From: Nakazawaea peltata
Lineage: Eukaryota > Ascomycota > Pichiomycetes > Alaninales > Pachysolenaceae
DNA: 64,000 bases
NCBI GenBank assembly: GCA_001599355.1
Contig: BCGQ01000001.1
Location: 437,135 to 501,134, forward strand
Direction: 5' to 3'
Program-made: the position numbers and the translations under genes
Shown: piece after piece, positions 1-64,000 of the stretch
Layout: every line of letters begins with the position of its first letter
Numbering within the stretch: position 1 is the first letter of the stretch
Notes under the pieces: model-generated
The model's input: the letters and a program-made list of their open reading frames with translations, nothing else
Database searches by the model: none
Told to the model about the DNA's origin: nothing

Positions 1-827
1 TCTGCTCTATTAAAGACTACTCCATCTTTAGATACATAGAATTCAACAGAAGATTGGGAGTCGTATCTATCAGTTTGGACTATAGCCACGACAAATGAGC
101 TGACAACTTGAAGCTCCAATACATAACTCGAACTTAAAACTCCAGTCTTGTCATTTACAGGTGAAGAACTCTTGAACCAATCGGAACTTTCCATAATTGT
201 GACATCTTTAATATGACCATGTGAGTCAAGTTCTTTTGTGATACATAAAACACGATTATCAGGACCAATATTGAAGTTCTCATTGATCTTGAGGAAAGTA
301 CACATATGAGCATTTTCAATATCAATCTCCTTTGGCCATGAATTAATACCATTATCAGAATAGAACACCTTATTCTCACAGCCAAGGAAAGCAGAATCAT
401 CGGCATTGTCTAAATGACAATCGACAAGCGTATACAAGATCAGTCTGGAGTTGACAAAATTGGTCTGGATAGTCAATTGAGAAGTGGATCCAACTCTTGG
501 GAACCACACTTTCTGCCAAGTACGACCTTGATCATCTGTCAGATAATGAGTATCGGTATCAGTGATGACGAAGGCTCTTTTCCGGTCGACAGGATCCATC
601 CATATTTCACTAATTGCAGGTAATCCTTCTTCAATTGTCCAATCTGCTCCATCATTCATAGATATATACAATTTTCCATCGTTCAAATTCAACACTGTAC
701 TACTGTCATCGAAGTAGTACAAGTCACTGGACAATTCCTTACGGACAGTGGTGGTTATTTTGGGCTCGAAAGCCTCAGATACACTTAAAAGTGTGAGATA
801 AGCAAAGATTAATTTGAATAACCGCAT
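1..827 (-). CDS. VPS10: Vacuolar sorting receptor VPS10/PEP1, N-terminal part (runs off window)
   Basis: This is the first 275 codons of a Vps10-family sorting receptor, which in yeast carries carboxypeptidase Y from the late Golgi to the endosome. The ATG at 827 opens a hydrophobic signal peptide (MRLFKLIFAYLTLLSVSEA). The lumenal Vps10 beta-propeller follows, with typical Asp-box/BNR-like strings such as LTDDQGRTW and VFYSDNG. The frame stays open to the window edge, so the rest of the propeller, the cysteine-rich region, the membrane segment and the tail lie outside. It is divergent from GET5 across a 389-bp spacer. Family assignment is firm. Whether this is the single Vps10 or one of several paralogues cannot be told here. 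Confidence 0.9.
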   Translation of the reverse strand, partial: MRLFKLIFAYLTLLSVSEAFEPKITTTVRKELSSDLYYFDDSSTVLNLNDGKLYISMNDGADWTIEEGLPAISEIWMDPVDRKRAFVITDTDTHYLTDDQGRTWQKVWFPRVGSTSQLTIQTNFVNSRLILYTLVDCHLDNADDSAFLGCENKVFYSDNGINSWPKEIDIENAHMCTFLKINENFNIGPDNRVLCITKELDSHGHIKDVTIMESSDWFKSSSPVNDKTGVLSSSYVLELQVVSSFVVAIVQTDRYDSQSSVEFYVSKDGVVFNRA

Positions 828-1216
828 TTGCTTCACCAATGTAACTACAACAACTACCAGTGGTTACCAGCAACTAGCTTGAATCTGAATGAACTCTTTG
901 GCTCAAGGGCAAATGGGCAGACACACAAGAAATTTCCTAATTGAGATGGAGTGCGATGTTGCCTAATAGGGTAATCATATTCCAAGCTGCGCAAGCTGCG
1001 CTAAGCTCGCTCCACACTGCGCGGAAAGCTCAGTCAAGCTCAGTCAAACTCGCTCAAGCTCCAGCTCACTCGCTCACTCGCTCAACCTTTGCTCACTGCG
1101 CTTCACTGAGATTCTCTACGATTCACTACAATTCCCTACGCTCGCTTTGCGCTATATAAATTTAACTACAATTTTGCGCTTTAATTTTGATCCCTCTTGA
1201 AGGCGTACTAAATACA
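828..1216. other. VPS10/GET5 divergent intergenic region
   Basis: There is no gene here. The part from about 984 to 1150 is a degenerate low-complexity block built from GCTC, ACTCGCTC and CTGCGC words. It is far richer in G+C than its surroundings. A TATAAA-like string (gctatataaa, 1151-1160) lies about 60 bp before the GET5 ATG. Confidence 0.7.
984..1150. repeat. Degenerate GCTC/CTGCGC low-complexity block
   Basis: About 165 bp made of imperfect reiterations: AAGCTGCGC twice, GCTCAGTCAA twice, ACTCGCTC several times and TCACTGCGC. It has no clean period. It lies in the GET5 promoter and is not coding. Confidence 0.6.
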
Positions 1217-1879
1217 ATGACCTCAGTAGCTGGATCAGAATCGCAATTCGCTAGAAATTTATACGACTTAATTCATTTACAGAATGAAAAGTTACCAAAA
1301 GATTATAAAAAGGACTTGAAATTGGTCGAAAAGTTGGGAATCACCTTACCTAAATTGGTGATCCCAGCTGGGTTTCAATACAAAGTTGGAGGAGTGGAAC
1401 AAACACAAGGTGATGAGGGTGATGTGGTCAATGTTTCATTGAAATCCATTAAACCACCATACAAATTCCAGAAGAGTTTGAAATTTGTTGCTTCTAATAC
1501 TATTTATCAATTGAAGGAGGATCTTATTAAGTCTGATCCTACTACGTTCAAGGGATTCGAGCCTCTGAATTTCAAATTTTTAATCAAGGGGAAGGTATTG
1601 AATGATTCTGCATTTTTGAAGGAATATACGGAGGAGAGTGAAGTTGCTGTGACAGTATTTGCTTCTGCTCCTGTAGAGACGACTGAAACTTCAGAGACTA
1701 CAGAAACAAAAGAGACTAAACAGACTACAGAGACTAAAGAAACTACAGAGACTATTACAGAGATCACTCTCTCAGATAAAGTATGGAACGATATTAGATC
1801 CGTATTATTACAAAATGACCATTCTCCAGAAGATAGTGATAAAATTTTAAAGAAATTGAAACTGGGTTGGTCCAGTTAA
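1217..1879 (+). CDS. GET5: Get5/Mdy2, ubiquitin-like protein of the GET pathway
   Basis: 220 aa from the ATG at 1217; the upstream in-frame codons have no ATG. Get5 joins Get4 and Sgt2 to pass tail-anchored proteins to Get3. The N-terminal Get4-binding part is visible (LPKDYKKDLK, then LGITLPKL; S. cerevisiae has LPKSYTKPLK). The ubiquitin-like domain lies at about 80-155 (LIKGKVLNDSAFL resembles LLKGKVLHDNLFL). A Thr/Glu/Lys repeat linker (ETTETKE-type) spans roughly 158-190. The C-terminal homodimerisation segment ends in KLGWSS, as the family ends in QKGWS. Length matches S. cerevisiae (212 aa). The repetitive linker is longer and more regular than usual. Confidence 0.9.
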   Translation: MTSVAGSESQFARNLYDLIHLQNEKLPKDYKKDLKLVEKLGITLPKLVIPAGFQYKVGGVEQTQGDEGDVVNVSLKSIKPPYKFQKSLKFVASNTIYQLKEDLIKSDPTTFKGFEPLNFKFLIKGKVLNDSAFLKEYTEESEVAVTVFASAPVETTETSETTETKETKQTTETKETTETITEITLSDKVWNDIRSVLLQNDHSPEDSDKILKKLKLGWSS

Positions 1880-1953
1880 GTGGCTACATAGAGGCCCAAT
1901 TAGGTACCCATATATATAAAATAAAACGTATCTCATTAATAAGATTAACTAAC

Positions 1954-2700
1954 TTATTGTCTAGAGTTGATAATGTCAACAAACTCTGGCTTCAAAGAAG
2001 CACCACCGACCAAGAAACCATCGACATCAGCCTTGTCCTTGAAAGTAACAGCGTTCTTACCATTGACAGAACCACCGTACAAGATTCTAACAGCAGCAGC
2101 TTGCTCAGCACCAATGGTGGTGGCCAAGTACTCTCTGATAGACTTGTGGATGTCTTGAGCATCCTCAGCAGTAGCAGCCAAACCGGTACCAATAGCCCAA
2201 ACTGGTTCATAAGCAATGACAATGTTAGTCCAGTCGGAAACAACATCAGAAACAGCCTTCAATTGTCTCTTGTTAACTTCCAAAGTTTGACCAGCCTTCT
2301 TCTCCTCAAGGGTCTCACCAATACACAAGATGACCTTGACACCGCTCTCCAAGGCGAACTTGGTCTTAGAAGCAATGAATTCATCGCTCTCCTTGAAGAT
2401 AGTTCTTCTCTCGGAGTGACCCAAGATAACCCAAGGAATGTCCAAATCCTTCAATTGCTCAACAGAGATCTCACCAGTGTAAGCACCGCTACCCTTCTCA
2501 TAAGCATTTTGAGCAGCAACAGAGACAGTTGGAGCAGTGATCAAAGAGGCAGTGTAAGCCAAGTATGGAGCTGGAGGAGCAATGACAACTTCGACATCAG
2601 AAGCCAAAGAAGCAGAGTTCAAGTTCTCAGCAATTGTCTTGATAGAATCCTTAGATCCATTCAATTTGAAGTTTCCACCAACAAAGAAAGTACGAGCCAT
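1954..2700 (-). CDS. TPI1: Triosephosphate isomerase
   Basis: 248 aa, exactly the usual length. It interconverts dihydroxyacetone phosphate and glyceraldehyde 3-phosphate in cytosolic glycolysis. Catalytic residues are present: Asn/Lys in GGNFKLNG, His in ILGHSERR, Glu in [11 protein letters not shown], and the phosphate loop [10 protein letters not shown]. Codon use is extremely biased. I read the frame through and found no CTG codon. This bias leaves a long open frame of about 280 codons on the other strand that has no protein meaning. The neighbour DET1 lies upstream on the same strand, as in S. cerevisiae (YDR050C-YDR051C). Confidence 0.99.
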
Positions 2701-3109
2701 TTTTAATTATTCTCAATTTTATATCCTTCTAACAAGAATTGTAATATTTTTCAGTCCACATGGATCACCCTGAATATTTAAATGAAGGATGTTGCGCGCC
2801 GGGAGCCAACTACACCCGCAGATGGTGACCGTACTAAGTGTGTGAACGCACAGTTTTTTTCAGCATCATCCGATGGCATTTTTTTTTGAGGGAGGGGGAG
2901 CGGAGGGGAAAATTAAGAATTTTGAAGGAAATTCAAAAAAAAAATAGGGGTGTTCTGGTGGGAGGGACGGCTGGGGAGATGGGGTGCTCAGGCACTGTGC
3001 TCGGGCACTGTTCCCTGGTACTGTTCCCTGGGAAACCTAATTTTCCTTCTGTTTACTCTACTTCTTGTCATAGCAAAATATCAATTCAACTACCTCTATC
3101 TAATAAATA
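2701..3109. promoter_or_regulatory. TPI1 promoter region with C-rich (coding-strand) tract
   Basis: 409 bp between TPI1 and DET1, both transcribed leftward, so this is the TPI1 promoter. It holds a G-rich plus-strand tract (about 2888-2990), which is C-rich on the coding strand. ACACCCGCA at 2812-2820 partly resembles the Rap1 core found at glycolytic promoters; this is a weak call. A 13-bp tandem repeat lies at 2986-3032. Confidence 0.5.
2986..3032. repeat. 13-bp tandem repeat, about 3.5 copies
   Basis: Units read gctcaggcactgt, gctcgggcactgt, tccctggtactgt, then tccctggg. They lie in the distal TPI1 promoter near the DET1 3' end. Confidence 0.75.
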
Positions 3110-4031
3110 TTATTTAGCATCATGACAATGGAACTCATCATATTGAGATTTAATAGCACGATCTTTCTCCTTCTGAGCTGCAATTGCTTGCTTTTCCGCC
3201 AGAATGATCTCTTTAATCTCACTAGGATCCAATTTCGTCCTATATGAATTGAAATGTAATTCATCTACAAATTCTTTCTCCACTTCATCTCCCTCACAGA
3301 TTTGATCTTCTTCCAATTCATCCCATGTCCTCAAATGCGATTTTAATGTATACTTTTTGGTGTCGGTACCCTTTTCCATCACTATAAATTGACAGTGAGG
3401 TACATTTCTCAAGCTCTCAAACTTTTCTACCGACCAACGGAACCATTTCATCAAAAACACTCTCATCCAAACACCATGACTTACTAAAACTAAAACCGAG
3501 GGGAATTTATCATCATCAAACTGTCTGAACAAAGTCTCATTAAATGAAGCCACTCTGTCATAACAATCAGCACCACTCTCTCCAAACGGTATTCTGTAGA
3601 AAAAATGTCCATAATGAGCTCTCTCTTTCCAGATCTTCTCCATATCTTTCTTATCACCTTGAAAGTTACCGAAATCTTGCTCTCTCATTCTTGGTTCTTC
3701 ATGAACTTTGTAAGGAATTTTTTGATCGTCAAAATTTCCTCCTTCAATGATACCTTGTAAAGTTTCCCTAGCACGAGTATATGGTGAAGTATAGAACAAT
3801 ACAGTATCATCTTCTCTCAAAATCTTAGTCACCAAGTTATGCCCCGCCAATAACAGTTGCTGCTTTCCTATAGAAGTCAACGGGATCTTATGGTTTGGTG
3901 TATGACAATTCACCGATTTGTCTCTATTACTCTCGGACTCACCATGCCTTACCAATAATATTAACTTGAGATGTTAGTCATCACACTTGTAGCTTATATC
4001 ATTTCCAATACTTACTCTTGGTCTACCCATT
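3110..4031 (-). CDS. DET1: Histidine-phosphatase (phosphoglycerate mutase-like) protein, DET1 orthologue, probable 5' intron
   Basis: The main exon is 3964 to 3110. It reads LILLVRHGESESN with the RHG catalytic motif, then FYTSPYTRARETL, REQDFGNFQ, GHFFYRIPFGES and LVSHGVWMRVFLMKWFRW. These match S. cerevisiae Det1 (YDR051C) closely, although this protein is shorter. The conserved N-terminal RP(R/K)LI requires a short first exon starting at the ATG at 4031 (MGRPK). A donor GTAAGT begins at 4015, a GACTAAC branch lies at 3979-3973 and the acceptor AAG precedes 3964. With those sites the first exon is 16 nt and the frame is off by one base; see findings. Gene identity is firm and the 5' structure is not. 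It lies next to TPI1, as in S. cerevisiae. Confidence 0.85.
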
Positions 4032-4386
4032 CTTCACCTCTTTATTCTATAAACTTGTATAGACCAACTGAGCTTCAAGTACATTTTCATCTCACATTTC
4101 ACTTTTCTTTTTCTTTCAAAAACTTTATTTGACTGGCAAGGTATTCTTAAGTATGCTAAATTGTGGTTCTTGCGCGGAATTTTTGATTTTTACTAAGGGG
4201 GGCCCTGCTAAGAAAAATCTCTACAAACGACAGGATGGCTACCATAAAGTAAAGAGAAAAAGGAGCATAAGAGCGAGCTCGGAACTGCGCGTCAGAAATT
4301 CCAGCCTTGCCCAGCCTTTAAGCTGCACACCACCTACACACCACCTACAAATCAACTTATACTAATTGAATTCATTTATAAAGTGC
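4032..4386. other. DET1-KRS1 intergenic region
   Basis: 355 bp between DET1 (its upstream side) and the 3' end of KRS1. I see no gene, only short frames in low-complexity sequence. TTTCTTTTTCTTTC-like pyrimidine runs sit at about 4100-4120. Confidence 0.6.
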
Positions 4387-6135
4387 TTAGTCAGCCTTAG
4401 TGACATCTGGCTTCAAAGTTGGGAACAACAAAACCTCTCTGATGGTGTTAGAGTTGGTCAAGAACATGGCCAATCTGTCGATACCACAACCCCAACCACC
4501 AGTTGGTGGTAAACCGTACTCTAAAGCGTTACAGAAGGTCTCATCGATCAATTGAGCCTCGTCATCACCTTGGTCCTTTTGTCTAGCTTGTTCTTCGAAT
4601 CTGGCTCTTTGGTCGAATGGATCGTTCAACTCAGTGTAGGCATTACAGATCTCCTTAGTAGCGACGAAGACCTCAAATCTCTCACATAAACCTGGTTGAT
4701 CTCTAGAGTACTTAGCCAATGGAGACATCATTTGTGGGTGACCAAAGATGAAGGTTGGGTTAATACAGGTGTCTTCCAATTCACCAACCAACTTGTCCAA
4801 CATTCTGGCGTTGGTTAAAGGTGGAGGACAGTCCAATTTGTGCTTGATCAAGATGGACTTCAAGAACTCTCCAGTCTCCTTGGTGTGCAATTGGTCTCCT
4901 GGAGGGAATTTGACGTCGAAGGTCTTCTCTAATTCCTCGATCATGTTAATTCTCTTCCATGGTCTGGCAAAGTCCAAGGTCAATTCCTTACCTTCTGGAC
5001 CTTCTGGGTGGTACTTAATTTGGTAAGAACCACAGATTTCCTTGACCATCTCGGAGAACAACAATTCGGTCATATCCATCAAGTCGTAGACATCGGCATA
5101 AGCTTCGTAGAACTCACAAGTGGTGAACTCTGGGTTATGAGTCATATCGATACCTTCATTTCTGAATTGTCTACCGATTTCGTAAACTCTCTCCATACCA
5201 CCGACAACCAACTCCTTCAAGAACAATTCTGGAGCAATTCTCATGAACATATCCATGTTCAAGTCATTGTGGTGAGTGATGAAAGGCTTAGCAGTGGCAC
5301 CACCAGCAATAACGTTCATCATTGGAGTCTCAACTTCGATGAAATCTCTGTTGTCCAAGAATCTTCTAATGTAGGAAATAATCTTAGATCTGACGATGAA
5401 TCTGTCTCTAGTGGTGTCGTTAACGATCAAGTCCAAGTATCTCTTTCTGTATCTGGCTTCTTGATCTTTGAATCCGTAACGGTCAGTTGGCAACATGTGC
5501 AAACATGGAGTCAACAAGATAACCTCCTTAGCAAACAAGGAAACTTCACCGTCACCACCCTTCTTTGGAGCAGTTCTACCTGGGTAACCTCTGACACCGA
5601 TGATATCACCTCTTCTGATCAATTCGTGCATCTTGTCGTAATCTCCATCGGCATCTTGAGCTTGAGCCATGATTTGCATAGTAACACCTTCACCGTGCAA
5701 GTCGTAGAACTTCAATTTGGATCCACTCTCTCTCTTGACTCTAATTCTACCGGCAACACAAACTTCGACATCTTCCAAAGTCTCACCTCTCTTCAAATCC
5801 TTGTACTTCTCTTGGAATTCATTGATCTTCATAGTGACTTGGAACTTGTGAGGGTATGGGTTGGTCTCGGAACCTGGAGCTCTCAACAGATCAATTTGTC
5901 TAGATCTGATCTCAAAGTATTGGTTAGGGTTCAAATCAGCCAACTCATCAGTCTTCTTAGCAACCTTTGGAGCAGTAGCTTGAGCATTGGCAGCCTTAGC
6001 GGCCTTCTTCAGCTCGACTTGTCTCATCTTCTGTCTCTTCTTCAACTCAGATTTGGAAACTTGTTCTCCAGTAACCTCATCTAAGTAAGTCTTTTGCACC
6101 TGTTCGGTGACTTCCTTGATTTCTTGTTCAGACAT
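4387..6135 (-). CDS. KRS1: Lysyl-tRNA synthetase, cytosolic
   Basis: 582 aa from the ATG at 6135 (MSEQEIKEV); codons further upstream in frame lack an ATG. Class IIb synthetase that charges tRNA-Lys. A charged N-terminal extension (about 1-70) is followed by the OB-fold anticodon-binding domain (about 95-215). The catalytic core contains motif 2 ([20 protein letters not shown]) and motif 3 ([14 protein letters not shown]). Length agrees with the yeast enzyme (591 aa). Codon use is strongly biased, as in TPI1, which gives a long but meaningless open frame on the opposite strand. It shares a 276-bp divergent promoter with the eIF3h gene, and that promoter holds two RRPE-like palindromes. Confidence 0.98.
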
Positions 6136-6210
6136 CTCGTATTTCAATACTGTAACCTAACGCCTCTTATCATCAACTCTTCAACTATCTCAAATTTCGA
6201 TCATCGAGGG

Positions 6211-6222
6211 GAAAAATTTTTC
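6211..6222. promoter_or_regulatory. RRPE-like palindrome GAAAAATTTTTC
   Basis: A perfect 12-bp palindrome, 76 bp upstream of KRS1 and 189 bp upstream of the eIF3h ATG. It matches the ribosomal RNA processing element bound by Stb3 in S. cerevisiae. Confidence 0.65.
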
Positions 6223-6341
6223 GTCAATTGAAAAGTTACTGGAAGGGGCAACAAGCGGAATTACTGAAGGAGGCAGTCATACTGAGTTACCGGAACAAGA
6301 AATTTCAAAAACTACCCAATCAAGAAATCAATCACGTAGTG

Positions 6342-6352
6342 GAAAAATTTTC
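6342..6352. promoter_or_regulatory. RRPE-like element GAAAAATTTTC
   Basis: Second copy in the KRS1/eIF3h spacer, 59 bp before the eIF3h start codon. Confidence 0.55.
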
Positions 6353-6411
6353 ATTCTTATTCAAAAAGTTGATTGATGGCGGTTAATCACTGATATTGAG
6401 GTTAAGAGAAG

Positions 6412-7505
6412 ATGCCAAGTGACAAGTGAGTAGCATAGTTTAAGCAGAGGATTCTGTTCAAGATGTACGTCTATTCAAATACTAACAAAATCATAGTCTT
6501 ACCATTCAATTAGAGGCAAGTGTCGCCTTAAAAATTGTAAAGCACTCTTCGGAGAATGCTCCAAACTCAGTTAGTGGTCCAGTCTATGGGTTTGACAAAT
6601 CTGAGGATTTCATTACTATTTCCAACTGTTTCGCTTTCCCATCCAACAGCGGTGGATCTGGCGATCACCATTACCAACAAGAAGGTTATTCTTTCAAATC
6701 CAAATCCAATATGAGATTCCAATCCGAAGTATTGGAACAATACAAGAAGATCGGGATGGGAATGAAATTCTTAGGATGGTATTTATCAACTAGTGGAGGT
6801 AGATATTTGACTGCTCAAGTGATTGATGCTATGGCTTATCAACAAAATGCCAAGAAGGCTAGTGGAGATGATTCCGATCTTTTATTATTGGTCCACGATC
6901 CATCAAAGACACAGACTGGATATTTATCGTTACGTGTATTCAAGTTGAACGAAGATTTTGTCAAGATTTACAACGAGAAGAAGCTCTTCACCAAAGATTT
7001 GGCCGAAAATAACATTGACTACAAAAATATCTTGCAAGAAATCCCATTGTCTATCCATAACTTGCATTTGACAAACTTGAAGGTTTTGTCATTACCAAAA
7101 CCAGAATCATATCAATCGTTGAAATTGGGTAGCTCAACTGCCAACATCACTTCCACTATAGAAAACCTGATCGAGTCGATTGAAGAGTTCAATTATGACC
7201 AAAATAACTACAACTATTACCAAAGATCCTTAGCTAGAGAATTGACAAAGGTTAACCATTGGAAACAAAAGAGAAAGTTAGAAAACTTGAACACATTGAA
7301 ACTGAAACCTGATACTCCAGAGAGTGAATTATTGCCAGTCGATGATGCCGAGGTTGCTAAGAATTTCAAGTTACCTCAAGAACCTTCTAGATACGAGAAC
7401 TTGATCTTGAGTGGTTTGTTGAACAATTACAGTAGTGATTTAGAAGTTAGCGGAGCTGCCGAATTAGTTAAAAGTTTCGGTGTTTCTAAAGGTTTGGATG
7501 TCTAG
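6412..7505 (+). CDS. Translation initiation factor eIF3 subunit h (MPN domain), one intron
   Basis: Exons 6412-6425 and 6497-7505 give 340 aa. The 71-nt intron has donor GTGAGT, a TACTAAC branch at 6480-6486 and acceptor CATAG. The joined N-terminus reads MPSDNLTIQLEASVALKIVKH, matching the start of the eIF3h MPN domain, followed by GPVYGFDKSEDFITISNCFAFP and LGWYLSTSGG. The zinc-binding JAMM residues are not seen, as expected for this scaffold subunit. Length fits eIF3h (about 340-350 aa). S. cerevisiae has no eIF3h, so this lineage keeps a larger eIF3. The gene diverges from KRS1 across an RRPE-bearing promoter, which fits joint regulation of translation genes. eIF3f is a less likely alternative. 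Confidence 0.85.
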
Positions 7506-7533
7506 ATAATCTCATTATATATTAATACTATAT

Positions 7534-8475
7534 TTACTTTCTCATCACTAATTGCATGTTACCTCTACGTTTCATTTCCAAAGCTGTCTTATATGGAGGG
7601 GATGTTGGACTTTGAACTGGATCCAAACTAACTTTAGAGAAATCTTTCGAGAGTGTATAAGTGGCATCACTATCATAACTTGAAAGATCACCACATGCAA
7701 CAAATGGAACTATATGTCTTTCTTCAAATGGTAAAGATAAGGATTCTTTATCGATTTGAGGTCTTCCGATCTCACTTCCCTCGAAATATTCATCCACTGT
7801 ACATCCAGTCTTTAATACAGGTGACCATCCAGGTCTTGGTTTATAACCCATGCACACAATAAAACTTTCCAAAGATGTCCCTCTTGAAGATCTTGGTTTC
7901 AGACAAACGACTTTTTCAAAGAGAAATCCTAACTGACTATACATTAAATCGATATCTCTTCCTCTGAAGATCTTGGCTACAAAAGTTCCACCTTCTTTAA
8001 GAATCGATGTAGTCAACTGTAATGCACTCAAAATCAACTGTTGTTGAATATACTCATCCAAATCATGTAACCCAGTAACATCTGGAGCTCCATCACTACA
8101 TACAAAGTCCAGTTTTTCTCCATTGAAAAGTTTCATGATCCTCTCTAAAGTTCTAGGATGAGTGATATCCAGCTGTATAGTGGTGACACCCTCAATAGGG
8201 GACATGGGTTGTAAATCCACCGCTATAAGCTTTGGTTCAATATAATCTTCTGCTGTCACGTCATCCACCTCTTTACTCTTCATATAAACCTCCCTCGATA
8301 ACACCTGAGACCAAGACCCAGGAGCCGCACACAAGTCGACTACTCTGCGTACACCGTCGAATAATCTGAACTGTTCATTTAACTGAAGTAATTTGAAAGC
8401 GGATCTTGCTCTCCAGCCTTCCTCTTTCGCTTTTCTATAATATAAATCTCTCTTATCTTTACTGCTCTTACCCAT
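7534..8475 (-). CDS. TRM7: tRNA 2'-O-methyltransferase Trm7 (FtsJ/RrmJ family)
   Basis: 313 aa, ATG at 8475. Trm7 methylates riboses at positions 32 and 34 of the anticodon loop with partner subunits. The SAM site is in [15 protein letters not shown]. The K-D-K-E catalytic tetrad is visible: Lys in RSAFKLLQL, Asp in VCSDGAPD, Lys in FVAKIFRG and Glu in [11 protein letters not shown]. Length matches the family (310 aa). The gene converges with eIF3h (28 bp between stops) and diverges from RSM10. Confidence 0.97.
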
Positions 8476-8566
8476 ATTGTCTCTACCTGCTTATTCAACC
8501 AGTCTTCTCATCTCTCATCCCCTTTGTATTTTTTCTTAACTATGTGCGCATATTAAAGAAAAACAG

Positions 8567-8577
8567 GAAAATTTTTC
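8567..8577. promoter_or_regulatory. RRPE-like element GAAAATTTTTC
   Basis: Lies in the 234-bp spacer between TRM7 and RSM10, 92 bp from the TRM7 ATG and 133 bp from the RSM10 ATG. Confidence 0.55.
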
Positions 8578-8709
8578 ACGGTTGAATTTGGTGTAAATCT
8601 GCCATTTTCTGAGCAGTGAAAAGATTGGGCGAAGTGGAAACGATTGAGAGCCAAGGTGGTACAGCGGTAAGAGCAGTAGCAACGGTAAGGTGATAGTACG
8701 ACTGTTAAA

Positions 8710-9480
8710 ATGTTGTTCAGACAAGGTTCAAGACTGCTTCTAAAGGCACGGAGTGATTTCACACTGGTTCGTGCTCTCAGTGTCGGGGCCATCCTCCAAT
8801 CCGAAGACAAGAAATCTCAATCTTTGAAGAGCTCTTTTGAGAAAGGTAAACTGGTATCATATGAACCAAAAGTATTCTCAAATCATCAGACTAGTTCTAA
8901 TACTGGAGACAGACCAATCCCTTTGAATGTGGAAATGAATTACTATAAACCTTTGAAACATGACATCAAGTATGGGGATTTGAAATGTGAGATTACTATG
9001 AGATCTTACGACTCGAGATCGATGGATTTTTGGTGTGATTTCGCCTTGAGAACTGCCTATTATTTGGGAATTCCAGTCTCGGGACCTAAACCATTGAAGA
9101 TCAAGAGAGAAAGATGGACTGTTAATAAGGCTCCGTTCGTACATGCCAAGTCCAAGGAGAATTTCGAAAGACACACCCACGCCAGATTATTGAGATTATA
9201 CGATTCCAATCCAGAGGTGATCGAGATCTTTTTACAATATATTTCTAAACATTCCGTTGCCGGTGTTGGATTAAAGGCTAATATGTACCTTCAAGAAGGA
9301 TTGAACTACAGTAAGAAGTTAGATGAAGTTGATATCAAGTCTGTCGAGTTCCCAGAGACCATTCCTGGTATTGGTAACTTGGCTCACACTGCTAATATTG
9401 ACGTTGCCGAAAGAGTAAAGGAATTGTTGAATGAGCCTCAATTTAAGAGACATTTCTCCGACGAATCCGAATCTAAATAG
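8710..9480 (+). CDS. RSM10: Mitochondrial ribosomal protein uS10m (Rsm10)
   Basis: 256 aa, ATG at 8710. The basic, Arg-rich N-terminus ([17 protein letters not shown]) looks like a mitochondrial presequence. The uS10 fold lies at about 95-200, seen in [36 protein letters not shown] and [14 protein letters not shown]. It is a component of the small mitoribosomal subunit. The long fungal C-terminal extension contains [15 protein letters not shown]. The gene is divergent from TRM7 and converges with the RING gene (34 bp between stops). Confidence 0.93.
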
Positions 9481-9514
9481 TACTTGTATATATAAGAGTC
9501 TCATTTCTTTCTAT

Positions 9515-10167
9515 TTAACCGTACATATCCCAACCTTCTTCCAGTTCTTCGTCATCAGTTGGAACTTCGATTACTTTCTTTTTCGTCACATCAGTCCTAC
9601 ACATTGGACATGTTCTATTTAATTTCAACCATGGACCAATACAATCCAAATCAAAATAATGTTTACTATTACAAGGTAATCTGACAATCAAAGGGTAAGG
9701 ATCTGAGTGATAATCATTAGTACAGATCGCGCAACAATCATCTTTTTTAAGAGTTTTGACTGAAACACGATCCAATGTGTCCAAAAATGAAGCATCAACT
9801 CCTTTATTAGGTGTTGGTTGATCAGAATTGGTTCCTATTACAGAAAGAAGATCCGCCACAACATTGCTAGTACTTAAATTCAGAAGAAGACTTTCAAGTT
9901 GATTTTCAGGGAGATCACTATGTTCTAACGTGTGTCTCAATGCTTCTAATATATGAGCATTTGATTCTTGAAATTCCCCGGAATTCGATTCATTTAAAAA
10001 TGAAGAAATCGATTGAGCCAAAGTTGGTTGATTTCTTCCGCCATCGGTTGGAGGTTGTTGCCCTCCACTTGAATCCGGTGACCCAAGATCATGTTCGTCT
10101 GGTAATGTTAGGAAATGCACCACGACAAACCATGCTTCAATTCGTACTCACCTTCATATGTTGACAT
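9515..10167 (-). CDS. RING-finger protein, orthologue of YBR062C, one intron
   Basis: Exon 1 is 10167-10152 and exon 2 is 10098-9515, giving 199 aa. The 53-nt intron has donor GTGAGT, branch CTAAC (10111-10107) and acceptor CCAG. The spliced start reads MSTYEDEHDL; S. cerevisiae YBR062C starts MSTYEEEH and is also spliced after this short exon. The C-terminal RING runs from CCAIC to CPMC, with the intervening Cys-His pair in LPCNSKHYFDLDC. The protein ends in an acidic tail with WDMYG, where YBR062C ends in WGMYG. It is probably a ubiquitin ligase of unknown substrate. In S. cerevisiae this gene sits beside TRM7; here RSM10 lies between them. Confidence 0.93.
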
Positions 10168-10310
10168 CGTCTATCACGTCTCGATTGCCACCCCCTTTAC
10201 AATCTACACCTACAAATTTACTCCTACATAAAATCTTAGCGCACTATAAAAAAACATCGGATTAAAGAAAGAAACATCAGGACATCAAACAAATATACCA
10301 TGGAGCTCTG

Positions 10311-10994
10311 TCAAACTAATATACCATAGAATTCCAGTCTACCATGACTAAGGCTCTCCCATTGGACTATGAACCGATCACTGATAGGTTTCATGAGTTT
10401 TCCACTTATACTTAATTTCTTAACTCTCAGTAAACTTTCAATATAAATGATCTTTGTAGAGCAAATATTGAAAAATTTGAGCACTACAATAAGATAAGAT
10501 AAAGTAGCCAGAGTACCTGGACCATTGACGAGGAGTACGTCTGGAAGCAGCGATTTTAACCAGAGGATGAGTAAGATCTTGAGCGTGGCAGCCAATGAGA
10601 CTATCGAATTTTTCACCGATAGAAGTAGAGGTTCCCTTACATTTCTTGCTCTTGGAAGTATAATATAATTGACTACCTCATTGTGGAGGGTATCCATTTC
10701 GAAGTCCTTCAATTTGAGGATGGATGTATTATCACCTGAAGATACTACGTATCTTCGAGTGATTGTTCTTAAGAATTCTGGCTCAAATTGAGATAATATC
10801 CTGAACATCTCTCCAGTATGACCACCAGAGCCTAAGAATATCATCAACTTTTTGTCTTGTAAGTCATTAGAAACCAATGGCTCTGTTGGGTATTGGTGGA
10901 ATCTTGTGGCAGGAAGTATCACAATGAGACGCAAAATCGCCATTGTGAAAAACAGAGTCACCACGCAGAGAAATGAGACATAACTATCAATCAT
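10311..10994 (-). CDS. ALG14: UDP-GlcNAc transferase membrane anchor subunit Alg14
   Basis: 227 aa from the ATG at 10994 (MIDSYVSFL). Alg14 recruits catalytic Alg13 to the cytosolic face of the ER, where the pair adds the second GlcNAc to dolichol-PP-GlcNAc. A hydrophobic anchor fills residues about 3-28. The nucleotide-sugar transferase motif GSGGHTGEMFRIL follows, then VLLVNGPGTLATLSYL and KIIYIESLLRVKKLS. All are Alg14 hallmarks. The C-terminus (RLEFYGILV) also matches the family. About 143 bp separate its 3' end from the RING gene start. Confidence 0.95.
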   Translation of the reverse strand: MIDSYVSFLCVVTLFFTMAILRLIVILPATRFHQYPTEPLVSNDLQDKKLMIFLGSGGHTGEMFRILSQFEPEFLRTITRRYVVSSGDNTSILKLKDFEMDTLHNEVVNYIILPRARNVREPLLLSVKNSIVSLAATLKILLILWLKSLLPDVLLVNGPGTLATLSYLIVVLKFFNICSTKIIYIESLLRVKKLSISGKLMKPISDRFIVQWESLSHGRLEFYGILV

Positions 10995-11301
10995 CTTTGT
11001 CACTTATCTGTTATGTATAGTGTCTTGTAATTAGCAGCTTTGAATAATTTAAAACAAAAGCCCACAAAAATTCATTTTTTACTGGACTTTAAATTTCTCT
11101 TTTCGATAAATTAGTGCATTTGAGGAACTATTTAGTAAAATTAGAGCAGTCATCGGAGAGAAGGAAAAAGGAGGCCCCGGATTTTCAAAGTACTTTTAAG
11201 CATGTGGGAGGGAGATGTGGGGAGGTTATGGTGGCCGAAAAGGTGCTTAGCGGAGAGGAGCTGGGGGTAACGATTAGAACAATACGGCTTATTCAGAGGT
11301 T

Positions 11302-11346
11302 GTACGGCACTTGGTCGTATAGCGCTTGGTAGTATGGCACATTTTA
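11302..11346. repeat. 15-bp tandem repeat, three copies
   Basis: Units gtacggcacttggtc, gtatagcgcttggta and gtatggcacatttta. No function is evident. Confidence 0.65.
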
Positions 11347-11898
11347 TTGTTGCAACCATGTGAAACAATTTGGCCGCACGACTACTTAACTTGTTATATA
11401 TTGAAGATAAGTGAAATAATTGGATGTTTTAGATGCACCTCCTATCAAGAAGATTAATCGATAAAAAGATCTCTAAACTAAGTTGAAAGTACAAGATTAC
11501 CTGTTGAAGTTTGGTTCAACCCCACCTCACAATTGTATCAGATCTTGGTTGCTGATACAGCTATTACTGACATGTACATGACCATGGCAACCTAGTAGAA
11601 TTTTGAAACTAAGTATCATCAATTATTACGTAAAGATGGATTCTAGAAGAAAAAGTGTGATGCTGCTGCCTAGTGTTTTTTGCGTGTGACTTAATCATTT
11701 TTTCTTTGATCACGGTTAGTAAAGGGAAATAGCAAGAAAAATGACCTAATTATTGCGTAAGTGCGATGAGTAATCACGGATAACAGAGGGTTTTTTCGGA
11801 GCAGAAATGAAAAAATTACTCGGTTACTATGGAGAAGAACAAAAAAGAAATTCGATCCATTTGTCAGAAGGTTGCTTACCCCCTTTTTCAAAAAATTG

Positions 11899-11904
11899 TA
11901 TAAA
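11899..11904 (+). promoter_or_regulatory. TATA box of the small RRM gene
   Basis: TATAAA lies 77 bp before the ATG at 11981, a usual yeast spacing. Confidence 0.55.
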
Positions 11905-11980
11905 TTGATCCTTATCAGCCCGTCTTCGAAGAATTATTTCAATCTTCATTCACTAATACTCAGATACAAAATAACTTATA

Positions 11981-12238
11981 ATGAACTTCAAAATGGCTTC
12001 CGTTATCGCTTCCAGTCTTCCGCAAACTGTCACTAACGATGAGATCAAAGAGTTTTTCGCCTTCGGCGGTAACTCTGTACAAGTAGAGGAGATCACTCCT
12101 TTGGATAACCATCACAAGACAAAGACTGTCAGAATTCACTACGATTCTAGTGATCCTCTTTCAAATGCTTTGTTGTTAAACGGTACCGACTACAAGGGTT
12201 CCACCATCAGAGTGGTTGATGAGTCCGCTGGTTTCTAA
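11981..12238 (+). CDS. Small stand-alone RRM-type RNA-binding protein
   Basis: 85 aa from the ATG at 11981; a second in-frame ATG at 11993 would give 81 aa. It is essentially one RRM fold. Strand beta1 is VIASSLPQTV, helix 1 is TNDEIKEFFAFGG, the beta2-beta3 region holds VQVEEITPLDN and TVRIHYDSSD, helix 2 is PLSNALLLNG and beta4 is STIRVVDESAGF. The pattern resembles the N-terminal RRM of fission yeast Vip1-type proteins, but the long C-terminal part of those is missing. Codons are of the preferred type and a good TATA box precedes it, so it is probably well expressed. I do not recognise a named orthologue. A missed downstream exon is possible, but no convincing donor is seen. Confidence 0.7.
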   Translation: MNFKMASVIASSLPQTVTNDEIKEFFAFGGNSVQVEEITPLDNHHKTKTVRIHYDSSDPLSNALLLNGTDYKGSTIRVVDESAGF

Positions 12239-14099
12239 GCCTTTTGGTTGCCTTTTAGGCGCTTTTTTGCAATATTCGCAACGATTTAACGATCCATAGC
12301 AATTTCGCTTTTTAATGCTTCTCACGACCACGAAAATAGCTTTTCAGGAGTTGTTCTTTCAGTTTATAAATTATGATATCAAGTTTCATGTTTCAGAGTT
12401 ATCTATATATATTCATTAATAAATGGTAGAGCATATTATCAAAATATTTTGCGCAGTTGTAGAACTGATAACTTGCGTGCGGCTGATCATGGTAGATCAG
12501 TTTTGTTAGTTGAGGCCGAGGAAGGCTTAATTCACTATTGAGCAAGAGAAAGGAAAGACTTAAAGAAGAACTTAAAACTTATTTAACTAATTTAAACTCT
12601 GGATGGTATTACAGAGAACATCTCATATAACTTAATAGACCTATAGATCCCCACATGTTTATAAACTAGTCAAAATAAAGAGTCTCATGATGACTATTTG
12701 TTCTTGCTCCGCAAAACCCGGAAGGCTCATTTACTCCGCAAGCTCCATCTCTGACGTAAGGGAAACCACCAGCGATAACAAGAAATGCATGTTTGCCTGT
12801 AGATTTTTCGTTTGCCACTGAACATGCATCTTTTGCCCCTTTCAATAATATCTCCTGCAATAGCTTCTGCCCCTTCTACACTCTATCACGTTTATTCCCT
12901 TTCTCAGGGTCAAGTTTTGTATCTACTGAGCAATATTTTCGGTGTTAATGCACAAATTCAAAAAAATCTCTCCCCCGACTAAAATCCTACGGCCGTAGCG
13001 CTATCATTACTTCAATAAAGGCAGGTGATTTTCAATCCAGGCAGGTCATCGGGTGGCGAATCTGTCGATGCACGAATTATTTTCGAGTTGCAGGCCCGAG
13101 AACAAGCTGGTGGCTAAGCTCAAGCAGCAAAGACTACTGGATCTGATTCGTGATGTGTCCTATGATCACGGAACAGAATTAACACTACACGGAGCTGACG
13201 AGCAACTGTTGAGGCCATCGAGCTTCACCAGATGTTTTTCTGGTATTTCAGTCGTAGTCCTCACTAAAGAATTTTTCTACTTCCAAACCTTATTCCCGAT
13301 GGATCACCTCCGAAACACAAGGTTTTGCCTCATCTCTATAGTAGAAGTTAACGGGGAGAAGCAAATATTTGCCCTTCTTTTTGCCCTGATTACTTTCTGG
13401 AACGGTTGGCGCTTAACTGAAGGTTTGACTTTTTTGTAGTTATAAAGACTCGTTTTCGCATTGAGATTGTTCCGTTTTGGGAATTGATAGGAATTTTAAA
13501 CGAATTGCTTACAAATGCGAAAGGGCAGAAGGGCGAAAACGGGGCCATGCGCTCGTTGAGATCGCCAGAGAAATAGTTATTTTTCAAACCCTCTTGCATT
13601 CGTACTTGTTGAGTAGGGCAATTCCTCTTGTTGCCCAGTATTGGCATTTGTTTTACATGCAGTACACGGTGGCTGATTACAAATAGGGGTCTCCCAACAA
13701 GTGCGGCTGCTTTTTTTGTCCCTCAAATAAAGGGCAAAAAAGTTTATATGCACAGTATCGAATTGTTAAAGGGCATCAAACTGGCCCTCTTAGCAAATCA
13801 TAACCCTTACTGAGAAAAAAGAAAGGCAGATATTTTTTGCTACTATGCCTGAAAAGGACACAAATTTTGATACCCAATTTAAAAAAAGAAATGAATCAAT
13901 ATCATATATAATAAATGAGTATTCTTCGTTTCACTAACGCCTGCGGCTGTTGATACATATTGTTACATTGAGATTTGAAGATTGTTTTTGATAATTTTTA
14001 TTGGTGAGGTAACTTGATTGTCTCGCCTTTAAGAATTGCTCCCCCAGAAACTTTCATAAAGTTTCCTTTTATTTTTATTTCTAGTCTTCAATTCTCCTA
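12239..14099. other. 1.9-kb gene-poor region upstream of the Zn2Cys6 factor gene
   Basis: No gene is supported. The longest frame (13068-13439, about 123 codons from an ATG) has no motif I know and overlaps other frames of similar quality. The region holds a perfect 12-bp palindrome CTACGGCCGTAG at 12987-12998 and many A/T runs. It most likely serves as a long promoter for the regulator at 14100, or holds unrecognised non-coding transcripts. Confidence 0.5.
12987..12998. promoter_or_regulatory. Palindrome CTACGGCCGTAG (copy 1)
   Basis: A perfect 12-bp palindrome with abutting CGG and CCG half-sites, the type read by Zn2Cys6 dimers. It recurs identically at 41010-41021. Confidence 0.5.
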
Positions 14100-15964
14100 A
14101 TGTCGTACCCTGGTGCCGTCCTGCTGGCAGGAAAAGGTCCAAAGTTCACAAAGAGATCTCACAAAAAATCAAGAAATGGTTGTGTCACATGCAAACGTAG
14201 AAGAGTTAAGGTATGTTTTTTTCACTCCCCCTTTTAATTCCCTTTTTCCCTTTCCCTGGTTGAATACTAACAGTGATGCGATGACGCTGAGAGAAATGGG
14301 GTCTTAGAGGAAGTTTTCTCGAGAACTTTATTTCTCTGTAGTTATTGCTAGTTTAGTGTGATGAAAGTCATCCCAGTTGTCTGAATTGTGTAAGGAGAGG
14401 GACAGAATGTGTTTATACGATAGCCACTGCTGTCAGATCTTCACCTGAAGAGTCATTGGAGACCACACCAAAATCAAGTTCCCAGAGCTTTGAACCTTAT
14501 AGTCATAATAGTTTTATTATTGACTGTTTTGATTCGTTGGTAGACCAGCCATTGGACTTTTTCCCCCAACAGACGCCATTCACAGGTGGTGTAAATCAAA
14601 ATATACAAGCTAACGAGCAAAATGACCCCCAAAAAGGTGTTCCTTCTTTGTCATTTTCTCCGGATTCCACTTCTGGTTCATCTTCTGGGTCTAGTATTTC
14701 CGTGCCCGTTCTTGATAATAATTTATACAGTTATCAGTCACGTGGGAAAGTTATGGATCCCCCATCAACAAATAGCTCTGCATTTGATGATTCTGTCAGT
14801 ACCCCATCAAGTTACAGTAGTTGGTTTGGATCTGCAGCTAAATTGATTGCCGCCCCACCAACCCCTGCAAATCTTATAGATCCTGACATTTTGGCACAAG
14901 AAATTGTTTTGAATTCAAATGATGCTCAGAAGAAGTTTCCTTCATATATCAATGATTCAAAGATCAACAACAGAATATTGCATTATTATTCAACTTCCTT
15001 GTCTGAGAGATTTGGTCCAATCAAGGATATTCAGTTTGCATGGAGTCAAGTCTTGGTGACAAGTTTCCGTTATGATTTCCTCTTCCATATTTTGATCTCT
15101 GTGTCCTCGCTTTTCTTGTATGAGGAGGCTGTCCTCGGCAATTCTCCATATCATCCCCCATCGGAAGATCCAAAGGAATATTTATTGATTGCCCAGTTGA
15201 ATTATCAGCAATTCCTTCGTGCTATCAAGATTGCAACCTCCGAGAAGATACTTGATCCTCAAAAACTGTTTTGTATCTTAGCTGCTAGTATGTTCCATAT
15301 GGTACATTACCTTATAAGCGATGAGTTGACGGTTGGCGATTCTGGATTTTTTCAAATCAGTTCCAATCTTTGTGACATGATGGGGGAGATTAAAGCTGGT
15401 GCCGTTGAGTGCACAGTCGGCAAAGGTACAAAATTATTGTACTACAACCCATTCAAGTCCGATGCTGTTGTTCATACTCAAGATTCGTACTTCCCATCTT
15501 ACTTGTATCAATTAACAAGATTACCTCAATCTGAAGCAGATGTGATGGAATCCTACGATGGTGTAGAGGAAATTTTGAGAGACGAGAGAACTAGTTTTGA
15601 GCGGTCTAATTATGCAGATGACCTTGAACTGGAAGAAGAGGCTATCAGATTCGCTGTCAATGTTTTGAAAAGAGAATATCTGTTGATTTTGAATGCTGAT
15701 CATCCAGAAGACGATCCGTTAAAGCTGCTCTCGAGATTCCCATCTTTACTGCCTTCTCGTTTTGTTAAATTGCTCAGATCACATGACTACAGACTGTTAA
15801 TCATAGTGGCACATTACATCATGATGTTGCTGTCGATTGAAAAAAATAAGTATCCGATCATTTGTTTACAGCGTGAAATTATTCGTATTGATTCTGTATT
15901 GGATGATAATTACAAACTGTGGTTGGATATTCCAAAGAAGGTGCTCTGTATGGAGGAGTTCTGA
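14100..15964 (+). CDS. Zn2Cys6 transcription factor, one intron inside the zinc cluster
   Basis: Exons 14100-14210 and 14357-15964 give 572 aa. The 146-nt intron (donor GTATGT, acceptor TTTAG) splits the zinc cluster just before its third cysteine. The joined cluster is C28-x2-C31-x6-C38-x6-C45-x2-C48-x6-C55, preceded by KKSRNGC as in Upc2-like factors. A Ser/Pro/Gln-rich linker (about 70-190) leads to a helical regulatory region of fungal type (IQFAWSQVLVTSFRYDFLFH). Residue 46, inside the cluster, is encoded by CTG and so is read as Ala. The only TACTAAC (14265-14271) is 85 nt before the acceptor, with several AGs between, so the acceptor deserves RNA evidence. Target genes are unknown. Confidence 0.88.
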
Positions 15965-16299
15965 TTCTTTTCCATTTGCTTTTATTATTTGCTTTTCTCT
16001 GCTGATTAATATATCCATTGCTAAATAACGTATTAAAAATATACTTGTACATATTGTATGAAGAAGTTGTAGGAAATTCTTAGTGAGCCTGAGGGTTTTT
16101 CCATCTCGTCTCGTAATCCTTGCCCCTCCCCTGCCCCATCACTATCCCCTTCACTTATCCTAACCCCCCTTGACTCTGCACCCCTTCTTTATTCTCCTCA
16201 TTTACACGACCTTCTTCCATAGAAAAATTTTTCTTAACTGAGAAGACTCATCAAGCTCAAAATCAAGACACCAACAGGTATTCAACCAACAATAGCACC
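15965..16299. promoter_or_regulatory. GCD6 promoter region
   Basis: 335 bp. It has a C-rich coding-strand tract at about 16115-16195, then GAAAAATTTTTC at 16222-16233, then the ATG 67 bp on. Confidence 0.55.
16222..16233. promoter_or_regulatory. RRPE-like palindrome GAAAAATTTTTC upstream of GCD6
   Basis: Perfect 12-bp palindrome identical to that at KRS1, starting 78 bp before the GCD6 ATG. Confidence 0.65.
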
Positions 16300-18444
16300 A
16301 TGCCGCCAAAGGCCAAGAAGCAAAAAGAGATCGTCAAAGATGAGCGGTTGCAGGCAGTAGTGTTGTCCGACTCTTTCGAGACTCGGTTCATGCCATTGAC
16401 TTCCGTTAAGCCAAGATGTCTTTTACCTCTCTGTAACGTGCCATTGATCGATTATACACTCGAGTTCTTACTGCAACTGAAGGTAGATGAGGTGTTCTTG
16501 ATGTGTGGATCTCACGCGGATCAAGTCCAAGACTATATTGACCAGCATTGGAACTCTCCTTCCACCCCCTTCAAAATTAATACCATCATGTCTCCTGAGT
16601 CCCGTTCCATTGGTGATGTCATGAGAGATATCGATAATAGAGGTTTGATTACTGGGGATTTCATATTGATTACTGGTGACGTGATCTCCAATATTGATCC
16701 TGAGAAGGTTCTTGAAGCCCATAAACTGAGAAAACTGTCCGATAAGGATTATGTCATGACCATGGTCTGTGCTGAACTGTCTCCGTTACATAGAACTAGA
16801 TCTATCGAGCCTGCTACTTTTACCATGGACGCCAATACTGATAGATGCTTATTTTACCAGGATATTGCCCCAATCAACACATCACGTAGTGCCATTTCTA
16901 TTGACCCAGAATTATTAGAGGGCGTCGATGAGTTTGTCATTAGAAATGATTTGATCGATTGTCATATCGATATTTGTTCACCAATTGTGCCTCAAATTTT
17001 CACCGAGAACTTCGATTATCAAAACTTGAGACGTGATTTCGTCAAGGGACTTCTAACCTCCGATATCATCAAGAAGTCTATCTACACTTTTGTCACTGAG
17101 AAATATGCTGCCAGGGTCGAAAGCTGGAAGACTTATGACTCCATTTCTCAAGATGTCATGGAGAGATGGTGTTACCCGGTACTGCCGGATGCCAATTTCT
17201 TGAAGGATCAGACTTATGTATATGAACCTAACCATAATTACAAGGAGAACGATGTCAGATTATCGCAGTCGTCAAAGCTTGGATCTTGTGTCGTTATAGG
17301 ATCTAATACTTTCATTGGTGATGGAACTAGTATTTCCAAGACTGTTATTGGAAGAAATTGTCGTATTGGAAGAAATGTCACTATCAAGAACTCGTATGTG
17401 TGGGATAACACCACCATCAATGACAACTCCACTATTGAAAACTCGATAATAGCTTCGAATTGTACAATCAACGAGAATGTATGTTTGGAATCTGGAGCAG
17501 TACTTGGTTTTAACGTTGTAATTGGAGCCAATATGACAGTTCCAAAGTTCACCAGAATCAGTGCTGAGAAGATCGAAAGACTTTCAGATTCTTTCGCTGA
17601 CATTGATAGTGAAGATGATGACAGTTTGATGGAATCCAGTTCCATTAAGACGGGAATCACCACTACTTCTGATAGTAAAAATTACGAAAAGCAAATTGTA
17701 GGAGAAGAAGGTGTTGGATTCGTTTATCAATCTGAAGCTGAAGACAGCGAGGACGAAGATGATTCTCATTATAATGGTTTAGTAGTTGAGATGGACGATT
17801 TATACTTATCAGACACTTCGATTATCAGTACAAAGAGATCTAAAAAATCTAAAAGAAGATTCTCCTCAGCAAGTTACGCTACTGAAGATGATGGTAGTGG
17901 AGCCAGTGATGATGACGACGATGAAGAGGAAGATTTCAATAAAGAAGCCCTTGCTACCGTTGAAAGAGCGTTGGAAAACAACCATGACTTGGATACGGCT
18001 CTTTTGGAATTAAACACCTTAAGAATGTCGATGAACGTGTCATATCATGAAGTTAGATATGCCACATCCAAGCTGTTGATCCTCCGAATCTTACACTTTA
18101 TCAATACCAAGACCTTGAATGTGAAACAAGCAGTGGAAAAGATTTTCAACCAATGGGGAGATTTATATAAAAGACAAATCTTTGAGAAACAAGAACAAAT
18201 GGATTTGTTATTGATCTTGGAAGATATTTGTCAGGAATTGGGCGATATCAATGCTGGAAACATCTTCACTATTCTGTTAAACGTTTTATATGACAAAGAA
18301 ATTGTTGAAGAAGAGGAGATTCTCAAATGGTGGGGTACCAAACCGGAGAATGAGTCAACTGCCGTACGCAAAGTGGCTCAAAAATGGATAGAGTGGTTAC
18401 AAGATGCTGAAAGTGAGGATGATGACGAATCCGATGACGAGTAA
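16300..18444 (+). CDS. GCD6: eIF2B epsilon subunit (GDP-GTP exchange factor)
   Basis: 714 aa (S. cerevisiae 712). This is the catalytic subunit of eIF2B, which reloads eIF2 with GTP. The nucleotidyl-transferase-like domain is at about 15-270 (RFMPLTSVKPRCLLPLCNVP, TGDFILITGD). Left-handed beta-helix repeats lie at about 325-430 (VIGRNCRIGRNVTIKNSYVW). An acidic linker follows, then the C-terminal W2/HEAT catalytic domain from about 540 (ALLELNTLRMSMNVSYHEVR), ending in WIEWLQDAESEDD. Codons 58 and 60 are CTG and align with Ala in EFLAKA of the S. cerevisiae protein, supporting the altered code. In S. cerevisiae GCD6 neighbours TCP1 and UPC2; here CHK1 and CDC42 intervene. Confidence 0.98.
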   Translation: MPPKAKKQKEIVKDERLQAVVLSDSFETRFMPLTSVKPRCLLPLCNVPLIDYTLEFLLQLKVDEVFLMCGSHADQVQDYIDQHWNSPSTPFKINTIMSPESRSIGDVMRDIDNRGLITGDFILITGDVISNIDPEKVLEAHKLRKLSDKDYVMTMVCAELSPLHRTRSIEPATFTMDANTDRCLFYQDIAPINTSRSAISIDPELLEGVDEFVIRNDLIDCHIDICSPIVPQIFTENFDYQNLRRDFVKGLLTSDIIKKSIYTFVTEKYAARVESWKTYDSISQDVMERWCYPVLPDANFLKDQTYVYEPNHNYKENDVRLSQSSKLGSCVVIGSNTFIGDGTSISKTVIGRNCRIGRNVTIKNSYVWDNTTINDNSTIENSIIASNCTINENVCLESGAVLGFNVVIGANMTVPKFTRISAEKIERLSDSFADIDSEDDDSLMESSSIKTGITTTSDSKNYEKQIVGEEGVGFVYQSEAEDSEDEDDSHYNGLVVEMDDLYLSDTSIISTKRSKKSKRRFSSASYATEDDGSGASDDDDDEEEDFNKEALATVERALENNHDLDTALLELNTLRMSMNVSYHEVRYATSKLLILRILHFINTKTLNVKQAVEKIFNQWGDLYKRQIFEKQEQMDLLLILEDICQELGDINAGNIFTILLNVLYDKEIVEEEEILKWWGTKPENESTAVRKVAQKWIEWLQDAESEDDDESDDE

Positions 18445-18993
18445 TTTAATATTACATATAGGTTAATTATAGGATAGAAATTAGTATGTAGTACACTACC
18501 TTTCCCCACGTTAATTTTCACTAGTCAGTGGAGCTTAGCACAAGCCTCGGTGTAGAGCAGTTATGAAGGGTAAGTAGTAGCGCGGTAGGGTATGATCTGT
18601 GGGCTCCACTTAACGTAATATCGGTTTGAAGCGCATCTAGACCTCGAACTCCGTCCAAGATCAGCCCCTCCACTGCACCAAGATGTAATCACTCACTCTG
18701 TCCCCTATTATGCGGCTCATGCATCCCGGATTTTCCTTAGTTTGCTTCAATGCGCGAAGGTTCAGTACGGAGAGAGCAGAGCTGCACCTGCTGCATATTG
18801 CGCTAAGTAAAGTTGCTTACCATTTAGGCTGGCTCGGGAATTATTGTGAGCTTTAAGACGGAAATCTGCAAGTGTTATGTATTGTTAGGCTGACAATATT
18901 TTTAGGTGTATCAAGAAGTCGCTTAAGTTTGTGCCGTTTTTTAAACTTTATCTTCATCTGGTTATATTTGCAAAGAGGTGGAGTTTAAGAGTT
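18445..18993. other. GCD6-CHK1 intergenic region
   Basis: 549 bp, the CHK1 promoter. It is relatively GC-rich for an intergenic segment, at about 18530-18800. I looked for tRNA boxes and found no complete A/B box pair. No gene is seen. Confidence 0.55.
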
Positions 18994-21900
18994 ATGTCGA
19001 TAGATCATCATAGCCCGAGAATGAGTACGCCGAGTGTGGCCAGTAGTAGCTCAAGTCGGTCGAGATTTGGGCGTTCCAACTTGGCTCGTAAGGGAGCCGC
19101 TAGATCGTTCATTCAGAGAGCCTCACATGAACCAAGAAGTTTGGATGTCGATGATACTAAGAGGCGGGTACTCCCATCTCTTCGAGAGATGAATCTGGAT
19201 GCCATGGTGGCCAATAAAGATATGATCGAAGGTTATACTCTACTTAGTAAAGTACCACCATATACACCATCGCTTGTGGTGAGGTATAGAGCTGTTGATA
19301 ATGAGACTGGGGAGAAGGTATTGATTAAATACTCTCCATATTCTTTTGATGCTACGAGTCCATTCTCCAAGCTCTTGAATGAATGGCATCTTTTATCGGG
19401 GGCTTCTACAAAGCTGGCCAATTCCCAGTGGATGGATAATGTCTCCAATTTCAGACAACCTACTCCAATTACACTTCCTAAAGGTATACCAGGAGTGTTG
19501 TATCCTTCCAAATTGTTATATTCCAAAGAGACAGGTGCATGTGGGTTGGTTTATCCTAATGACAGAGAGCTTATCCATTTCAAGGAGAGATTTTGTAAAG
19601 TTGCAGATTATCCTGGTTTCATTAGTGGCAGAGCTGTCAAATCGCAGACCCATGAACTGACTCGTAAACCAGCTCCTCGTACACAGAATGAGGTTATTGA
19701 GATTTTGGAAGCGGTCATTAAAGTACTCAAAATCTTAAAGCCAATTCATGACATGGGCATCACTCATAATGGACTCACCTCATGTAGTTTATACATAGAT
19801 ATTAAGACTGATGAGACGTTTATTGGACAATGGGACTTCTCGTTCAGTAGGTCCATGGAAAGTTGTGCTAATGGTTATAGAGCAACCAACAAAGACTTAC
19901 TCAACACTTTATTGATCTATGCCTCGCCAGAAGCTTTAGGTAATTTCAACCGTCTTTGCGATTTCAGATCAGATTTCTATTCTACAGGTATGATACTTTA
20001 CGAATTACTTGTTGGATTTCCTCTGTTCCAGATAGATTCATCTGATGATATCATTAAGCTGCATCTTTCCAGCGTTCCTACAGAACCACATCTCATTGCT
20101 CCATGGATTTCTAAGAAATTATCAGATCTGATCATGAAGTGTTCTTCAAAACTTCCTACTGAGAGATTCCAAGATGCTGGTCTGCTTATTAATGTTTTGA
20201 CCGAGTGTATATATGAGATTGACTCATCCATTCCTAAAGACCCACTTTATCCATTCCCTTCCAAACCAAGATTCATCTCCCCAAAGACCCCCATCGATAG
20301 AGTCGATGACTTAAATCGATTAATTCAACTTTATGAGAAAAATAAAGAGGGGTTCCATAATGTCTTGGTTATTGGAGAGAAGGGAGCGGGAAAGTCGTCT
20401 ATTTTAGGAGATTTTAGAACGTATCTCATCACTTCAGGTAACATCTTATATGCGGAATGGACCTACGAGAAGATGAGAAGTACTAGCTCGTCGTATCGGT
20501 GCTTTATTCAGATCATCAGATCCACACTTCAACATATTATAAGTGCCGGGCCTGCTCTGCTTCGTAAATGGAAACCTTTAATATCACGAAAAATTGATCC
20601 CGACATTGGAATCCTGATCAATGTGTTCCCAGAGATCAAAAGGTTCATAGATTCTAAATTACTTGAGAAGAAAAGTACCCAGTTCCTTGAAGAATCACAT
20701 CTTGATGTGTTGCCCTACAAATTTGAGTCAAAATTTGAGTACATTATCAAAAGATTCTTCTTTGTGTTCGCAACGTACGGAAATTTTGGGTTCACTCTTT
20801 TAATGGATGATGACCAGTTCCAACTCCGCAGTGAGCGTCAGCTTTTCGAAGAAATCAAGGGCTATATTCTTACCCATAGTCAAGGGAAAAAACCAGCTAA
20901 TTTAAGAGTAGTGTCTACTATTTTACTGGGAGAGAGTTACAGAGCTTTCCCGACCTTGACCACTAAAGAAGATATTTTCAGATTAGCCGAGACCGAATGC
21001 CTCGAACTTTCTCCTCTCTCTCTTAAAGGGATTCAACAATGCTTACGTGAATTCTTCCCCCTGAGAGATTCTGCAGAAGCCATCGAATTGGCTCAGTTAG
21101 TCCATGAAAAATATTTATTCACCCGAACCCCCCTCGCCTTAAAAAGTGTGCTAACGCGCTTCGCTTTAAAGGGTCTGTTCAAAATTGATAATTCCAGAGC
21201 AATCTTCGACTATTCGGAATTTAAAGGAGAGAAAATCCCCTCTTCGTATCATTCGTATTTCGATTTTTTGATCGAATTTATTGATCATTATCAACTTTGC
21301 TCGGAGATATTGAGGTTTGCCGCATGTATTTGCAAGGGGAACACTTTTAATTTGTATGAGCTCTCTGCGGTGACCGGATTAAGTCTTAAAGAAGCATACT
21401 TGGCCATCTATCCGGCAGTTTCCTCCTCACTAATTTCCCCAATCGGTATCGATTATAAAATCCCCTTCCATTTGGTTGAAGAAGACCCCCTGCTCTCGAT
21501 CATCCCCTTTTCTAAATTAGAACGCCTCGCAACTAATTGTAGTTTTGAATTCGTCCATGATTCTCTTCAGGATTATGTACTTTCCGAGATCTTGAGTGGT
21601 GATCAACTTAAAGAAATGCATAGGTTATGTGCCTTAAGGCTCTACGATGCCATTGATCATTTCGAAGATTTAAATTATGGTAGTCTTATTCATATAACTA
21701 GACATTTTATTGAGTCCAGTGATGTTGCGCGCCCCGAAGAGCATGATATTTATGCGGATGTCTTAATTATCGGAGGGAAAATCCTGTATGAAAACTACGA
21801 CTTTAATCTCGCATTGATATATTTCAAGGCAGCCAGGCAATTCGTAGATCCTTTGCTTGATACCGACGAAAATCTGGCGACAGTAAGACGGTTAGATTTG

Positions 21901-24900
21901 ACAATTGTTCAATTACTCTACAATTTGGCAGAATATGAGACCCTCTTAAACTACCTGACTTCTTATACTGGGTACTACAAGGATCCTAAACTGAGAGTTC
22001 TCTTCTCATTGATGAAGATCCGACTGCTCTTCAAAATTGGTAAATTTGACGAAGGCTTCCAGGAAGCCGTTGTAGCCTTAGATATCTTAGGTGTAGAATT
22101 CCAGTTAGATGACGAATGGCTCATTTCATATGTTGAAAAACAGAGACCAAAGGTTCCTCTTTCTATGCATGAGATTCAACTTTTATCTAATCAAATATCA
22201 ACTAGAGATGACCCCGATGATGTCTTAATTCCGGAAGTGTTATCGTTGATCTTAATCCCAGCTTTAGCAGAGCAAAAACATCCTTTGATTCATCTGGTTG
22301 TATATATGGGAGTAGTAGAGGGGTTAGAGAATGGGTTTGTATCATCTCATTCTTTGATAGTCTTATTCTTTGGACTCCTTCAAGTCAGTAAAGAGCAACA
22401 AATCGCTTTCAGTAGAGCCGTTGGTTATTCCAATGTGGCATTGAAAATTATCGAGGGTTCTGATACCCCTGTAGAAGTAGGCACCTTTTTATATGAGATC
22501 TATTGTGCTACAATGCTGATATATTCGCAGCCTTTCTCTCTGGTCTCCAAATACCATGATGTCTTTCTTACGGGAACCATCTCTCAAGAAAGAGCTGTTG
22601 TTCGTACCGGTGCATTCCTTACTACTGCAGTAATGAATGTGTTGCCTGTAACAACAGGAAGAGAGAATTTGAACTCAACATTGATCCGTATGACAAATAA
22701 TAGTTGGGAATCGTGCCTCTCTTTGAATCATGATGAGTCTTCTGCTTGGACAGAACTTAACACCAACTCTTTGAGATGTCTTATCGGAACAATTAATGTC
22801 AAGGACTTTACTTTACCATCTTTAGAGCAACAGGGTAACTATTTAGAAGTATCCCAGTTCGATTATATCTATGCCACAATGAAATTATACATTTCATACT
22901 TGTTCAAGGATTTCGATACTGCTCTTCGAATCATATTTAGAGAGATTCGTCATTTCAAACTCTTCTTTAGGTTGACCTGTTATACTTATCCGATCACTTA
23001 CTTCACTTGTTTGGTCTTAATGAGCCTGCCAAGTGAATTGATTGATCTTCATAATATCGATAAAGAAGATATAGACGCTAGAGTTCAAGAATGTCTCGCA
23101 TTATTAGAAATGTGGAGTCAAAGTTGTCCTGAGAATTTCGAGGTCAAGTTCATGCTTTGTAAATGTATTTGGATCTCTAAAAAGTCAGAGTCAAAGTATA
23201 GTCCTGTTGATATTTTAGATATGTTCGATCTGGTTATTGAGAAACTGGCCTCTCAACGTCAAATGCTTGATGAAGCGATTCTGATGGAATATTTAGCTAT
23301 TTGGCTTGACGATTCCAGTGTCTCGAAAGTCAGAGCCTCCAAATGTATGAAAGAAGCAATCAGGATCTATAATTTATGGGGTTCGTCACTGAAAATGATG
23401 CAATTGACCGAAGAATATCATGAATTAGTAAACGATTATAATTGGGCTGGTGTTGGATTACTTGGTTCTCAGTCAAATAGCTCTCCTATTGGTACTAACC
23501 CCCCAACTACTCCAGTACATTTATTGCTTACTAGTTTCCTTAGAGGAGATGGAATCTTGCTGCATACTTCAAGTGAAGACGATCTGGATGAGTATGATTT
23601 CCCACATCTGGAAGACAGTAGCGACGGAGGTCAACTCACTGTACATACAAAGGGTGCTCAGATTAGACATGAAAGTGATTCTTCCATTGATATGAAGGCA
23701 GCATTGAAGATTTGTCTTGAGATTTCAGAAGCTGTAGATAGATCCACTATTATCATTCAATTATTAAGCCACACTATGGAATTAATTGGGGGTAATTTTG
23801 GAGCTATTGCTTTAAAAGACGTAAATCAAGATTTGTATTTAGAATGTCTTATGGTTGACCAGAAAGTCACCTCGATGGAGACTCAACCTTTAAACTCTAG
23901 AGTAGATCTGTGTCCAGTAAAATTGATGAGAGATGTATTTGAGAATAAGGTGATAATCAATCGAGATGAAGATCCGATATTTTTCAGCCGTACCTATCTT
24001 GATGCCGATTATTACTACACCACATCGCATGAGAATTTCTCTAAAGGTGCTCTATGTTTACCTATAAGAGACCAAAATGAGGTGATTGGAGTTCTTTATA
24101 TTGAGTCACCAAGGACTCAATTGCATAAAGATCTTCTTAACTCGGATGAAATCGATGTGATAACCTTATTTTGTACTCAACTGCTGTTTTCTCTTTATAA
24201 AGCTTCTCTTTATCTGCAGATGGAAAGAGCTACCAGACTGGCTAAAGCTGCCACTCAAGAGAAACTGAACTTCTTAAACTCGATGAGTCATGAGATTCGT
24301 ACTCCGTTCAACTCTCTTTTAAGTTGCGCCTTATTCTTATTAGATACCAGTTTAACTGATGTACAGAAGGATTATGTTGAAACGATCAAAAGCTCTTCTA
24401 TGGTGACTTTGAATATCATTGATGGAATATTATCATTTGCCAAACTTGAGAATTCTCAAATGCCATTGGATAATGCTCCATTCTCCCTCAATGAATGTAT
24501 TGAAAGTGCTATGCAATTGGTTAGTGAGCAACTGTCCAATAAGCTGATAGAGTTGGTCCATTTCAACGAATGTTCTGGTTTGGATATAATTTTAGGTGAT
24601 GTCACAAGATTCAGACAAGTAATCGTAAATATCGTAGGTAATGCTGTAAAGTTTACTTCGGAAGGTTATGTCATGGTAAGGACTCAATCTACTGCAGTCT
24701 CCACCGATGGACGTTTCGAATTACTTATCACCGTCAAAGACACAGGTATTGGTATTCCTAAAGATTCTCAAAACAAGGTATTTGGTGCTTTTAGTCAAGT
24801 AGATGGCTCTGCCAGAAGACTGTATGGAGGAGCTGGACTTGGGTTACTGATTTCTAAGAGAATCGTAGATATAATGGGAGGTACCTTAACATTCGAGAGT

Positions 24901-25803
24901 GAGGCTGAGAATAAGGGAACTACTTTTACTGTCTCAATGGTGGTAAGAAGTGATCCAAATTCTAAACAACTTCGATTAAATGGTGTAGGCAAAAGTCGAG
25001 TCTGTATAATTTGCTGTTGTAAAACATTGACAGCGGAATCGCTCTCTGGAGAAGTTGGGATTGGTGGATTCGAGCTGATAATGTCACAGAACATCACACA
25101 GACCAAACAATTATTAAAAGACAATAATTCTGTCTCAGTATGTTTTGTTGATCGCCATATCGTTGAACAGGATCATGAATTGTGGCTACAAGTAGTTGCT
25201 AAATATAAATTTAGAGTAAAATTTGTGTTATTAGGACTGTTTGGTACTATTGATGATCTTGGATTAGACAGAATCTTATTGTGTCCAGTTCAAAGACAGA
25301 AATTACATGAAGTATTGAATGGAGATGATCTGCGTCTTCCAACTTCCCCAACTTCAAAATCTATTGAAAATCTCACCAAAGAATCTATGGCTAAACTATC
25401 TGAGGAATATCCTTTGCGTATCTTGTTAGCGGAAGATAACATGATTAATACTAAGGTGACGTTGCAACATTTAAGGAAGATGGGATATGAACTGGACCAT
25501 GCAGGAGACGGGCTAATTCTGATCCAGAAATGTGAAGCATTGGAGGAAAAAGAAGGCCGTAATTATGATGTCATCTTAATGGATATCCAAATGCCAAATA
25601 TGGATGGGATTGAAAGTTGTACCCGGATTATGGAAAAATGGGGGCTGGCTGCACCTACTGTTGTTCTGCTTACTGCAAATGTTGTTGGGGATGATAGGCA
25701 GAGATGTTCGGATTGTGGAATGAGTGACTTTTTATCTAAACCTTTGCTTCCTACTGAACTTGCTAAACTGTTAATCAGAGTTGCTGTGTCGAAACTGACA
25801 TAA
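18994..25803 (+). CDS. CHK1: Giant hybrid histidine kinase of the Chk1/Mak2-Mak3 family
   Basis: 2269 aa from the ATG at 18994; an ATG at 19021 is an alternative. The order is: a Ser-rich N-terminus; a protein-kinase-like domain (about 80-400) that looks inactive (HNG at 258-260 replaces HRD, and there is no DFG or glycine loop); a P-loop ATPase with GEKGAGKSS (Lys467); a long helical TPR-like region; a GAF domain (about 1575-1750); a HisKA with His1766 in SMSHEIRTP; a HATPase with N-box Asn1883 and DTGIGIP; and a C-terminal receiver with Asp2197 in VILMDIQMP and Lys in LSKP. This is the layout of Candida Chk1 and fission yeast Mak2/Mak3, which sense oxidative and cell-wall stress. S. cerevisiae lacks it. 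CTG codon 2225 stands for Ala of the usual A-L-T-A-N receiver motif. Confidence 0.95.
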   Translation: MSIDHHSPRMSTPSVASSSSSRSRFGRSNLARKGAARSFIQRASHEPRSLDVDDTKRRVLPSLREMNLDAMVANKDMIEGYTLLSKVPPYTPSLVVRYRAVDNETGEKVLIKYSPYSFDATSPFSKLLNEWHLLSGASTKLANSQWMDNVSNFRQPTPITLPKGIPGVLYPSKLLYSKETGACGLVYPNDRELIHFKERFCKVADYPGFISGRAVKSQTHELTRKPAPRTQNEVIEILEAVIKVLKILKPIHDMGITHNGLTSCSLYIDIKTDETFIGQWDFSFSRSMESCANGYRATNKDLLNTLLIYASPEALGNFNRLCDFRSDFYSTGMILYELLVGFPLFQIDSSDDIIKLHLSSVPTEPHLIAPWISKKLSDLIMKCSSKLPTERFQDAGLLINVLTECIYEIDSSIPKDPLYPFPSKPRFISPKTPIDRVDDLNRLIQLYEKNKEGFHNVLVIGEKGAGKSSILGDFRTYLITSGNILYAEWTYEKMRSTSSSYRCFIQIIRSTLQHIISAGPALLRKWKPLISRKIDPDIGILINVFPEIKRFIDSKLLEKKSTQFLEESHLDVLPYKFESKFEYIIKRFFFVFATYGNFGFTLLMDDDQFQLRSERQLFEEIKGYILTHSQGKKPANLRVVSTILLGESYRAFPTLTTKEDIFRLAETECLELSPLSLKGIQQCLREFFPLRDSAEAIELAQLVHEKYLFTRTPLALKSVLTRFALKGLFKIDNSRAIFDYSEFKGEKIPSSYHSYFDFLIEFIDHYQLCSEILRFAACICKGNTFNLYELSAVTGLSLKEAYLAIYPAVSSSLISPIGIDYKIPFHLVEEDPLLSIIPFSKLERLATNCSFEFVHDSLQDYVLSEILSGDQLKEMHRLCALRLYDAIDHFEDLNYGSLIHITRHFIESSDVARPEEHDIYADVLIIGGKILYENYDFNLALIYFKAARQFVDPLLDTDENLATVRRLDLTIVQLLYNLAEYETLLNYLTSYTGYYKDPKLRVLFSLMKIRLLFKIGKFDEGFQEAVVALDILGVEFQLDDEWLISYVEKQRPKVPLSMHEIQLLSNQISTRDDPDDVLIPEVLSLILIPALAEQKHPLIHLVVYMGVVEGLENGFVSSHSLIVLFFGLLQVSKEQQIAFSRAVGYSNVALKIIEGSDTPVEVGTFLYEIYCATMLIYSQPFSLVSKYHDVFLTGTISQERAVVRTGAFLTTAVMNVLPVTTGRENLNSTLIRMTNNSWESCLSLNHDESSAWTELNTNSLRCLIGTINVKDFTLPSLEQQGNYLEVSQFDYIYATMKLYISYLFKDFDTALRIIFREIRHFKLFFRLTCYTYPITYFTCLVLMSLPSELIDLHNIDKEDIDARVQECLALLEMWSQSCPENFEVKFMLCKCIWISKKSESKYSPVDILDMFDLVIEKLASQRQMLDEAILMEYLAIWLDDSSVSKVRASKCMKEAIRIYNLWGSSLKMMQLTEEYHELVNDYNWAGVGLLGSQSNSSPIGTNPPTTPVHLLLTSFLRGDGILLHTSSEDDLDEYDFPHLEDSSDGGQLTVHTKGAQIRHESDSSIDMKAALKICLEISEAVDRSTIIIQLLSHTMELIGGNFGAIALKDVNQDLYLECLMVDQKVTSMETQPLNSRVDLCPVKLMRDVFENKVIINRDEDPIFFSRTYLDADYYYTTSHENFSKGALCLPIRDQNEVIGVLYIESPRTQLHKDLLNSDEIDVITLFCTQLLFSLYKASLYLQMERATRLAKAATQEKLNFLNSMSHEIRTPFNSLLSCALFLLDTSLTDVQKDYVETIKSSSMVTLNIIDGILSFAKLENSQMPLDNAPFSLNECIESAMQLVSEQLSNKLIELVHFNECSGLDIILGDVTRFRQVIVNIVGNAVKFTSEGYVMVRTQSTAVSTDGRFELLITVKDTGIGIPKDSQNKVFGAFSQVDGSARRLYGGAGLGLLISKRIVDIMGGTLTFESEAENKGTTFTVSMVVRSDPNSKQLRLNGVGKSRVCIICCCKTLTAESLSGEVGIGGFELIMSQNITQTKQLLKDNNSVSVCFVDRHIVEQDHELWLQVVAKYKFRVKFVLLGLFGTIDDLGLDRILLCPVQRQKLHEVLNGDDLRLPTSPTSKSIENLTKESMAKLSEEYPLRILLAEDNMINTKVTLQHLRKMGYELDHAGDGLILIQKCEALEEKEGRNYDVILMDIQMPNMDGIESCTRIMEKWGLAAPTVVLLTANVVGDDRQRCSDCGMSDFLSKPLLPTELAKLLIRVAVSKLT

Positions 25804-26715
25804 TTATTAATTATTTAATTTATGATTTAACGTTATTTGATATAATATGTAAAGAGGGGTTAGAATCTGTGCGGCTCAAAAGTACGGGGAAGGCTTTGGA
25901 GTCTTAAATAGGAAATAGGGGCTGTGAGACGGAGATTGGGAGGAGCCCCAGATGGGAGAGAGTCAGAGTTGGGAGGAGCATGAACAGCGATGTTCGAAGA
26001 AGAAAGTGCCAGATTAACAGAACATTTCCAATTGAGTTCCTGCGTCGTGTTACTCTGGGTTTTTTCTTATCGGTGATATTAGTTCATAACCCAATCTTTA
26101 ACCATCATTGTATTTCTCCTTACCCTACAATTATCACTCACAAGACTGAGGGAAAAAAATTAATAATAGAAGTAGAATTTTAAAGTTTTTTAGAGTTGAG
26201 ATTTAGTTGTGATCGGAGGAAAGATGAATATAGTTAAGATGTACAGCAGGAAGCAGCTTACTTGACTCTTCAGAACTGAAACTGAGCCCCCTTTATCTCG
26301 GGCCTCCCGTTGATCTCCCTTATCCCCCTTGATCTCCCTCAATCTTCCTCAATCTCCCTTCAATTCCTCCACCTTAATCCCCTACTCTGATCCTCCCCTT
26401 AATTTTCTTTATCAATCGCGCACCCACAATACGCCTCTCTTTCCCCCCTGTCCTTTTCATATGCTCCAAATTGCGGGAATCCTAACAAAAACAGCCAGCA
26501 AAGGAAAAAAAACCTCTTCAACAACAGGGAAAAAATGGTATTTTTTTGGCGGTTCTGATTATTAAAATAAACTATTTTTAATACGGCCATTAAGTTTTAG
26601 TTGGAAGTTTGGAAATCAGTAGTGGTGAAGCGCGGATTAGATAACTAGATTCTCTTATCCCATTCTCATCGCGTAATTGTTTTAACACATTCTCAATTAA
26701 TATATCACATTCAAG
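25804..26715. other. CHK1-CDC42 intergenic region
   Basis: 912 bp. A purine-rich plus-strand stretch (about 25850-25985) is followed by a C-rich coding-strand block with GATCTCCCT reiterations (about 26285-26460). A/T-rich sequence leads into CDC42. A 67-codon frame at 25980 is not convincing. Confidence 0.55.
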
Positions 26716-27347
26716 ATGCAGACCATAAAGTGTGTTGTTGTCGGAGATGGTGCCGTTGGTAAGGTAAGTGATACGAGATATTGTAAGTGTACACGACATA
26801 TACTAACACAAATATATAGACCTGTCTTTTGATCTCATATACTACAAACAAGTTTCCTCGAGATTACGTTCCAACGGTCTTTGATAACTATGCCGTTACT
26901 GTGATGATCGGAGATGATCCATACACGTTAGGTTTATTCGATACTGCTGGTCAAGAAGATTACGACCGTTTGCGTCCTTTAAGTTATCCATCTACAGATG
27001 TCTTTTTAGTCTGTTTCAGTGTTATTGCACCATCTTCTTTCGAGAACGTTAGAGAGAAGTGGTTCGATGAAATTGGTCACCATTGTCCAGGTGTTCCATG
27101 TTTGATTGTTGGAACACAAATAGATTTGAGAGATGATCCTGCTATATTAAAGAGATTAAAAACTCAAGGTCAAGCTCCTATAACTCCTCAACAAGGTGAG
27201 AAGTTGGCTAAAGAATTGAAGGCTGTAAAGTACGTGGAATGTTCTGCTTTAACTCAACGTGGTTTAAAGAATGTCTTTGATGAGGCTATCGTTGCTGCTT
27301 TGGAACCTCCTGTCATCAAGAAGTCCAAGAAATGTACAATTTTATAA
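26716..27347 (+). CDS. CDC42: Rho-type GTPase Cdc42, one intron
   Basis: Exons 26716-26763 and 26820-27347 give exactly 191 aa, as in other yeasts. The 56-nt intron has donor GTAAGT, TACTAAC at 26801-26807 and acceptor TATAG; it falls inside the P-loop (GDGAVGK|T). Other G motifs are TVFDNY (switch I), DTAGQE (switch II), TQID and CSAL. The protein ends in a polybasic stretch and the prenylation box CTIL. It controls polarity and budding at the plasma membrane. Its place between CHK1 and CCT1 differs from S. cerevisiae. The adjacent RhoGAP and BAR genes in this window act in the same polarity pathway. Confidence 0.99.
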
Positions 27348-27994
27348 AACACTCCTTTATTAAATAAACAATTTGAAAACTGTGAAATGGTGTAGATAGT
27401 TTTAGGTTAAGTGTTAGAGGCCTGTGGAGTTCAGTATGGTTCAGAGGAGCCTAGAGAGACAATATGGAACCCTAGTTAAAAGTTGAGAATAAAATAGGGA
27501 GTTAGATTAGAGTGGGGTATGGTGATAGTTGGTACTGTAATTGGAGTTCTACGTGATTAGAACCCTTCCACCACTCTACCACCATCATTATCCAACCTCT
27601 CTTCCCTAGCTCTTAGCCGTCAGATTAGTTCGACAGGAGTTAAATTTGTTTATTTTACACGACTAAATTCAAGGTGGACAATTAGAGGAAGAGCAAGTAT
27701 GGGATGGCTATTCTAATTCGATTATTAGTACTGAGATCAGCGATCCAACATCCTCTCACACATCCCCATCACACCCTTCTCCTCTTCTTCCTTCTGCCCA
27801 CTCTTTCCTCCCCTTCTCCTCTGCCTCCTCTCTCTCTTTCTACCTCCTCTGCCTCCTCGCAGTCCTTTCCAACGCGTCTCGTTCTATTTTTTTGTACACG
27901 ACCGCGATTATCAACGCTCAATGAAAATTTTTCGACTATTACTAAAGAAATTAGACGTGAATCAAACCATTAAACCAGGTAATTGAATAGCAAT
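27348..27994. promoter_or_regulatory. CCT1 promoter region
   Basis: 647 bp. A long C/T tract on the coding strand (about 27740-27870) contains many CTCC and CTTC words. It is followed by ACGCGT at 27872-27877, identical to an MCB core (one copy only), and GAAAATTTTTC at 27923-27933. A 90-codon frame through the tract is low-complexity and not a gene. Confidence 0.55.
27923..27933. promoter_or_regulatory. RRPE-like element upstream of CCT1
   Basis: GAAAATTTTTC starts 72 bp before the CCT1 ATG, a position like that at GCD6. Confidence 0.55.
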
Positions 27995-29665
27995 ATGTTT
28001 TCAGCTGCCAAATCTGATACATTGTTCCTTGGAGGTGAGAAGCTCAGTGGAGCTGATATCCGTGATCAAAATGTATTGGCCTCTCAAGCTGTCGCCAATG
28101 TCGTCAAATCATCTTTGGGACCTGTCGGTTTAGACAAGATGCTTGTCGACGACATTGGAGATGTCACTGTTACAAATGATGGTGCCACTATACTAAGCTT
28201 GCTTGATGTACAGCATCCAGCAGGAAAGATTTTAGTCGACTTGGCTCAACAACAAGATCGTGAAGTTGGTGATGGAACTACCAGTGTCGTCATTATTGCC
28301 GCCGAATTATTGAAGAGACTGAACCAATTGGTCAAGAATAAGATTCATCCAACTACTATCATTTCTGGTTATAGATTACTGCTTAGAGAGCTGACTCGTT
28401 ATATCACCGAAGTATTGTCTCAACCTGTAGATTCTTTGGGAAAAGAGACTATGATCAATATCCTGAAGACTTCGATGTCATCCAAGATCATTGGATCCGA
28501 TTCCGAATTCTTCTCCAAGATGGTTGTCGATGCCATGTTACTGGTTAAGACCACCAATACTAAAGGTGAGACCAAATACCCTGTCAAGCTGGTAAATATT
28601 TTGAAACTGCACGGTAAGTCTTCTTTGGAATCTATATTGGTCAATGGTTATCTGTTAAATTGTACTGTTCTGTCTCAACTGATGATCAAGAGTGTTCCAA
28701 ACCTGAAGATTGCTGTATTGGATATAAATTTACAGAAACTGAGAATGGCAATGGGTGTTCAAATTAACATTGATGATCCAGAGCAATTGGAAGAGATCAG
28801 AAAGAGAGAATATGGAATTGTCTTGGAGAGAATCAGAAAGATCATTGCTGCTGGTGCCAATGTCGTTCTTACTACTAAAGGTATCGATGATTTATGTCTT
28901 AAAGAATTTGTCGAGCTGAACGTAATGGCTGTTAGACGTTGTAAGAAGGAAGATTTAAGAAGAATTGCTAGAGCTACTGGAGCCACTTTCATTAGTAGCA
29001 TGTCCAATTTAGAAGGTGAAGAAACTTTCGAATCCAGTTATTTGGGCAGTGCTGATGAGGTTGTACAAACCAGAATCTCTGACGATGAGTGTATATTGGT
29101 TAAAGGTACAAGGACTCATTCTTCTTCTTCTATTATCTTAAGAGGACCAAATGATTTCACTTTGGATGAGATGGAACGTTCATTACACGATTCTTTGTCG
29201 GTTGTCAAGCGTACTTTGGAAAGTGGAAATGTCGTACCAGGTGGTGGAGCTGTCGAAACTGCTTTGAACATTTACTTGGAGAATTTCGCTACTACTGTTG
29301 GTTCCAGAGAGCAATTGCTGATTCTGGAGTTTGCTCAACTGTTACTTGTAATTCCAAAGACTTTACTGGTGAACCTGGCCAAAGATTCATCTGATCTTGT
29401 TGCTAAGTTGAGATCGTACCATGCTGCTTCTCAACAACTGTTACCAACTGATGTTAAGAAGAAGGGATACAAGAATTATGGATTGGATTTGATTAGAGGT
29501 AAGATTGTCGATGAGTCTGTTCATGGTGTATTGGAACCAACTGTAAGTAAGATCAAATCTTTGAAGAGTGCATTGGAAGCATGTATTGCTATTTTAAGAA
29601 TTGATACTATGATTACAGTTGATCCTGAACCAGTCAAGGAGGATCCACATGGTCATGATCATTGA
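27995..29665 (+). CDS. CCT1: Chaperonin TRiC/CCT subunit alpha
   Basis: 556 aa from the ATG at 27995. CCT folds actin and tubulin in the cytosol. Group II chaperonin motifs are present: [37 protein letters not shown] and [12 protein letters not shown]. The C-terminus ([17 protein letters not shown]) matches Tcp1. This gene gives the clearest code evidence. CTG codons 109, 129, 133, 183, 199, 205, 220, 226 and 229, and more downstream, align with Ala of S. cerevisiae Tcp1 (KRANEL, VALREA, LLAVKT, PVKAVNVLKAHGK, YALNCTVASQA). Leucine there would put large side chains into conserved small positions. In S. cerevisiae TCP1 sits between GCD6 and UPC2; the order is kept here. Confidence 0.99.
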
Positions 29666-30192
29666 ATGTATAGGTAATATATGTTTGTTAAATGGTGTAG
29701 AGAGGGGTGATTAGTGGGGTAGGTGTAAAGGTGAATTTATAAGTCTATGGTCAGTCTATGGTTAGTCTGTGGCTAGTCTGTGGCTAGTCTCTGGGTAGTC
29801 TCTGGTGTTATGATGTTAACTTCCACTGCGCCATCCCCTGACTTCTATACGAAAATCACCAATTCTCCTCGTTTACAATTTTTATATACGAAAATATCAA
29901 AAATCCTATGGCGCAACCGGTAAGATCAGGAGTATATAAAGAGTGTATAACGTGATAGCTACGAGAAGTGAATTGACAAAATTGGAGGCATTGAGCATTC
30001 AACTGCACATTACCTGGATACTACCGGTTTATGACCCTTTAAAACCAACAGTATTACCCCCAAATTCATCCCCTATTTATTTCTTATCTATTTGCATCTC
30101 CCCTCCATCGCCTGATTCTCAGCCCAGCTTAGAGATCGTCAGGGAAATTTTGTAAGCGGGCAAAAAAAACAAACCAAGGAAAATCGATAAAC
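29666..30192. other. CCT1-UPC2 intergenic region
   Basis: 527 bp. It holds an 11-bp tandem repeat (29742-29807), the palindrome-free string ATATACGAAAATATC near 29885, and a C-rich coding-strand tract at about 30040-30125 before UPC2. No gene is seen. Confidence 0.55.
29742..29807. repeat. 11-bp tandem repeat, six copies
   Basis: Units agtctatggtc, agtctatggtt, agtctgtggct (twice), agtctctgggt and agtctctggtg, all exactly 11 bp long. They lie just downstream of CCT1. Confidence 0.85.
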
Positions 30193-32343
30193 ATGAGCAC
30201 TGACGGGTTTAATAACGGCTACAAAGTAGGAAGAGATTCGGATCGGTTTTTATTCCAAAATTTGTTAGAACAACAAGGAGGTTTTCCCTTGGATACTGTA
30301 CCTATTTCGAATATTAGAACAGCCAAAGAACAACTTCAACCTGAGCAGCTATCGTTCACTTTAGAAAACATGAATTCGGGATCTGTATCGTCTGATGATA
30401 GCTCAACGTCACAATATGTGTCGGGGACATCTGGGAATGGAGTGACAAAGCCGGGTTATGATTCGAATATGTCGGATTTCAACGCTAATGGGACTAGAAA
30501 GTATCATAATAAGAGTCGAAATGGTTGTGCTACTTGTAAGAAACGTCGAGTTAAATGTGATGAGACTCATCCGGTTTGTAATAAATGTGAGCATATGAAG
30601 ATAGAGTGTGTTTATCTTCCTGTTCTGCCCAAGGTGAGGAGGACTAAGAAGGAGATATTAGCTGAGAAGGCTCTGAAACTGAAACGTGTGGTTCAAAATA
30701 AGGTTGAACATCAAGTTGATCAGGTCATGCCTGAGCTTCTGCCGCAACCTCTCCAACAGAATCTCACTCTGCCTTCCATTAAAGTAGAGCAATTCTCTCC
30801 GTTACCTGAATCCCCCTCCAACCTTGCCAGCCTTGCAAACATCGGCTCATCTATAGCTTCGCTGCTATCTCTGCTGAATTCCCCTCTTTCCAGTATTCTG
30901 TCACTGGCTTCACCACTGCTTAACTTATCAACTATGGAACGTATCAAGAAAGAAATTATGGCTCACCCCGAACTTGCCGATTTAGCGACACTGCATGGAG
31001 GTCTCACTCCTTCTCTGATACAACAACTGATGTTACTTTTACAAGGCACTCAACGTGCTCCTCAAATCTCCGTAACCTCTCAAGACCAACAACCTCCTGT
31101 CACTCCTCTGCAAATCCAACAAAAGATTAAAGAAGCTCAAGATTATCAGAAGGAACGTGCTAAAGAATTCCAAGAATATGCTACCAAATCCGGACCAGAA
31201 CTTTCTCCTTCTGTTACTAGTCCTGTTCTGTCCTCCCAAAAGCTGTCCCTGCCACCACTAAATGGAGGCTTTGGATACTCGGGAACCTTAAATATGCTCG
31301 ATCTCAGACTCATGTACCATTACACTACTAAAGTTTGGCCCACTATCACGGCTCTGGGTATCTCTGAGGAACGAATTTGGAGTGAAGATATCCCAATGTT
31401 ACTGTTCAATTACCCATTCCTCATGCATTCCATTCTTCTGTTCAGTGCTACTCATTTATCGAGAACAGAACGTGGACTCGATCAATGTGTCACTTGTCAT
31501 CGTGGAGATCTGCTTAGATTATTAAGAGAACTGGTCTTGGAAATCTCCCCTGAGAATACTGATGCCTTAGTACTGTCTCTGTTAATCTTAATTATGGATT
31601 CTTTACTGAATGCTTCTCTTCCAACATCCACTTCTCCAAAATCTTTACCAGCAAGTGCCTGGATCTTCCATGTCAAGGGAGCTGCTACGATCTTAACAGC
31701 TGTCTGGCCATTGAACGAATCTTCTCGTTTCTATAAATTCATAGGAGTAGATTTAGAAGATCTTGGAGACATCAATAAGAGAGCTGATCAAGCTGCTCAA
31801 GATGGTAATCGTTGCCTGGAAGATAAGAAATTCTCAGACTTGCAATGTTTCGATGAAGAGGTAGCTGACTTATATCCAGTTCCATACAATTCTCCATACT
31901 TAGTTACTCTTCTGTATTTGGAGAAATTACACCGTGAAAGATACAAATCCGATTTCATTTTACGTATCTTCCTGTTCCCAGCTTTACTTGACAAGGTCTT
32001 TTTAGGTCTCTTGATCACTGGGGATTTGTCTCTGATGCGTATTATGAGATCGTACTATAACTTACTTAGATCTTTCACCACAGAAATGAAGGATAAAGTA
32101 TGGTTTTTGGAAGGAGTCTCCAACGTATTACCAGTAGATGTAGAACAGTATTCTGGAGGTGGTGGTATGCACATGATGTTGGATTTCCTTGGAGGTCCTT
32201 CGACTCTTGATGTTGGTGCCGATGAAGATGAAAGAGCCTCTTACGCAGAAATTGGTAACCGTCTTCTTAATCCTGACAATTTACCTAGTTCTGTCACCAA
32301 CAGTATGGATATAATGCAAGGTGGTAATGATTTTATGTCTTGA
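30193..32343 (+). CDS. UPC2: Sterol regulatory Zn2Cys6 factor Upc2/Ecm22
   Basis: 716 aa. It activates ergosterol biosynthesis and sterol uptake when sterols fall. The zinc cluster is C112-x2-C115-x6-C122-x6-C129-x2-C132-x6-C139 within [16 protein letters not shown]. The C-terminal ligand-binding domain begins near 370 ([15 protein letters not shown]). It carries [37 protein letters not shown] and the glycine-rich end [14 protein letters not shown], all diagnostic for Upc2. CTG codons 388, 440, 447, 461, 463 and 472 align with Ala in S. cerevisiae Upc2 (for example LREAVLEIS and [17 protein letters not shown]). Order CCT1-UPC2 is as in S. cerevisiae. Confidence 0.97.
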
Positions 32344-32427
32344 TTTCAATTAATATTTTCCAACGGATGTTTAGGGTTATGTATTTATTATATGTATAAA
32401 GCTTAGAATTTGAGATAATGGTCCTCT

Positions 32428-34082
32428 TTACCTGGGGACACCTAGTTCTAATAATTTCGAGAAGACTTCTGCGAAGTCATGTAAGAATTGGTTATTATCT
32501 GAGGCGTAGAAGATGCTCCATTGTTTGAAGATTGGGTCTTCAAGTAAGGCATAATCACTTTTGAGCATCATTAGTTCTCGATTCTCGTTGAAGTATTGCT
32601 CTTGTCCAGTACTTGGTACTATTCCGAGTTCCCATTTCTCTTCAAGTAAAACTACAAAGAATCTATTACTGAAATGAGTAGGATCTTCAGTCCATTTACC
32701 ATCCCAGCCGCTATATTTTGTATGACATCTTCCAAGTGAATGGCCGCCTCCTATTAGGAGTACGGTCTCTCTTTCGTCGAACCCTAAACGGTGGATAAAG
32801 ACTTGTCTAATATGGTCACTTCCCAAATATCCGAGGGGTAATCTTCCATTAGGAGGGACTTTTGAAGTATCAGTGCAATCTACTCGACCTGGTTTCCATT
32901 TCACAGTGGGACATCCCATTTCTTTCAAAGCAACAACAGCTCCTAAAGTCCACAAATCACCATAACTCATCCATGGAAACTTGAGTTTTATAGATTCCAT
33001 TTTCAATAAGGCGACATGAAGACCGGTGTTTCCTTCATCAGTAAGTTCAGGAGTAAATCTGTTTCAGTTAGTATGTTGAAGATGTTGAACAGAGTGCTGT
33101 CTCTAACTCACCTCATGGTACCCCCATTTGACCCTCCTGTTTGAGTATTCTTATCATATGTAGCAGAAGTGTGCCATCCTAACCTTACGAAAGGTGGACC
33201 AAACGAGCCATCATCATAGCCTGTTGGAGCTACAATATTCAGCCGGATCTCCAGCTCCACAGCTCTGTAATCAAATTCCGATTCTTGGGCCCTCTTCCAT
33301 GATTTTCTATAAAAAGGTGAGCTATGAGATCTTCTGGAGAACGATAACTTTATAGTTGGACTCGTATTGACATTTTGTATGTCTTTACTTGAGTCATTTG
33401 GATCTTTTTGAGTGAGAGAAACATCTGGATCATCAACTTTCAGCATATTCTTAGGTGAAGATGATGCCTTCGGAGTTATTATACCATTATCTAAAGATTC
33501 ATAATTAATGCCGCCCTGAGATTTCTCTGGACTCAATAAATGTAATGATTTCAAACTACTAAGGAAATCTATATCATTTGGTTCTTTTGATGACCTCTTC
33601 ATGTTATCCAATTCATATTTATAAGATGAAGAGAATATTCCCCTAGGTCTGTATCTGTATTTAAGAGTAGCTTTCCCTGTCAGTAGATTATAAAGACAAA
33701 TCGGCAGATGCAATAAGAATCTATCGTAAATATAATCCGAAATCAACCAACTATGTATCAATACTTTACTAATTCTCCGCTGAGGATAAAATAGCCCTGT
33801 CTCATCAGCGCTAGGTCTCAGATTTTCAAAATTACTTAAAATCATAGAACCTAACTTCTCCCATATAAACTCCATCTCTGTGTAGACCCAATAGTCAAAT
33901 GACACTGGCCCAAATATCAAAACTACCCATGGTAAAATCACCAATCTAAACCATAACCTGAAGAGAATTTCCCCCATTTTAATCATCCTCATAGTAGTGT
34001 GTAGAATACCTTTAGGAAACATCCTAAAGAACGAAGGTGAGACAGAAAATATAGTTTCATACACAATCTGTAACAGTGGCAT
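32428..34082 (-). CDS. Class I heme peroxidase with N-terminal membrane segment, one intron
   Basis: Exon 1 is 34082-33112 and exon 2 is 33058-32428, giving 533 aa. The 53-nt intron has donor GTGAGT, TACTAAC (33073-33067) and acceptor ACAG. The C-terminal half is a cytochrome c peroxidase/ascorbate peroxidase fold: distal Arg300 and His304 in [22 protein letters not shown], proximal His in [12 protein letters not shown], and the partner Asp in YALLEDP. It resembles the Candida putative heme-binding peroxidases (Ccp2-like). The first 270 residues hold a hydrophobic stretch (about 42-65) and a polar Ser-rich linker absent from Ccp1. Location (mitochondrial or other membrane) and electron donor are unknown. 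Confidence 0.88.
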
Positions 34083-34238
34083 CGTTCTAAATCGTATATC
34101 TATCGGCGCTATTCAAATCAAATATGTATATTTTTATTACTCAACTCAACTAAGATTTATATATATTATTTAGATTAATTTGTAGGGAAAAAATGCTCAT
34201 ATTAAGGGAAAAAAAGGGGTGGAAAAAAGGGGGCGTTC

Positions 34239-35888
34239 TCAGTTAATGGCTGCGTAGGAAATTTGAGTATAGTGAGAATCATCTGGGAGTAATCTACTTT
34301 CGGCATCGGAGTTGTCACAACTGATACCTAAATCTTTTCTCAACTGTTCTGCATATGTGATATCAAAACCGTTGTCGAATACTTTTCCAATATCTTCTAA
34401 TGGGATTCCAGCAACCTCTGGATAATATTTGTACACCATTGCCCAGCAGAAGATACTCAAGCCGGAATATAAATAACAAGCTCCACTTGTGCTGAAAGTT
34501 TCTGTGAGATCTAAGAAAGTACTAGAAACAGCGAAATTAGTTCCCCAATTAACACAACTCATGAGCATGGTTCCAGCAGATCTACTCTCTTGTGGTAAGA
34601 ACTCTACAGAACACCAAGGGACAACACCTAAAGCGGCAGCATAAAATGAGATATAGGTCACTAATGCTACTACTAATAAGATGTTTGGAGCTATGAAGAA
34701 AGCAGTTCCATTGGAAATCAATGAAAATGCAATACCGCAAACAATTAAGGCACCTGCCATAATCCACATAGTATGCAATAACAATCTTCTTCTACCAAGA
34801 ATATCAATGAACACTACATTTGCACAGGTGAAGATGAAGTTGGCCAAAGCAATGAAGATTGCTGCTTTTAATGGATTTTCAAACCCTGCAGATCTCAATA
34901 AAGTGGCAGAGAAACTCAAAATAGCTGAAATTCCACTGAATTGTTGAGCAATGAATAATCCACATCCAACTACTAAAGCTCTAATTGTTCCAGGAGATCC
35001 AAAGAGTTTTTGGAAAAAGCTTGGAGATCTACCTTTCTTTAAACCAGTTGTGGTGGAAATTCCCAAATCACGTTGAATTAATTTTATTTTATCATGCACT
35101 TGATATGATTCGGATTCCGGGAAAATCAATCTGAAACATGCAAACAGTTCTTCTAGTCTATTTTGAGTGACCAACCATCTAGGTGATTCACAAACAAAAG
35201 GAGACAGAATTAAGTACAAAGTAGGAGCAATCAGTCCGATTCCGACCATTATTCTCCAACTATGTTGATGCGATGTCAACAGAGCACTTGCCAAATAAGA
35301 AGTTAATTGACCAACAGTGCATCCTAACGAGTTAAGAGTCATTAAACTTCCTCTTAATCTGGATGGGGCAACTTCTGAGACATACACAGGTACAATCATA
35401 GAGACTGCACCCACCAGGACTCCGACAAAAGCTCTACCCAACCAGAAGTAGAAGAATGAGTTACATAAACTCAAATGTAACGATGCTAAAGCAAATATGA
35501 ACATGCATATGGTGATTACTTTTTTACGACCAAGTTTATCAGCCAAAACACCACACAGAATGCAACCGACAATGGCACAAATAGATGCAACTGAAGCCAA
35601 TGCCAGCTGTTGTTTCGTATTGAGTTCTTGACCATCCAAATCTGAACCCAAAGAAACTAAAACACCCCCTATAATCAGAGTACAATATCCAAATGCAAAT
35701 CCTCCTAATGAGGCACACAGAACCACAATAGTAGCATAGATGGAGATTTCGGTATCTTCAATGGTATCATAATTGTAATATGAGAGTCTGCTGAAAACGG
35801 AGGTGATACGACTGTTTCTCAAAGTAGCCCTCGATGGGATAGTCCTCAACAAAGGACTACCCTCAGCTAAGATATATGGTTTTGTCAT
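34239..35888 (-). CDS. MFS sugar/inositol-type transporter, probable YDR387C orthologue
   Basis: 549 aa, ATG at 35888. Twelve hydrophobic segments begin at about 52. Sugar-porter signatures are present: LADKLGRKK after TM2, ESPRWLV before the central loop, and DILGRRRLL in the second half. The cytosolic N-terminus has an acidic dileucine motif (EGSPLL), which in yeast often directs proteins to the vacuole. The closest families are the Itr-type inositol carriers and Cin10 (YDR387C). The next genes are RVS167, SAC7 and UBA2, in the same order and orientation as YDR387C-YDR390C, so orthology to YDR387C is likely. Substrate is unproved. Confidence 0.85.
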   Translation of the reverse strand: MTKPYILAEGSPLLRTIPSRATLRNSRITSVFSRLSYYNYDTIEDTEISIYATIVVLCASLGGFAFGYCTLIIGGVLVSLGSDLDGQELNTKQQLALASVASICAIVGCILCGVLADKLGRKKVITICMFIFALASLHLSLCNSFFYFWLGRAFVGVLVGAVSMIVPVYVSEVAPSRLRGSLMTLNSLGCTVGQLTSYLASALLTSHQHSWRIMVGIGLIAPTLYLILSPFVCESPRWLVTQNRLEELFACFRLIFPESESYQVHDKIKLIQRDLGISTTTGLKKGRSPSFFQKLFGSPGTIRALVVGCGLFIAQQFSGISAILSFSATLLRSAGFENPLKAAIFIALANFIFTCANVVFIDILGRRRLLLHTMWIMAGALIVCGIAFSLISNGTAFFIAPNILLVVALVTYISFYAAALGVVPWCSVEFLPQESRSAGTMLMSCVNWGTNFAVSSTFLDLTETFSTSGACYLYSGLSIFCWAMVYKYYPEVAGIPLEDIGKVFDNGFDITYAEQLRKDLGISCDNSDAESRLLPDDSHYTQISYAAIN

Positions 35889-36342
35889 AAGAATGCGATT
35901 ACAAAACTACAAATCCACCAAGAGCAATTTAACCCCAGTTTATATAGATAAAATTTCAACCCTAAAAATAATCTCGCAGATGTCATCTTTCGATATCGGT
36001 AAAATGCACCTTGTCAGTTACCCCCAATTCCCTAATTGTACAAAGGTAAACAATGCCAAAAAACGTCAAAATCGACTTATTACCTAAAAAAGCAACTAAA
36101 ATTCGAATGCAAAAAAAACCTCAAAAATAGTAGTGCACATTTACTCAAACTCCATTTCTGTCTTGCCTCACTCTTGGCTTTCAAAAAAGGCGCAAGTGCC
36201 CAGAGCAAAAAGGCAAAAATGCGTGATCGAGTAGTTTTTTGAGGCCCAGCTCGGAGAGGAAGGGATTGTTTTTTTTTTGGGATTCAAATAATTGAAAAGA
36301 CCAGGTAATCAATCAAGGTTAAGTAGTAACAATTAATCAATC
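35889..36342. other. Divergent spacer between the MFS gene and RVS167
   Basis: 454 bp, A/T-rich, promoters of both genes. It contains an A-rich stretch (about 36040-36125) and a run of T (36268-36278) 65-75 bp before RVS167. No gene is seen. Confidence 0.55.
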
Positions 36343-37629
36343 ATGAGTTTCAAAGGTCTCAGAAAGACACTTGTCAGAGCTCCCCAGAACTTCAGACTGA
36401 AGTTGAACATGGGGACTCAAACCGTTGACGCTGTGTATGTCGATGCCGAGAGAAGATTTAAAGAGTTGGAAACCGAGACGAAGAAGTTGAGTGATGAGTC
36501 TAAACGTTATTTTGCCGCTGTCAATGGTATGTTGGATTATCAAATTGATTTCTCTAAAGCCATTGAGGAGATTTATAACCCAATTTCTGGTAAAGTTTCT
36601 GATCCTACCACCATTAAGATCGAGGGAAGTCCTGATGGTATTGAGGCTTCAAGACAATATAGAGAAGTTGTGCTGGAATTGAAGTCGACATTAAAGCCTG
36701 ATTTAGAATTGATTGAGCAGAGAATCATTGGTCCTGCTAATGAATTATTACTGGTCATTCTGCTGATTAGAAAAATGGCCACTAAGAGAAATCATAAACA
36801 GGTTGATCTTGATCGTCATTTAAACAGTTTGAAGAAATTGGAAGATAAGAAGGAGAAGACTATCAAGGATGAGGAGAAGATCTATAAAGTCCAACTGGAT
36901 GTTGAATTGGCTCAACAAGAGTACGATTATTACAATGAGATGTTGAAGAATGAATTGCCTATTTTATTCCAATTGGAACTGGATTTCATCAAGCCATTGT
37001 TTGTGAGTTTGTATTACATGCAATTGAATATCTTCTACACATTGTACAACAGAATGGAGGAGTTGAAGATTCCTTACTTTGACTTACAAAGTGATATTAT
37101 TGAAAGATATCAAATGAAGAAAGGTGATATTGAAGAACAAGCCGATTCTATTGGATTGACTCATTTCAAGATTGGACATGCAAGAGCCAAATTGGAGGCC
37201 CAAAGAAGAAGATTTGGATCTCCAGAGGCCCAAGGTGGTGCTCCAGCTTATGGTCAAACAACTCCAGCATATGGACAATCACCAGTCTCTCCATCAGGAT
37301 CTCAATTGCCTGCTTATACACCTCCAGCCACTGGGTATGGTGCCACTACTCTGCAAGGATATCCTAATGAAAAGGCACAATATGCGGCTGCTTCCAATGT
37401 ATATGCTTCCCCAGCTTCAACTACAGCTCCTGCCCCAGTTGCTCTGGCTGGTGTCGAGACTTGTACTGCTTTGTATGATTATACTCTGCAAGCAGATGGT
37501 GACTTGTCTTTTACTGCAGGTACAGTGATTGAAATCGTACAAAGAACACTGGATACCAATGGATGGTGGACCGGAAGAGCTAATGGTGTACAAGGTGTAT
37601 TCCCAGGTAACTATGTTCAGTTGAACTGA
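36343..37629 (+). CDS. RVS167: BAR-SH3 amphiphysin homologue Rvs167
   Basis: 428 aa. It bends membranes during endocytic scission with Rvs161. The N-BAR domain covers about 1-255 ([36 protein letters not shown]). A Gly/Pro/Ala-rich linker with Tyr and Gln (about 285-365) follows. The C-terminal SH3 starts near 370 (CTALYDYT...GDLSFTAG, ending [11 protein letters not shown]). CTG codon 213 aligns with Ala in SLEAEF, and codon 382 with Ala in LYDYQAQA of S. cerevisiae Rvs167. Length is shorter than the 482-aa yeast protein, because of the linker. Confidence 0.98.
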
Positions 37630-38814
37630 AATATATATTCTAATTATATTTTTATTAATTTTATCGATTGTATGTACTTCAGCCTTATCTAATTATTCTA
37701 TTGTTAGCCGTAGTGATGGAGAGCATGTATTAAAGTTTGCGCCAAGGGGAGATAGCAAAGAAGGAATAAATAAAGGTTACTAACAATGCTGAGCTGCTCG
37801 GTAATAACAATAACTGAAGCTATCCAGCTCCAACAATAAAAAAAGCTATTCGGTACTAAGAAAAAGCAACAGAGGCTTCAGAAAAGATATCAATCAAATC
37901 ATAGAGGTATGATTGTGGTCTCAAATGAAAAATTAAGGATGTCTTAAATATGTGATAAGACATTAATTGGATCTGTGGTTGTCATCTATTTGTCGTCTCT
38001 AATGTCTTATTCACTTCTCATGTCTTATTGATCTCATCTGTTCTTTATCTGTTTCTATATAATTTTTATTCCATTTCTATCTGTATTATTTCTCTACTAT
38101 CTCTACATCTCTATTTCTCTATCCCATCTCATCTCCACTTCTCCCACCCCTCACCAACCATTAACATCCAACGGTCTAGATCCTGTAATCGCTTCACCGT
38201 ATCTGCATCGTCAATTCTAACACCCAATCCCCACTAACAATCATTGTATGCGATGCCCTCATGCATCTTGCGTAACTTCTAAAAATAACACTTTCGTAAA
38301 AGCATCAAGTGCGCGAAGTTTAAAGAGTCGATTTTTTTTAGGAACAAATTAGTGACAGATTGACACCAGCAATGTTGACTGATAGAGGTGACATTGTGTA
38401 TATATAAAACGTCATAGCCAGTTGAGGTGGAATGGGAAAGTGCATTAATAGTAGGAGTAGCACCAATAGGGAGCTTAAAGATTTGCTTAACTTGAAAGCT
38501 GAGTCATTTCACTACCTTGACTAATCTATTTCCACACCGCTTACTACCCATCCTTCACTCCCATCGCTTACTCCCATCGCCTACTTCCCGTCACTACATC
38601 CCACCGCTCCCCGTCACTTATTACCCATCGCTAATCCAATTATATTTCCTAAAGTGGAAAAATTGGCTATTAATTTTTTTCAGCAAAAAAAACACAGACT
38701 GAAAAGAGGGCGCGTATTAATTAAACATTCCAGAGTCAATAGTTGGAGCAAACACTGGGAAAGAGAATACTTGGAATACCATTTTGACTAGCTATATCTG
38801 CTCATAATATCATC
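37630..38814. other. RVS167-SAC7 intergenic region
   Basis: 1185 bp. It contains T/C-rich stretches (38030-38180) and a block of reiterated ACTCCCATCGCTT/ACTACCCATC words (about 38520-38640), C-rich on the SAC7 coding strand. Short frames there are low-complexity. No RNA gene is recognised. Confidence 0.55.
38532..38635. repeat. Degenerate C-rich reiteration (CCCATCGCTTACT type)
   Basis: Imperfect copies of CTTACTCCCATCGC, CACTACATCCCACCGC and CACTTATTACCCATCGC, about 12-16 bp per unit, upstream of SAC7. Confidence 0.6.
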
Positions 38815-40905
38815 ATGTCTTCCCCAGATATATCGACAAATTCCAACAAATCCTCTTTACTGAGTTGGTGGAAGAGTTTTAAGAAGAAGAATCCACCTCT
38901 GGTTCATGATTCATCCACTTCATTCACCGTCCATGGCACTACAAATGATGGGGTTCCTGATGTGAATCATAACATTTATGGCTCAGAAAACGATCCGTCA
39001 AATAATGTGCCCACTCAACAACAACAGATCCCACAATCTCAAAATCAACAGAGCAAAAATTCCATGGTTGCTCCAAGACCAATCCTCAAGTACAAATCTA
39101 GATCTTCTAATTATATCAGACCGTTGTCATCTCTGAGTCCGTCTTCATCTGAGAGTTTCAAACTGTATCGTGACTCTTATTTACAATCACAGAGCAAGAA
39201 GAACAATAATAATTCTCAAGTGTTTGGTGTCTCTTTACCTCAAGCTCTTAGTCTTGCTTCTGTGAATATCTCGATTTCCGAAGATTTGGCCAATGAGGGT
39301 ATTCAATTTGGTGCCATCCCAGTTGTGGTGGGTAAATGTTGCGTATTTTTGAAACAAACAGGTACTGAAGTCGAAGGTGTTTTCAGAGTTGGAGGTGCCT
39401 CTCGTCGTGTTAAAGAGTTGCAATTCATTTTCTCATCTCCTCCTGATTATGGTAGAAAATTAGATTGGGAAGGTTACACTGTTCATGATGCAGCCTCATT
39501 ATTGAGAAGATTCTTAAACTCTCTCTCTGAGCCTTTGATCCCATTAAGTTTATATGAACAATTCAGAGAGCCTTTAAAATCCAAGCCGATAATTCTCAAG
39601 TTTTTAAGTAAAAAGACAGCTATGAGAAGAGTGAATCATGATTTACAAGATTCTGCCAAGGCTCTGAATTTAGGTGTTGGAGTTGAAGATGATAACGAAA
39701 CAAAAGAGGCCCCTGTTATTCAAACAGAAACCTTACAAGCCGCAGCTAACGAAGCCGTAGATGATGATACCACTATCAATGAAACCATTAATGACACAAC
39801 CACCGATCTGGTCACTCAGTCAAATGATACCACTCCTGATGAACAAGAATTAAAGAAACAAAAGAAATTGAAAAAGTACAAGAAATTGGTTCGTGAGATT
39901 CATGATGCTCTCAAGATCTATGCCTCTCTTTTAAATCAACTCCCTGTTGAAAACCAGCATTTATTATTCTACATTTTGGATATGTTAACTGTATTTGCTA
40001 CCCATTCTGAGAAGAATTTGATGTCAATTAAGAATTTGGCAGCTATATTCCAGCCGTCTATCTTATCACATCCTGATCATGATATGTCCCCAGAAGAGTA
40101 TGCTTTGTCTCTGCAAGTGGTTGAATTTCTTTTAGAGTACTATAGAAGACTTTTAGAAACTACACAAAAATTGAAGAGTGAGCAAAAGGTTCCAGCTTTG
40201 AAGTTGACAACTGATCTCGGAGAAACAGAGAAACCAGTTGAAGAGTCCACTGATGTGTCACAAAATACACCTGTCACACCCTCTGCATCAATTCTTCATC
40301 CACTCCCTGTATCATTCCCTCCTTCGAAAAAGCATAGCACGAGAAAGCACAGTAAATCTTTATCTTCTGTCAATATGCCACCTGATGGTTTGAAATTTGC
40401 CAATCAGCAGCAAGATGACGATAAATTTTTACTCCACCAATGGAACTCAAACACCGATGTAGATGACAGTGAACTGGATGTCGAACGTACACACTCCAGA
40501 CAACAAGTATTTACCGTTGATACGGATGAGGCAACGTACACGACCGATGGTAATTTCTTATCTCCACCGCAAAAACCGTATTCGGTTCCTTTGAGCCGAA
40601 AGAAGTCCGGAGATTCTATGGGTGCGGCAGGTTCGTCAAATGGGTCGTCTCTTTTCCATAACTTTAAAAGACCTTTATCCTCGGTTTTCACAAATAAAGA
40701 GCAGAATCTGAGCATAGAAGACATGCTTGAGCACCTGCATTTGACAGATAATGAGGATGCCGAAGGCTCTACAAGAGGATCAAGATGGGATAATTTGGCC
40801 ACTTCTCCAGGAAAGGGTAAAAAGGAAAACTGGTTCAACAGATTAAGGTCACGTTCAAGGTCGAGATCCAGGAATGGTGAGCAGGTCATCTCCGATGAAT
40901 CCTAA
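38815..40905 (+). CDS. SAC7: RhoGAP Sac7/Bag7 family
   Basis: 696 aa. It is a GTPase-activating protein for Rho1, acting in actin organisation and cell-wall signalling. The RhoGAP domain spans about 140-445 and starts FGVSLPQALSLASVNISISE. The Arg finger is in EGVFRVGGASRRVKEL, then YTVHDAASLLRRFLNSLSEP. The domain is interrupted by an acidic, Thr-rich insert of about 80 residues (286-365) before EIHDALKIYASLLNQLP, as in other Sac7 proteins. The C-terminus is long, Ser-rich and ends in a basic RSRSRSR stretch. It is tandem with RVS167 (YDR388W-YDR389W order), which favours SAC7 over BAG7. Confidence 0.92.
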   Translation: MSSPDISTNSNKSSLLSWWKSFKKKNPPLVHDSSTSFTVHGTTNDGVPDVNHNIYGSENDPSNNVPTQQQQIPQSQNQQSKNSMVAPRPILKYKSRSSNYIRPLSSLSPSSSESFKLYRDSYLQSQSKKNNNNSQVFGVSLPQALSLASVNISISEDLANEGIQFGAIPVVVGKCCVFLKQTGTEVEGVFRVGGASRRVKELQFIFSSPPDYGRKLDWEGYTVHDAASLLRRFLNSLSEPLIPLSLYEQFREPLKSKPIILKFLSKKTAMRRVNHDLQDSAKALNLGVGVEDDNETKEAPVIQTETLQAAANEAVDDDTTINETINDTTTDLVTQSNDTTPDEQELKKQKKLKKYKKLVREIHDALKIYASLLNQLPVENQHLLFYILDMLTVFATHSEKNLMSIKNLAAIFQPSILSHPDHDMSPEEYALSLQVVEFLLEYYRRLLETTQKLKSEQKVPALKLTTDLGETEKPVEESTDVSQNTPVTPSASILHPLPVSFPPSKKHSTRKHSKSLSSVNMPPDGLKFANQQQDDDKFLLHQWNSNTDVDDSELDVERTHSRQQVFTVDTDEATYTTDGNFLSPPQKPYSVPLSRKKSGDSMGAAGSSNGSSLFHNFKRPLSSVFTNKEQNLSIEDMLEHLHLTDNEDAEGSTRGSRWDNLATSPGKGKKENWFNRLRSRSRSRSRNGEQVISDES

Positions 40906-41009
40906 CAAAGCTCAGCCGCACTCTGGGCCAAGAATAGTATATTACTCTTATTTCCGAACCATTTCCGGATCAAATACTTAATTCCGATACAGTCGCTCGT
41001 TTTAATTTG

Positions 41010-41021
41010 CTACGGCCGTAG
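41010..41021. promoter_or_regulatory. Palindrome CTACGGCCGTAG (copy 2)
   Basis: Identical to 12987-12998. It lies 354 bp before the AIF1-like ATG and 105 bp after the SAC7 stop. Confidence 0.55.
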
Positions 41022-41308
41022 TAAACACTCACTTTTTTGTTTTGTACGCTATGTAATTAGTAATCTTACTGTGTGTTTTTTTCCTTTCCAAGCTCGTTCC
41101 ATAGTAGGACAATCTGCGAAAATGCGAGATGGTCTCCCTGCTTCTCACTAATTCTAATCTACTATTTAGTGATGAAGCGACTCTTCGCGCATATGACTTT
41201 CCCAAAAGGGAAACGATTTTCCGAGACAAGGCTGAACATTTCTTTTTTTTTCATCGCTACCGGAAAAAACGTCTGAATAAGGTTATGTGAAGGGGGTGGA
41301 AGAGGGTG

Positions 41309-41316
41309 TATATAAA
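41309..41316 (+). promoter_or_regulatory. TATA box of the AIF1-like gene
   Basis: TATATAAA, a consensus TATA element, 59 bp before the start codon. It suggests an inducible gene. Confidence 0.6.
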
Positions 41317-41374
41317 TAATTGAGATCCTGGGTTTGGTGAATAGGAAGAAGCCATAGAGAATTAAATATTAAAA

Positions 41375-42508
41375 ATGTCTACTAAGATTGCTGTTATTGG
41401 TGGAGGTATATACGGTGGAGCCGTTGCCTCTTCTCTTGCCAAATCGAGTAACCTTTCTGTTACCCTCTTTGACGTTAGAAACTATGGTGTTATGTTACCA
41501 GCTGTTGTTAGATTGATAACAGGTGATTACAGTTCAAAGGATGTCACTAAGCCTTTCTCTGAGATCATCAGTAAGAAGGTCAATTTCGTCTGGATCGAGA
41601 AGATCGATAATGTCGATGACAAATCTGTCTCTTACACCCCAAGAGAATCTAGCTCATCCGTCACCAAAGATTTTGACTACATCGTCGTCGCCACAGGTAT
41701 GACTTTCTACGACCCAATTGACTTCTATAAGGGTAACCTGTACAATGCTAAGGCCCTTGACCTGTATAATGATATTCATCGTGCTAAGGTTGAGAAGCTG
41801 AAGAAAATTGTTATTGTTGGAGGAGGTGAGACCGGTATCGAAATCGCTGGTGAGCTCGCTCACAAATATGGTACTAGTAAGGAAATCATTATTGTCCACT
41901 CGAAGGATAAATTATTAGGAGATGATTTCCTTGACAAGGTAAGATTGGGTGGTCAAAGTATCTGTGACAAGCTTGGCATCAAGATGTTCTTGAACGTTCG
42001 TGCCGATCTCAAAAAGTCCACCGATGAAACATTATATTTGAGTGATGGAACAGTCATCGACAATATTGACGTCATCTTCACCACTATCGGTGGTACTCCA
42101 AACACACCACCTTCTACCTTGAAGGACCTTACTGACTCAAAGGGATTCATCCCTATCACCAGAACTTTGCAAAGTGTCAAATATCCAAACATCTTCGCTA
42201 TTGGTGATATCAATACTATTCCTGTTAAAGGTATCCCTAATAAGGTGGACACATTGCTGGTCTGTGTTCACAACATCAATGCCCTTGCTACCAATAAGGA
42301 TGCCAAGAACTTGAAAGAGATGCCTGCCCTGCTGTTCGTCGAGGCTCCAAAGAGAAAAGCTGGTGGTTTCAGTATTGGTCCAACTCATGGTGTCGGTCAA
42401 TTGACTATGCCTTTGTTTGGTACTTTTGCTGCTCCTCAATTCTTGATTGTCAGTTTCAAATCTAAGAAGTTGTTCGTCGACAAATTCGAGGAACAATACG
42501 CTGTTTGA
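41375..42508 (+). CDS. AIF1/FSP1-like FAD-dependent oxidoreductase
   Basis: 377 aa. It is a two-dinucleotide-fold flavoprotein of the Aif1/AMID group. The FAD-binding motif at the N-terminus is AVIGGGIYGGAVAS. The NAD(P)H motif is VIVGGGETGIEIAGELA (about 147-163). The second FAD contact is IFAIGDIN (about 273). No mitochondrial presequence or membrane segment is evident. S. cerevisiae Aif1 is a relative of similar length (378 aa). The gene lies between SAC7 and UBA2, which are direct neighbours in S. cerevisiae, so it is an insertion relative to that order. The consensus TATA box suggests stress regulation. The true substrate (quinone or other) is unknown. Confidence 0.85.
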   Translation: MSTKIAVIGGGIYGGAVASSLAKSSNLSVTLFDVRNYGVMLPAVVRLITGDYSSKDVTKPFSEIISKKVNFVWIEKIDNVDDKSVSYTPRESSSSVTKDFDYIVVATGMTFYDPIDFYKGNLYNAKALDLYNDIHRAKVEKLKKIVIVGGGETGIEIAGELAHKYGTSKEIIIVHSKDKLLGDDFLDKVRLGGQSICDKLGIKMFLNVRADLKKSTDETLYLSDGTVIDNIDVIFTTIGGTPNTPPSTLKDLTDSKGFIPITRTLQSVKYPNIFAIGDINTIPVKGIPNKVDTLLVCVHNINALATNKDAKNLKEMPALLFVEAPKRKAGGFSIGPTHGVGQLTMPLFGTFAAPQFLIVSFKSKKLFVDKFEEQYAV

Positions 42509-42555
42509 AAATAACTATATATATCTTCTACGCTAATATTATAATATATAACAAT

Positions 42556-44382
42556 TTATTCTAAAATGGACTCATCAACTAAAGTACTGTCGTCTTGAAT
42601 TTTAATCTTCTTCAAAGGAGTCTCACCAATCTCATCTTCAGTGGTATCGGCTTTTCTCTTTGCAGGTGAAACCTTTGTTTCCATAGGTTTGTTATCATCC
42701 AAGAATATTATGTCGTCATCTTCAATAGCTACAAGATCGTCGTCGTCGTCATCCTCTTCTTCATCCTCTTGTTTCTCCTCTGGGGCGACCTTCTTTGGAG
42801 GTATATTCATTTCAGGCATTACAATCGAGTCAAGTTCTTCAACGATTTCAATATAGAACTCACATCCTTCCAATTCATCATCTTCGTCATTGATCAACAT
42901 GATTTCTCCATCAACGAATCCGATCTCTTTAACAAGTTTAGGGAGATTATCTTCGAAATCAAAATCATAAATCAACTTGCTTTTACCCAAGATAATTGAG
43001 AACTCTTCGTAATTCAAGCTCGACCTTATCTTGTCTACGACGTCTTGCAATGTTGCTGAGTCACTTAATTTAACAACTTCTCTTGGAATGGAACAACTTT
43101 TACATGAATCTCTACTTTCTGCTACACCAAATGCAGAAATGAATTTATCTTGATAATCTGAGGTGAAAATCATCTGAGATTTGGACATCAGATCCAGCTC
43201 AAAACAATTCAAACTCTGTAATGCACTGAAACCTGCAATTATAGCATTGGTAGTAGCAATCAGTGGAATAATGTTACCGGCAATTTGCTTAACGTCAAAT
43301 TTGCTCTTCTGCGGGATACCAAATATCAGAGATCTCAAATTGGAGGTAGCCACAACAAAGTCAAGGGTATCATCATCATCCTTGTCAAATGATACCAGCT
43401 TAGTTTTTTGATATCTCTTAGTCAATCTGACGGTACAATCTATAAAGACGGCCAAATTCTCTTCAAGGGACCAAATCTTTTGGTCATTTCCATCATATCC
43501 ATCTATTACATAATCATTATAATTCAATGGAGTTGGCTTGGCCCTTGTCTTCCAAAGACTTTCGATTTTCAATAATCTTTCAATATCAACATTGAATACT
43601 TTGTCCAATATTTTGAATACAAAAGACTTATCTTGATCAATATTTGTCAGTTGAGTGATCAAATTCTTCAATTCTTGTAATTCGTTACTCTCTTTCATCA
43701 ACAGGTTAATCTCATTTTTATCATCAGTATTGAACTCATCTTCTCCTTGTGGAGTCTCTAAATCTTCACCGAACAATTGAGAAAATAAAAAGTTCTTGGC
43801 CCATGTAATACTATGAATTGGCTTAGATGGGGTTGATCTAATAGTACAAACAGGGAAAGTTTTGGGTGTCTCTTTCGGTACACATTCAAAGCATTCAGAT
43901 TCATAAGGATAAATAGGTTGGACTTGGCCCTTGAAACCAGTAGTACCACTTTCCATCAATGGTTTCTTCAAGAAAAGGGCTATCCTATTCACATGAGTTC
44001 TTGCCTCGATATTGTCCAACGCATTGAAAATTATATCAAACTTTTCAAACCATGTCAACGGGAAAGTCGAAGAATCCATGATACTTCCATCATATGAAAA
44101 GAGTTTAGTAGTGTTGTTATTGAACTTTTGTACAGCGTTCAACAGAGTGAGGGATTTGGATTTCTTGATATCTTTCTTCCTGAAAAGAAACTGTCTATTT
44201 AAGTTTGATAAATCGATAGTATCCAAATCAACGATATGAATCTCTCCGTAGTTCATCATGATCAAGTCTTTCAAGAGCTCACATCCTATACCACCAGCTC
44301 CTACGAGCAATACGGTAGAGTTCTTGATCTTATCGAACTTGGACTCACCCAAAATGCGTTTCAAATGCGAGTCGCGCACCAT
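42556..44382 (-). CDS. UBA2: SUMO-activating enzyme subunit Uba2
   Basis: 608 aa (yeast 636). It pairs with Aos1 to adenylate SUMO and carry it as a thioester. The ATP site is VGAGGIGCELLKDL near residue 28. The catalytic cysteine is Cys179 in FPVCTIRSTPS (Cys177 in S. cerevisiae). Conserved GTTGFKGQVQP and CFECVPKETPKTFP (zinc cysteines) are visible. A ubiquitin-like domain lies at about 440-530. The acidic, Lys-rich C-terminus contains a nuclear signal (PAKRKAD, PLKKIKI). Orientation relative to SAC7 matches YDR389W-YDR390C. Confidence 0.97.
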   Translation of the reverse strand: MVRDSHLKRILGESKFDKIKNSTVLLVGAGGIGCELLKDLIMMNYGEIHIVDLDTIDLSNLNRQFLFRKKDIKKSKSLTLLNAVQKFNNNTTKLFSYDGSIMDSSTFPLTWFEKFDIIFNALDNIEARTHVNRIALFLKKPLMESGTTGFKGQVQPIYPYESECFECVPKETPKTFPVCTIRSTPSKPIHSITWAKNFLFSQLFGEDLETPQGEDEFNTDDKNEINLLMKESNELQELKNLITQLTNIDQDKSFVFKILDKVFNVDIERLLKIESLWKTRAKPTPLNYNDYVIDGYDGNDQKIWSLEENLAVFIDCTVRLTKRYQKTKLVSFDKDDDDTLDFVVATSNLRSLIFGIPQKSKFDVKQIAGNIIPLIATTNAIIAGFSALQSLNCFELDLMSKSQMIFTSDYQDKFISAFGVAESRDSCKSCSIPREVVKLSDSATLQDVVDKIRSSLNYEEFSIILGKSKLIYDFDFEDNLPKLVKEIGFVDGEIMLINDEDDELEGCEFYIEIVEELDSIVMPEMNIPPKKVAPEEKQEDEEEDDDDDDLVAIEDDDIIFLDDNKPMETKVSPAKRKADTTEDEIGETPLKKIKIQDDSTLVDESILE

Positions 44383-44865
44383 CTCTATGTTTACTCTATC
44401 CTTGCTCTTTGATTAGGCCAAGTTGATCGATAAAGAAAATTACAATCGATATGAAAAATAATCTCTTGAAATGATCTTTTTCTTATTGTGTGAGCTGAAT
44501 AAAAGGGGGGGTGGGGGTGGAAAAGGGGGCAATTGATGAGGTTAAGGGGTATAATAGCAGGTGGTGATGATGTGGTGATAATGTGATGGTAATTACAAAA
44601 ACACTAAGTAACAAATAAATTAATTATGTATTGACATCTCAGAACGATGATCATCTCAAAATAAAAGAACGTAGATTGTAGTAACGAATTGAAGGGTATT
44701 AGCAATTAAAAATGACGAACAAGCTCATTGGGCGTCTCGGTATTGTTTAAAATATAGCGAGTGAATTGAGAACGCTTAAAAAAATGATAGTTTGTTGATA
44801 CAAAGTTTTTACACTGTGTGTTGTTTGTTTTGTGTGTGGTTTTGAGTGAGCGACAATCGCGCCCC
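44383..44865. other. UBA2-PCL2 intergenic region (UBA2 promoter)
   Basis: 483 bp. A G-rich plus-strand tract (44503-44552), C-rich on the UBA2 coding strand, and GTGATGATGTGGTGATAATGTGATGG (given here in part as GTGATGATGTGG, 44564-44575) are seen. I considered a C/D snoRNA and found no matching boxes. Confidence 0.5.
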
Positions 44866-45972
44866 TCAGTTGATTATCCTTCCTGAACCAGCCAAGATAC
44901 TGAACCCTTTAGAAGTTCTGTCGATAATTCTGACATCAGCCTCTTTACCGCGACCACCAGTGATAGCAGATGAAGGTATCATCTTTGCAGTTCCCAAAGG
45001 TTGGTAACCGTTATTGTTAGCAGAGGCCAAATCAGTGATCTTTGGACCGGTTGGAGCTAAAGTATAATTACCGAGGCTTTCTGGGGTCAACTCCGAGGTT
45101 GATTTCAATCTTAATGGTCTTGGTTGGAAATCGGAATCTTTCAAAGGCGAATGATAACCACCAGTGTTCAACTGATCGATCAGATGAGTCGAACTAGAAG
45201 GTGTAGGAATAGATGAGTTTGTCGACGAGATAGTTTGAGACGACGAAGATGCCATAAGACCAGGCACACTTAACAGCGAAGGTGAACATCCCACAGACAT
45301 ATAAGATGGAGAAGGTTTCAAGCTGGTATAAGGATCTGGAGCATATGACTTCGATGGTAACAGTGTTTGTTGTTGAACGGATTGTTGACTCAATTTCATC
45401 AACGCGCCATTCAGCTCCTCTTGTAACTTGAACTTTATTGGTTCTAAGAACGGAGCAAAACAGTTGATCAAATCGGTATTGGTAATTCTCAAGTCCCAGT
45501 TCAAATATGCCAACATCTCTCTTTCGATAGTATTAACCTCCTTTAATGAAAGTAAACCGTCTGTATATTTAGTCCAATGTTTGTTCAAAGGAGATGAATC
45601 ATTCAAATTCTTTGCGGCCAAAATCAAACAACCAAGGAACACACGATGCCTTGTGGTTTCGATTCCATATGAAGATGCAGGTAATATAGCTCTCAATCTA
45701 ATCAAGTAAACCAAAGTAGACATCAAAGTCGGTGTTTGGACATTTGAATATTTGATCAAACCTTCAATGAATGAGGTCAACGACATTGGCAGCTGTTTCA
45801 AACTGTATGGGTCTAAAGGTGTAGTAGGAGGAGATGGATACAGTTTCTCTGGGCGAGGTCTAAGTTTGATAACTGAATTTGTAGTCGACACCAAATACAG
45901 TACCATCTCTCCATCCACAGGCTTTCTCAAAAAAGTCTTCAAAGCAGACTTGTCAAGTGATGTGTATGACAT
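44866..45972 (-). CDS. PCL2: Pho85-type G1 cyclin Pcl2 (Pcl1/2/9 family)
   Basis: 368 aa, ATG at 45972. The cyclin box (about 70-185) is highly conserved: FIEGLIKYSNVQTPTLMST, YGIETTRHRVFLGCLILAAK, NDSSPLNKHWTKYTDGLL, VNTIEREMLAYLNWDLRI. These are hallmarks of Pcl1/Pcl2/Pcl9, which direct the Pho85 kinase to polarity and G1 targets. The C-terminal half is Ser/Pro/Thr-rich with likely phosphorylation sites. In S. cerevisiae PCL2 is next to VCX1 (YDL127W-YDL128W); the same pair occurs here, which favours PCL2. A CACGAAA string, like an SCB site, lies upstream at 46429-46435 on its strand. Confidence 0.92.
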   Translation of the reverse strand: MSYTSLDKSALKTFLRKPVDGEMVLYLVSTTNSVIKLRPRPEKLYPSPPTTPLDPYSLKQLPMSLTSFIEGLIKYSNVQTPTLMSTLVYLIRLRAILPASSYGIETTRHRVFLGCLILAAKNLNDSSPLNKHWTKYTDGLLSLKEVNTIEREMLAYLNWDLRITNTDLINCFAPFLEPIKFKLQEELNGALMKLSQQSVQQQTLLPSKSYAPDPYTSLKPSPSYMSVGCSPSLLSVPGLMASSSSQTISSTNSSIPTPSSSTHLIDQLNTGGYHSPLKDSDFQPRPLRLKSTSELTPESLGNYTLAPTGPKITDLASANNNGYQPLGTAKMIPSSAITGGRGKEADVRIIDRTSKGFSILAGSGRIIN

Positions 45973-47389
45973 GATTTAAGTGAGTGAATATGAGTGAAGT
46001 GATTTGAATAAAAGATAATGAACAAGGCTTCTCTCGAAGGTCAAATCTCCACTGTTATATACCTCTTCTTCGCAAAAGGTCAACGTATAAATATAAATAA
46101 ATTTGGAAAGCGAACTCAAATGTTTTGTAACAAATACTCTTGAGTGTCTGATATGCAATATTTTTTTACTTTTTTCAGATTATTGAGGATGTTTTTTAAC
46201 TGAAAAAAAATATCCCTCTTTTCAGCACTAAAACATTACTTGGCTTTGTACTAAGGTTGGTTTGAGGAAGTAATTATTATGCCGCACTCGCGATCTTGAC
46301 GGTGTTTTGGTGTTGGGATGACGATCCTCCTAATCTTAGTGCTGGTTTAAATGTACCTCCCCTTTTTTTTTTCGTCGTAGTACTTTATTTTTTCCTTATA
46401 CAGCTGCAAGGGATAATTGTATTTTTTTTTTCGTGTTTGGCGTGTCGGTGGGTGGACGAAGAGGTTCTGGCCAGACTATTGTTCAAGTGCCTACAAATTA
46501 AAGGCCTACAGAAGTGACAGGTTAGGTCAACTGGCATCTGAGAGAAGACAGGTCCACAATACCCTTGTCTGTTCTCATGAGACGCCCTCAAATCAGTACA
46601 ATGAATGAGCAAACTTGACGTGTCTGTGCTAATTATTTTCCCTTTTTAGCCCCTTTCACTCTCCAGTATTATTCCAAAAAGGGTTAAAATACTTTTCACT
46701 ACACTTCTGTAATAAGGCAAATATGCAAAGAGAAAAAGTTTTATTGAGCAAAGTATCAAATATTAATTAACTAAAAACAGTCCACCTATCAAAAGTGAGA
46801 CATCACATGTCCAAAGAGGGTATAATTATGGATGAATCTGGTCTGAGTGTAAAGATAACACAACACCTGGTTTTCCATATGACTTCATTTCGGTGGTTGG
46901 TTTGAATGTGATACTACAAATTACTAGGTTGTTGTAATATGTCTCCCTCTTTTTTTAACCCCTTCGAGCATTATATGGAACGGAATTAGGAATCATGTGT
47001 GATCAGCAGTGGCCGGAGTTATTCCTTTGAAGAGAAACCGCAATCCAAGTAGAGATTGGAAAATCCAATTGTTATCTGTACAGCCTCCTCTCGATATGAG
47101 GTGTCCAGTGCCTCTATTCACATCTTCCGACCTCTCCCCACGCCCTCTATTACAGTTAACGGATAACGGTGGTGCATCCTTTGTTATATGCCATTTTTTC
47201 CTGCACCTTTGCATTTGGCGCATCTGAAGGGGTCCATTGCTCTTTGGAGCGCATGATTTTTGGCGTTTTGAGAGCATTTCATATGATCGCTGGAGGTATT
47301 TGCTAGTCGAGACGAGAATACGTCAATCTTACATAACAAATCATACATAGAACTGCAGTTAAAGATCTAAAATAGTAGTGTTATACAAA
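45973..47389. other. Long upstream region of PCL2
   Basis: 1417 bp without a supported gene, between the PCL2 start and the VCX1 3' end. It contains poly-T runs (46363-46372, 46421-46431), one SCB-like CACGAAA (minus, 46429-46435), and a less A/T-rich segment at about 46980-47290 that could be structured but matches no RNA I recognise. Long promoters are common for G1 cyclins. Confidence 0.5.
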
Positions 47390-48613
47390 TCAACTTCCCA
47401 AGTTATCTGGGTAGTAAAAGAAAGAGATGGCAATGATAATATAAGTACTCAATAACATAGTACCTTCGAGCCAATTACTTTCACCATCTAAAATTAAATA
47501 GTTAGTGATGAAAACAGCCACAAACATCACGGCAGTTTCATATGTAGAGAAGAACAACGACATTGGGGCATCGAGGACCCATCCTACAAGGACCATGAAT
47601 GGAGTTACAAACAACAGGATTTGGATTGAGGATCCAACAGCAACTCCAATGGCAAGATCCATCTTATCCTTACGGGCAACAACAATGGCAGTGACATGTT
47701 CAGCAGCATTACCGACAATTGGGATAAGAATCAAACCAATGAATGTCTTGGATAATCCTGAAGATTCGACAATGTCATCGATCGATCCAACTAACAGGTC
47801 AGCACAGAATGAAATGATAACTGTGGTGACAAATAAAACAATTAAACTGGCAGTAGAAGATAAATGTTTCTCATTGGAACCTCCCGATTGCATAGTGTTC
47901 TCCAATTCTTGTTCTTGACTTTCAAAAAGAGATTTATGAGTCTTCAATTGGAACACAAGGTATAAAATGTAAACTACCAATAAAATAATGGCTGAACATC
48001 TTGATAATGACAAGATTTGTTCATCAGAGGTGCCTGGTTCTGGGAAAGTTGAACCTGGACTTGGGTTTGGTAAAGAAGCATGGAACAGAGCTGGAAGTAA
48101 TAATCCAATTACCGATAACAGTAATAATGAGGACATAGTTTGAGCGACAGTCTGGTTGAAAGTTTGTTGTAACTTGTCATAACCACCAAATACAAAACAA
48201 CATCCCAATACCAACAATAAATTGGACAAAATAGATCCCAACATAGACAGCTGAACGACTCTAATCTGATTCTGGCTTATGGCGATAATTGAGACGATTA
48301 ATTCAACAGCATTACCTAAAGTTGCATTCAATAACCCACCAATTGTCTCACCAACATGTTCGGCCAACTCCTCAGTAGCAAACAGTAAGATAGCAGCCAA
48401 TGGAACGATGGCAAAGAAGTTAAGAGTGAAGACCCATGTAGAGCTGAAGCCCAACTTCTCAGCCAATAATCCTAATGGAACACACAAAAGCAAGACATTG
48501 ACAGGGCTCGAATAGAAGGTCAATAAAGTTGCACTCTTCAGAGTTTCGAGGAATCCTGATGATCTCGAAGCTCCAACTGATCTAGTAGGTAATAAAGGAT
48601 TCATTTCCGACAT
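47390..48613 (-). CDS. VCX1: Vacuolar Ca2+/H+ exchanger Vcx1 (CAX family)
   Basis: 407 aa from the ATG at 48613 ([10 protein letters not shown]); codons upstream in frame lack an ATG. It moves cytosolic Ca2+ into the vacuole in exchange for protons. Both CAX alpha repeats are clear: [20 protein letters not shown] (about 87-106) and [16 protein letters not shown] in the second half. About eleven hydrophobic segments are present, and an acidic/Gln/Ser cytosolic loop ([14 protein letters not shown]) separates the halves. Length matches yeast Vcx1 (411 aa). It is adjacent to PCL2, as in S. cerevisiae. Confidence 0.97.
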
Positions 48614-49304
48614 CACTACTATTGGAAAGTGGTACTGTACTTGAATAGATTGTAAAGACACACAAAATTTCAGCCTCTGCTTTTCAAAGCAAGTGAAAAG
48701 CCGGAAGGAAAATAAACGTGCAGGATTGGTTTAGTGGGGAATGAGGAGGGGGGACTGAGGGGAAGGACTGAGGGGCAGAGAAGAACTAACCAACTAAGAA
48801 GAAGATGCTGTTTGAAGTGGTAAGAATATGACTGGTCCAGTTGAGAACTGCTCCAGGTGAACTGCTCTAGGCTTGTGTGTAATACTATCCTCCCCAAGCC
48901 TTTGAATAACTGTATATGGTAATGAAATTTCCTTTTACGGAAATAATTGTCCTAATTGGGAATACCTCACTGTAACTCATCTGGTTCCAACCTTAAATAG
49001 GGACAGATCAGGGGGGTCTGTAATAGGAGGGTAAATCTGTGAATCGAGAGTATAGAGCAGTAGACGTGTTTGTAGCATATTCTGTTCTCATCCTTTGTCG
49101 TCCAAGTCCTTGCTCACTCTACAAATATGTATACTATGTAATATACAGTAAATAGTACATATACAATATATATACTATATATATACTATATAAACTATAT
49201 AGCATGTGTCTTCTAGTTTATATCTTCTAGTTTATATCTTCTAGTATATATCTTAACAGTTAACTAATCCTTCATTCCTATTATACAGTATATACATACA
49301 AAAC
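48614..49304. other. VCX1-EAF6 intergenic region
   Basis: 691 bp. The VCX1 promoter has a G-rich plus-strand (C-rich coding-strand) tract at 48735-48780. Further right come dense TATA/ATAC alternations (49128-49200) and a 14-bp tandem repeat (49208-49254) beside the EAF6 3' end. No gene is seen. Confidence 0.55.
49208..49254. repeat. 14-bp tandem repeat, three copies plus a part
   Basis: Units gtcttctagtttat, atcttctagtttat, atcttctagtatat and atctt. They lie 50 bp beyond the EAF6 stop, next to a TATACTATATA-rich stretch. They may act in 3'-end formation, but this is unproved. Confidence 0.75.
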
Positions 49305-49703
49305 CTACTTCCGTCCCTTCTTTGTAGATGGAGGAGCCTCAACCTCCTCTTCTTCACTTAACGCCCCATTATCATTACCATTATCTTCATTAAGTTTCCT
49401 CAAATGGCGTACATATGTAGAACTACTCAAACTAAACAACCGATCATCATCAGTAAACGTCACCTTCTTCCTATTAGAAGTAGATGATGACACTTTAGAG
49501 AAATTCTCAAACCCTTTAATAATATTACCATACGAAGATCTCTCAAAGTATATCGTCTCCTTATTAAATATATCTTCTTCAAGCTGTGTGAGTTCTTTAT
49601 CTAAGTTTCTCTTATTGATGATTTGTTGATGTAACTGTTTCTTCAACTTCTCATATTCCAGGTGTCTGGCTGGTGAAGCCGGGATAGATTCTGATGATGG
49701 CAT
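49305..49703 (-). CDS. EAF6: NuA4 histone acetyltransferase subunit Eaf6
   Basis: 132 aa (yeast 113). Eaf6 is a small subunit of NuA4 and NuA3. The N-terminal coiled coil (EYEKLKKQLHQQIINKRNLD, about 16-35, then LTQLEEDIFNKE) is followed by the family motif SSYGNIIKGFENF (about 57-69). The C-terminus is acidic then basic (KKGRK). It is divergent from ARP4, another NuA4 subunit, over only 179 bp. Confidence 0.9.
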   Translation of the reverse strand: MPSSESIPASPARHLEYEKLKKQLHQQIINKRNLDKELTQLEEDIFNKETIYFERSSYGNIIKGFENFSKVSSSTSNRKKVTFTDDDRLFSLSSSTYVRHLRKLNEDNGNDNGALSEEEEVEAPPSTKKGRK

Positions 49704-49882
49704 GGTACTACTCGACTCTCCTGTCCTTCACTTTTAACACCAATTTTAAGTCGCCCTTTCACTTTTTTTTCCCTCTATTTTGTACCAAATTTGGACGAAA
49801 ATTTAAGCAGAAAAAAATCAACAAAGCCTTGAGATTTTGAAGTCGAAGCCGCTGTTGAAGAGTCAAGCAGAGAGAATCAATT
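49704..49882. promoter_or_regulatory. Shared divergent promoter of EAF6 and ARP4
   Basis: 179 bp between two start codons of NuA4 subunit genes. A poly-T/C run (49758-49776) and CGAAAATTTAAG (49797-49808) are the only features seen. Confidence 0.6.
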
Positions 49883-51109
49883 ATGTCGAAACCTTACACG
49901 ATAACCTCGGTTATCATTGATAATGGGTCCTCCACCACGAGGGCAGGTGTATCGACCGATGAGATCCCATCGATGGTATTCCCTAGTCAATACTCTGAGA
50001 ACCCAAACACGAAAGAGGTTGTAGTTGGAATGGATATCAATCAATATCCAGAGAATGAATTATACACATTAAGTAGTGATGGAGTGATCTATAACTTTGA
50101 AAAATTGGAACTGAACTGGGCTCATGTTTATGACAAGTTAGATTTGGAGTCTAAAGGCGCTCCTTTGGTCACCACTGAGAACCCGTGGAACACCAAGAAG
50201 AATAAACTGAAGTTGTGTGAATTGGCTTTTGAGAAGTTTGAAGTACCAATTTTCTCTCTTGTTAAGAATCCAATATGTACATCTTACAGTTATGGTAGAT
50301 CTACTTCGATTGTAATCGATATTGGGTCTTCCATCACATCTGTGACACCTGTATTTAATGGTATCATTTTGAACAAAGGTGCTTTACATTCTAAATTTGC
50401 CGGAGACTTCTTGAATTTACATTCTTTACAACACTTGAAGAATAGTCTGGGACAACCAAATGAAGATTTCTTGGTTCCTCATTTCTATAAAGAAAGACAA
50501 ATGTCTCCTAGTTTCAAGGCATACCAAGTGAATAAGACATTACAGGATTTCAAGAGCAGTGTTTTACAACTGGCCAAATTACCAATCTCTCCACAAGTAA
50601 CACCTGAAGAAAAGATGCAAATCTCCATGCAACCTAGACACTTTTTGTTACCAAACGAAGTAGAAGGGGTCAAGGATAACGTTGTTGAATTGCAATATGA
50701 ACAATTCCAATTGGTGGAACCACTTTTCAAGCCTTCTCTGTATGAATTGCCAAACATCAACATCTCTAAAGCATCACTGCATGGTGTTGTTGAATTATTG
50801 ATGTCATCATTACAAAAGATCGAAGTATCAACCGATGTATATCAACAATTATTATCCAACATTGTCATCACCGGTGGATCATCTCTTTTACCTCATGTTG
50901 AGCAACGTATTTACAACGAAGTGCAAAGAGCTGTTCCAAATATGAACATCAATACTTACCTTAATCATAACCATATCGAAAGAAGCTTCAGTAACTGGAT
51001 TGGTGCTAGCATCTTGAGTACTATGGGGACCGAATTGGACACAATTTTCCTTGAGAAGAAGGATTACGAAGAGCTTGGGGAGGATCTGATCGTTGAGAGA
51101 TTCAAATGA
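49883..51109 (+). CDS. ARP4: Actin-related protein Arp4
   Basis: 408 aa. Arp4 is a nuclear actin-like subunit of NuA4, INO80 and SWR1. Actin-fold motifs are VIIDNGSSTTRAGVS (phosphate 1), VIDIGSSITSVTPVFNG (phosphate 2) and NIVITGGSSLLPHVEQR (adenosine). The C-terminus IERSFSNWIGASILSTMG then KKDYEELGEDLIVERF aligns with Arp4 rather than Arp7 or Arp9. It is about 80 residues shorter than S. cerevisiae Arp4 (489 aa), because the long charged insert before the adenosine motif is absent. Its divergent neighbour EAF6 supports the NuA4 assignment. Confidence 0.92.
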   Translation: MSKPYTITSVIIDNGSSTTRAGVSTDEIPSMVFPSQYSENPNTKEVVVGMDINQYPENELYTLSSDGVIYNFEKLELNWAHVYDKLDLESKGAPLVTTENPWNTKKNKLKLCELAFEKFEVPIFSLVKNPICTSYSYGRSTSIVIDIGSSITSVTPVFNGIILNKGALHSKFAGDFLNLHSLQHLKNSLGQPNEDFLVPHFYKERQMSPSFKAYQVNKTLQDFKSSVLQLAKLPISPQVTPEEKMQISMQPRHFLLPNEVEGVKDNVVELQYEQFQLVEPLFKPSLYELPNINISKASLHGVVELLMSSLQKIEVSTDVYQQLLSNIVITGGSSLLPHVEQRIYNEVQRAVPNMNINTYLNHNHIERSFSNWIGASILSTMGTELDTIFLEKKDYEELGEDLIVERFK

Positions 51110-51410
51110 TTTTTTTGTAACTAATAAATTAGATTAACTTGTAAGGAGTAGGGTGCGCTTAAAAGGGTTAGATTGAAATAAGGGGCAGATCGGGGATTAA
51201 ATTTTCGATCTAATTGAGCTAAAGGGGTAATTTCTTAGATAGATCACTGCGCCTAATTGAACTATTGTAGATTTAATTGTAAATGATCTGATAAGAAAAG
51301 AGCAAATAAACACAGAAGCATAAACTACACAAATAAACTACAAACATTGGTCCAAACATTGGTCCAAACATTAGCCCAAACATTACTACACTCTCTAATA
51401 TCATAACTCA
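51110..51410. other. ARP4-DPM2 convergent spacer
   Basis: 301 bp between converging genes. It contains a 12-bp tandem repeat (51341-51386) and A/T-rich 3'-end-like sequence. Confidence 0.55.
51341..51386. repeat. 12-bp tandem repeat, nearly four copies
   Basis: Units caaacattggtc (twice), caaacattagcc and caaacattac, just beyond the DPM2 stop. Confidence 0.8.
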
Positions 51411-51665
51411 TCATTCATTAAATCTAAATCCTCCCTTCATACGCGTAGGCCTCAATTGTGTTGTAGGAACATAATTGATCATATTGATCGCCACAAAAGT
51501 CATCACCACAGTAAACCCAATACTTAACAACAACACCGGAAGCTTCATAGCCCATTCACGATCAATAAATAACTTCAACAACACCGAATCATCCTCCAAG
51601 AACGGCGTACCAAATATCCACACACAATAGTACACGTACACAACCGTTGCTATAATCAAGTACAT
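51411..51665 (-). CDS. DPM2: Dolichol-phosphate mannosyltransferase regulatory subunit Dpm2
   Basis: 84 aa from the ATG at 51665 (MYLIIATVVYVYYCVW). Dpm2 is a small two-pass ER protein that stabilises soluble-type Dpm1. Two hydrophobic segments (about 1-22 and 45-66) flank FLEDDSVLLKLFIDREWAMKL, as in human DPM2 ([20 protein letters not shown]). The tail is basic. S. cerevisiae does without Dpm2 because its Dpm1 has its own anchor. Its presence predicts an anchor-less Dpm1 with Dpm2/Dpm3 in this yeast. An overlapping upstream ATG at 51670 opens a four-codon frame and may reduce initiation. Confidence 0.8.
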   Translation of the reverse strand: MYLIIATVVYVYYCVWIFGTPFLEDDSVLLKLFIDREWAMKLPVLLLSIGFTVVMTFVAINMINYVPTTQLRPTRMKGGFRFNE

Positions 51666-51826
51666 TTCATTGGCCAATCAACCTCGAATCTCGCTCTCCC
51701 CACTGTGCGATTTTTTAATTAGTAAAGAAAAATATTCGGGATTTGTTCGGTAAATTTTAGTTGCGGGATGGATTTTTTTAATTATAAAACTGTGATTAAT
51801 TAGAATTGATTAATTAAGTATTAAAG

Positions 51827-52507
51827 ATGTTCCAAAATTCCGTCCGTGCTTTGACCAGAAAGTCAATTGGAGTCAACAGAGTTGCTCCAGCTTTGACCAG
51901 AACCAAGATCACTTTACCTGACTTGGATTATGATTATGCTGCTTTAGAGCCACACATTAGTGGACAAATCAATGAGTTGCACCATAGCAAGCATCATCAA
52001 ACCTATGTCAATGGTTACAATCAAGCTCTGGAGCAATACCTGGAGGCTCAACACAAGGGTGATGTCAAGCTGACCGTTGCTTTACAACAAGCTCTTAAGT
52101 TCCATGGTGGTGGATACCTTAACCACAATTTGTTCTGGAAGAATTTGAGTCCTTCCAACCTTGACGGTGGTGTCTTACCATCTGAGACTTCTGAGTTCGG
52201 TAAGAAGATTGCTGCCGAGTACGGTTCCATCGATGGTTTGATCTCTTTGACCAACCAAAAATTGGCCGGTATTCAAGGTTCCGGTTGGGCCTTCATCGTT
52301 AAGAACAAGGAGAACGGTGCCATTGAAGTTGTTCAAACTGCCAACCAAGACACCGTCACTGGTCCTTACGTTCCATTGATTGCCATTGACGCTTGGGAAC
52401 ATGCTTACTACTTGCAATACCAAAACGTCAAGGTTGATTACTTCAAGGCTATCTGGAATGTCATCAACTGGAAGGAAGCCGAGAAGAGATTCTTGGCTGC
52501 TGCCTAA
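51827..52507 (+). CDS. SOD2: Mitochondrial manganese superoxide dismutase
   Basis: 226 aa. It removes matrix superoxide. An Arg/Lys-rich presequence (about 1-27) precedes the mature start TKITLPDLDYDYAALEP. Metal ligands are His in ELHHSKHHQTYVNGYN, His in GGGYLNHNLFW, and Asp/His in DAWEHAYYLQY. Length matches the family. CTG codon 82 (GDVK-CTG-T) aligns with Ala in human SOD2 (GDVTAQ). Confidence 0.98.
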   Translation: MFQNSVRALTRKSIGVNRVAPALTRTKITLPDLDYDYAALEPHISGQINELHHSKHHQTYVNGYNQALEQYLEAQHKGDVKLTVALQQALKFHGGGYLNHNLFWKNLSPSNLDGGVLPSETSEFGKKIAAEYGSIDGLISLTNQKLAGIQGSGWAFIVKNKENGAIEVVQTANQDTVTGPYVPLIAIDAWEHAYYLQYQNVKVDYFKAIWNVINWKEAEKRFLAAA

Positions 52508-52571
52508 AGTTGATATTTTTTTATAATATTCAATACTTTAACCTATTTTTTTATTCAACCTATGTACTGTT

Positions 52572-53558
52572 CTATAATACGGCACCGAATCCGAAGGTGA
52601 TTTTGATTGATTTGACATAATATTCTTGGAAGTTACCTTGTACCTTTTCTTCTTCTCCAATTGGAACGCCTTGGAAGTTGACGTACATCGACGTATCAGA
52701 GTCATTTTGTTTGAACTTGATGGTCAATGTAGTATAATGACCTTCTTTCCAATCCAGTAATCTCCATAACATTTGAATTTCCTCATTGGTTACAAGTTTC
52801 AAGATTTTACCCTGGATATTTCCACCGAATAACTTGAATTCGGAGCCTTCCTTTGGCTCAATCTGAGCAGCTGATCTACTCCACAGAGACACACGTTGAG
52901 GGTCCAAGAAAGTGATGAATATTTGCTCAGCTGAAGTGTTGAAAGTAGCATTGATATCTAAAGAAGTGGTGTTGTATAAAGAGCTTTTCTGAGCTGCAAG
53001 AGTAGTCTTTGAATCAGAGGAAGAGGACTTATTGATGAATGTAGATGTTTGAGTCTTTTGTTTGACCTTGAATTCTTGTTGATTGGCCTTGGTGAATTCA
53101 GATTTCACTTGATCTTTTGATACTTGAATATCTGAACTATTAGTAGCGATCAAATCAGGTCCAAATTGACTGATAACTTTTCTCAATTGAGGGATCAATT
53201 TGTTTCTAGTCAATTTCTTCAACTTATCGGTATCGTTTAATGATCCATCCAACGAGATCTCAAATTGATAGTCATCATAATCTTGGTCATATGAGATTTC
53301 TGGAATAGTAATGGTACCATTGATATTGTCATTACCAGTGATTTCAATCTCAGTATTGAAATCAAACAAACTGATCACTTTACCCTTTCTTTGACAAACT
53401 TCCACATCACCTTCTAAGGATTTGATCTTAGTTACTTGGACTTTATCAGAGTCTTCTTCAGCCTTCAATCCTACGACATTCTTGCTGAAATATTCTCTAG
53501 TCCAATCGATACAGTTCTTGTCAACCCAGTGCCAGTTATTTGGATTATTTACTACCAT
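52572..53558 (-). CDS. AHA1: Hsp90 co-chaperone Aha1
   Basis: 328 aa (yeast 350). It stimulates the Hsp90 ATPase. The N-terminal NPNNWHWVDKNC motif and the Aha1-N domain (about 10-155, including ITIPEISYD) are joined by a Ser/Lys-rich linker to the C-terminal AHSA1 domain (about 200-325; YNTTSLDINATFNTSAEQIF, LDWKEGHYTTLTIKF). The C-terminus FGFGAVL is typical. In S. cerevisiae AHA1 follows UPC2 (YDR213W-YDR214W); here it is 20 kb away and inverted. It converges with SOD2. Confidence 0.97.
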   Translation of the reverse strand: MVVNNPNNWHWVDKNCIDWTREYFSKNVVGLKAEEDSDKVQVTKIKSLEGDVEVCQRKGKVISLFDFNTEIEITGNDNINGTITIPEISYDQDYDDYQFEISLDGSLNDTDKLKKLTRNKLIPQLRKVISQFGPDLIATNSSDIQVSKDQVKSEFTKANQQEFKVKQKTQTSTFINKSSSSDSKTTLAAQKSSLYNTTSLDINATFNTSAEQIFITFLDPQRVSLWSRSAAQIEPKEGSEFKLFGGNIQGKILKLVTNEEIQMLWRLLDWKEGHYTTLTIKFKQNDSDTSMYVNFQGVPIGEEEKVQGNFQEYYVKSIKITFGFGAVL

Positions 53559-54207
53559 GATGAGTGATTTGTAACGGCGGTTAGCTGATGATTCTAGTCG
53601 GTTTGGAGTTTTTCAGTGAGCATCGCTCATTGCGCTGAGCTTAAATAGTTGGAGAAGGTCGTGTATGAAAGAAGTTCTAGATTTTTCGGCACGATACCTG
53701 AGCGAAATACGAAATAGAAGTATTAAAAGTTTCGTTTTTCGCTCTCTTTTCTCATTCCCCTTTAATTCAAACATTATCTCCGTCCCTTAAATTAGCTGTC
53801 CCCTAAATTAAGCTATCCCTTAGATTAAGCATGATCACTCTGAGTCAGAATTGTGGCTCACAATAAATCAGTCAATATATTGAGATAAGTAGCGGAGTAC
53901 CGTAGTACCGGGATTTGATCGTTCGTCATAATTCGATCTCCCCTCCCCTCCCAAGAGCCCAATCTCATCCATCATCCACCATGCTCTATTCACCGTCCCT
54001 CCATCCACCACCCCTCCCTCCAACCTAGCCCCTCAACCCTCTCCGTTCTCCCCGGTCCGATCCCGCTCAAACCCTGACCCTCAACTTAAGCGCAGTTCTT
54101 AGCAAAAAAAAGAAACAAACAAAAATCATCTGAGGCTGACAAATTTTTTCACTATAAAGAAGCTCACTTCCTTAGGGCGCTTAGATATTTAAGACTCCAG
54201 GTTAGAT
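53559..54207. other. AHA1-BNA2 divergent intergenic region
   Basis: 649 bp. It has a 16-17-bp triplication (53782-53830) and a long C-rich tract on the BNA2 coding strand (53938-54085), then AAATTTTTTC (54141-54150) and CTATAAAG (54152-54159) before BNA2. No gene is seen. Confidence 0.55.
53782..53830. repeat. 16-17-bp tandem triplication
   Basis: Units gtcccttaaattagct, gtcccctaaattaagct and atcccttagattaagc. Confidence 0.7.
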
Positions 54208-55587
54208 ATGGACTATTCGTTGCCGGTATTATCTGATTACGACATCTCGCTGGAAAACGGGTTCTTACCCGAAGAGTTGCCATTAGAGCGTTTACCTCAG
54301 CTGTATTATGCTCCTTGGGAAGATATCGTCAATAACTTGCCTTCGTTACTTCTTACTAAGAAAATAAGGCTGATAGTTAACAAGCTTCCTGTATTGGAGA
54401 CGCTGCAATTGGCTTCCGTCCCTGAATATAGAAGACTGTACTCCATTTTGGGATTCATGGCTCATCTGTACGTTTGGGGTGTCGATACTCCAGCTACTAG
54501 ATTACCCGTACAGATTTCTAGACCATTAATAGAGGTTTCAGAGAAGTTAAGATTACCTCCATTGGCAACTTATGCAGGTTTGGTGTTGTGGAATTTCAAG
54601 AAGATCATTCCTGATGACAAGAAAGAGCTCGATCTCGATAATCTTACCACTATCAATACTTATACTGGAGGTATGGATGAATCTTGGTTCTATCTTGTGA
54701 GTGTATATTTTGAACAGACCGGTGCTTCACTGTTACAGCATGGTTTAGATGCTATTAAACATTCTAGAGCCAATGAAATCGATCAAGTTGTGTTATCCTT
54801 GCAAAAACTTGCCGAATCGATCGATCAATTGGGTTCCGTTTTAATGAGAATGGAGGAAATGTGTGATCCTCATGTCTTTTACTTCAGAATTAGACCTTAT
54901 CTTGCTGGATGGAAGAATATGAAGGATTTCGGCTTACCAGAAGGTGTATTTTATGGTGCTGAGACTGAACCTCGTCTTTTGGCTGGTGGTTCAAACCTGC
55001 AAAGTTCTTTGTTACAAGCTTTAGATTTGATTTTGAATGTCGAACATACTGCTACTGGAGATAAGACCAGTTCTAATGGTTTCATTAATGAAATGAGATC
55101 ATATATGCCTGGTAAACATCTGGATTTCTTAGATCATCTTTCAAAAGTTAACTGTATTAGATCGTTTGTTATGAAAAATAGTGCTTTACATCCTGAATTG
55201 ACATTATCGTACGATGCTTGTTTGGCTATGTTGAAATCGTTCAGAGACAAGCATATTCAAATTGTCACTCGTTATATTATTTTACAAGCTCAAAAGGTGA
55301 ACAAGATGGGATCTCAATCTACCAAGACTTTGAGATCTGGATTAGCCAAGTCTTCTTCTTCCAAGAAACAACAAACTGGTACTGGAGGAACTGCATTGCT
55401 CCCATTCTTGAAACAATGTAGAGACGAGACAGGAGAGCCAGCAGCCGGAAGTTGGGGTAAAAGAATTTTATCCGATGGAGGTATGTTGAATCCAAAGAAG
55501 AGAAAGATTGACGAACAAAACAAGCCAGTTGGATTAGCTGGAAATTGGGATGATGATATGAGTAATAAGAAACATGGACATTGGTGA
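54208..55587 (+). CDS. BNA2: Indoleamine/tryptophan 2,3-dioxygenase
   Basis: 459 aa (yeast 453). This heme enzyme opens the tryptophan ring and starts de novo NAD synthesis. IDO-family motifs are seen: DLENL-type N-terminus FLPEELPLERLP, the substrate-pocket region GFMAHLYVWG, LPPLATYAGLVLWN, MDESWFYLVSVYFE, and MRSYMPGKHLDFLDHL. The proximal heme His is in RDKHIQIVTRYI near residue 350. A loop KSSSSKKQQTGTGGTALLPF precedes the C-terminal Lys-rich tail. It is the usual fungal length and shows no sign of transfer. Confidence 0.97.
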   Translation: MDYSLPVLSDYDISLENGFLPEELPLERLPQLYYAPWEDIVNNLPSLLLTKKIRLIVNKLPVLETLQLASVPEYRRLYSILGFMAHLYVWGVDTPATRLPVQISRPLIEVSEKLRLPPLATYAGLVLWNFKKIIPDDKKELDLDNLTTINTYTGGMDESWFYLVSVYFEQTGASLLQHGLDAIKHSRANEIDQVVLSLQKLAESIDQLGSVLMRMEEMCDPHVFYFRIRPYLAGWKNMKDFGLPEGVFYGAETEPRLLAGGSNLQSSLLQALDLILNVEHTATGDKTSSNGFINEMRSYMPGKHLDFLDHLSKVNCIRSFVMKNSALHPELTLSYDACLAMLKSFRDKHIQIVTRYIILQAQKVNKMGSQSTKTLRSGLAKSSSSKKQQTGTGGTALLPFLKQCRDETGEPAAGSWGKRILSDGGMLNPKKRKIDEQNKPVGLAGNWDDDMSNKKHGHW

Positions 55588-55700
55588 TAGATATGATAAT
55601 ATATGATGAAGTTTAGTATGGGTGTAGGTATGACATGAATCTGTTAGGTCAGTAGAGCGAGAGTAAGGTGGTGTAAGGTGGTGTAAGGTGAGGGTGGGTA

Positions 55701-55710
55701 ACGGCCGTAG
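55701..55710. promoter_or_regulatory. Related palindrome AACGGCCGTA
   Basis: The core ACGGCCGT matches the two 12-bp palindromes, with one flank changed. It lies between converging BNA2 and HTS1, so a promoter role is doubtful here. Confidence 0.3.
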
Positions 55711-55879
55711 TCTCTGGTAACCTTAGCCTACTTGCACTTCTTAGGCTACTTAAGCCATTAAGTCGTGTATCTTTTACTAATCTAGAGGTACCCCTTTCTA
55801 TTAAAGGTCGTGTACAATATACAAATTTCAACGCTTACATAATCATATCCTTACTTAATGATTTATTCTATATACGTAA

Positions 55880-57514
55880 CTATAATCCTTGGATCAGAGC
55901 AGTGATTTCATCGACTCCAGTCAGATTCCATTCGGCCAACTTAAGTTTAACAACCTCAACTACGTCCTTAGCATCGATTAATTCACCATCATCTGATTCT
56001 CCAGTACCTAACTTCTTTACTCTCAATTTACCATCGGCATATTCCTCTTTACCTAAGATAACACCAATTGGACAGCCCGATTTTTCAGCAGCATCGAATT
56101 GCTTTCTTAAATTTATCTTTTGCTTGTAAGAGAACTCGGTGTTAATACCGGCAGACCATAATTGTTTGGCAACGGTCATTCTTTCCTTCAAGAAACCATC
56201 CCAGTTCTCACCACCACCAACGGCCATGACATAGACATCAGTAGAAGTAGGTCTGATGTTGATTTGTTTGTTGGCCAAGTTTTGCTTGATGATGGAGAAG
56301 ATTCTCTCAACACCAAACGAAATACCGACACATGGGATTTGAGGCAGAGGTTTTCCAGACTTGGATGGGGCAGAGAACATACTGACCAAACCATCGTATC
56401 TACCACCAGCAGCAATAGAACCAACACCAACGTATTCTGAAGCATCGTCATCCTCTTTAAGTTTAGATTTCTTCTCAGCAGCTCCCTTTGGTGGGGCAGA
56501 CAGAGAAGTAACAGCCTCATAAATTAATCCGGTATAATAATCCAAACCTCTGGCCAAAGATAAATCGAACGAGACAAATTGGGAGATTCCAAAGGCTTCT
56601 AAATAATTGGCCAAAGTTTCCATATCTTTCAAACCTTCAACGGCAGATTTACTGGCTTGTAAAGTTTCATTGTTTTGTAAGAGTTGTAAAACCTCGGTAA
56701 TATTACCATTCAATTTAACGAATTCACCGATTTTGTCGGCAACTTCTTCAGGTTGGTTCTTCTCTTCACACATCTCCTTCTTGACAACTTCCCATGGACT
56801 TTTGTCCAATTTATCAACGGCAGAAGAAACTCTTCTGACATCTTCAAGCTTAACACCACAGACTTCAAAAATACCATCCAAAATCTTTCTATGGTTCAAC
56901 TTGATCTTGAAATCTTTGATACCCAAACCGGTCAAACCTTCAACTAAGATATTCAAGATCTCAGAATCAGGAACCATACTGTCATAAGTACCGGCGACAT
57001 CGAAATCACATTGATAAAACTCTCTCATTCTACCTTTAGTCATTGCTGGTTGATCTCTTCTGTAAACTTTGGCGATGTGGTATCTCTTGATTTGTTGGAT
57101 ACCGTTCATAGCAACGTATCTGGCAAATGGGACGGTCAAATCATATCTCAAAGAGGTCAATTCACCACCTTGATCTTCCAAATTGTAGATCAATTTGGAG
57201 TCTTCACCATACTTACCGGATAAGATTTCTCTCAACTCGAAGACAGGAGTATCAATGGTGACACCACCATGTCTCTTGAACAAGGAAGACAAGCTGTTGA
57301 AAATGGACTCTCTGATCACCATATCTTTATCAGCCCAATCTTTGGTACCTTTTGGGGTCTTCAAAGTGAATTGTTGGACGGCATCTTTCTTCTTGGATTG
57401 TTTAGGTTTTTGGGAGGTGGCGGTAACAGTGGCTGCGGCGGCGGCAACTGGCAGTTCAGATGACATGTTTCGTATGCTTAGATAATTCTTTGGTATTAAA
57501 CACCTACGAAACAT
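55880..57514 (-). CDS. HTS1: Histidyl-tRNA synthetase, likely dual cytosolic and mitochondrial
   Basis: 544 aa from the ATG at 57514. A second in-frame ATG at 57466 (MSSELP) gives 528 aa. The first 16 residues ([16 protein letters not shown]) form a basic, amphipathic presequence. As in S. cerevisiae HTS1, the first start probably serves mitochondria and the second the cytosol. Class II motifs: [11 protein letters not shown], motif 2 [21 protein letters not shown], and the HisA signatures [10 protein letters not shown] and GGRYDGLV. A Lys/Ser-rich insert (about 365-390) lies between them. The C-terminal anticodon-binding domain begins near 435 (DVYVMAVGG). Confidence 0.97.
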
Positions 57515-58166
57515 ATATGATTGTTCATACGATTAATGAATGTTAAGCGCTCTTGGTTAGGATAAGTTGGTGGAAAAATTTTTTGGGTTTCCTAATTTGG
57601 AAGTGATGCCCGAAAGGGTGAGCTAAGTAATCAGCCGGTAAGTTGATCAGTGCCCGCTAATGCGCCAGAACGGTAAATCTGAAACTAATTCGTAAAGTGC
57701 TCGGATTCGATAGTGATCGGGTTTAAGTGAAGGGGTAGTGAGATAGCCAAAGAGTTCTCATTCGAATTCGACAAACGACTGACCACATCTCACTTGTTAG
57801 TTACTCATTCCTGATCAGTCATACCACTCCACTTACCCCCATACCCCCTTCTTCCTCCACCGTTTTCCCCCACTTATTTCCTGTCTCCTCCACTTGTTTC
57901 CCCTGCCCTCCTCGGCTATTTCCCTTTTCGTCTCTCTGACTTTTTCCCTAACTTAAGCAAGGCAGATACTTCCAGGCACTAACAGAACAAGCTTGAATAT
58001 ACGTCGTTGTATATACGGTACAGTATATGCATTATACGCTAGCATTAGAAGGTCACATCGCTTGAACTTTCCATTGATCCAATCCACCACCAATTCATAC
58101 TGAAAACCCCACCAACTCATCATCATTACTACGGTGTCTACCTGAAATTTGTACTATAGCCAAATA
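57515..58166. other. HTS1-PKH divergent intergenic region
   Basis: 652 bp. It has GAAAAATTTTTT (57573-57584) near HTS1, a C-rich coding-strand tract (57825-57955) on the PKH side, and TATATACGGTACAGTATATG-like alternation at 58009-58030. No gene is seen. Confidence 0.55.
57573..57584. promoter_or_regulatory. RRPE-like element upstream of HTS1
   Basis: GAAAAATTTTTT, 59 bp before the first HTS1 ATG. Confidence 0.5.
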
Positions 58167-60524
58167 ATGTCAAGGAAGACATCTCCTCGAGACTTTCGAT
58201 TCGAGTCTTGTATTGGAGAAGGATCGTATTCCAAAGTGTATCATGCAGTATCAATTCATAATCATAAGACTTACGCCATCAAAGTCTTGAATAAAAGTCA
58301 TATAGTCAAGGAGAAGAAGATCAAATACGTTAACATTGAGAAAAATACGTTGAATAAATTGGGTCATCATCCTGGGATAGTTACGTTACATTACACGTTT
58401 CAAGATCCTGAATCGTTGTTCTATGTCATTGATTTTGCATTGAACGGTGAATTATTGACTCTCATTCGAAAATGGGGGTCTTTAAGTGAACCTGTCTCCA
58501 AATACTATGCCATACAATTAGTGGACGCGGTGGAATTCATCCATTCAAAGGGTATTATACATCGAGATTTGAAACCAGAAAATATCTTGCTTAATCATGA
58601 ATACAAATTGATGATCACCGATTTTGGTGCTGCCAAAATCTTGGATGACGAGTCAACTCAAACACTGTCGGCTCAACTGATGCAACATTCCGATAGTCGA
58701 GCTGGCTCTTTTGTCGGAACTGCCGAGTATGTTTCTCCAGAACTTTTGAAATACAACCAATGTGGTTTCGAATGTGATCTTTGGGCCATAGGATGTATCA
58801 TTTTCCAATTAATAACTGGGTATCCACCTTTTAAAGGTACAACAGAGTACTTGACATTTGAAAAAATCATCAAATTGGAATATTCCTTCCCGAATTACTA
58901 TATTCCAGGTAAAATTAAACATTTGGTATCGAACTTATTGGTACTTAAACCATCCCAAAGATATACTATCGACGATACTAAACTGCATGAATGGTTTAAA
59001 GATGTAGAATGGACAAATAAAGATTTTGTATGGAAGAGAAGAGTACCTAAATTTGAGAGTTATAATCCAAAGAGGTATTCAAAGAAGGAGACGGGTCAAA
59101 CCCAAAAACGATACGAAACTAAGACGTATACTCCACCTGTTCATCAAACTCCATATGGAGTATCAGGAGCCATGCCTGTTCCTGTTATTCAGAAGAAGAT
59201 CAATGGGCCAGCTACTCAACAACTGATGAACAAGGCGTTGACTCAAAGGTTGATAATGAAGAATAACGAGTTAAATCTGCAACAGAGGAATGCGGCTACT
59301 CTGGCCAGTGCTGCTGTGAATGCAAGCCGACCACAGAATAGGGTTCAAACTCGGGGTTTATCAGCCACACCGCCTTCTTCATCAGCCTCATCTTCGTCAG
59401 CCTCACTCCCACAAGCCACAATCCCACAAGCCACAATCTCATCAGCCCATTCATCAGCTCACCCTTCAATGACTCCAATTACTCTGAAAAAGACTCCACC
59501 TGTTCTCCCACAAATATCCACCAAATCACCTAACACTCCAACTCACAGATATACAAAACCGGCTCTGCCGCAATCCCAGTCCAATTCCCCAAAAAGTCCC
59601 TCTTCTGCTATTGGAAATTTTGTTAAGAAATCATTCAAAAATGGATCCAAAACAGACTCCATCTCCTCCTCTACAGAGACTATCGACTTGTACCCACTCT
59701 TGACCGTCGAAGATATCCCATTGTTGTCTGGAGAGTACATATTAAAAGCCGATAGTATCTACAAATCGGAGCTTCCTTACGCCATGTCGCTGGATCAACT
59801 GGTCAATTTAGATGACACCGTGCTAAACAAAATGATCGATGACAACTACGAAAGTCTTAATAATGATTTGAAATCAAGTTTATTGATCATCACCAACTTT
59901 GGCCGGTTATTGATCTACGAATTCACCCCAGTAACTCTGCCTTCTTTAGATCCGAAGAAGTCACGTGACATTGCGAGAAAGTACAAAGAAACCAAGTTGA
60001 TAGTGGTGAATTTGACTAATAAGAACATCTCAATGTATGAATTTGATGGTGTTTTCATTGTTAAGGATGTCAATTCACCGAATATCATCTTTTTGAATCC
60101 ATTGGATTCGGATGACGTCTCTTCCAATGAGAGATCTTATGCTTCATCACCTTCTAGACCATTTGGAGGGTCGGATCCTCCACTTATCAGGATCAATGAG
60201 AAAGTGTCATGGATTGACACATTATTCAAGGCCAAGGAACTTCTTAAGAGAACCCCCTCGCCTGATTTACTGGATGGAATGAATGGAATGTCCTTAGATG
60301 ATGACAAAAAATCTAATGGACGGAGAAGTACGTCCTCAAGTGCTATCAGTACAAGCAAATCACCAGCTCAAAAGAGATCTAGTTCAAGTGGTAGTATCCC
60401 ATACAATTACACCCAACAACAAAGAGCGCATCCTCCAGCTCATCAATCAAGTTACACTTTCTTAGCTCACGCTAAACAAAATAAGTTTGCCAGTGCCGCA
60501 GCTCTGGCGAGTTTCAAGAAATGA
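58167..60524 (+). CDS. PDK1-type protein kinase (Pkh1/Pkh2 family)
   Basis: 785 aa from the ATG at 58167 (MSRKTSPRDF). It is an AGC master kinase that phosphorylates activation loops of Ypk and Pkc1 in response to sphingolipids and membrane stress. The kinase domain is at about 10-285: glycine loop IGEGSYSKVY, AIKVLNK, HRDLKPEN, DFGAAK and activation segment GSFVGTAEYVSPELL. A long Ser/Pro/Gln-rich linker contains short Ser/Ala-His repeats near 410-440. A C-terminal PH-like domain follows (about 515-700; LLIITNFGRLLIYEF ... WIDTLFKAKELLKR). Pkh1 and Pkh2 cannot be separated from sequence alone. Confidence 0.95.
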   Translation: MSRKTSPRDFRFESCIGEGSYSKVYHAVSIHNHKTYAIKVLNKSHIVKEKKIKYVNIEKNTLNKLGHHPGIVTLHYTFQDPESLFYVIDFALNGELLTLIRKWGSLSEPVSKYYAIQLVDAVEFIHSKGIIHRDLKPENILLNHEYKLMITDFGAAKILDDESTQTLSAQLMQHSDSRAGSFVGTAEYVSPELLKYNQCGFECDLWAIGCIIFQLITGYPPFKGTTEYLTFEKIIKLEYSFPNYYIPGKIKHLVSNLLVLKPSQRYTIDDTKLHEWFKDVEWTNKDFVWKRRVPKFESYNPKRYSKKETGQTQKRYETKTYTPPVHQTPYGVSGAMPVPVIQKKINGPATQQLMNKALTQRLIMKNNELNLQQRNAATLASAAVNASRPQNRVQTRGLSATPPSSSASSSSASLPQATIPQATISSAHSSAHPSMTPITLKKTPPVLPQISTKSPNTPTHRYTKPALPQSQSNSPKSPSSAIGNFVKKSFKNGSKTDSISSSTETIDLYPLLTVEDIPLLSGEYILKADSIYKSELPYAMSLDQLVNLDDTVLNKMIDDNYESLNNDLKSSLLIITNFGRLLIYEFTPVTLPSLDPKKSRDIARKYKETKLIVVNLTNKNISMYEFDGVFIVKDVNSPNIIFLNPLDSDDVSSNERSYASSPSRPFGGSDPPLIRINEKVSWIDTLFKAKELLKRTPSPDLLDGMNGMSLDDDKKSNGRRSTSSSAISTSKSPAQKRSSSSGSIPYNYTQQQRAHPPAHQSSYTFLAHAKQNKFASAAALASFKK

Positions 60525-60554
60525 TAACTATATTCAAGACTATATACACGTTAT

Positions 60555-61097
60555 TTATAATGATGAATCGATGTGTTTTGAGTATTTGCATTTATCTTGC
60601 AATACTTCTATACTTCTTTCTCGTATTATTGACTCGATTTCTTTCTCATTATTGATCCAATTGGTTAACAGGTTGTAGTTTAAGTATTTCAGAGCTTTAA
60701 GATCTTCAACATTACGGGAAGCATATGGATCTAGACGGGGGTCAATTGGTTCGCCTGAATCTATCGGCGAATTTTCAGTCAGATCAATCTCTTTCTTCAT
60801 ATTTATCGCCTCTTGTGAGCAAAACTTGATAGCTTCAGCTCGAGATTTCCAATGTAAAAACAAGTAATTCTCCACAAATGAAGTACACACTTCATCATCT
60901 GAATGCTTGGCGCTCACCTTCGCATGATTATTCAAGATATTGTTCAAATGTTGTTTAATCGTGTCATCAGATGAAAGTCTTGATAACTTGAGGAAAGATC
61001 TTAATGATTTCTGGGAAAGACACAGGTCACGTGATAGGATTGGAGGTTGTGGATGTTTGAATTCATCTGTTGATGAGATTTGAGACCAGAAACTCAT
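60555..61097 (-). CDS. MIX23: Mitochondrial intermembrane-space protein Mix23
   Basis: 180 aa from the ATG at 61097 (MSFWSQ; S. cerevisiae YBL107C starts MSF). In-frame sequence upstream has no ATG. Family hallmarks are the paired cysteines and the pattern SFLKLSRLSSDDTIKQHLNN, then EVCTSFVENYLFLHWKSRAE with Cys after IKF. This matches the Mix23/CCDC58 pattern (DD, LN, C, R, I, C). The role is support of mitochondrial protein import. The 3' end converges with the PKH gene (30 bp between stops). Confidence 0.8.
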   Translation of the reverse strand: MSFWSQISSTDEFKHPQPPILSRDLCLSQKSLRSFLKLSRLSSDDTIKQHLNNILNNHAKVSAKHSDDEVCTSFVENYLFLHWKSRAEAIKFCSQEAINMKKEIDLTENSPIDSGEPIDPRLDPYASRNVEDLKALKYLNYNLLTNWINNEKEIESIIRERSIEVLQDKCKYSKHIDSSL

Positions 61098-61308
61098 ATT
61101 GAACGAGTTGAGACTGGGATGGTTGAAGGTGATTGCGTTGCGATAGTTGGTGACTGGGAATGTCTGGCGATATCTGGCGATGCCCTTGATTTCTGAAGGC
61201 AAATTATTGCCGGCTTTTAACGCGCAAGCTGAGCTAATTATTGAGGGGAAGCGATAGGAGAGAAAGGTGGAGAACGAAGGAAATTGTAGGGAAATCACGT
61301 CAGAAAAT

Positions 61309-61362
61309 CACTGGGAAGCACTGGGAAATCGCTGGGAAATCGCTGGGAAATCGCTGGGAAAT
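61309..61362. repeat. 11-bp tandem repeat, five copies (CGCTGGGAAAT)
   Basis: Units cactgggaag, cactgggaaat and cgctgggaaat three times. Looser GGGAAATC copies continue on both sides. Confidence 0.85.
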
Positions 61363-61382
61363 TCTTAGGAATTTCCTAAGAA
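61362..61382. repeat. Inverted repeat TTCTTAGGAA-t-TTCCTAAGAA
   Basis: Perfect 10-bp arms around one T, directly abutting the 11-bp tandem repeat. Confidence 0.7.
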
Positions 61383-61466
61383 ATCCTTAGAGAATTGTTA
61401 GGAAATCACTAGTGAAATCAATCAAAATTAACGACACTGTCAATTGACTATTAATCCAACCAATTC

Positions 61467-62056
61467 ATGAGTTTAAGAAAAATGGCTACTGATTCAAATT
61501 GTATTTTCTGTAAGATCATTAAAGGTGAGTGAATTGATTAGACTGGGTGATAGTAACTGATAGTGACTACTATTGGATCACCAGATTGGTGACTAAACCC
61601 CTCAATATCTTTAGTACTAACCAACTAACCAAATTTTCAGGTGAAATCCCTTCATTCAAATTGATCGAAACCAAACATTCATACTCATTTTTGGACATTG
61701 AACCAACTTCTAAAGGTCACCTTTTAGTCATCCCAAAATATCATGGAGCTAAATTACATAATTTACCAGATGAAAATTTAGCCGATTTATTACCTGTTGC
61801 CAAGAAACTTGCCATTGCTTTAGGTTTAGATATCGATAGTCCAGAGGGAGATGGTTACAATATCTTACAAAACAATGGAAGAATTGCTCATCAAATCGTT
61901 GATCATGTTCATTTCCATTTGATTCCTAAGAGAGATTCAGAATCTGGTTTGGTCGTTGGTTGGCCGGCAAAGAAGGCTGATTTCGGAGAATTGGGTGAAT
62001 TACATAAACAAATTGTTGCTCAATTGGAGAAACTGGATGTTGATGAGAATCTTTGA
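61467..62056 (+). CDS. HNT1: HIT-family adenosine phosphoramidase Hnt1, one intron
   Basis: Exons 61467-61524 and 61641-62056 give 157 aa; using the in-frame ATG at 61482 gives 152 aa. The 116-nt intron has donor GTGAGT, TACTAAC at 61615-61621 and acceptor TTTCAG. S. cerevisiae HNT1 is also spliced. The joined sequence reads CIFCKIIKGEIPSFKLIET. The HIT motif is HQIVDHVHFHLIP with three catalytic-site histidines. An upstream TTG-rich frame inside the intron is not coding. It is adjacent to CDC48, as in S. cerevisiae (YDL125C-YDL126C), but here both point the same way. Confidence 0.95.

Positions 62057-64000
<1,944 letters not shown>

Follow-up and report, generated by a model that had tools for sequence, protein, structure and literature searches.

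Alignments and tRNA genes together indicate that the nuclear genome behind the window (the whole 64,000-nucleotide stretch of DNA analysed here) very probably follows NCBI table 26, the CUG-Ala code; we put the probability at about 0.97. The code itself is already known, having been in print since 2016 (PMC5951914; PMC5304391), and the window adds a further case, perhaps from a species already studied. PMC5951914 assigns Pachysolen, Nakazawaea and Peterozyma to the Ala clade, and PMC11415595 and PMC11540330 agree. Judged from the code, membership of the organism in the order Alaninales (Pachysolenaceae), which exists in NCBI taxonomy, is most likely. The preliminary description had likewise placed it with Pachysolen and relatives, in keeping with the literature.

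The CCT1 (TCP-1 alpha) gene lies in an open frame that runs from 27983 to 29665 on the forward strand, the ATG at 27995 being the likely start. The best chain for this frame is 4v81_A (T-complex protein 1 alpha; 973 bits), which we take to be S. cerevisiae Tcp1. In-frame CTG codons were entered as X in the alignment, so that no residue reading was favoured. Ala is the partner of 18 of the 19 and Val that of the remaining one (X241), a stronger result than the roughly 16 of 19 given in the preliminary description. That description had placed the codons in the span 28319..29478. The first CTG does occupy 28319-28321, but the last is found at 29438-29440, slightly before the end of the span; its codon numbers equal ours minus 4. 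With the human chain 6qb8_a, compared by eye, 13 of the 18 aligned CTG codons face Ala, two Ser, two Gly and one Thr, the nineteenth meeting a gap. The Pfam family PF00118 (Cpn60_TCP1) scores 533.4 bits on CCT1 with CTG read as Ala, 515.2 as Ser and 506.6 as Leu.

Five yeast-referenced alignments were parsed codon by codon. CCT1 and VCX1 come from the window, while RPB2, RPC2 and RPA135 are partial frames (L116-L118) of the same genome obtained with a PF00562 search. The reference chains are presumably all from S. cerevisiae, except that of RPB2, presumably from K. phaffii. The genes were picked for being conserved; together with the hybrid kinase and the five further window genes treated below, they make up the whole set covered by the comparison of CTG readings. 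After removal of three CTG codons without a partner (two in RPB2, one in VCX1), 60 remain, of which 45 face Ala, 3 Ser and 1 Leu. The GCN codons face Ala at 147 of 201 sites and Leu at 3; their share on Ala and that of CTG are alike (p = 0.87). Leu codons other than CTG, among them a single CTA, are found on Leu at 308 of 353 sites and on Ala at only two, so that their share on Ala is far from that of CTG (Fisher p about 1e-44). Ser codons face Ser at 185 of 258 sites and Ala at 15, and again differ from CTG (p about 1e-22). Among the 60 different codons seen, the commonest partner is non-standard only for CTG and for CCC, the latter with two sites and a tie. The CTG-on-Ala pattern recurs among genes of three contigs (C1, C7 and C9). 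Thus, the alignment check proposed in the preliminary description places the CTG sites mainly on Ala, with a GCN-like profile, and not on Leu or Ser.

Table 1. Features of the window and of the genome discussed in the text. Positions are those of the window unless a contig is named.
Feature	Position	Strand	CTG codons	Partners of aligned CTG codons, or remark
CCT1 (TCP-1 alpha)	27995..29665	+	19	All between 28319 and 29440
Hybrid histidine kinase	18931-25803	+	49	2290 residues
eIF2B epsilon (GCD6)-like	16300..18444	+	8	6i3m_G, by eye: 5 Ala, 1 Lys, 1 Leu, 1 Val of 8
Sugar-transporter-like	34239..35888	-	9	4lds_A (distant), by eye: 3 Ala, 3 Gly, 1 Val, 1 Ser, 1 Ile of 9
SUMO E1 subunit 2 (UBA2)-like	42556..44382	-	8	6cwy_D (human-type), by eye: 3 Ala, 2 Glu, 1 His, 1 Gly, 1 Lys of 8
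VCX1-like vacuolar Ca2+/H+ exchanger	47390..48661	-	7	4k1c_A: 5 Ala, 1 Phe of 6 aligned; 1 of 7 unaligned
Mitochondrial Mn superoxide dismutase-like (SOD2)	51827..52507	+	3	3rn4_A, by eye: 0 Ala of 3 (Val, Gln, Lys)
Histidyl-tRNA synthetase (HisRS)	55880..57514	-	5	4phc_A, by eye: 0 Ala of 1 aligned (Gln); 4 of 5 unaligned or gapped
CTG-free frame	1954-2700	-	0
CTG-free frame	26829-27347	+	0
CTG-free frame	32428-33006	-	0
Antisense long frame	1867-2706	+		Taken as chance
Antisense long frame	5008-6084	+		Taken as chance
Antisense long frame	40404-40889	-		Taken as chance
tRNA(CAG) gene	Contig C4, 81426-81498 (L084, 1469-1541)	+
tRNA-Leu(UAG) gene	Contig C4, near 804530 (L087, about 1489-1696)	-		120-base intron (ARAGORN)

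GCD6, UBA2, SOD2, HisRS and the transporter have fewer informative CTG sites than the five main alignments. Their addition brings the count to 56 Ala, 4 Ser and 2 Leu among 89 CTG sites. The non-Ala partner at 33 of the 89, those in SOD2 and HisRS included, counts against the Ala reading. The earlier statement that every standard-code translation of the window is wrong at CTG extrapolates to poorly conserved sites, and the sites in SOD2 and HisRS speak neither for it nor against it.

Scores computed with the three readings of CTG mostly follow the counts. Summed over the 89 sites, BLOSUM62 is best for Ala (104 bits), with 27.5 for Ser and -52 for Leu. Pfam totals, added by hand, are 1031.8 (Ala), 1029.8 (Ser) and 1019.4 (Leu) for RPB2, 931.3, 920.5 and 908.8 for RPC2, and 807.9, 802.6 and 793.1 for RPA135. 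Over seven shared families, the hybrid histidine kinase totals 358.7, 348.0 and 346.4, respectively. Against the Ala reading, its Pkinase match favours Leu (43.2 versus 38.2), and some Pfam matches favour Ser by less than 2 bits (HATPase_c and HisKA, about 1 bit each, and domains of RPB2). For GCD6, UBA2, VCX1 and SOD2, where Ala was compared with Leu, Ala scores better in 6 of 12 Pfam matches and Leu in 2, the other 4 being ties; the two that favour Leu (GCD6 W2 and UBA2 UAE_UbL) do so by less than 1 bit. The kinase has kinase-like, AAA, GAF, HisKA, HATPase and receiver matches, and its listed GTG start is mechanical.

In the window, CTG accounts for 244 of the 14701 codons of 32 frames (16.6 per 1000), the antisense long frames being kept outside the codon counts. 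Read as Ala, it makes up 24% of 1003 Ala codons and is second to GCT (387). CTA codons are rare (30 of the 14701). Three of the 32 frames are free of CTG, among them one that we take to be TPI-like, with 31 GCN codons, and one that we take to be Rho-type GTPase-like. This suggests that highly expressed genes avoid CTG, and would fit a rare tRNA. PMC5951914 describes CUG as fairly infrequent in clades with a changed code and as tending to lie outside well-conserved sites. The window departs from that picture in its CTG frequency, and in the genes compared here, chosen as conserved, CTG is often on conserved Ala.

The preliminary description had also suggested searching the genome for a CAG-anticodon tRNA with alanine identity (G3:U70), and one is indeed present. 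A class I tRNA pattern with the anticodon loop TCAGR has 35 matches in the genome, 30 of which were cut out, and a pattern with a longer variable arm has 17. In all, 47 loci were scanned by ARAGORN, one of which is tRNA(CAG); the search covered U33-bearing forms, and five TCAGR matches fell outside the scan. A genome search with its own sequence finds a single copy. The G3:U70 pair is the main alanine identity element of tRNA. In the tRNA(CAG) acceptor stem it lies among G1:C72, G2:C71, C4:G69 and a U6:U67 mismatch, with A73 as discriminator. The gene is of class I: its variable loop is short (5 bases), position 37 is G, and a run of T follows downstream. From G3:U70, A73 and the short variable loop, its predicted identity is alanine. 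The label 'Leu' given by ARAGORN was set aside, as it reflects the anticodon alone.

The Rfam tRNA model scores tRNA(CAG) at 50.9 bits with permissive filters and misses it at the default ones. In the genome-wide Rfam search, which scored 63 of 608 candidates, tRNA(CAG) is absent although the lowest score listed is 47.4 bits. The loose first pass evidently dropped it, and the Rfam list is therefore incomplete. The minimum-energy fold is not a cloverleaf (z 0.15); this poor folding and the miss at default filters count against the CUG-Ala reading. No genome match was obtained with a guessed query made of an Ala-like 5' half and a CAG anticodon, and a DNA search with tRNA-Ala(AGC) returned six tRNA-Ala genes and nothing else.

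An exact 5'-half pattern for class II (Leu/Ser) tRNA genes matches 16 places in the genome. These are nine Leu tRNA genes with the anticodons CAA (5), UAA (2), AAG (1) and UAG (1), and seven Ser tRNA genes with AGA (3), GCU (2), CGA (1) and UGA (1). One tRNA-Leu(CAA) copy (L126, 3-108, forward strand) has an intron, the other four being without; ARAGORN calls it Val(CAC) with an intron, which we read as Leu(CAA). The CAG anticodon occurs in none of the 16 genes, within an exact pattern that a variant gene could escape. A CAG tRNA of Leu or Ser identity, which the preliminary description had named as contrary evidence, is likewise missing from this non-exhaustive set. By wobble, tRNA-Leu(UAG) could in principle compete for CUG, and it is the only tRNA that could.

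In the most probable scheme, tRNA(CAG) would be charged by alanyl-tRNA synthetase through G3:U70, by an enzyme that does not read the anticodon, and the charged tRNA would insert Ala at CUG, the ancestral tRNA-Leu(CAG) being gone. We infer the expression and charging of tRNA(CAG), the loss of tRNA-Leu(CAG) and a full rather than partial reassignment from these genes and alignments. PMC5951914 states that AlaRS and SerRS require no particular anticodon bases.

A partial reassignment, in which Ala predominates at CUG but tRNA-Leu(UAG) wobble supplies a genuine minority of Leu, is unlikely but is the alternative that we take most seriously. The required tRNA gene exists (a single copy was found, interrupted by a long intron), and alignments would not reveal another residue present at a few per cent. 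Nevertheless, Leu is as rare a partner of CTG (1/60) as of GCN (3/201), so that there is no sign of CTG sites kept for Leu. Reading CUG as Ser, as in the Candida or Ascoidea clades, is highly improbable. Ser does score second-best in the summed BLOSUM62, and in Pfam both for CCT1 and for four of the five proteins to which all three readings were applied, as is expected from the similarity of Ala and Ser. The alignment counts refute it, only 3 of 60 CTG codons facing Ser as against 185 of 258 Ser codons. Moreover, the short variable loop indicates that tRNA(CAG) is not a serine tRNA, and the CAG anticodon is found in none of the seven Ser tRNA genes matched by the 5' pattern. The standard code, under which CTG would be found at Ala positions by coincidence or because Ala had locally changed to Leu, is supported only by being the default. 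We consider it the least credible of all, as it is refuted by the contrast between CTG and the other Leu codons on Leu (1/60 versus 308/353) in genes on three contigs.

The CUG-Ala code thus remains the preferred reading, and the case resembles the Alaninales code in having CUG on conserved Ala and an alanine-type tRNA(CAG). No tRNA-Leu(CAG) turned up among the 16 class II genes of the exact pattern, which a variant gene could escape. In CUG-Ser1 and CUG-Ser2 (Candida clade; Ascoidea and Saccharomycopsis), the same codon has likewise been captured by a new tRNA(CAG). However, those codes insert Ser by means of a class II serine tRNA, whereas here the residue would be Ala and the variable loop is short. 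PMC5951914 proposes killer elements as the cause of such changes. A search for the linear-plasmid type DNA polymerase (PF03175) gave no match, and neither did its controls, so that the search says nothing on killer elements.

The origin of the tRNA(CAG) body is less clear-cut. It matches tRNA-Val(UAC) of the same genome in 52 of 74 columns and tRNA-Ala(AGC) in 49 to 51, depending on the alignment (a value of 50 includes one shared gap). The D and anticodon arms are nearer to tRNA-Val(UAC), whereas the agreement with tRNA-Ala(AGC) is strongest in the variable loop, the T arm and the acceptor stem. The body thus seems about equally close to tRNA-Val and tRNA-Ala, by a margin too small to decide between them. 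This differs from PMC5951914, which derives the tRNA(CAG) of the CUG-Ala clade from tRNA-Ala, and the lack of a clear tRNA-Ala descent counts against the main reading. It is conceivable, though doubtful, that the CUG-capturing tRNA is a valine-type body, or a Val/Ala mosaic, that would have become an alanine acceptor by gain of G3:U70, rather than a tRNA-Ala that had simply mutated its anticodon. Patterns for tRNA-Val(CAC) and tRNA-Val(AAC) matched 1 and 2 places in the genome, respectively, none of them a tRNA; as Val(AAC) is expected in any yeast, these missing matches say little. If a valine-type or mosaic origin were true, the reassignment of CUG would have come about through an altered acceptor identity.

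Nuclear genomes very seldom reassign a sense codon. Applied to this genome, the standard code would yield gene models with about 17 wrong residues per 1000. With CTG often on conserved Ala, the genome lends itself well to quantifying residual Leu decoding and to finding out which tRNA captured CUG.
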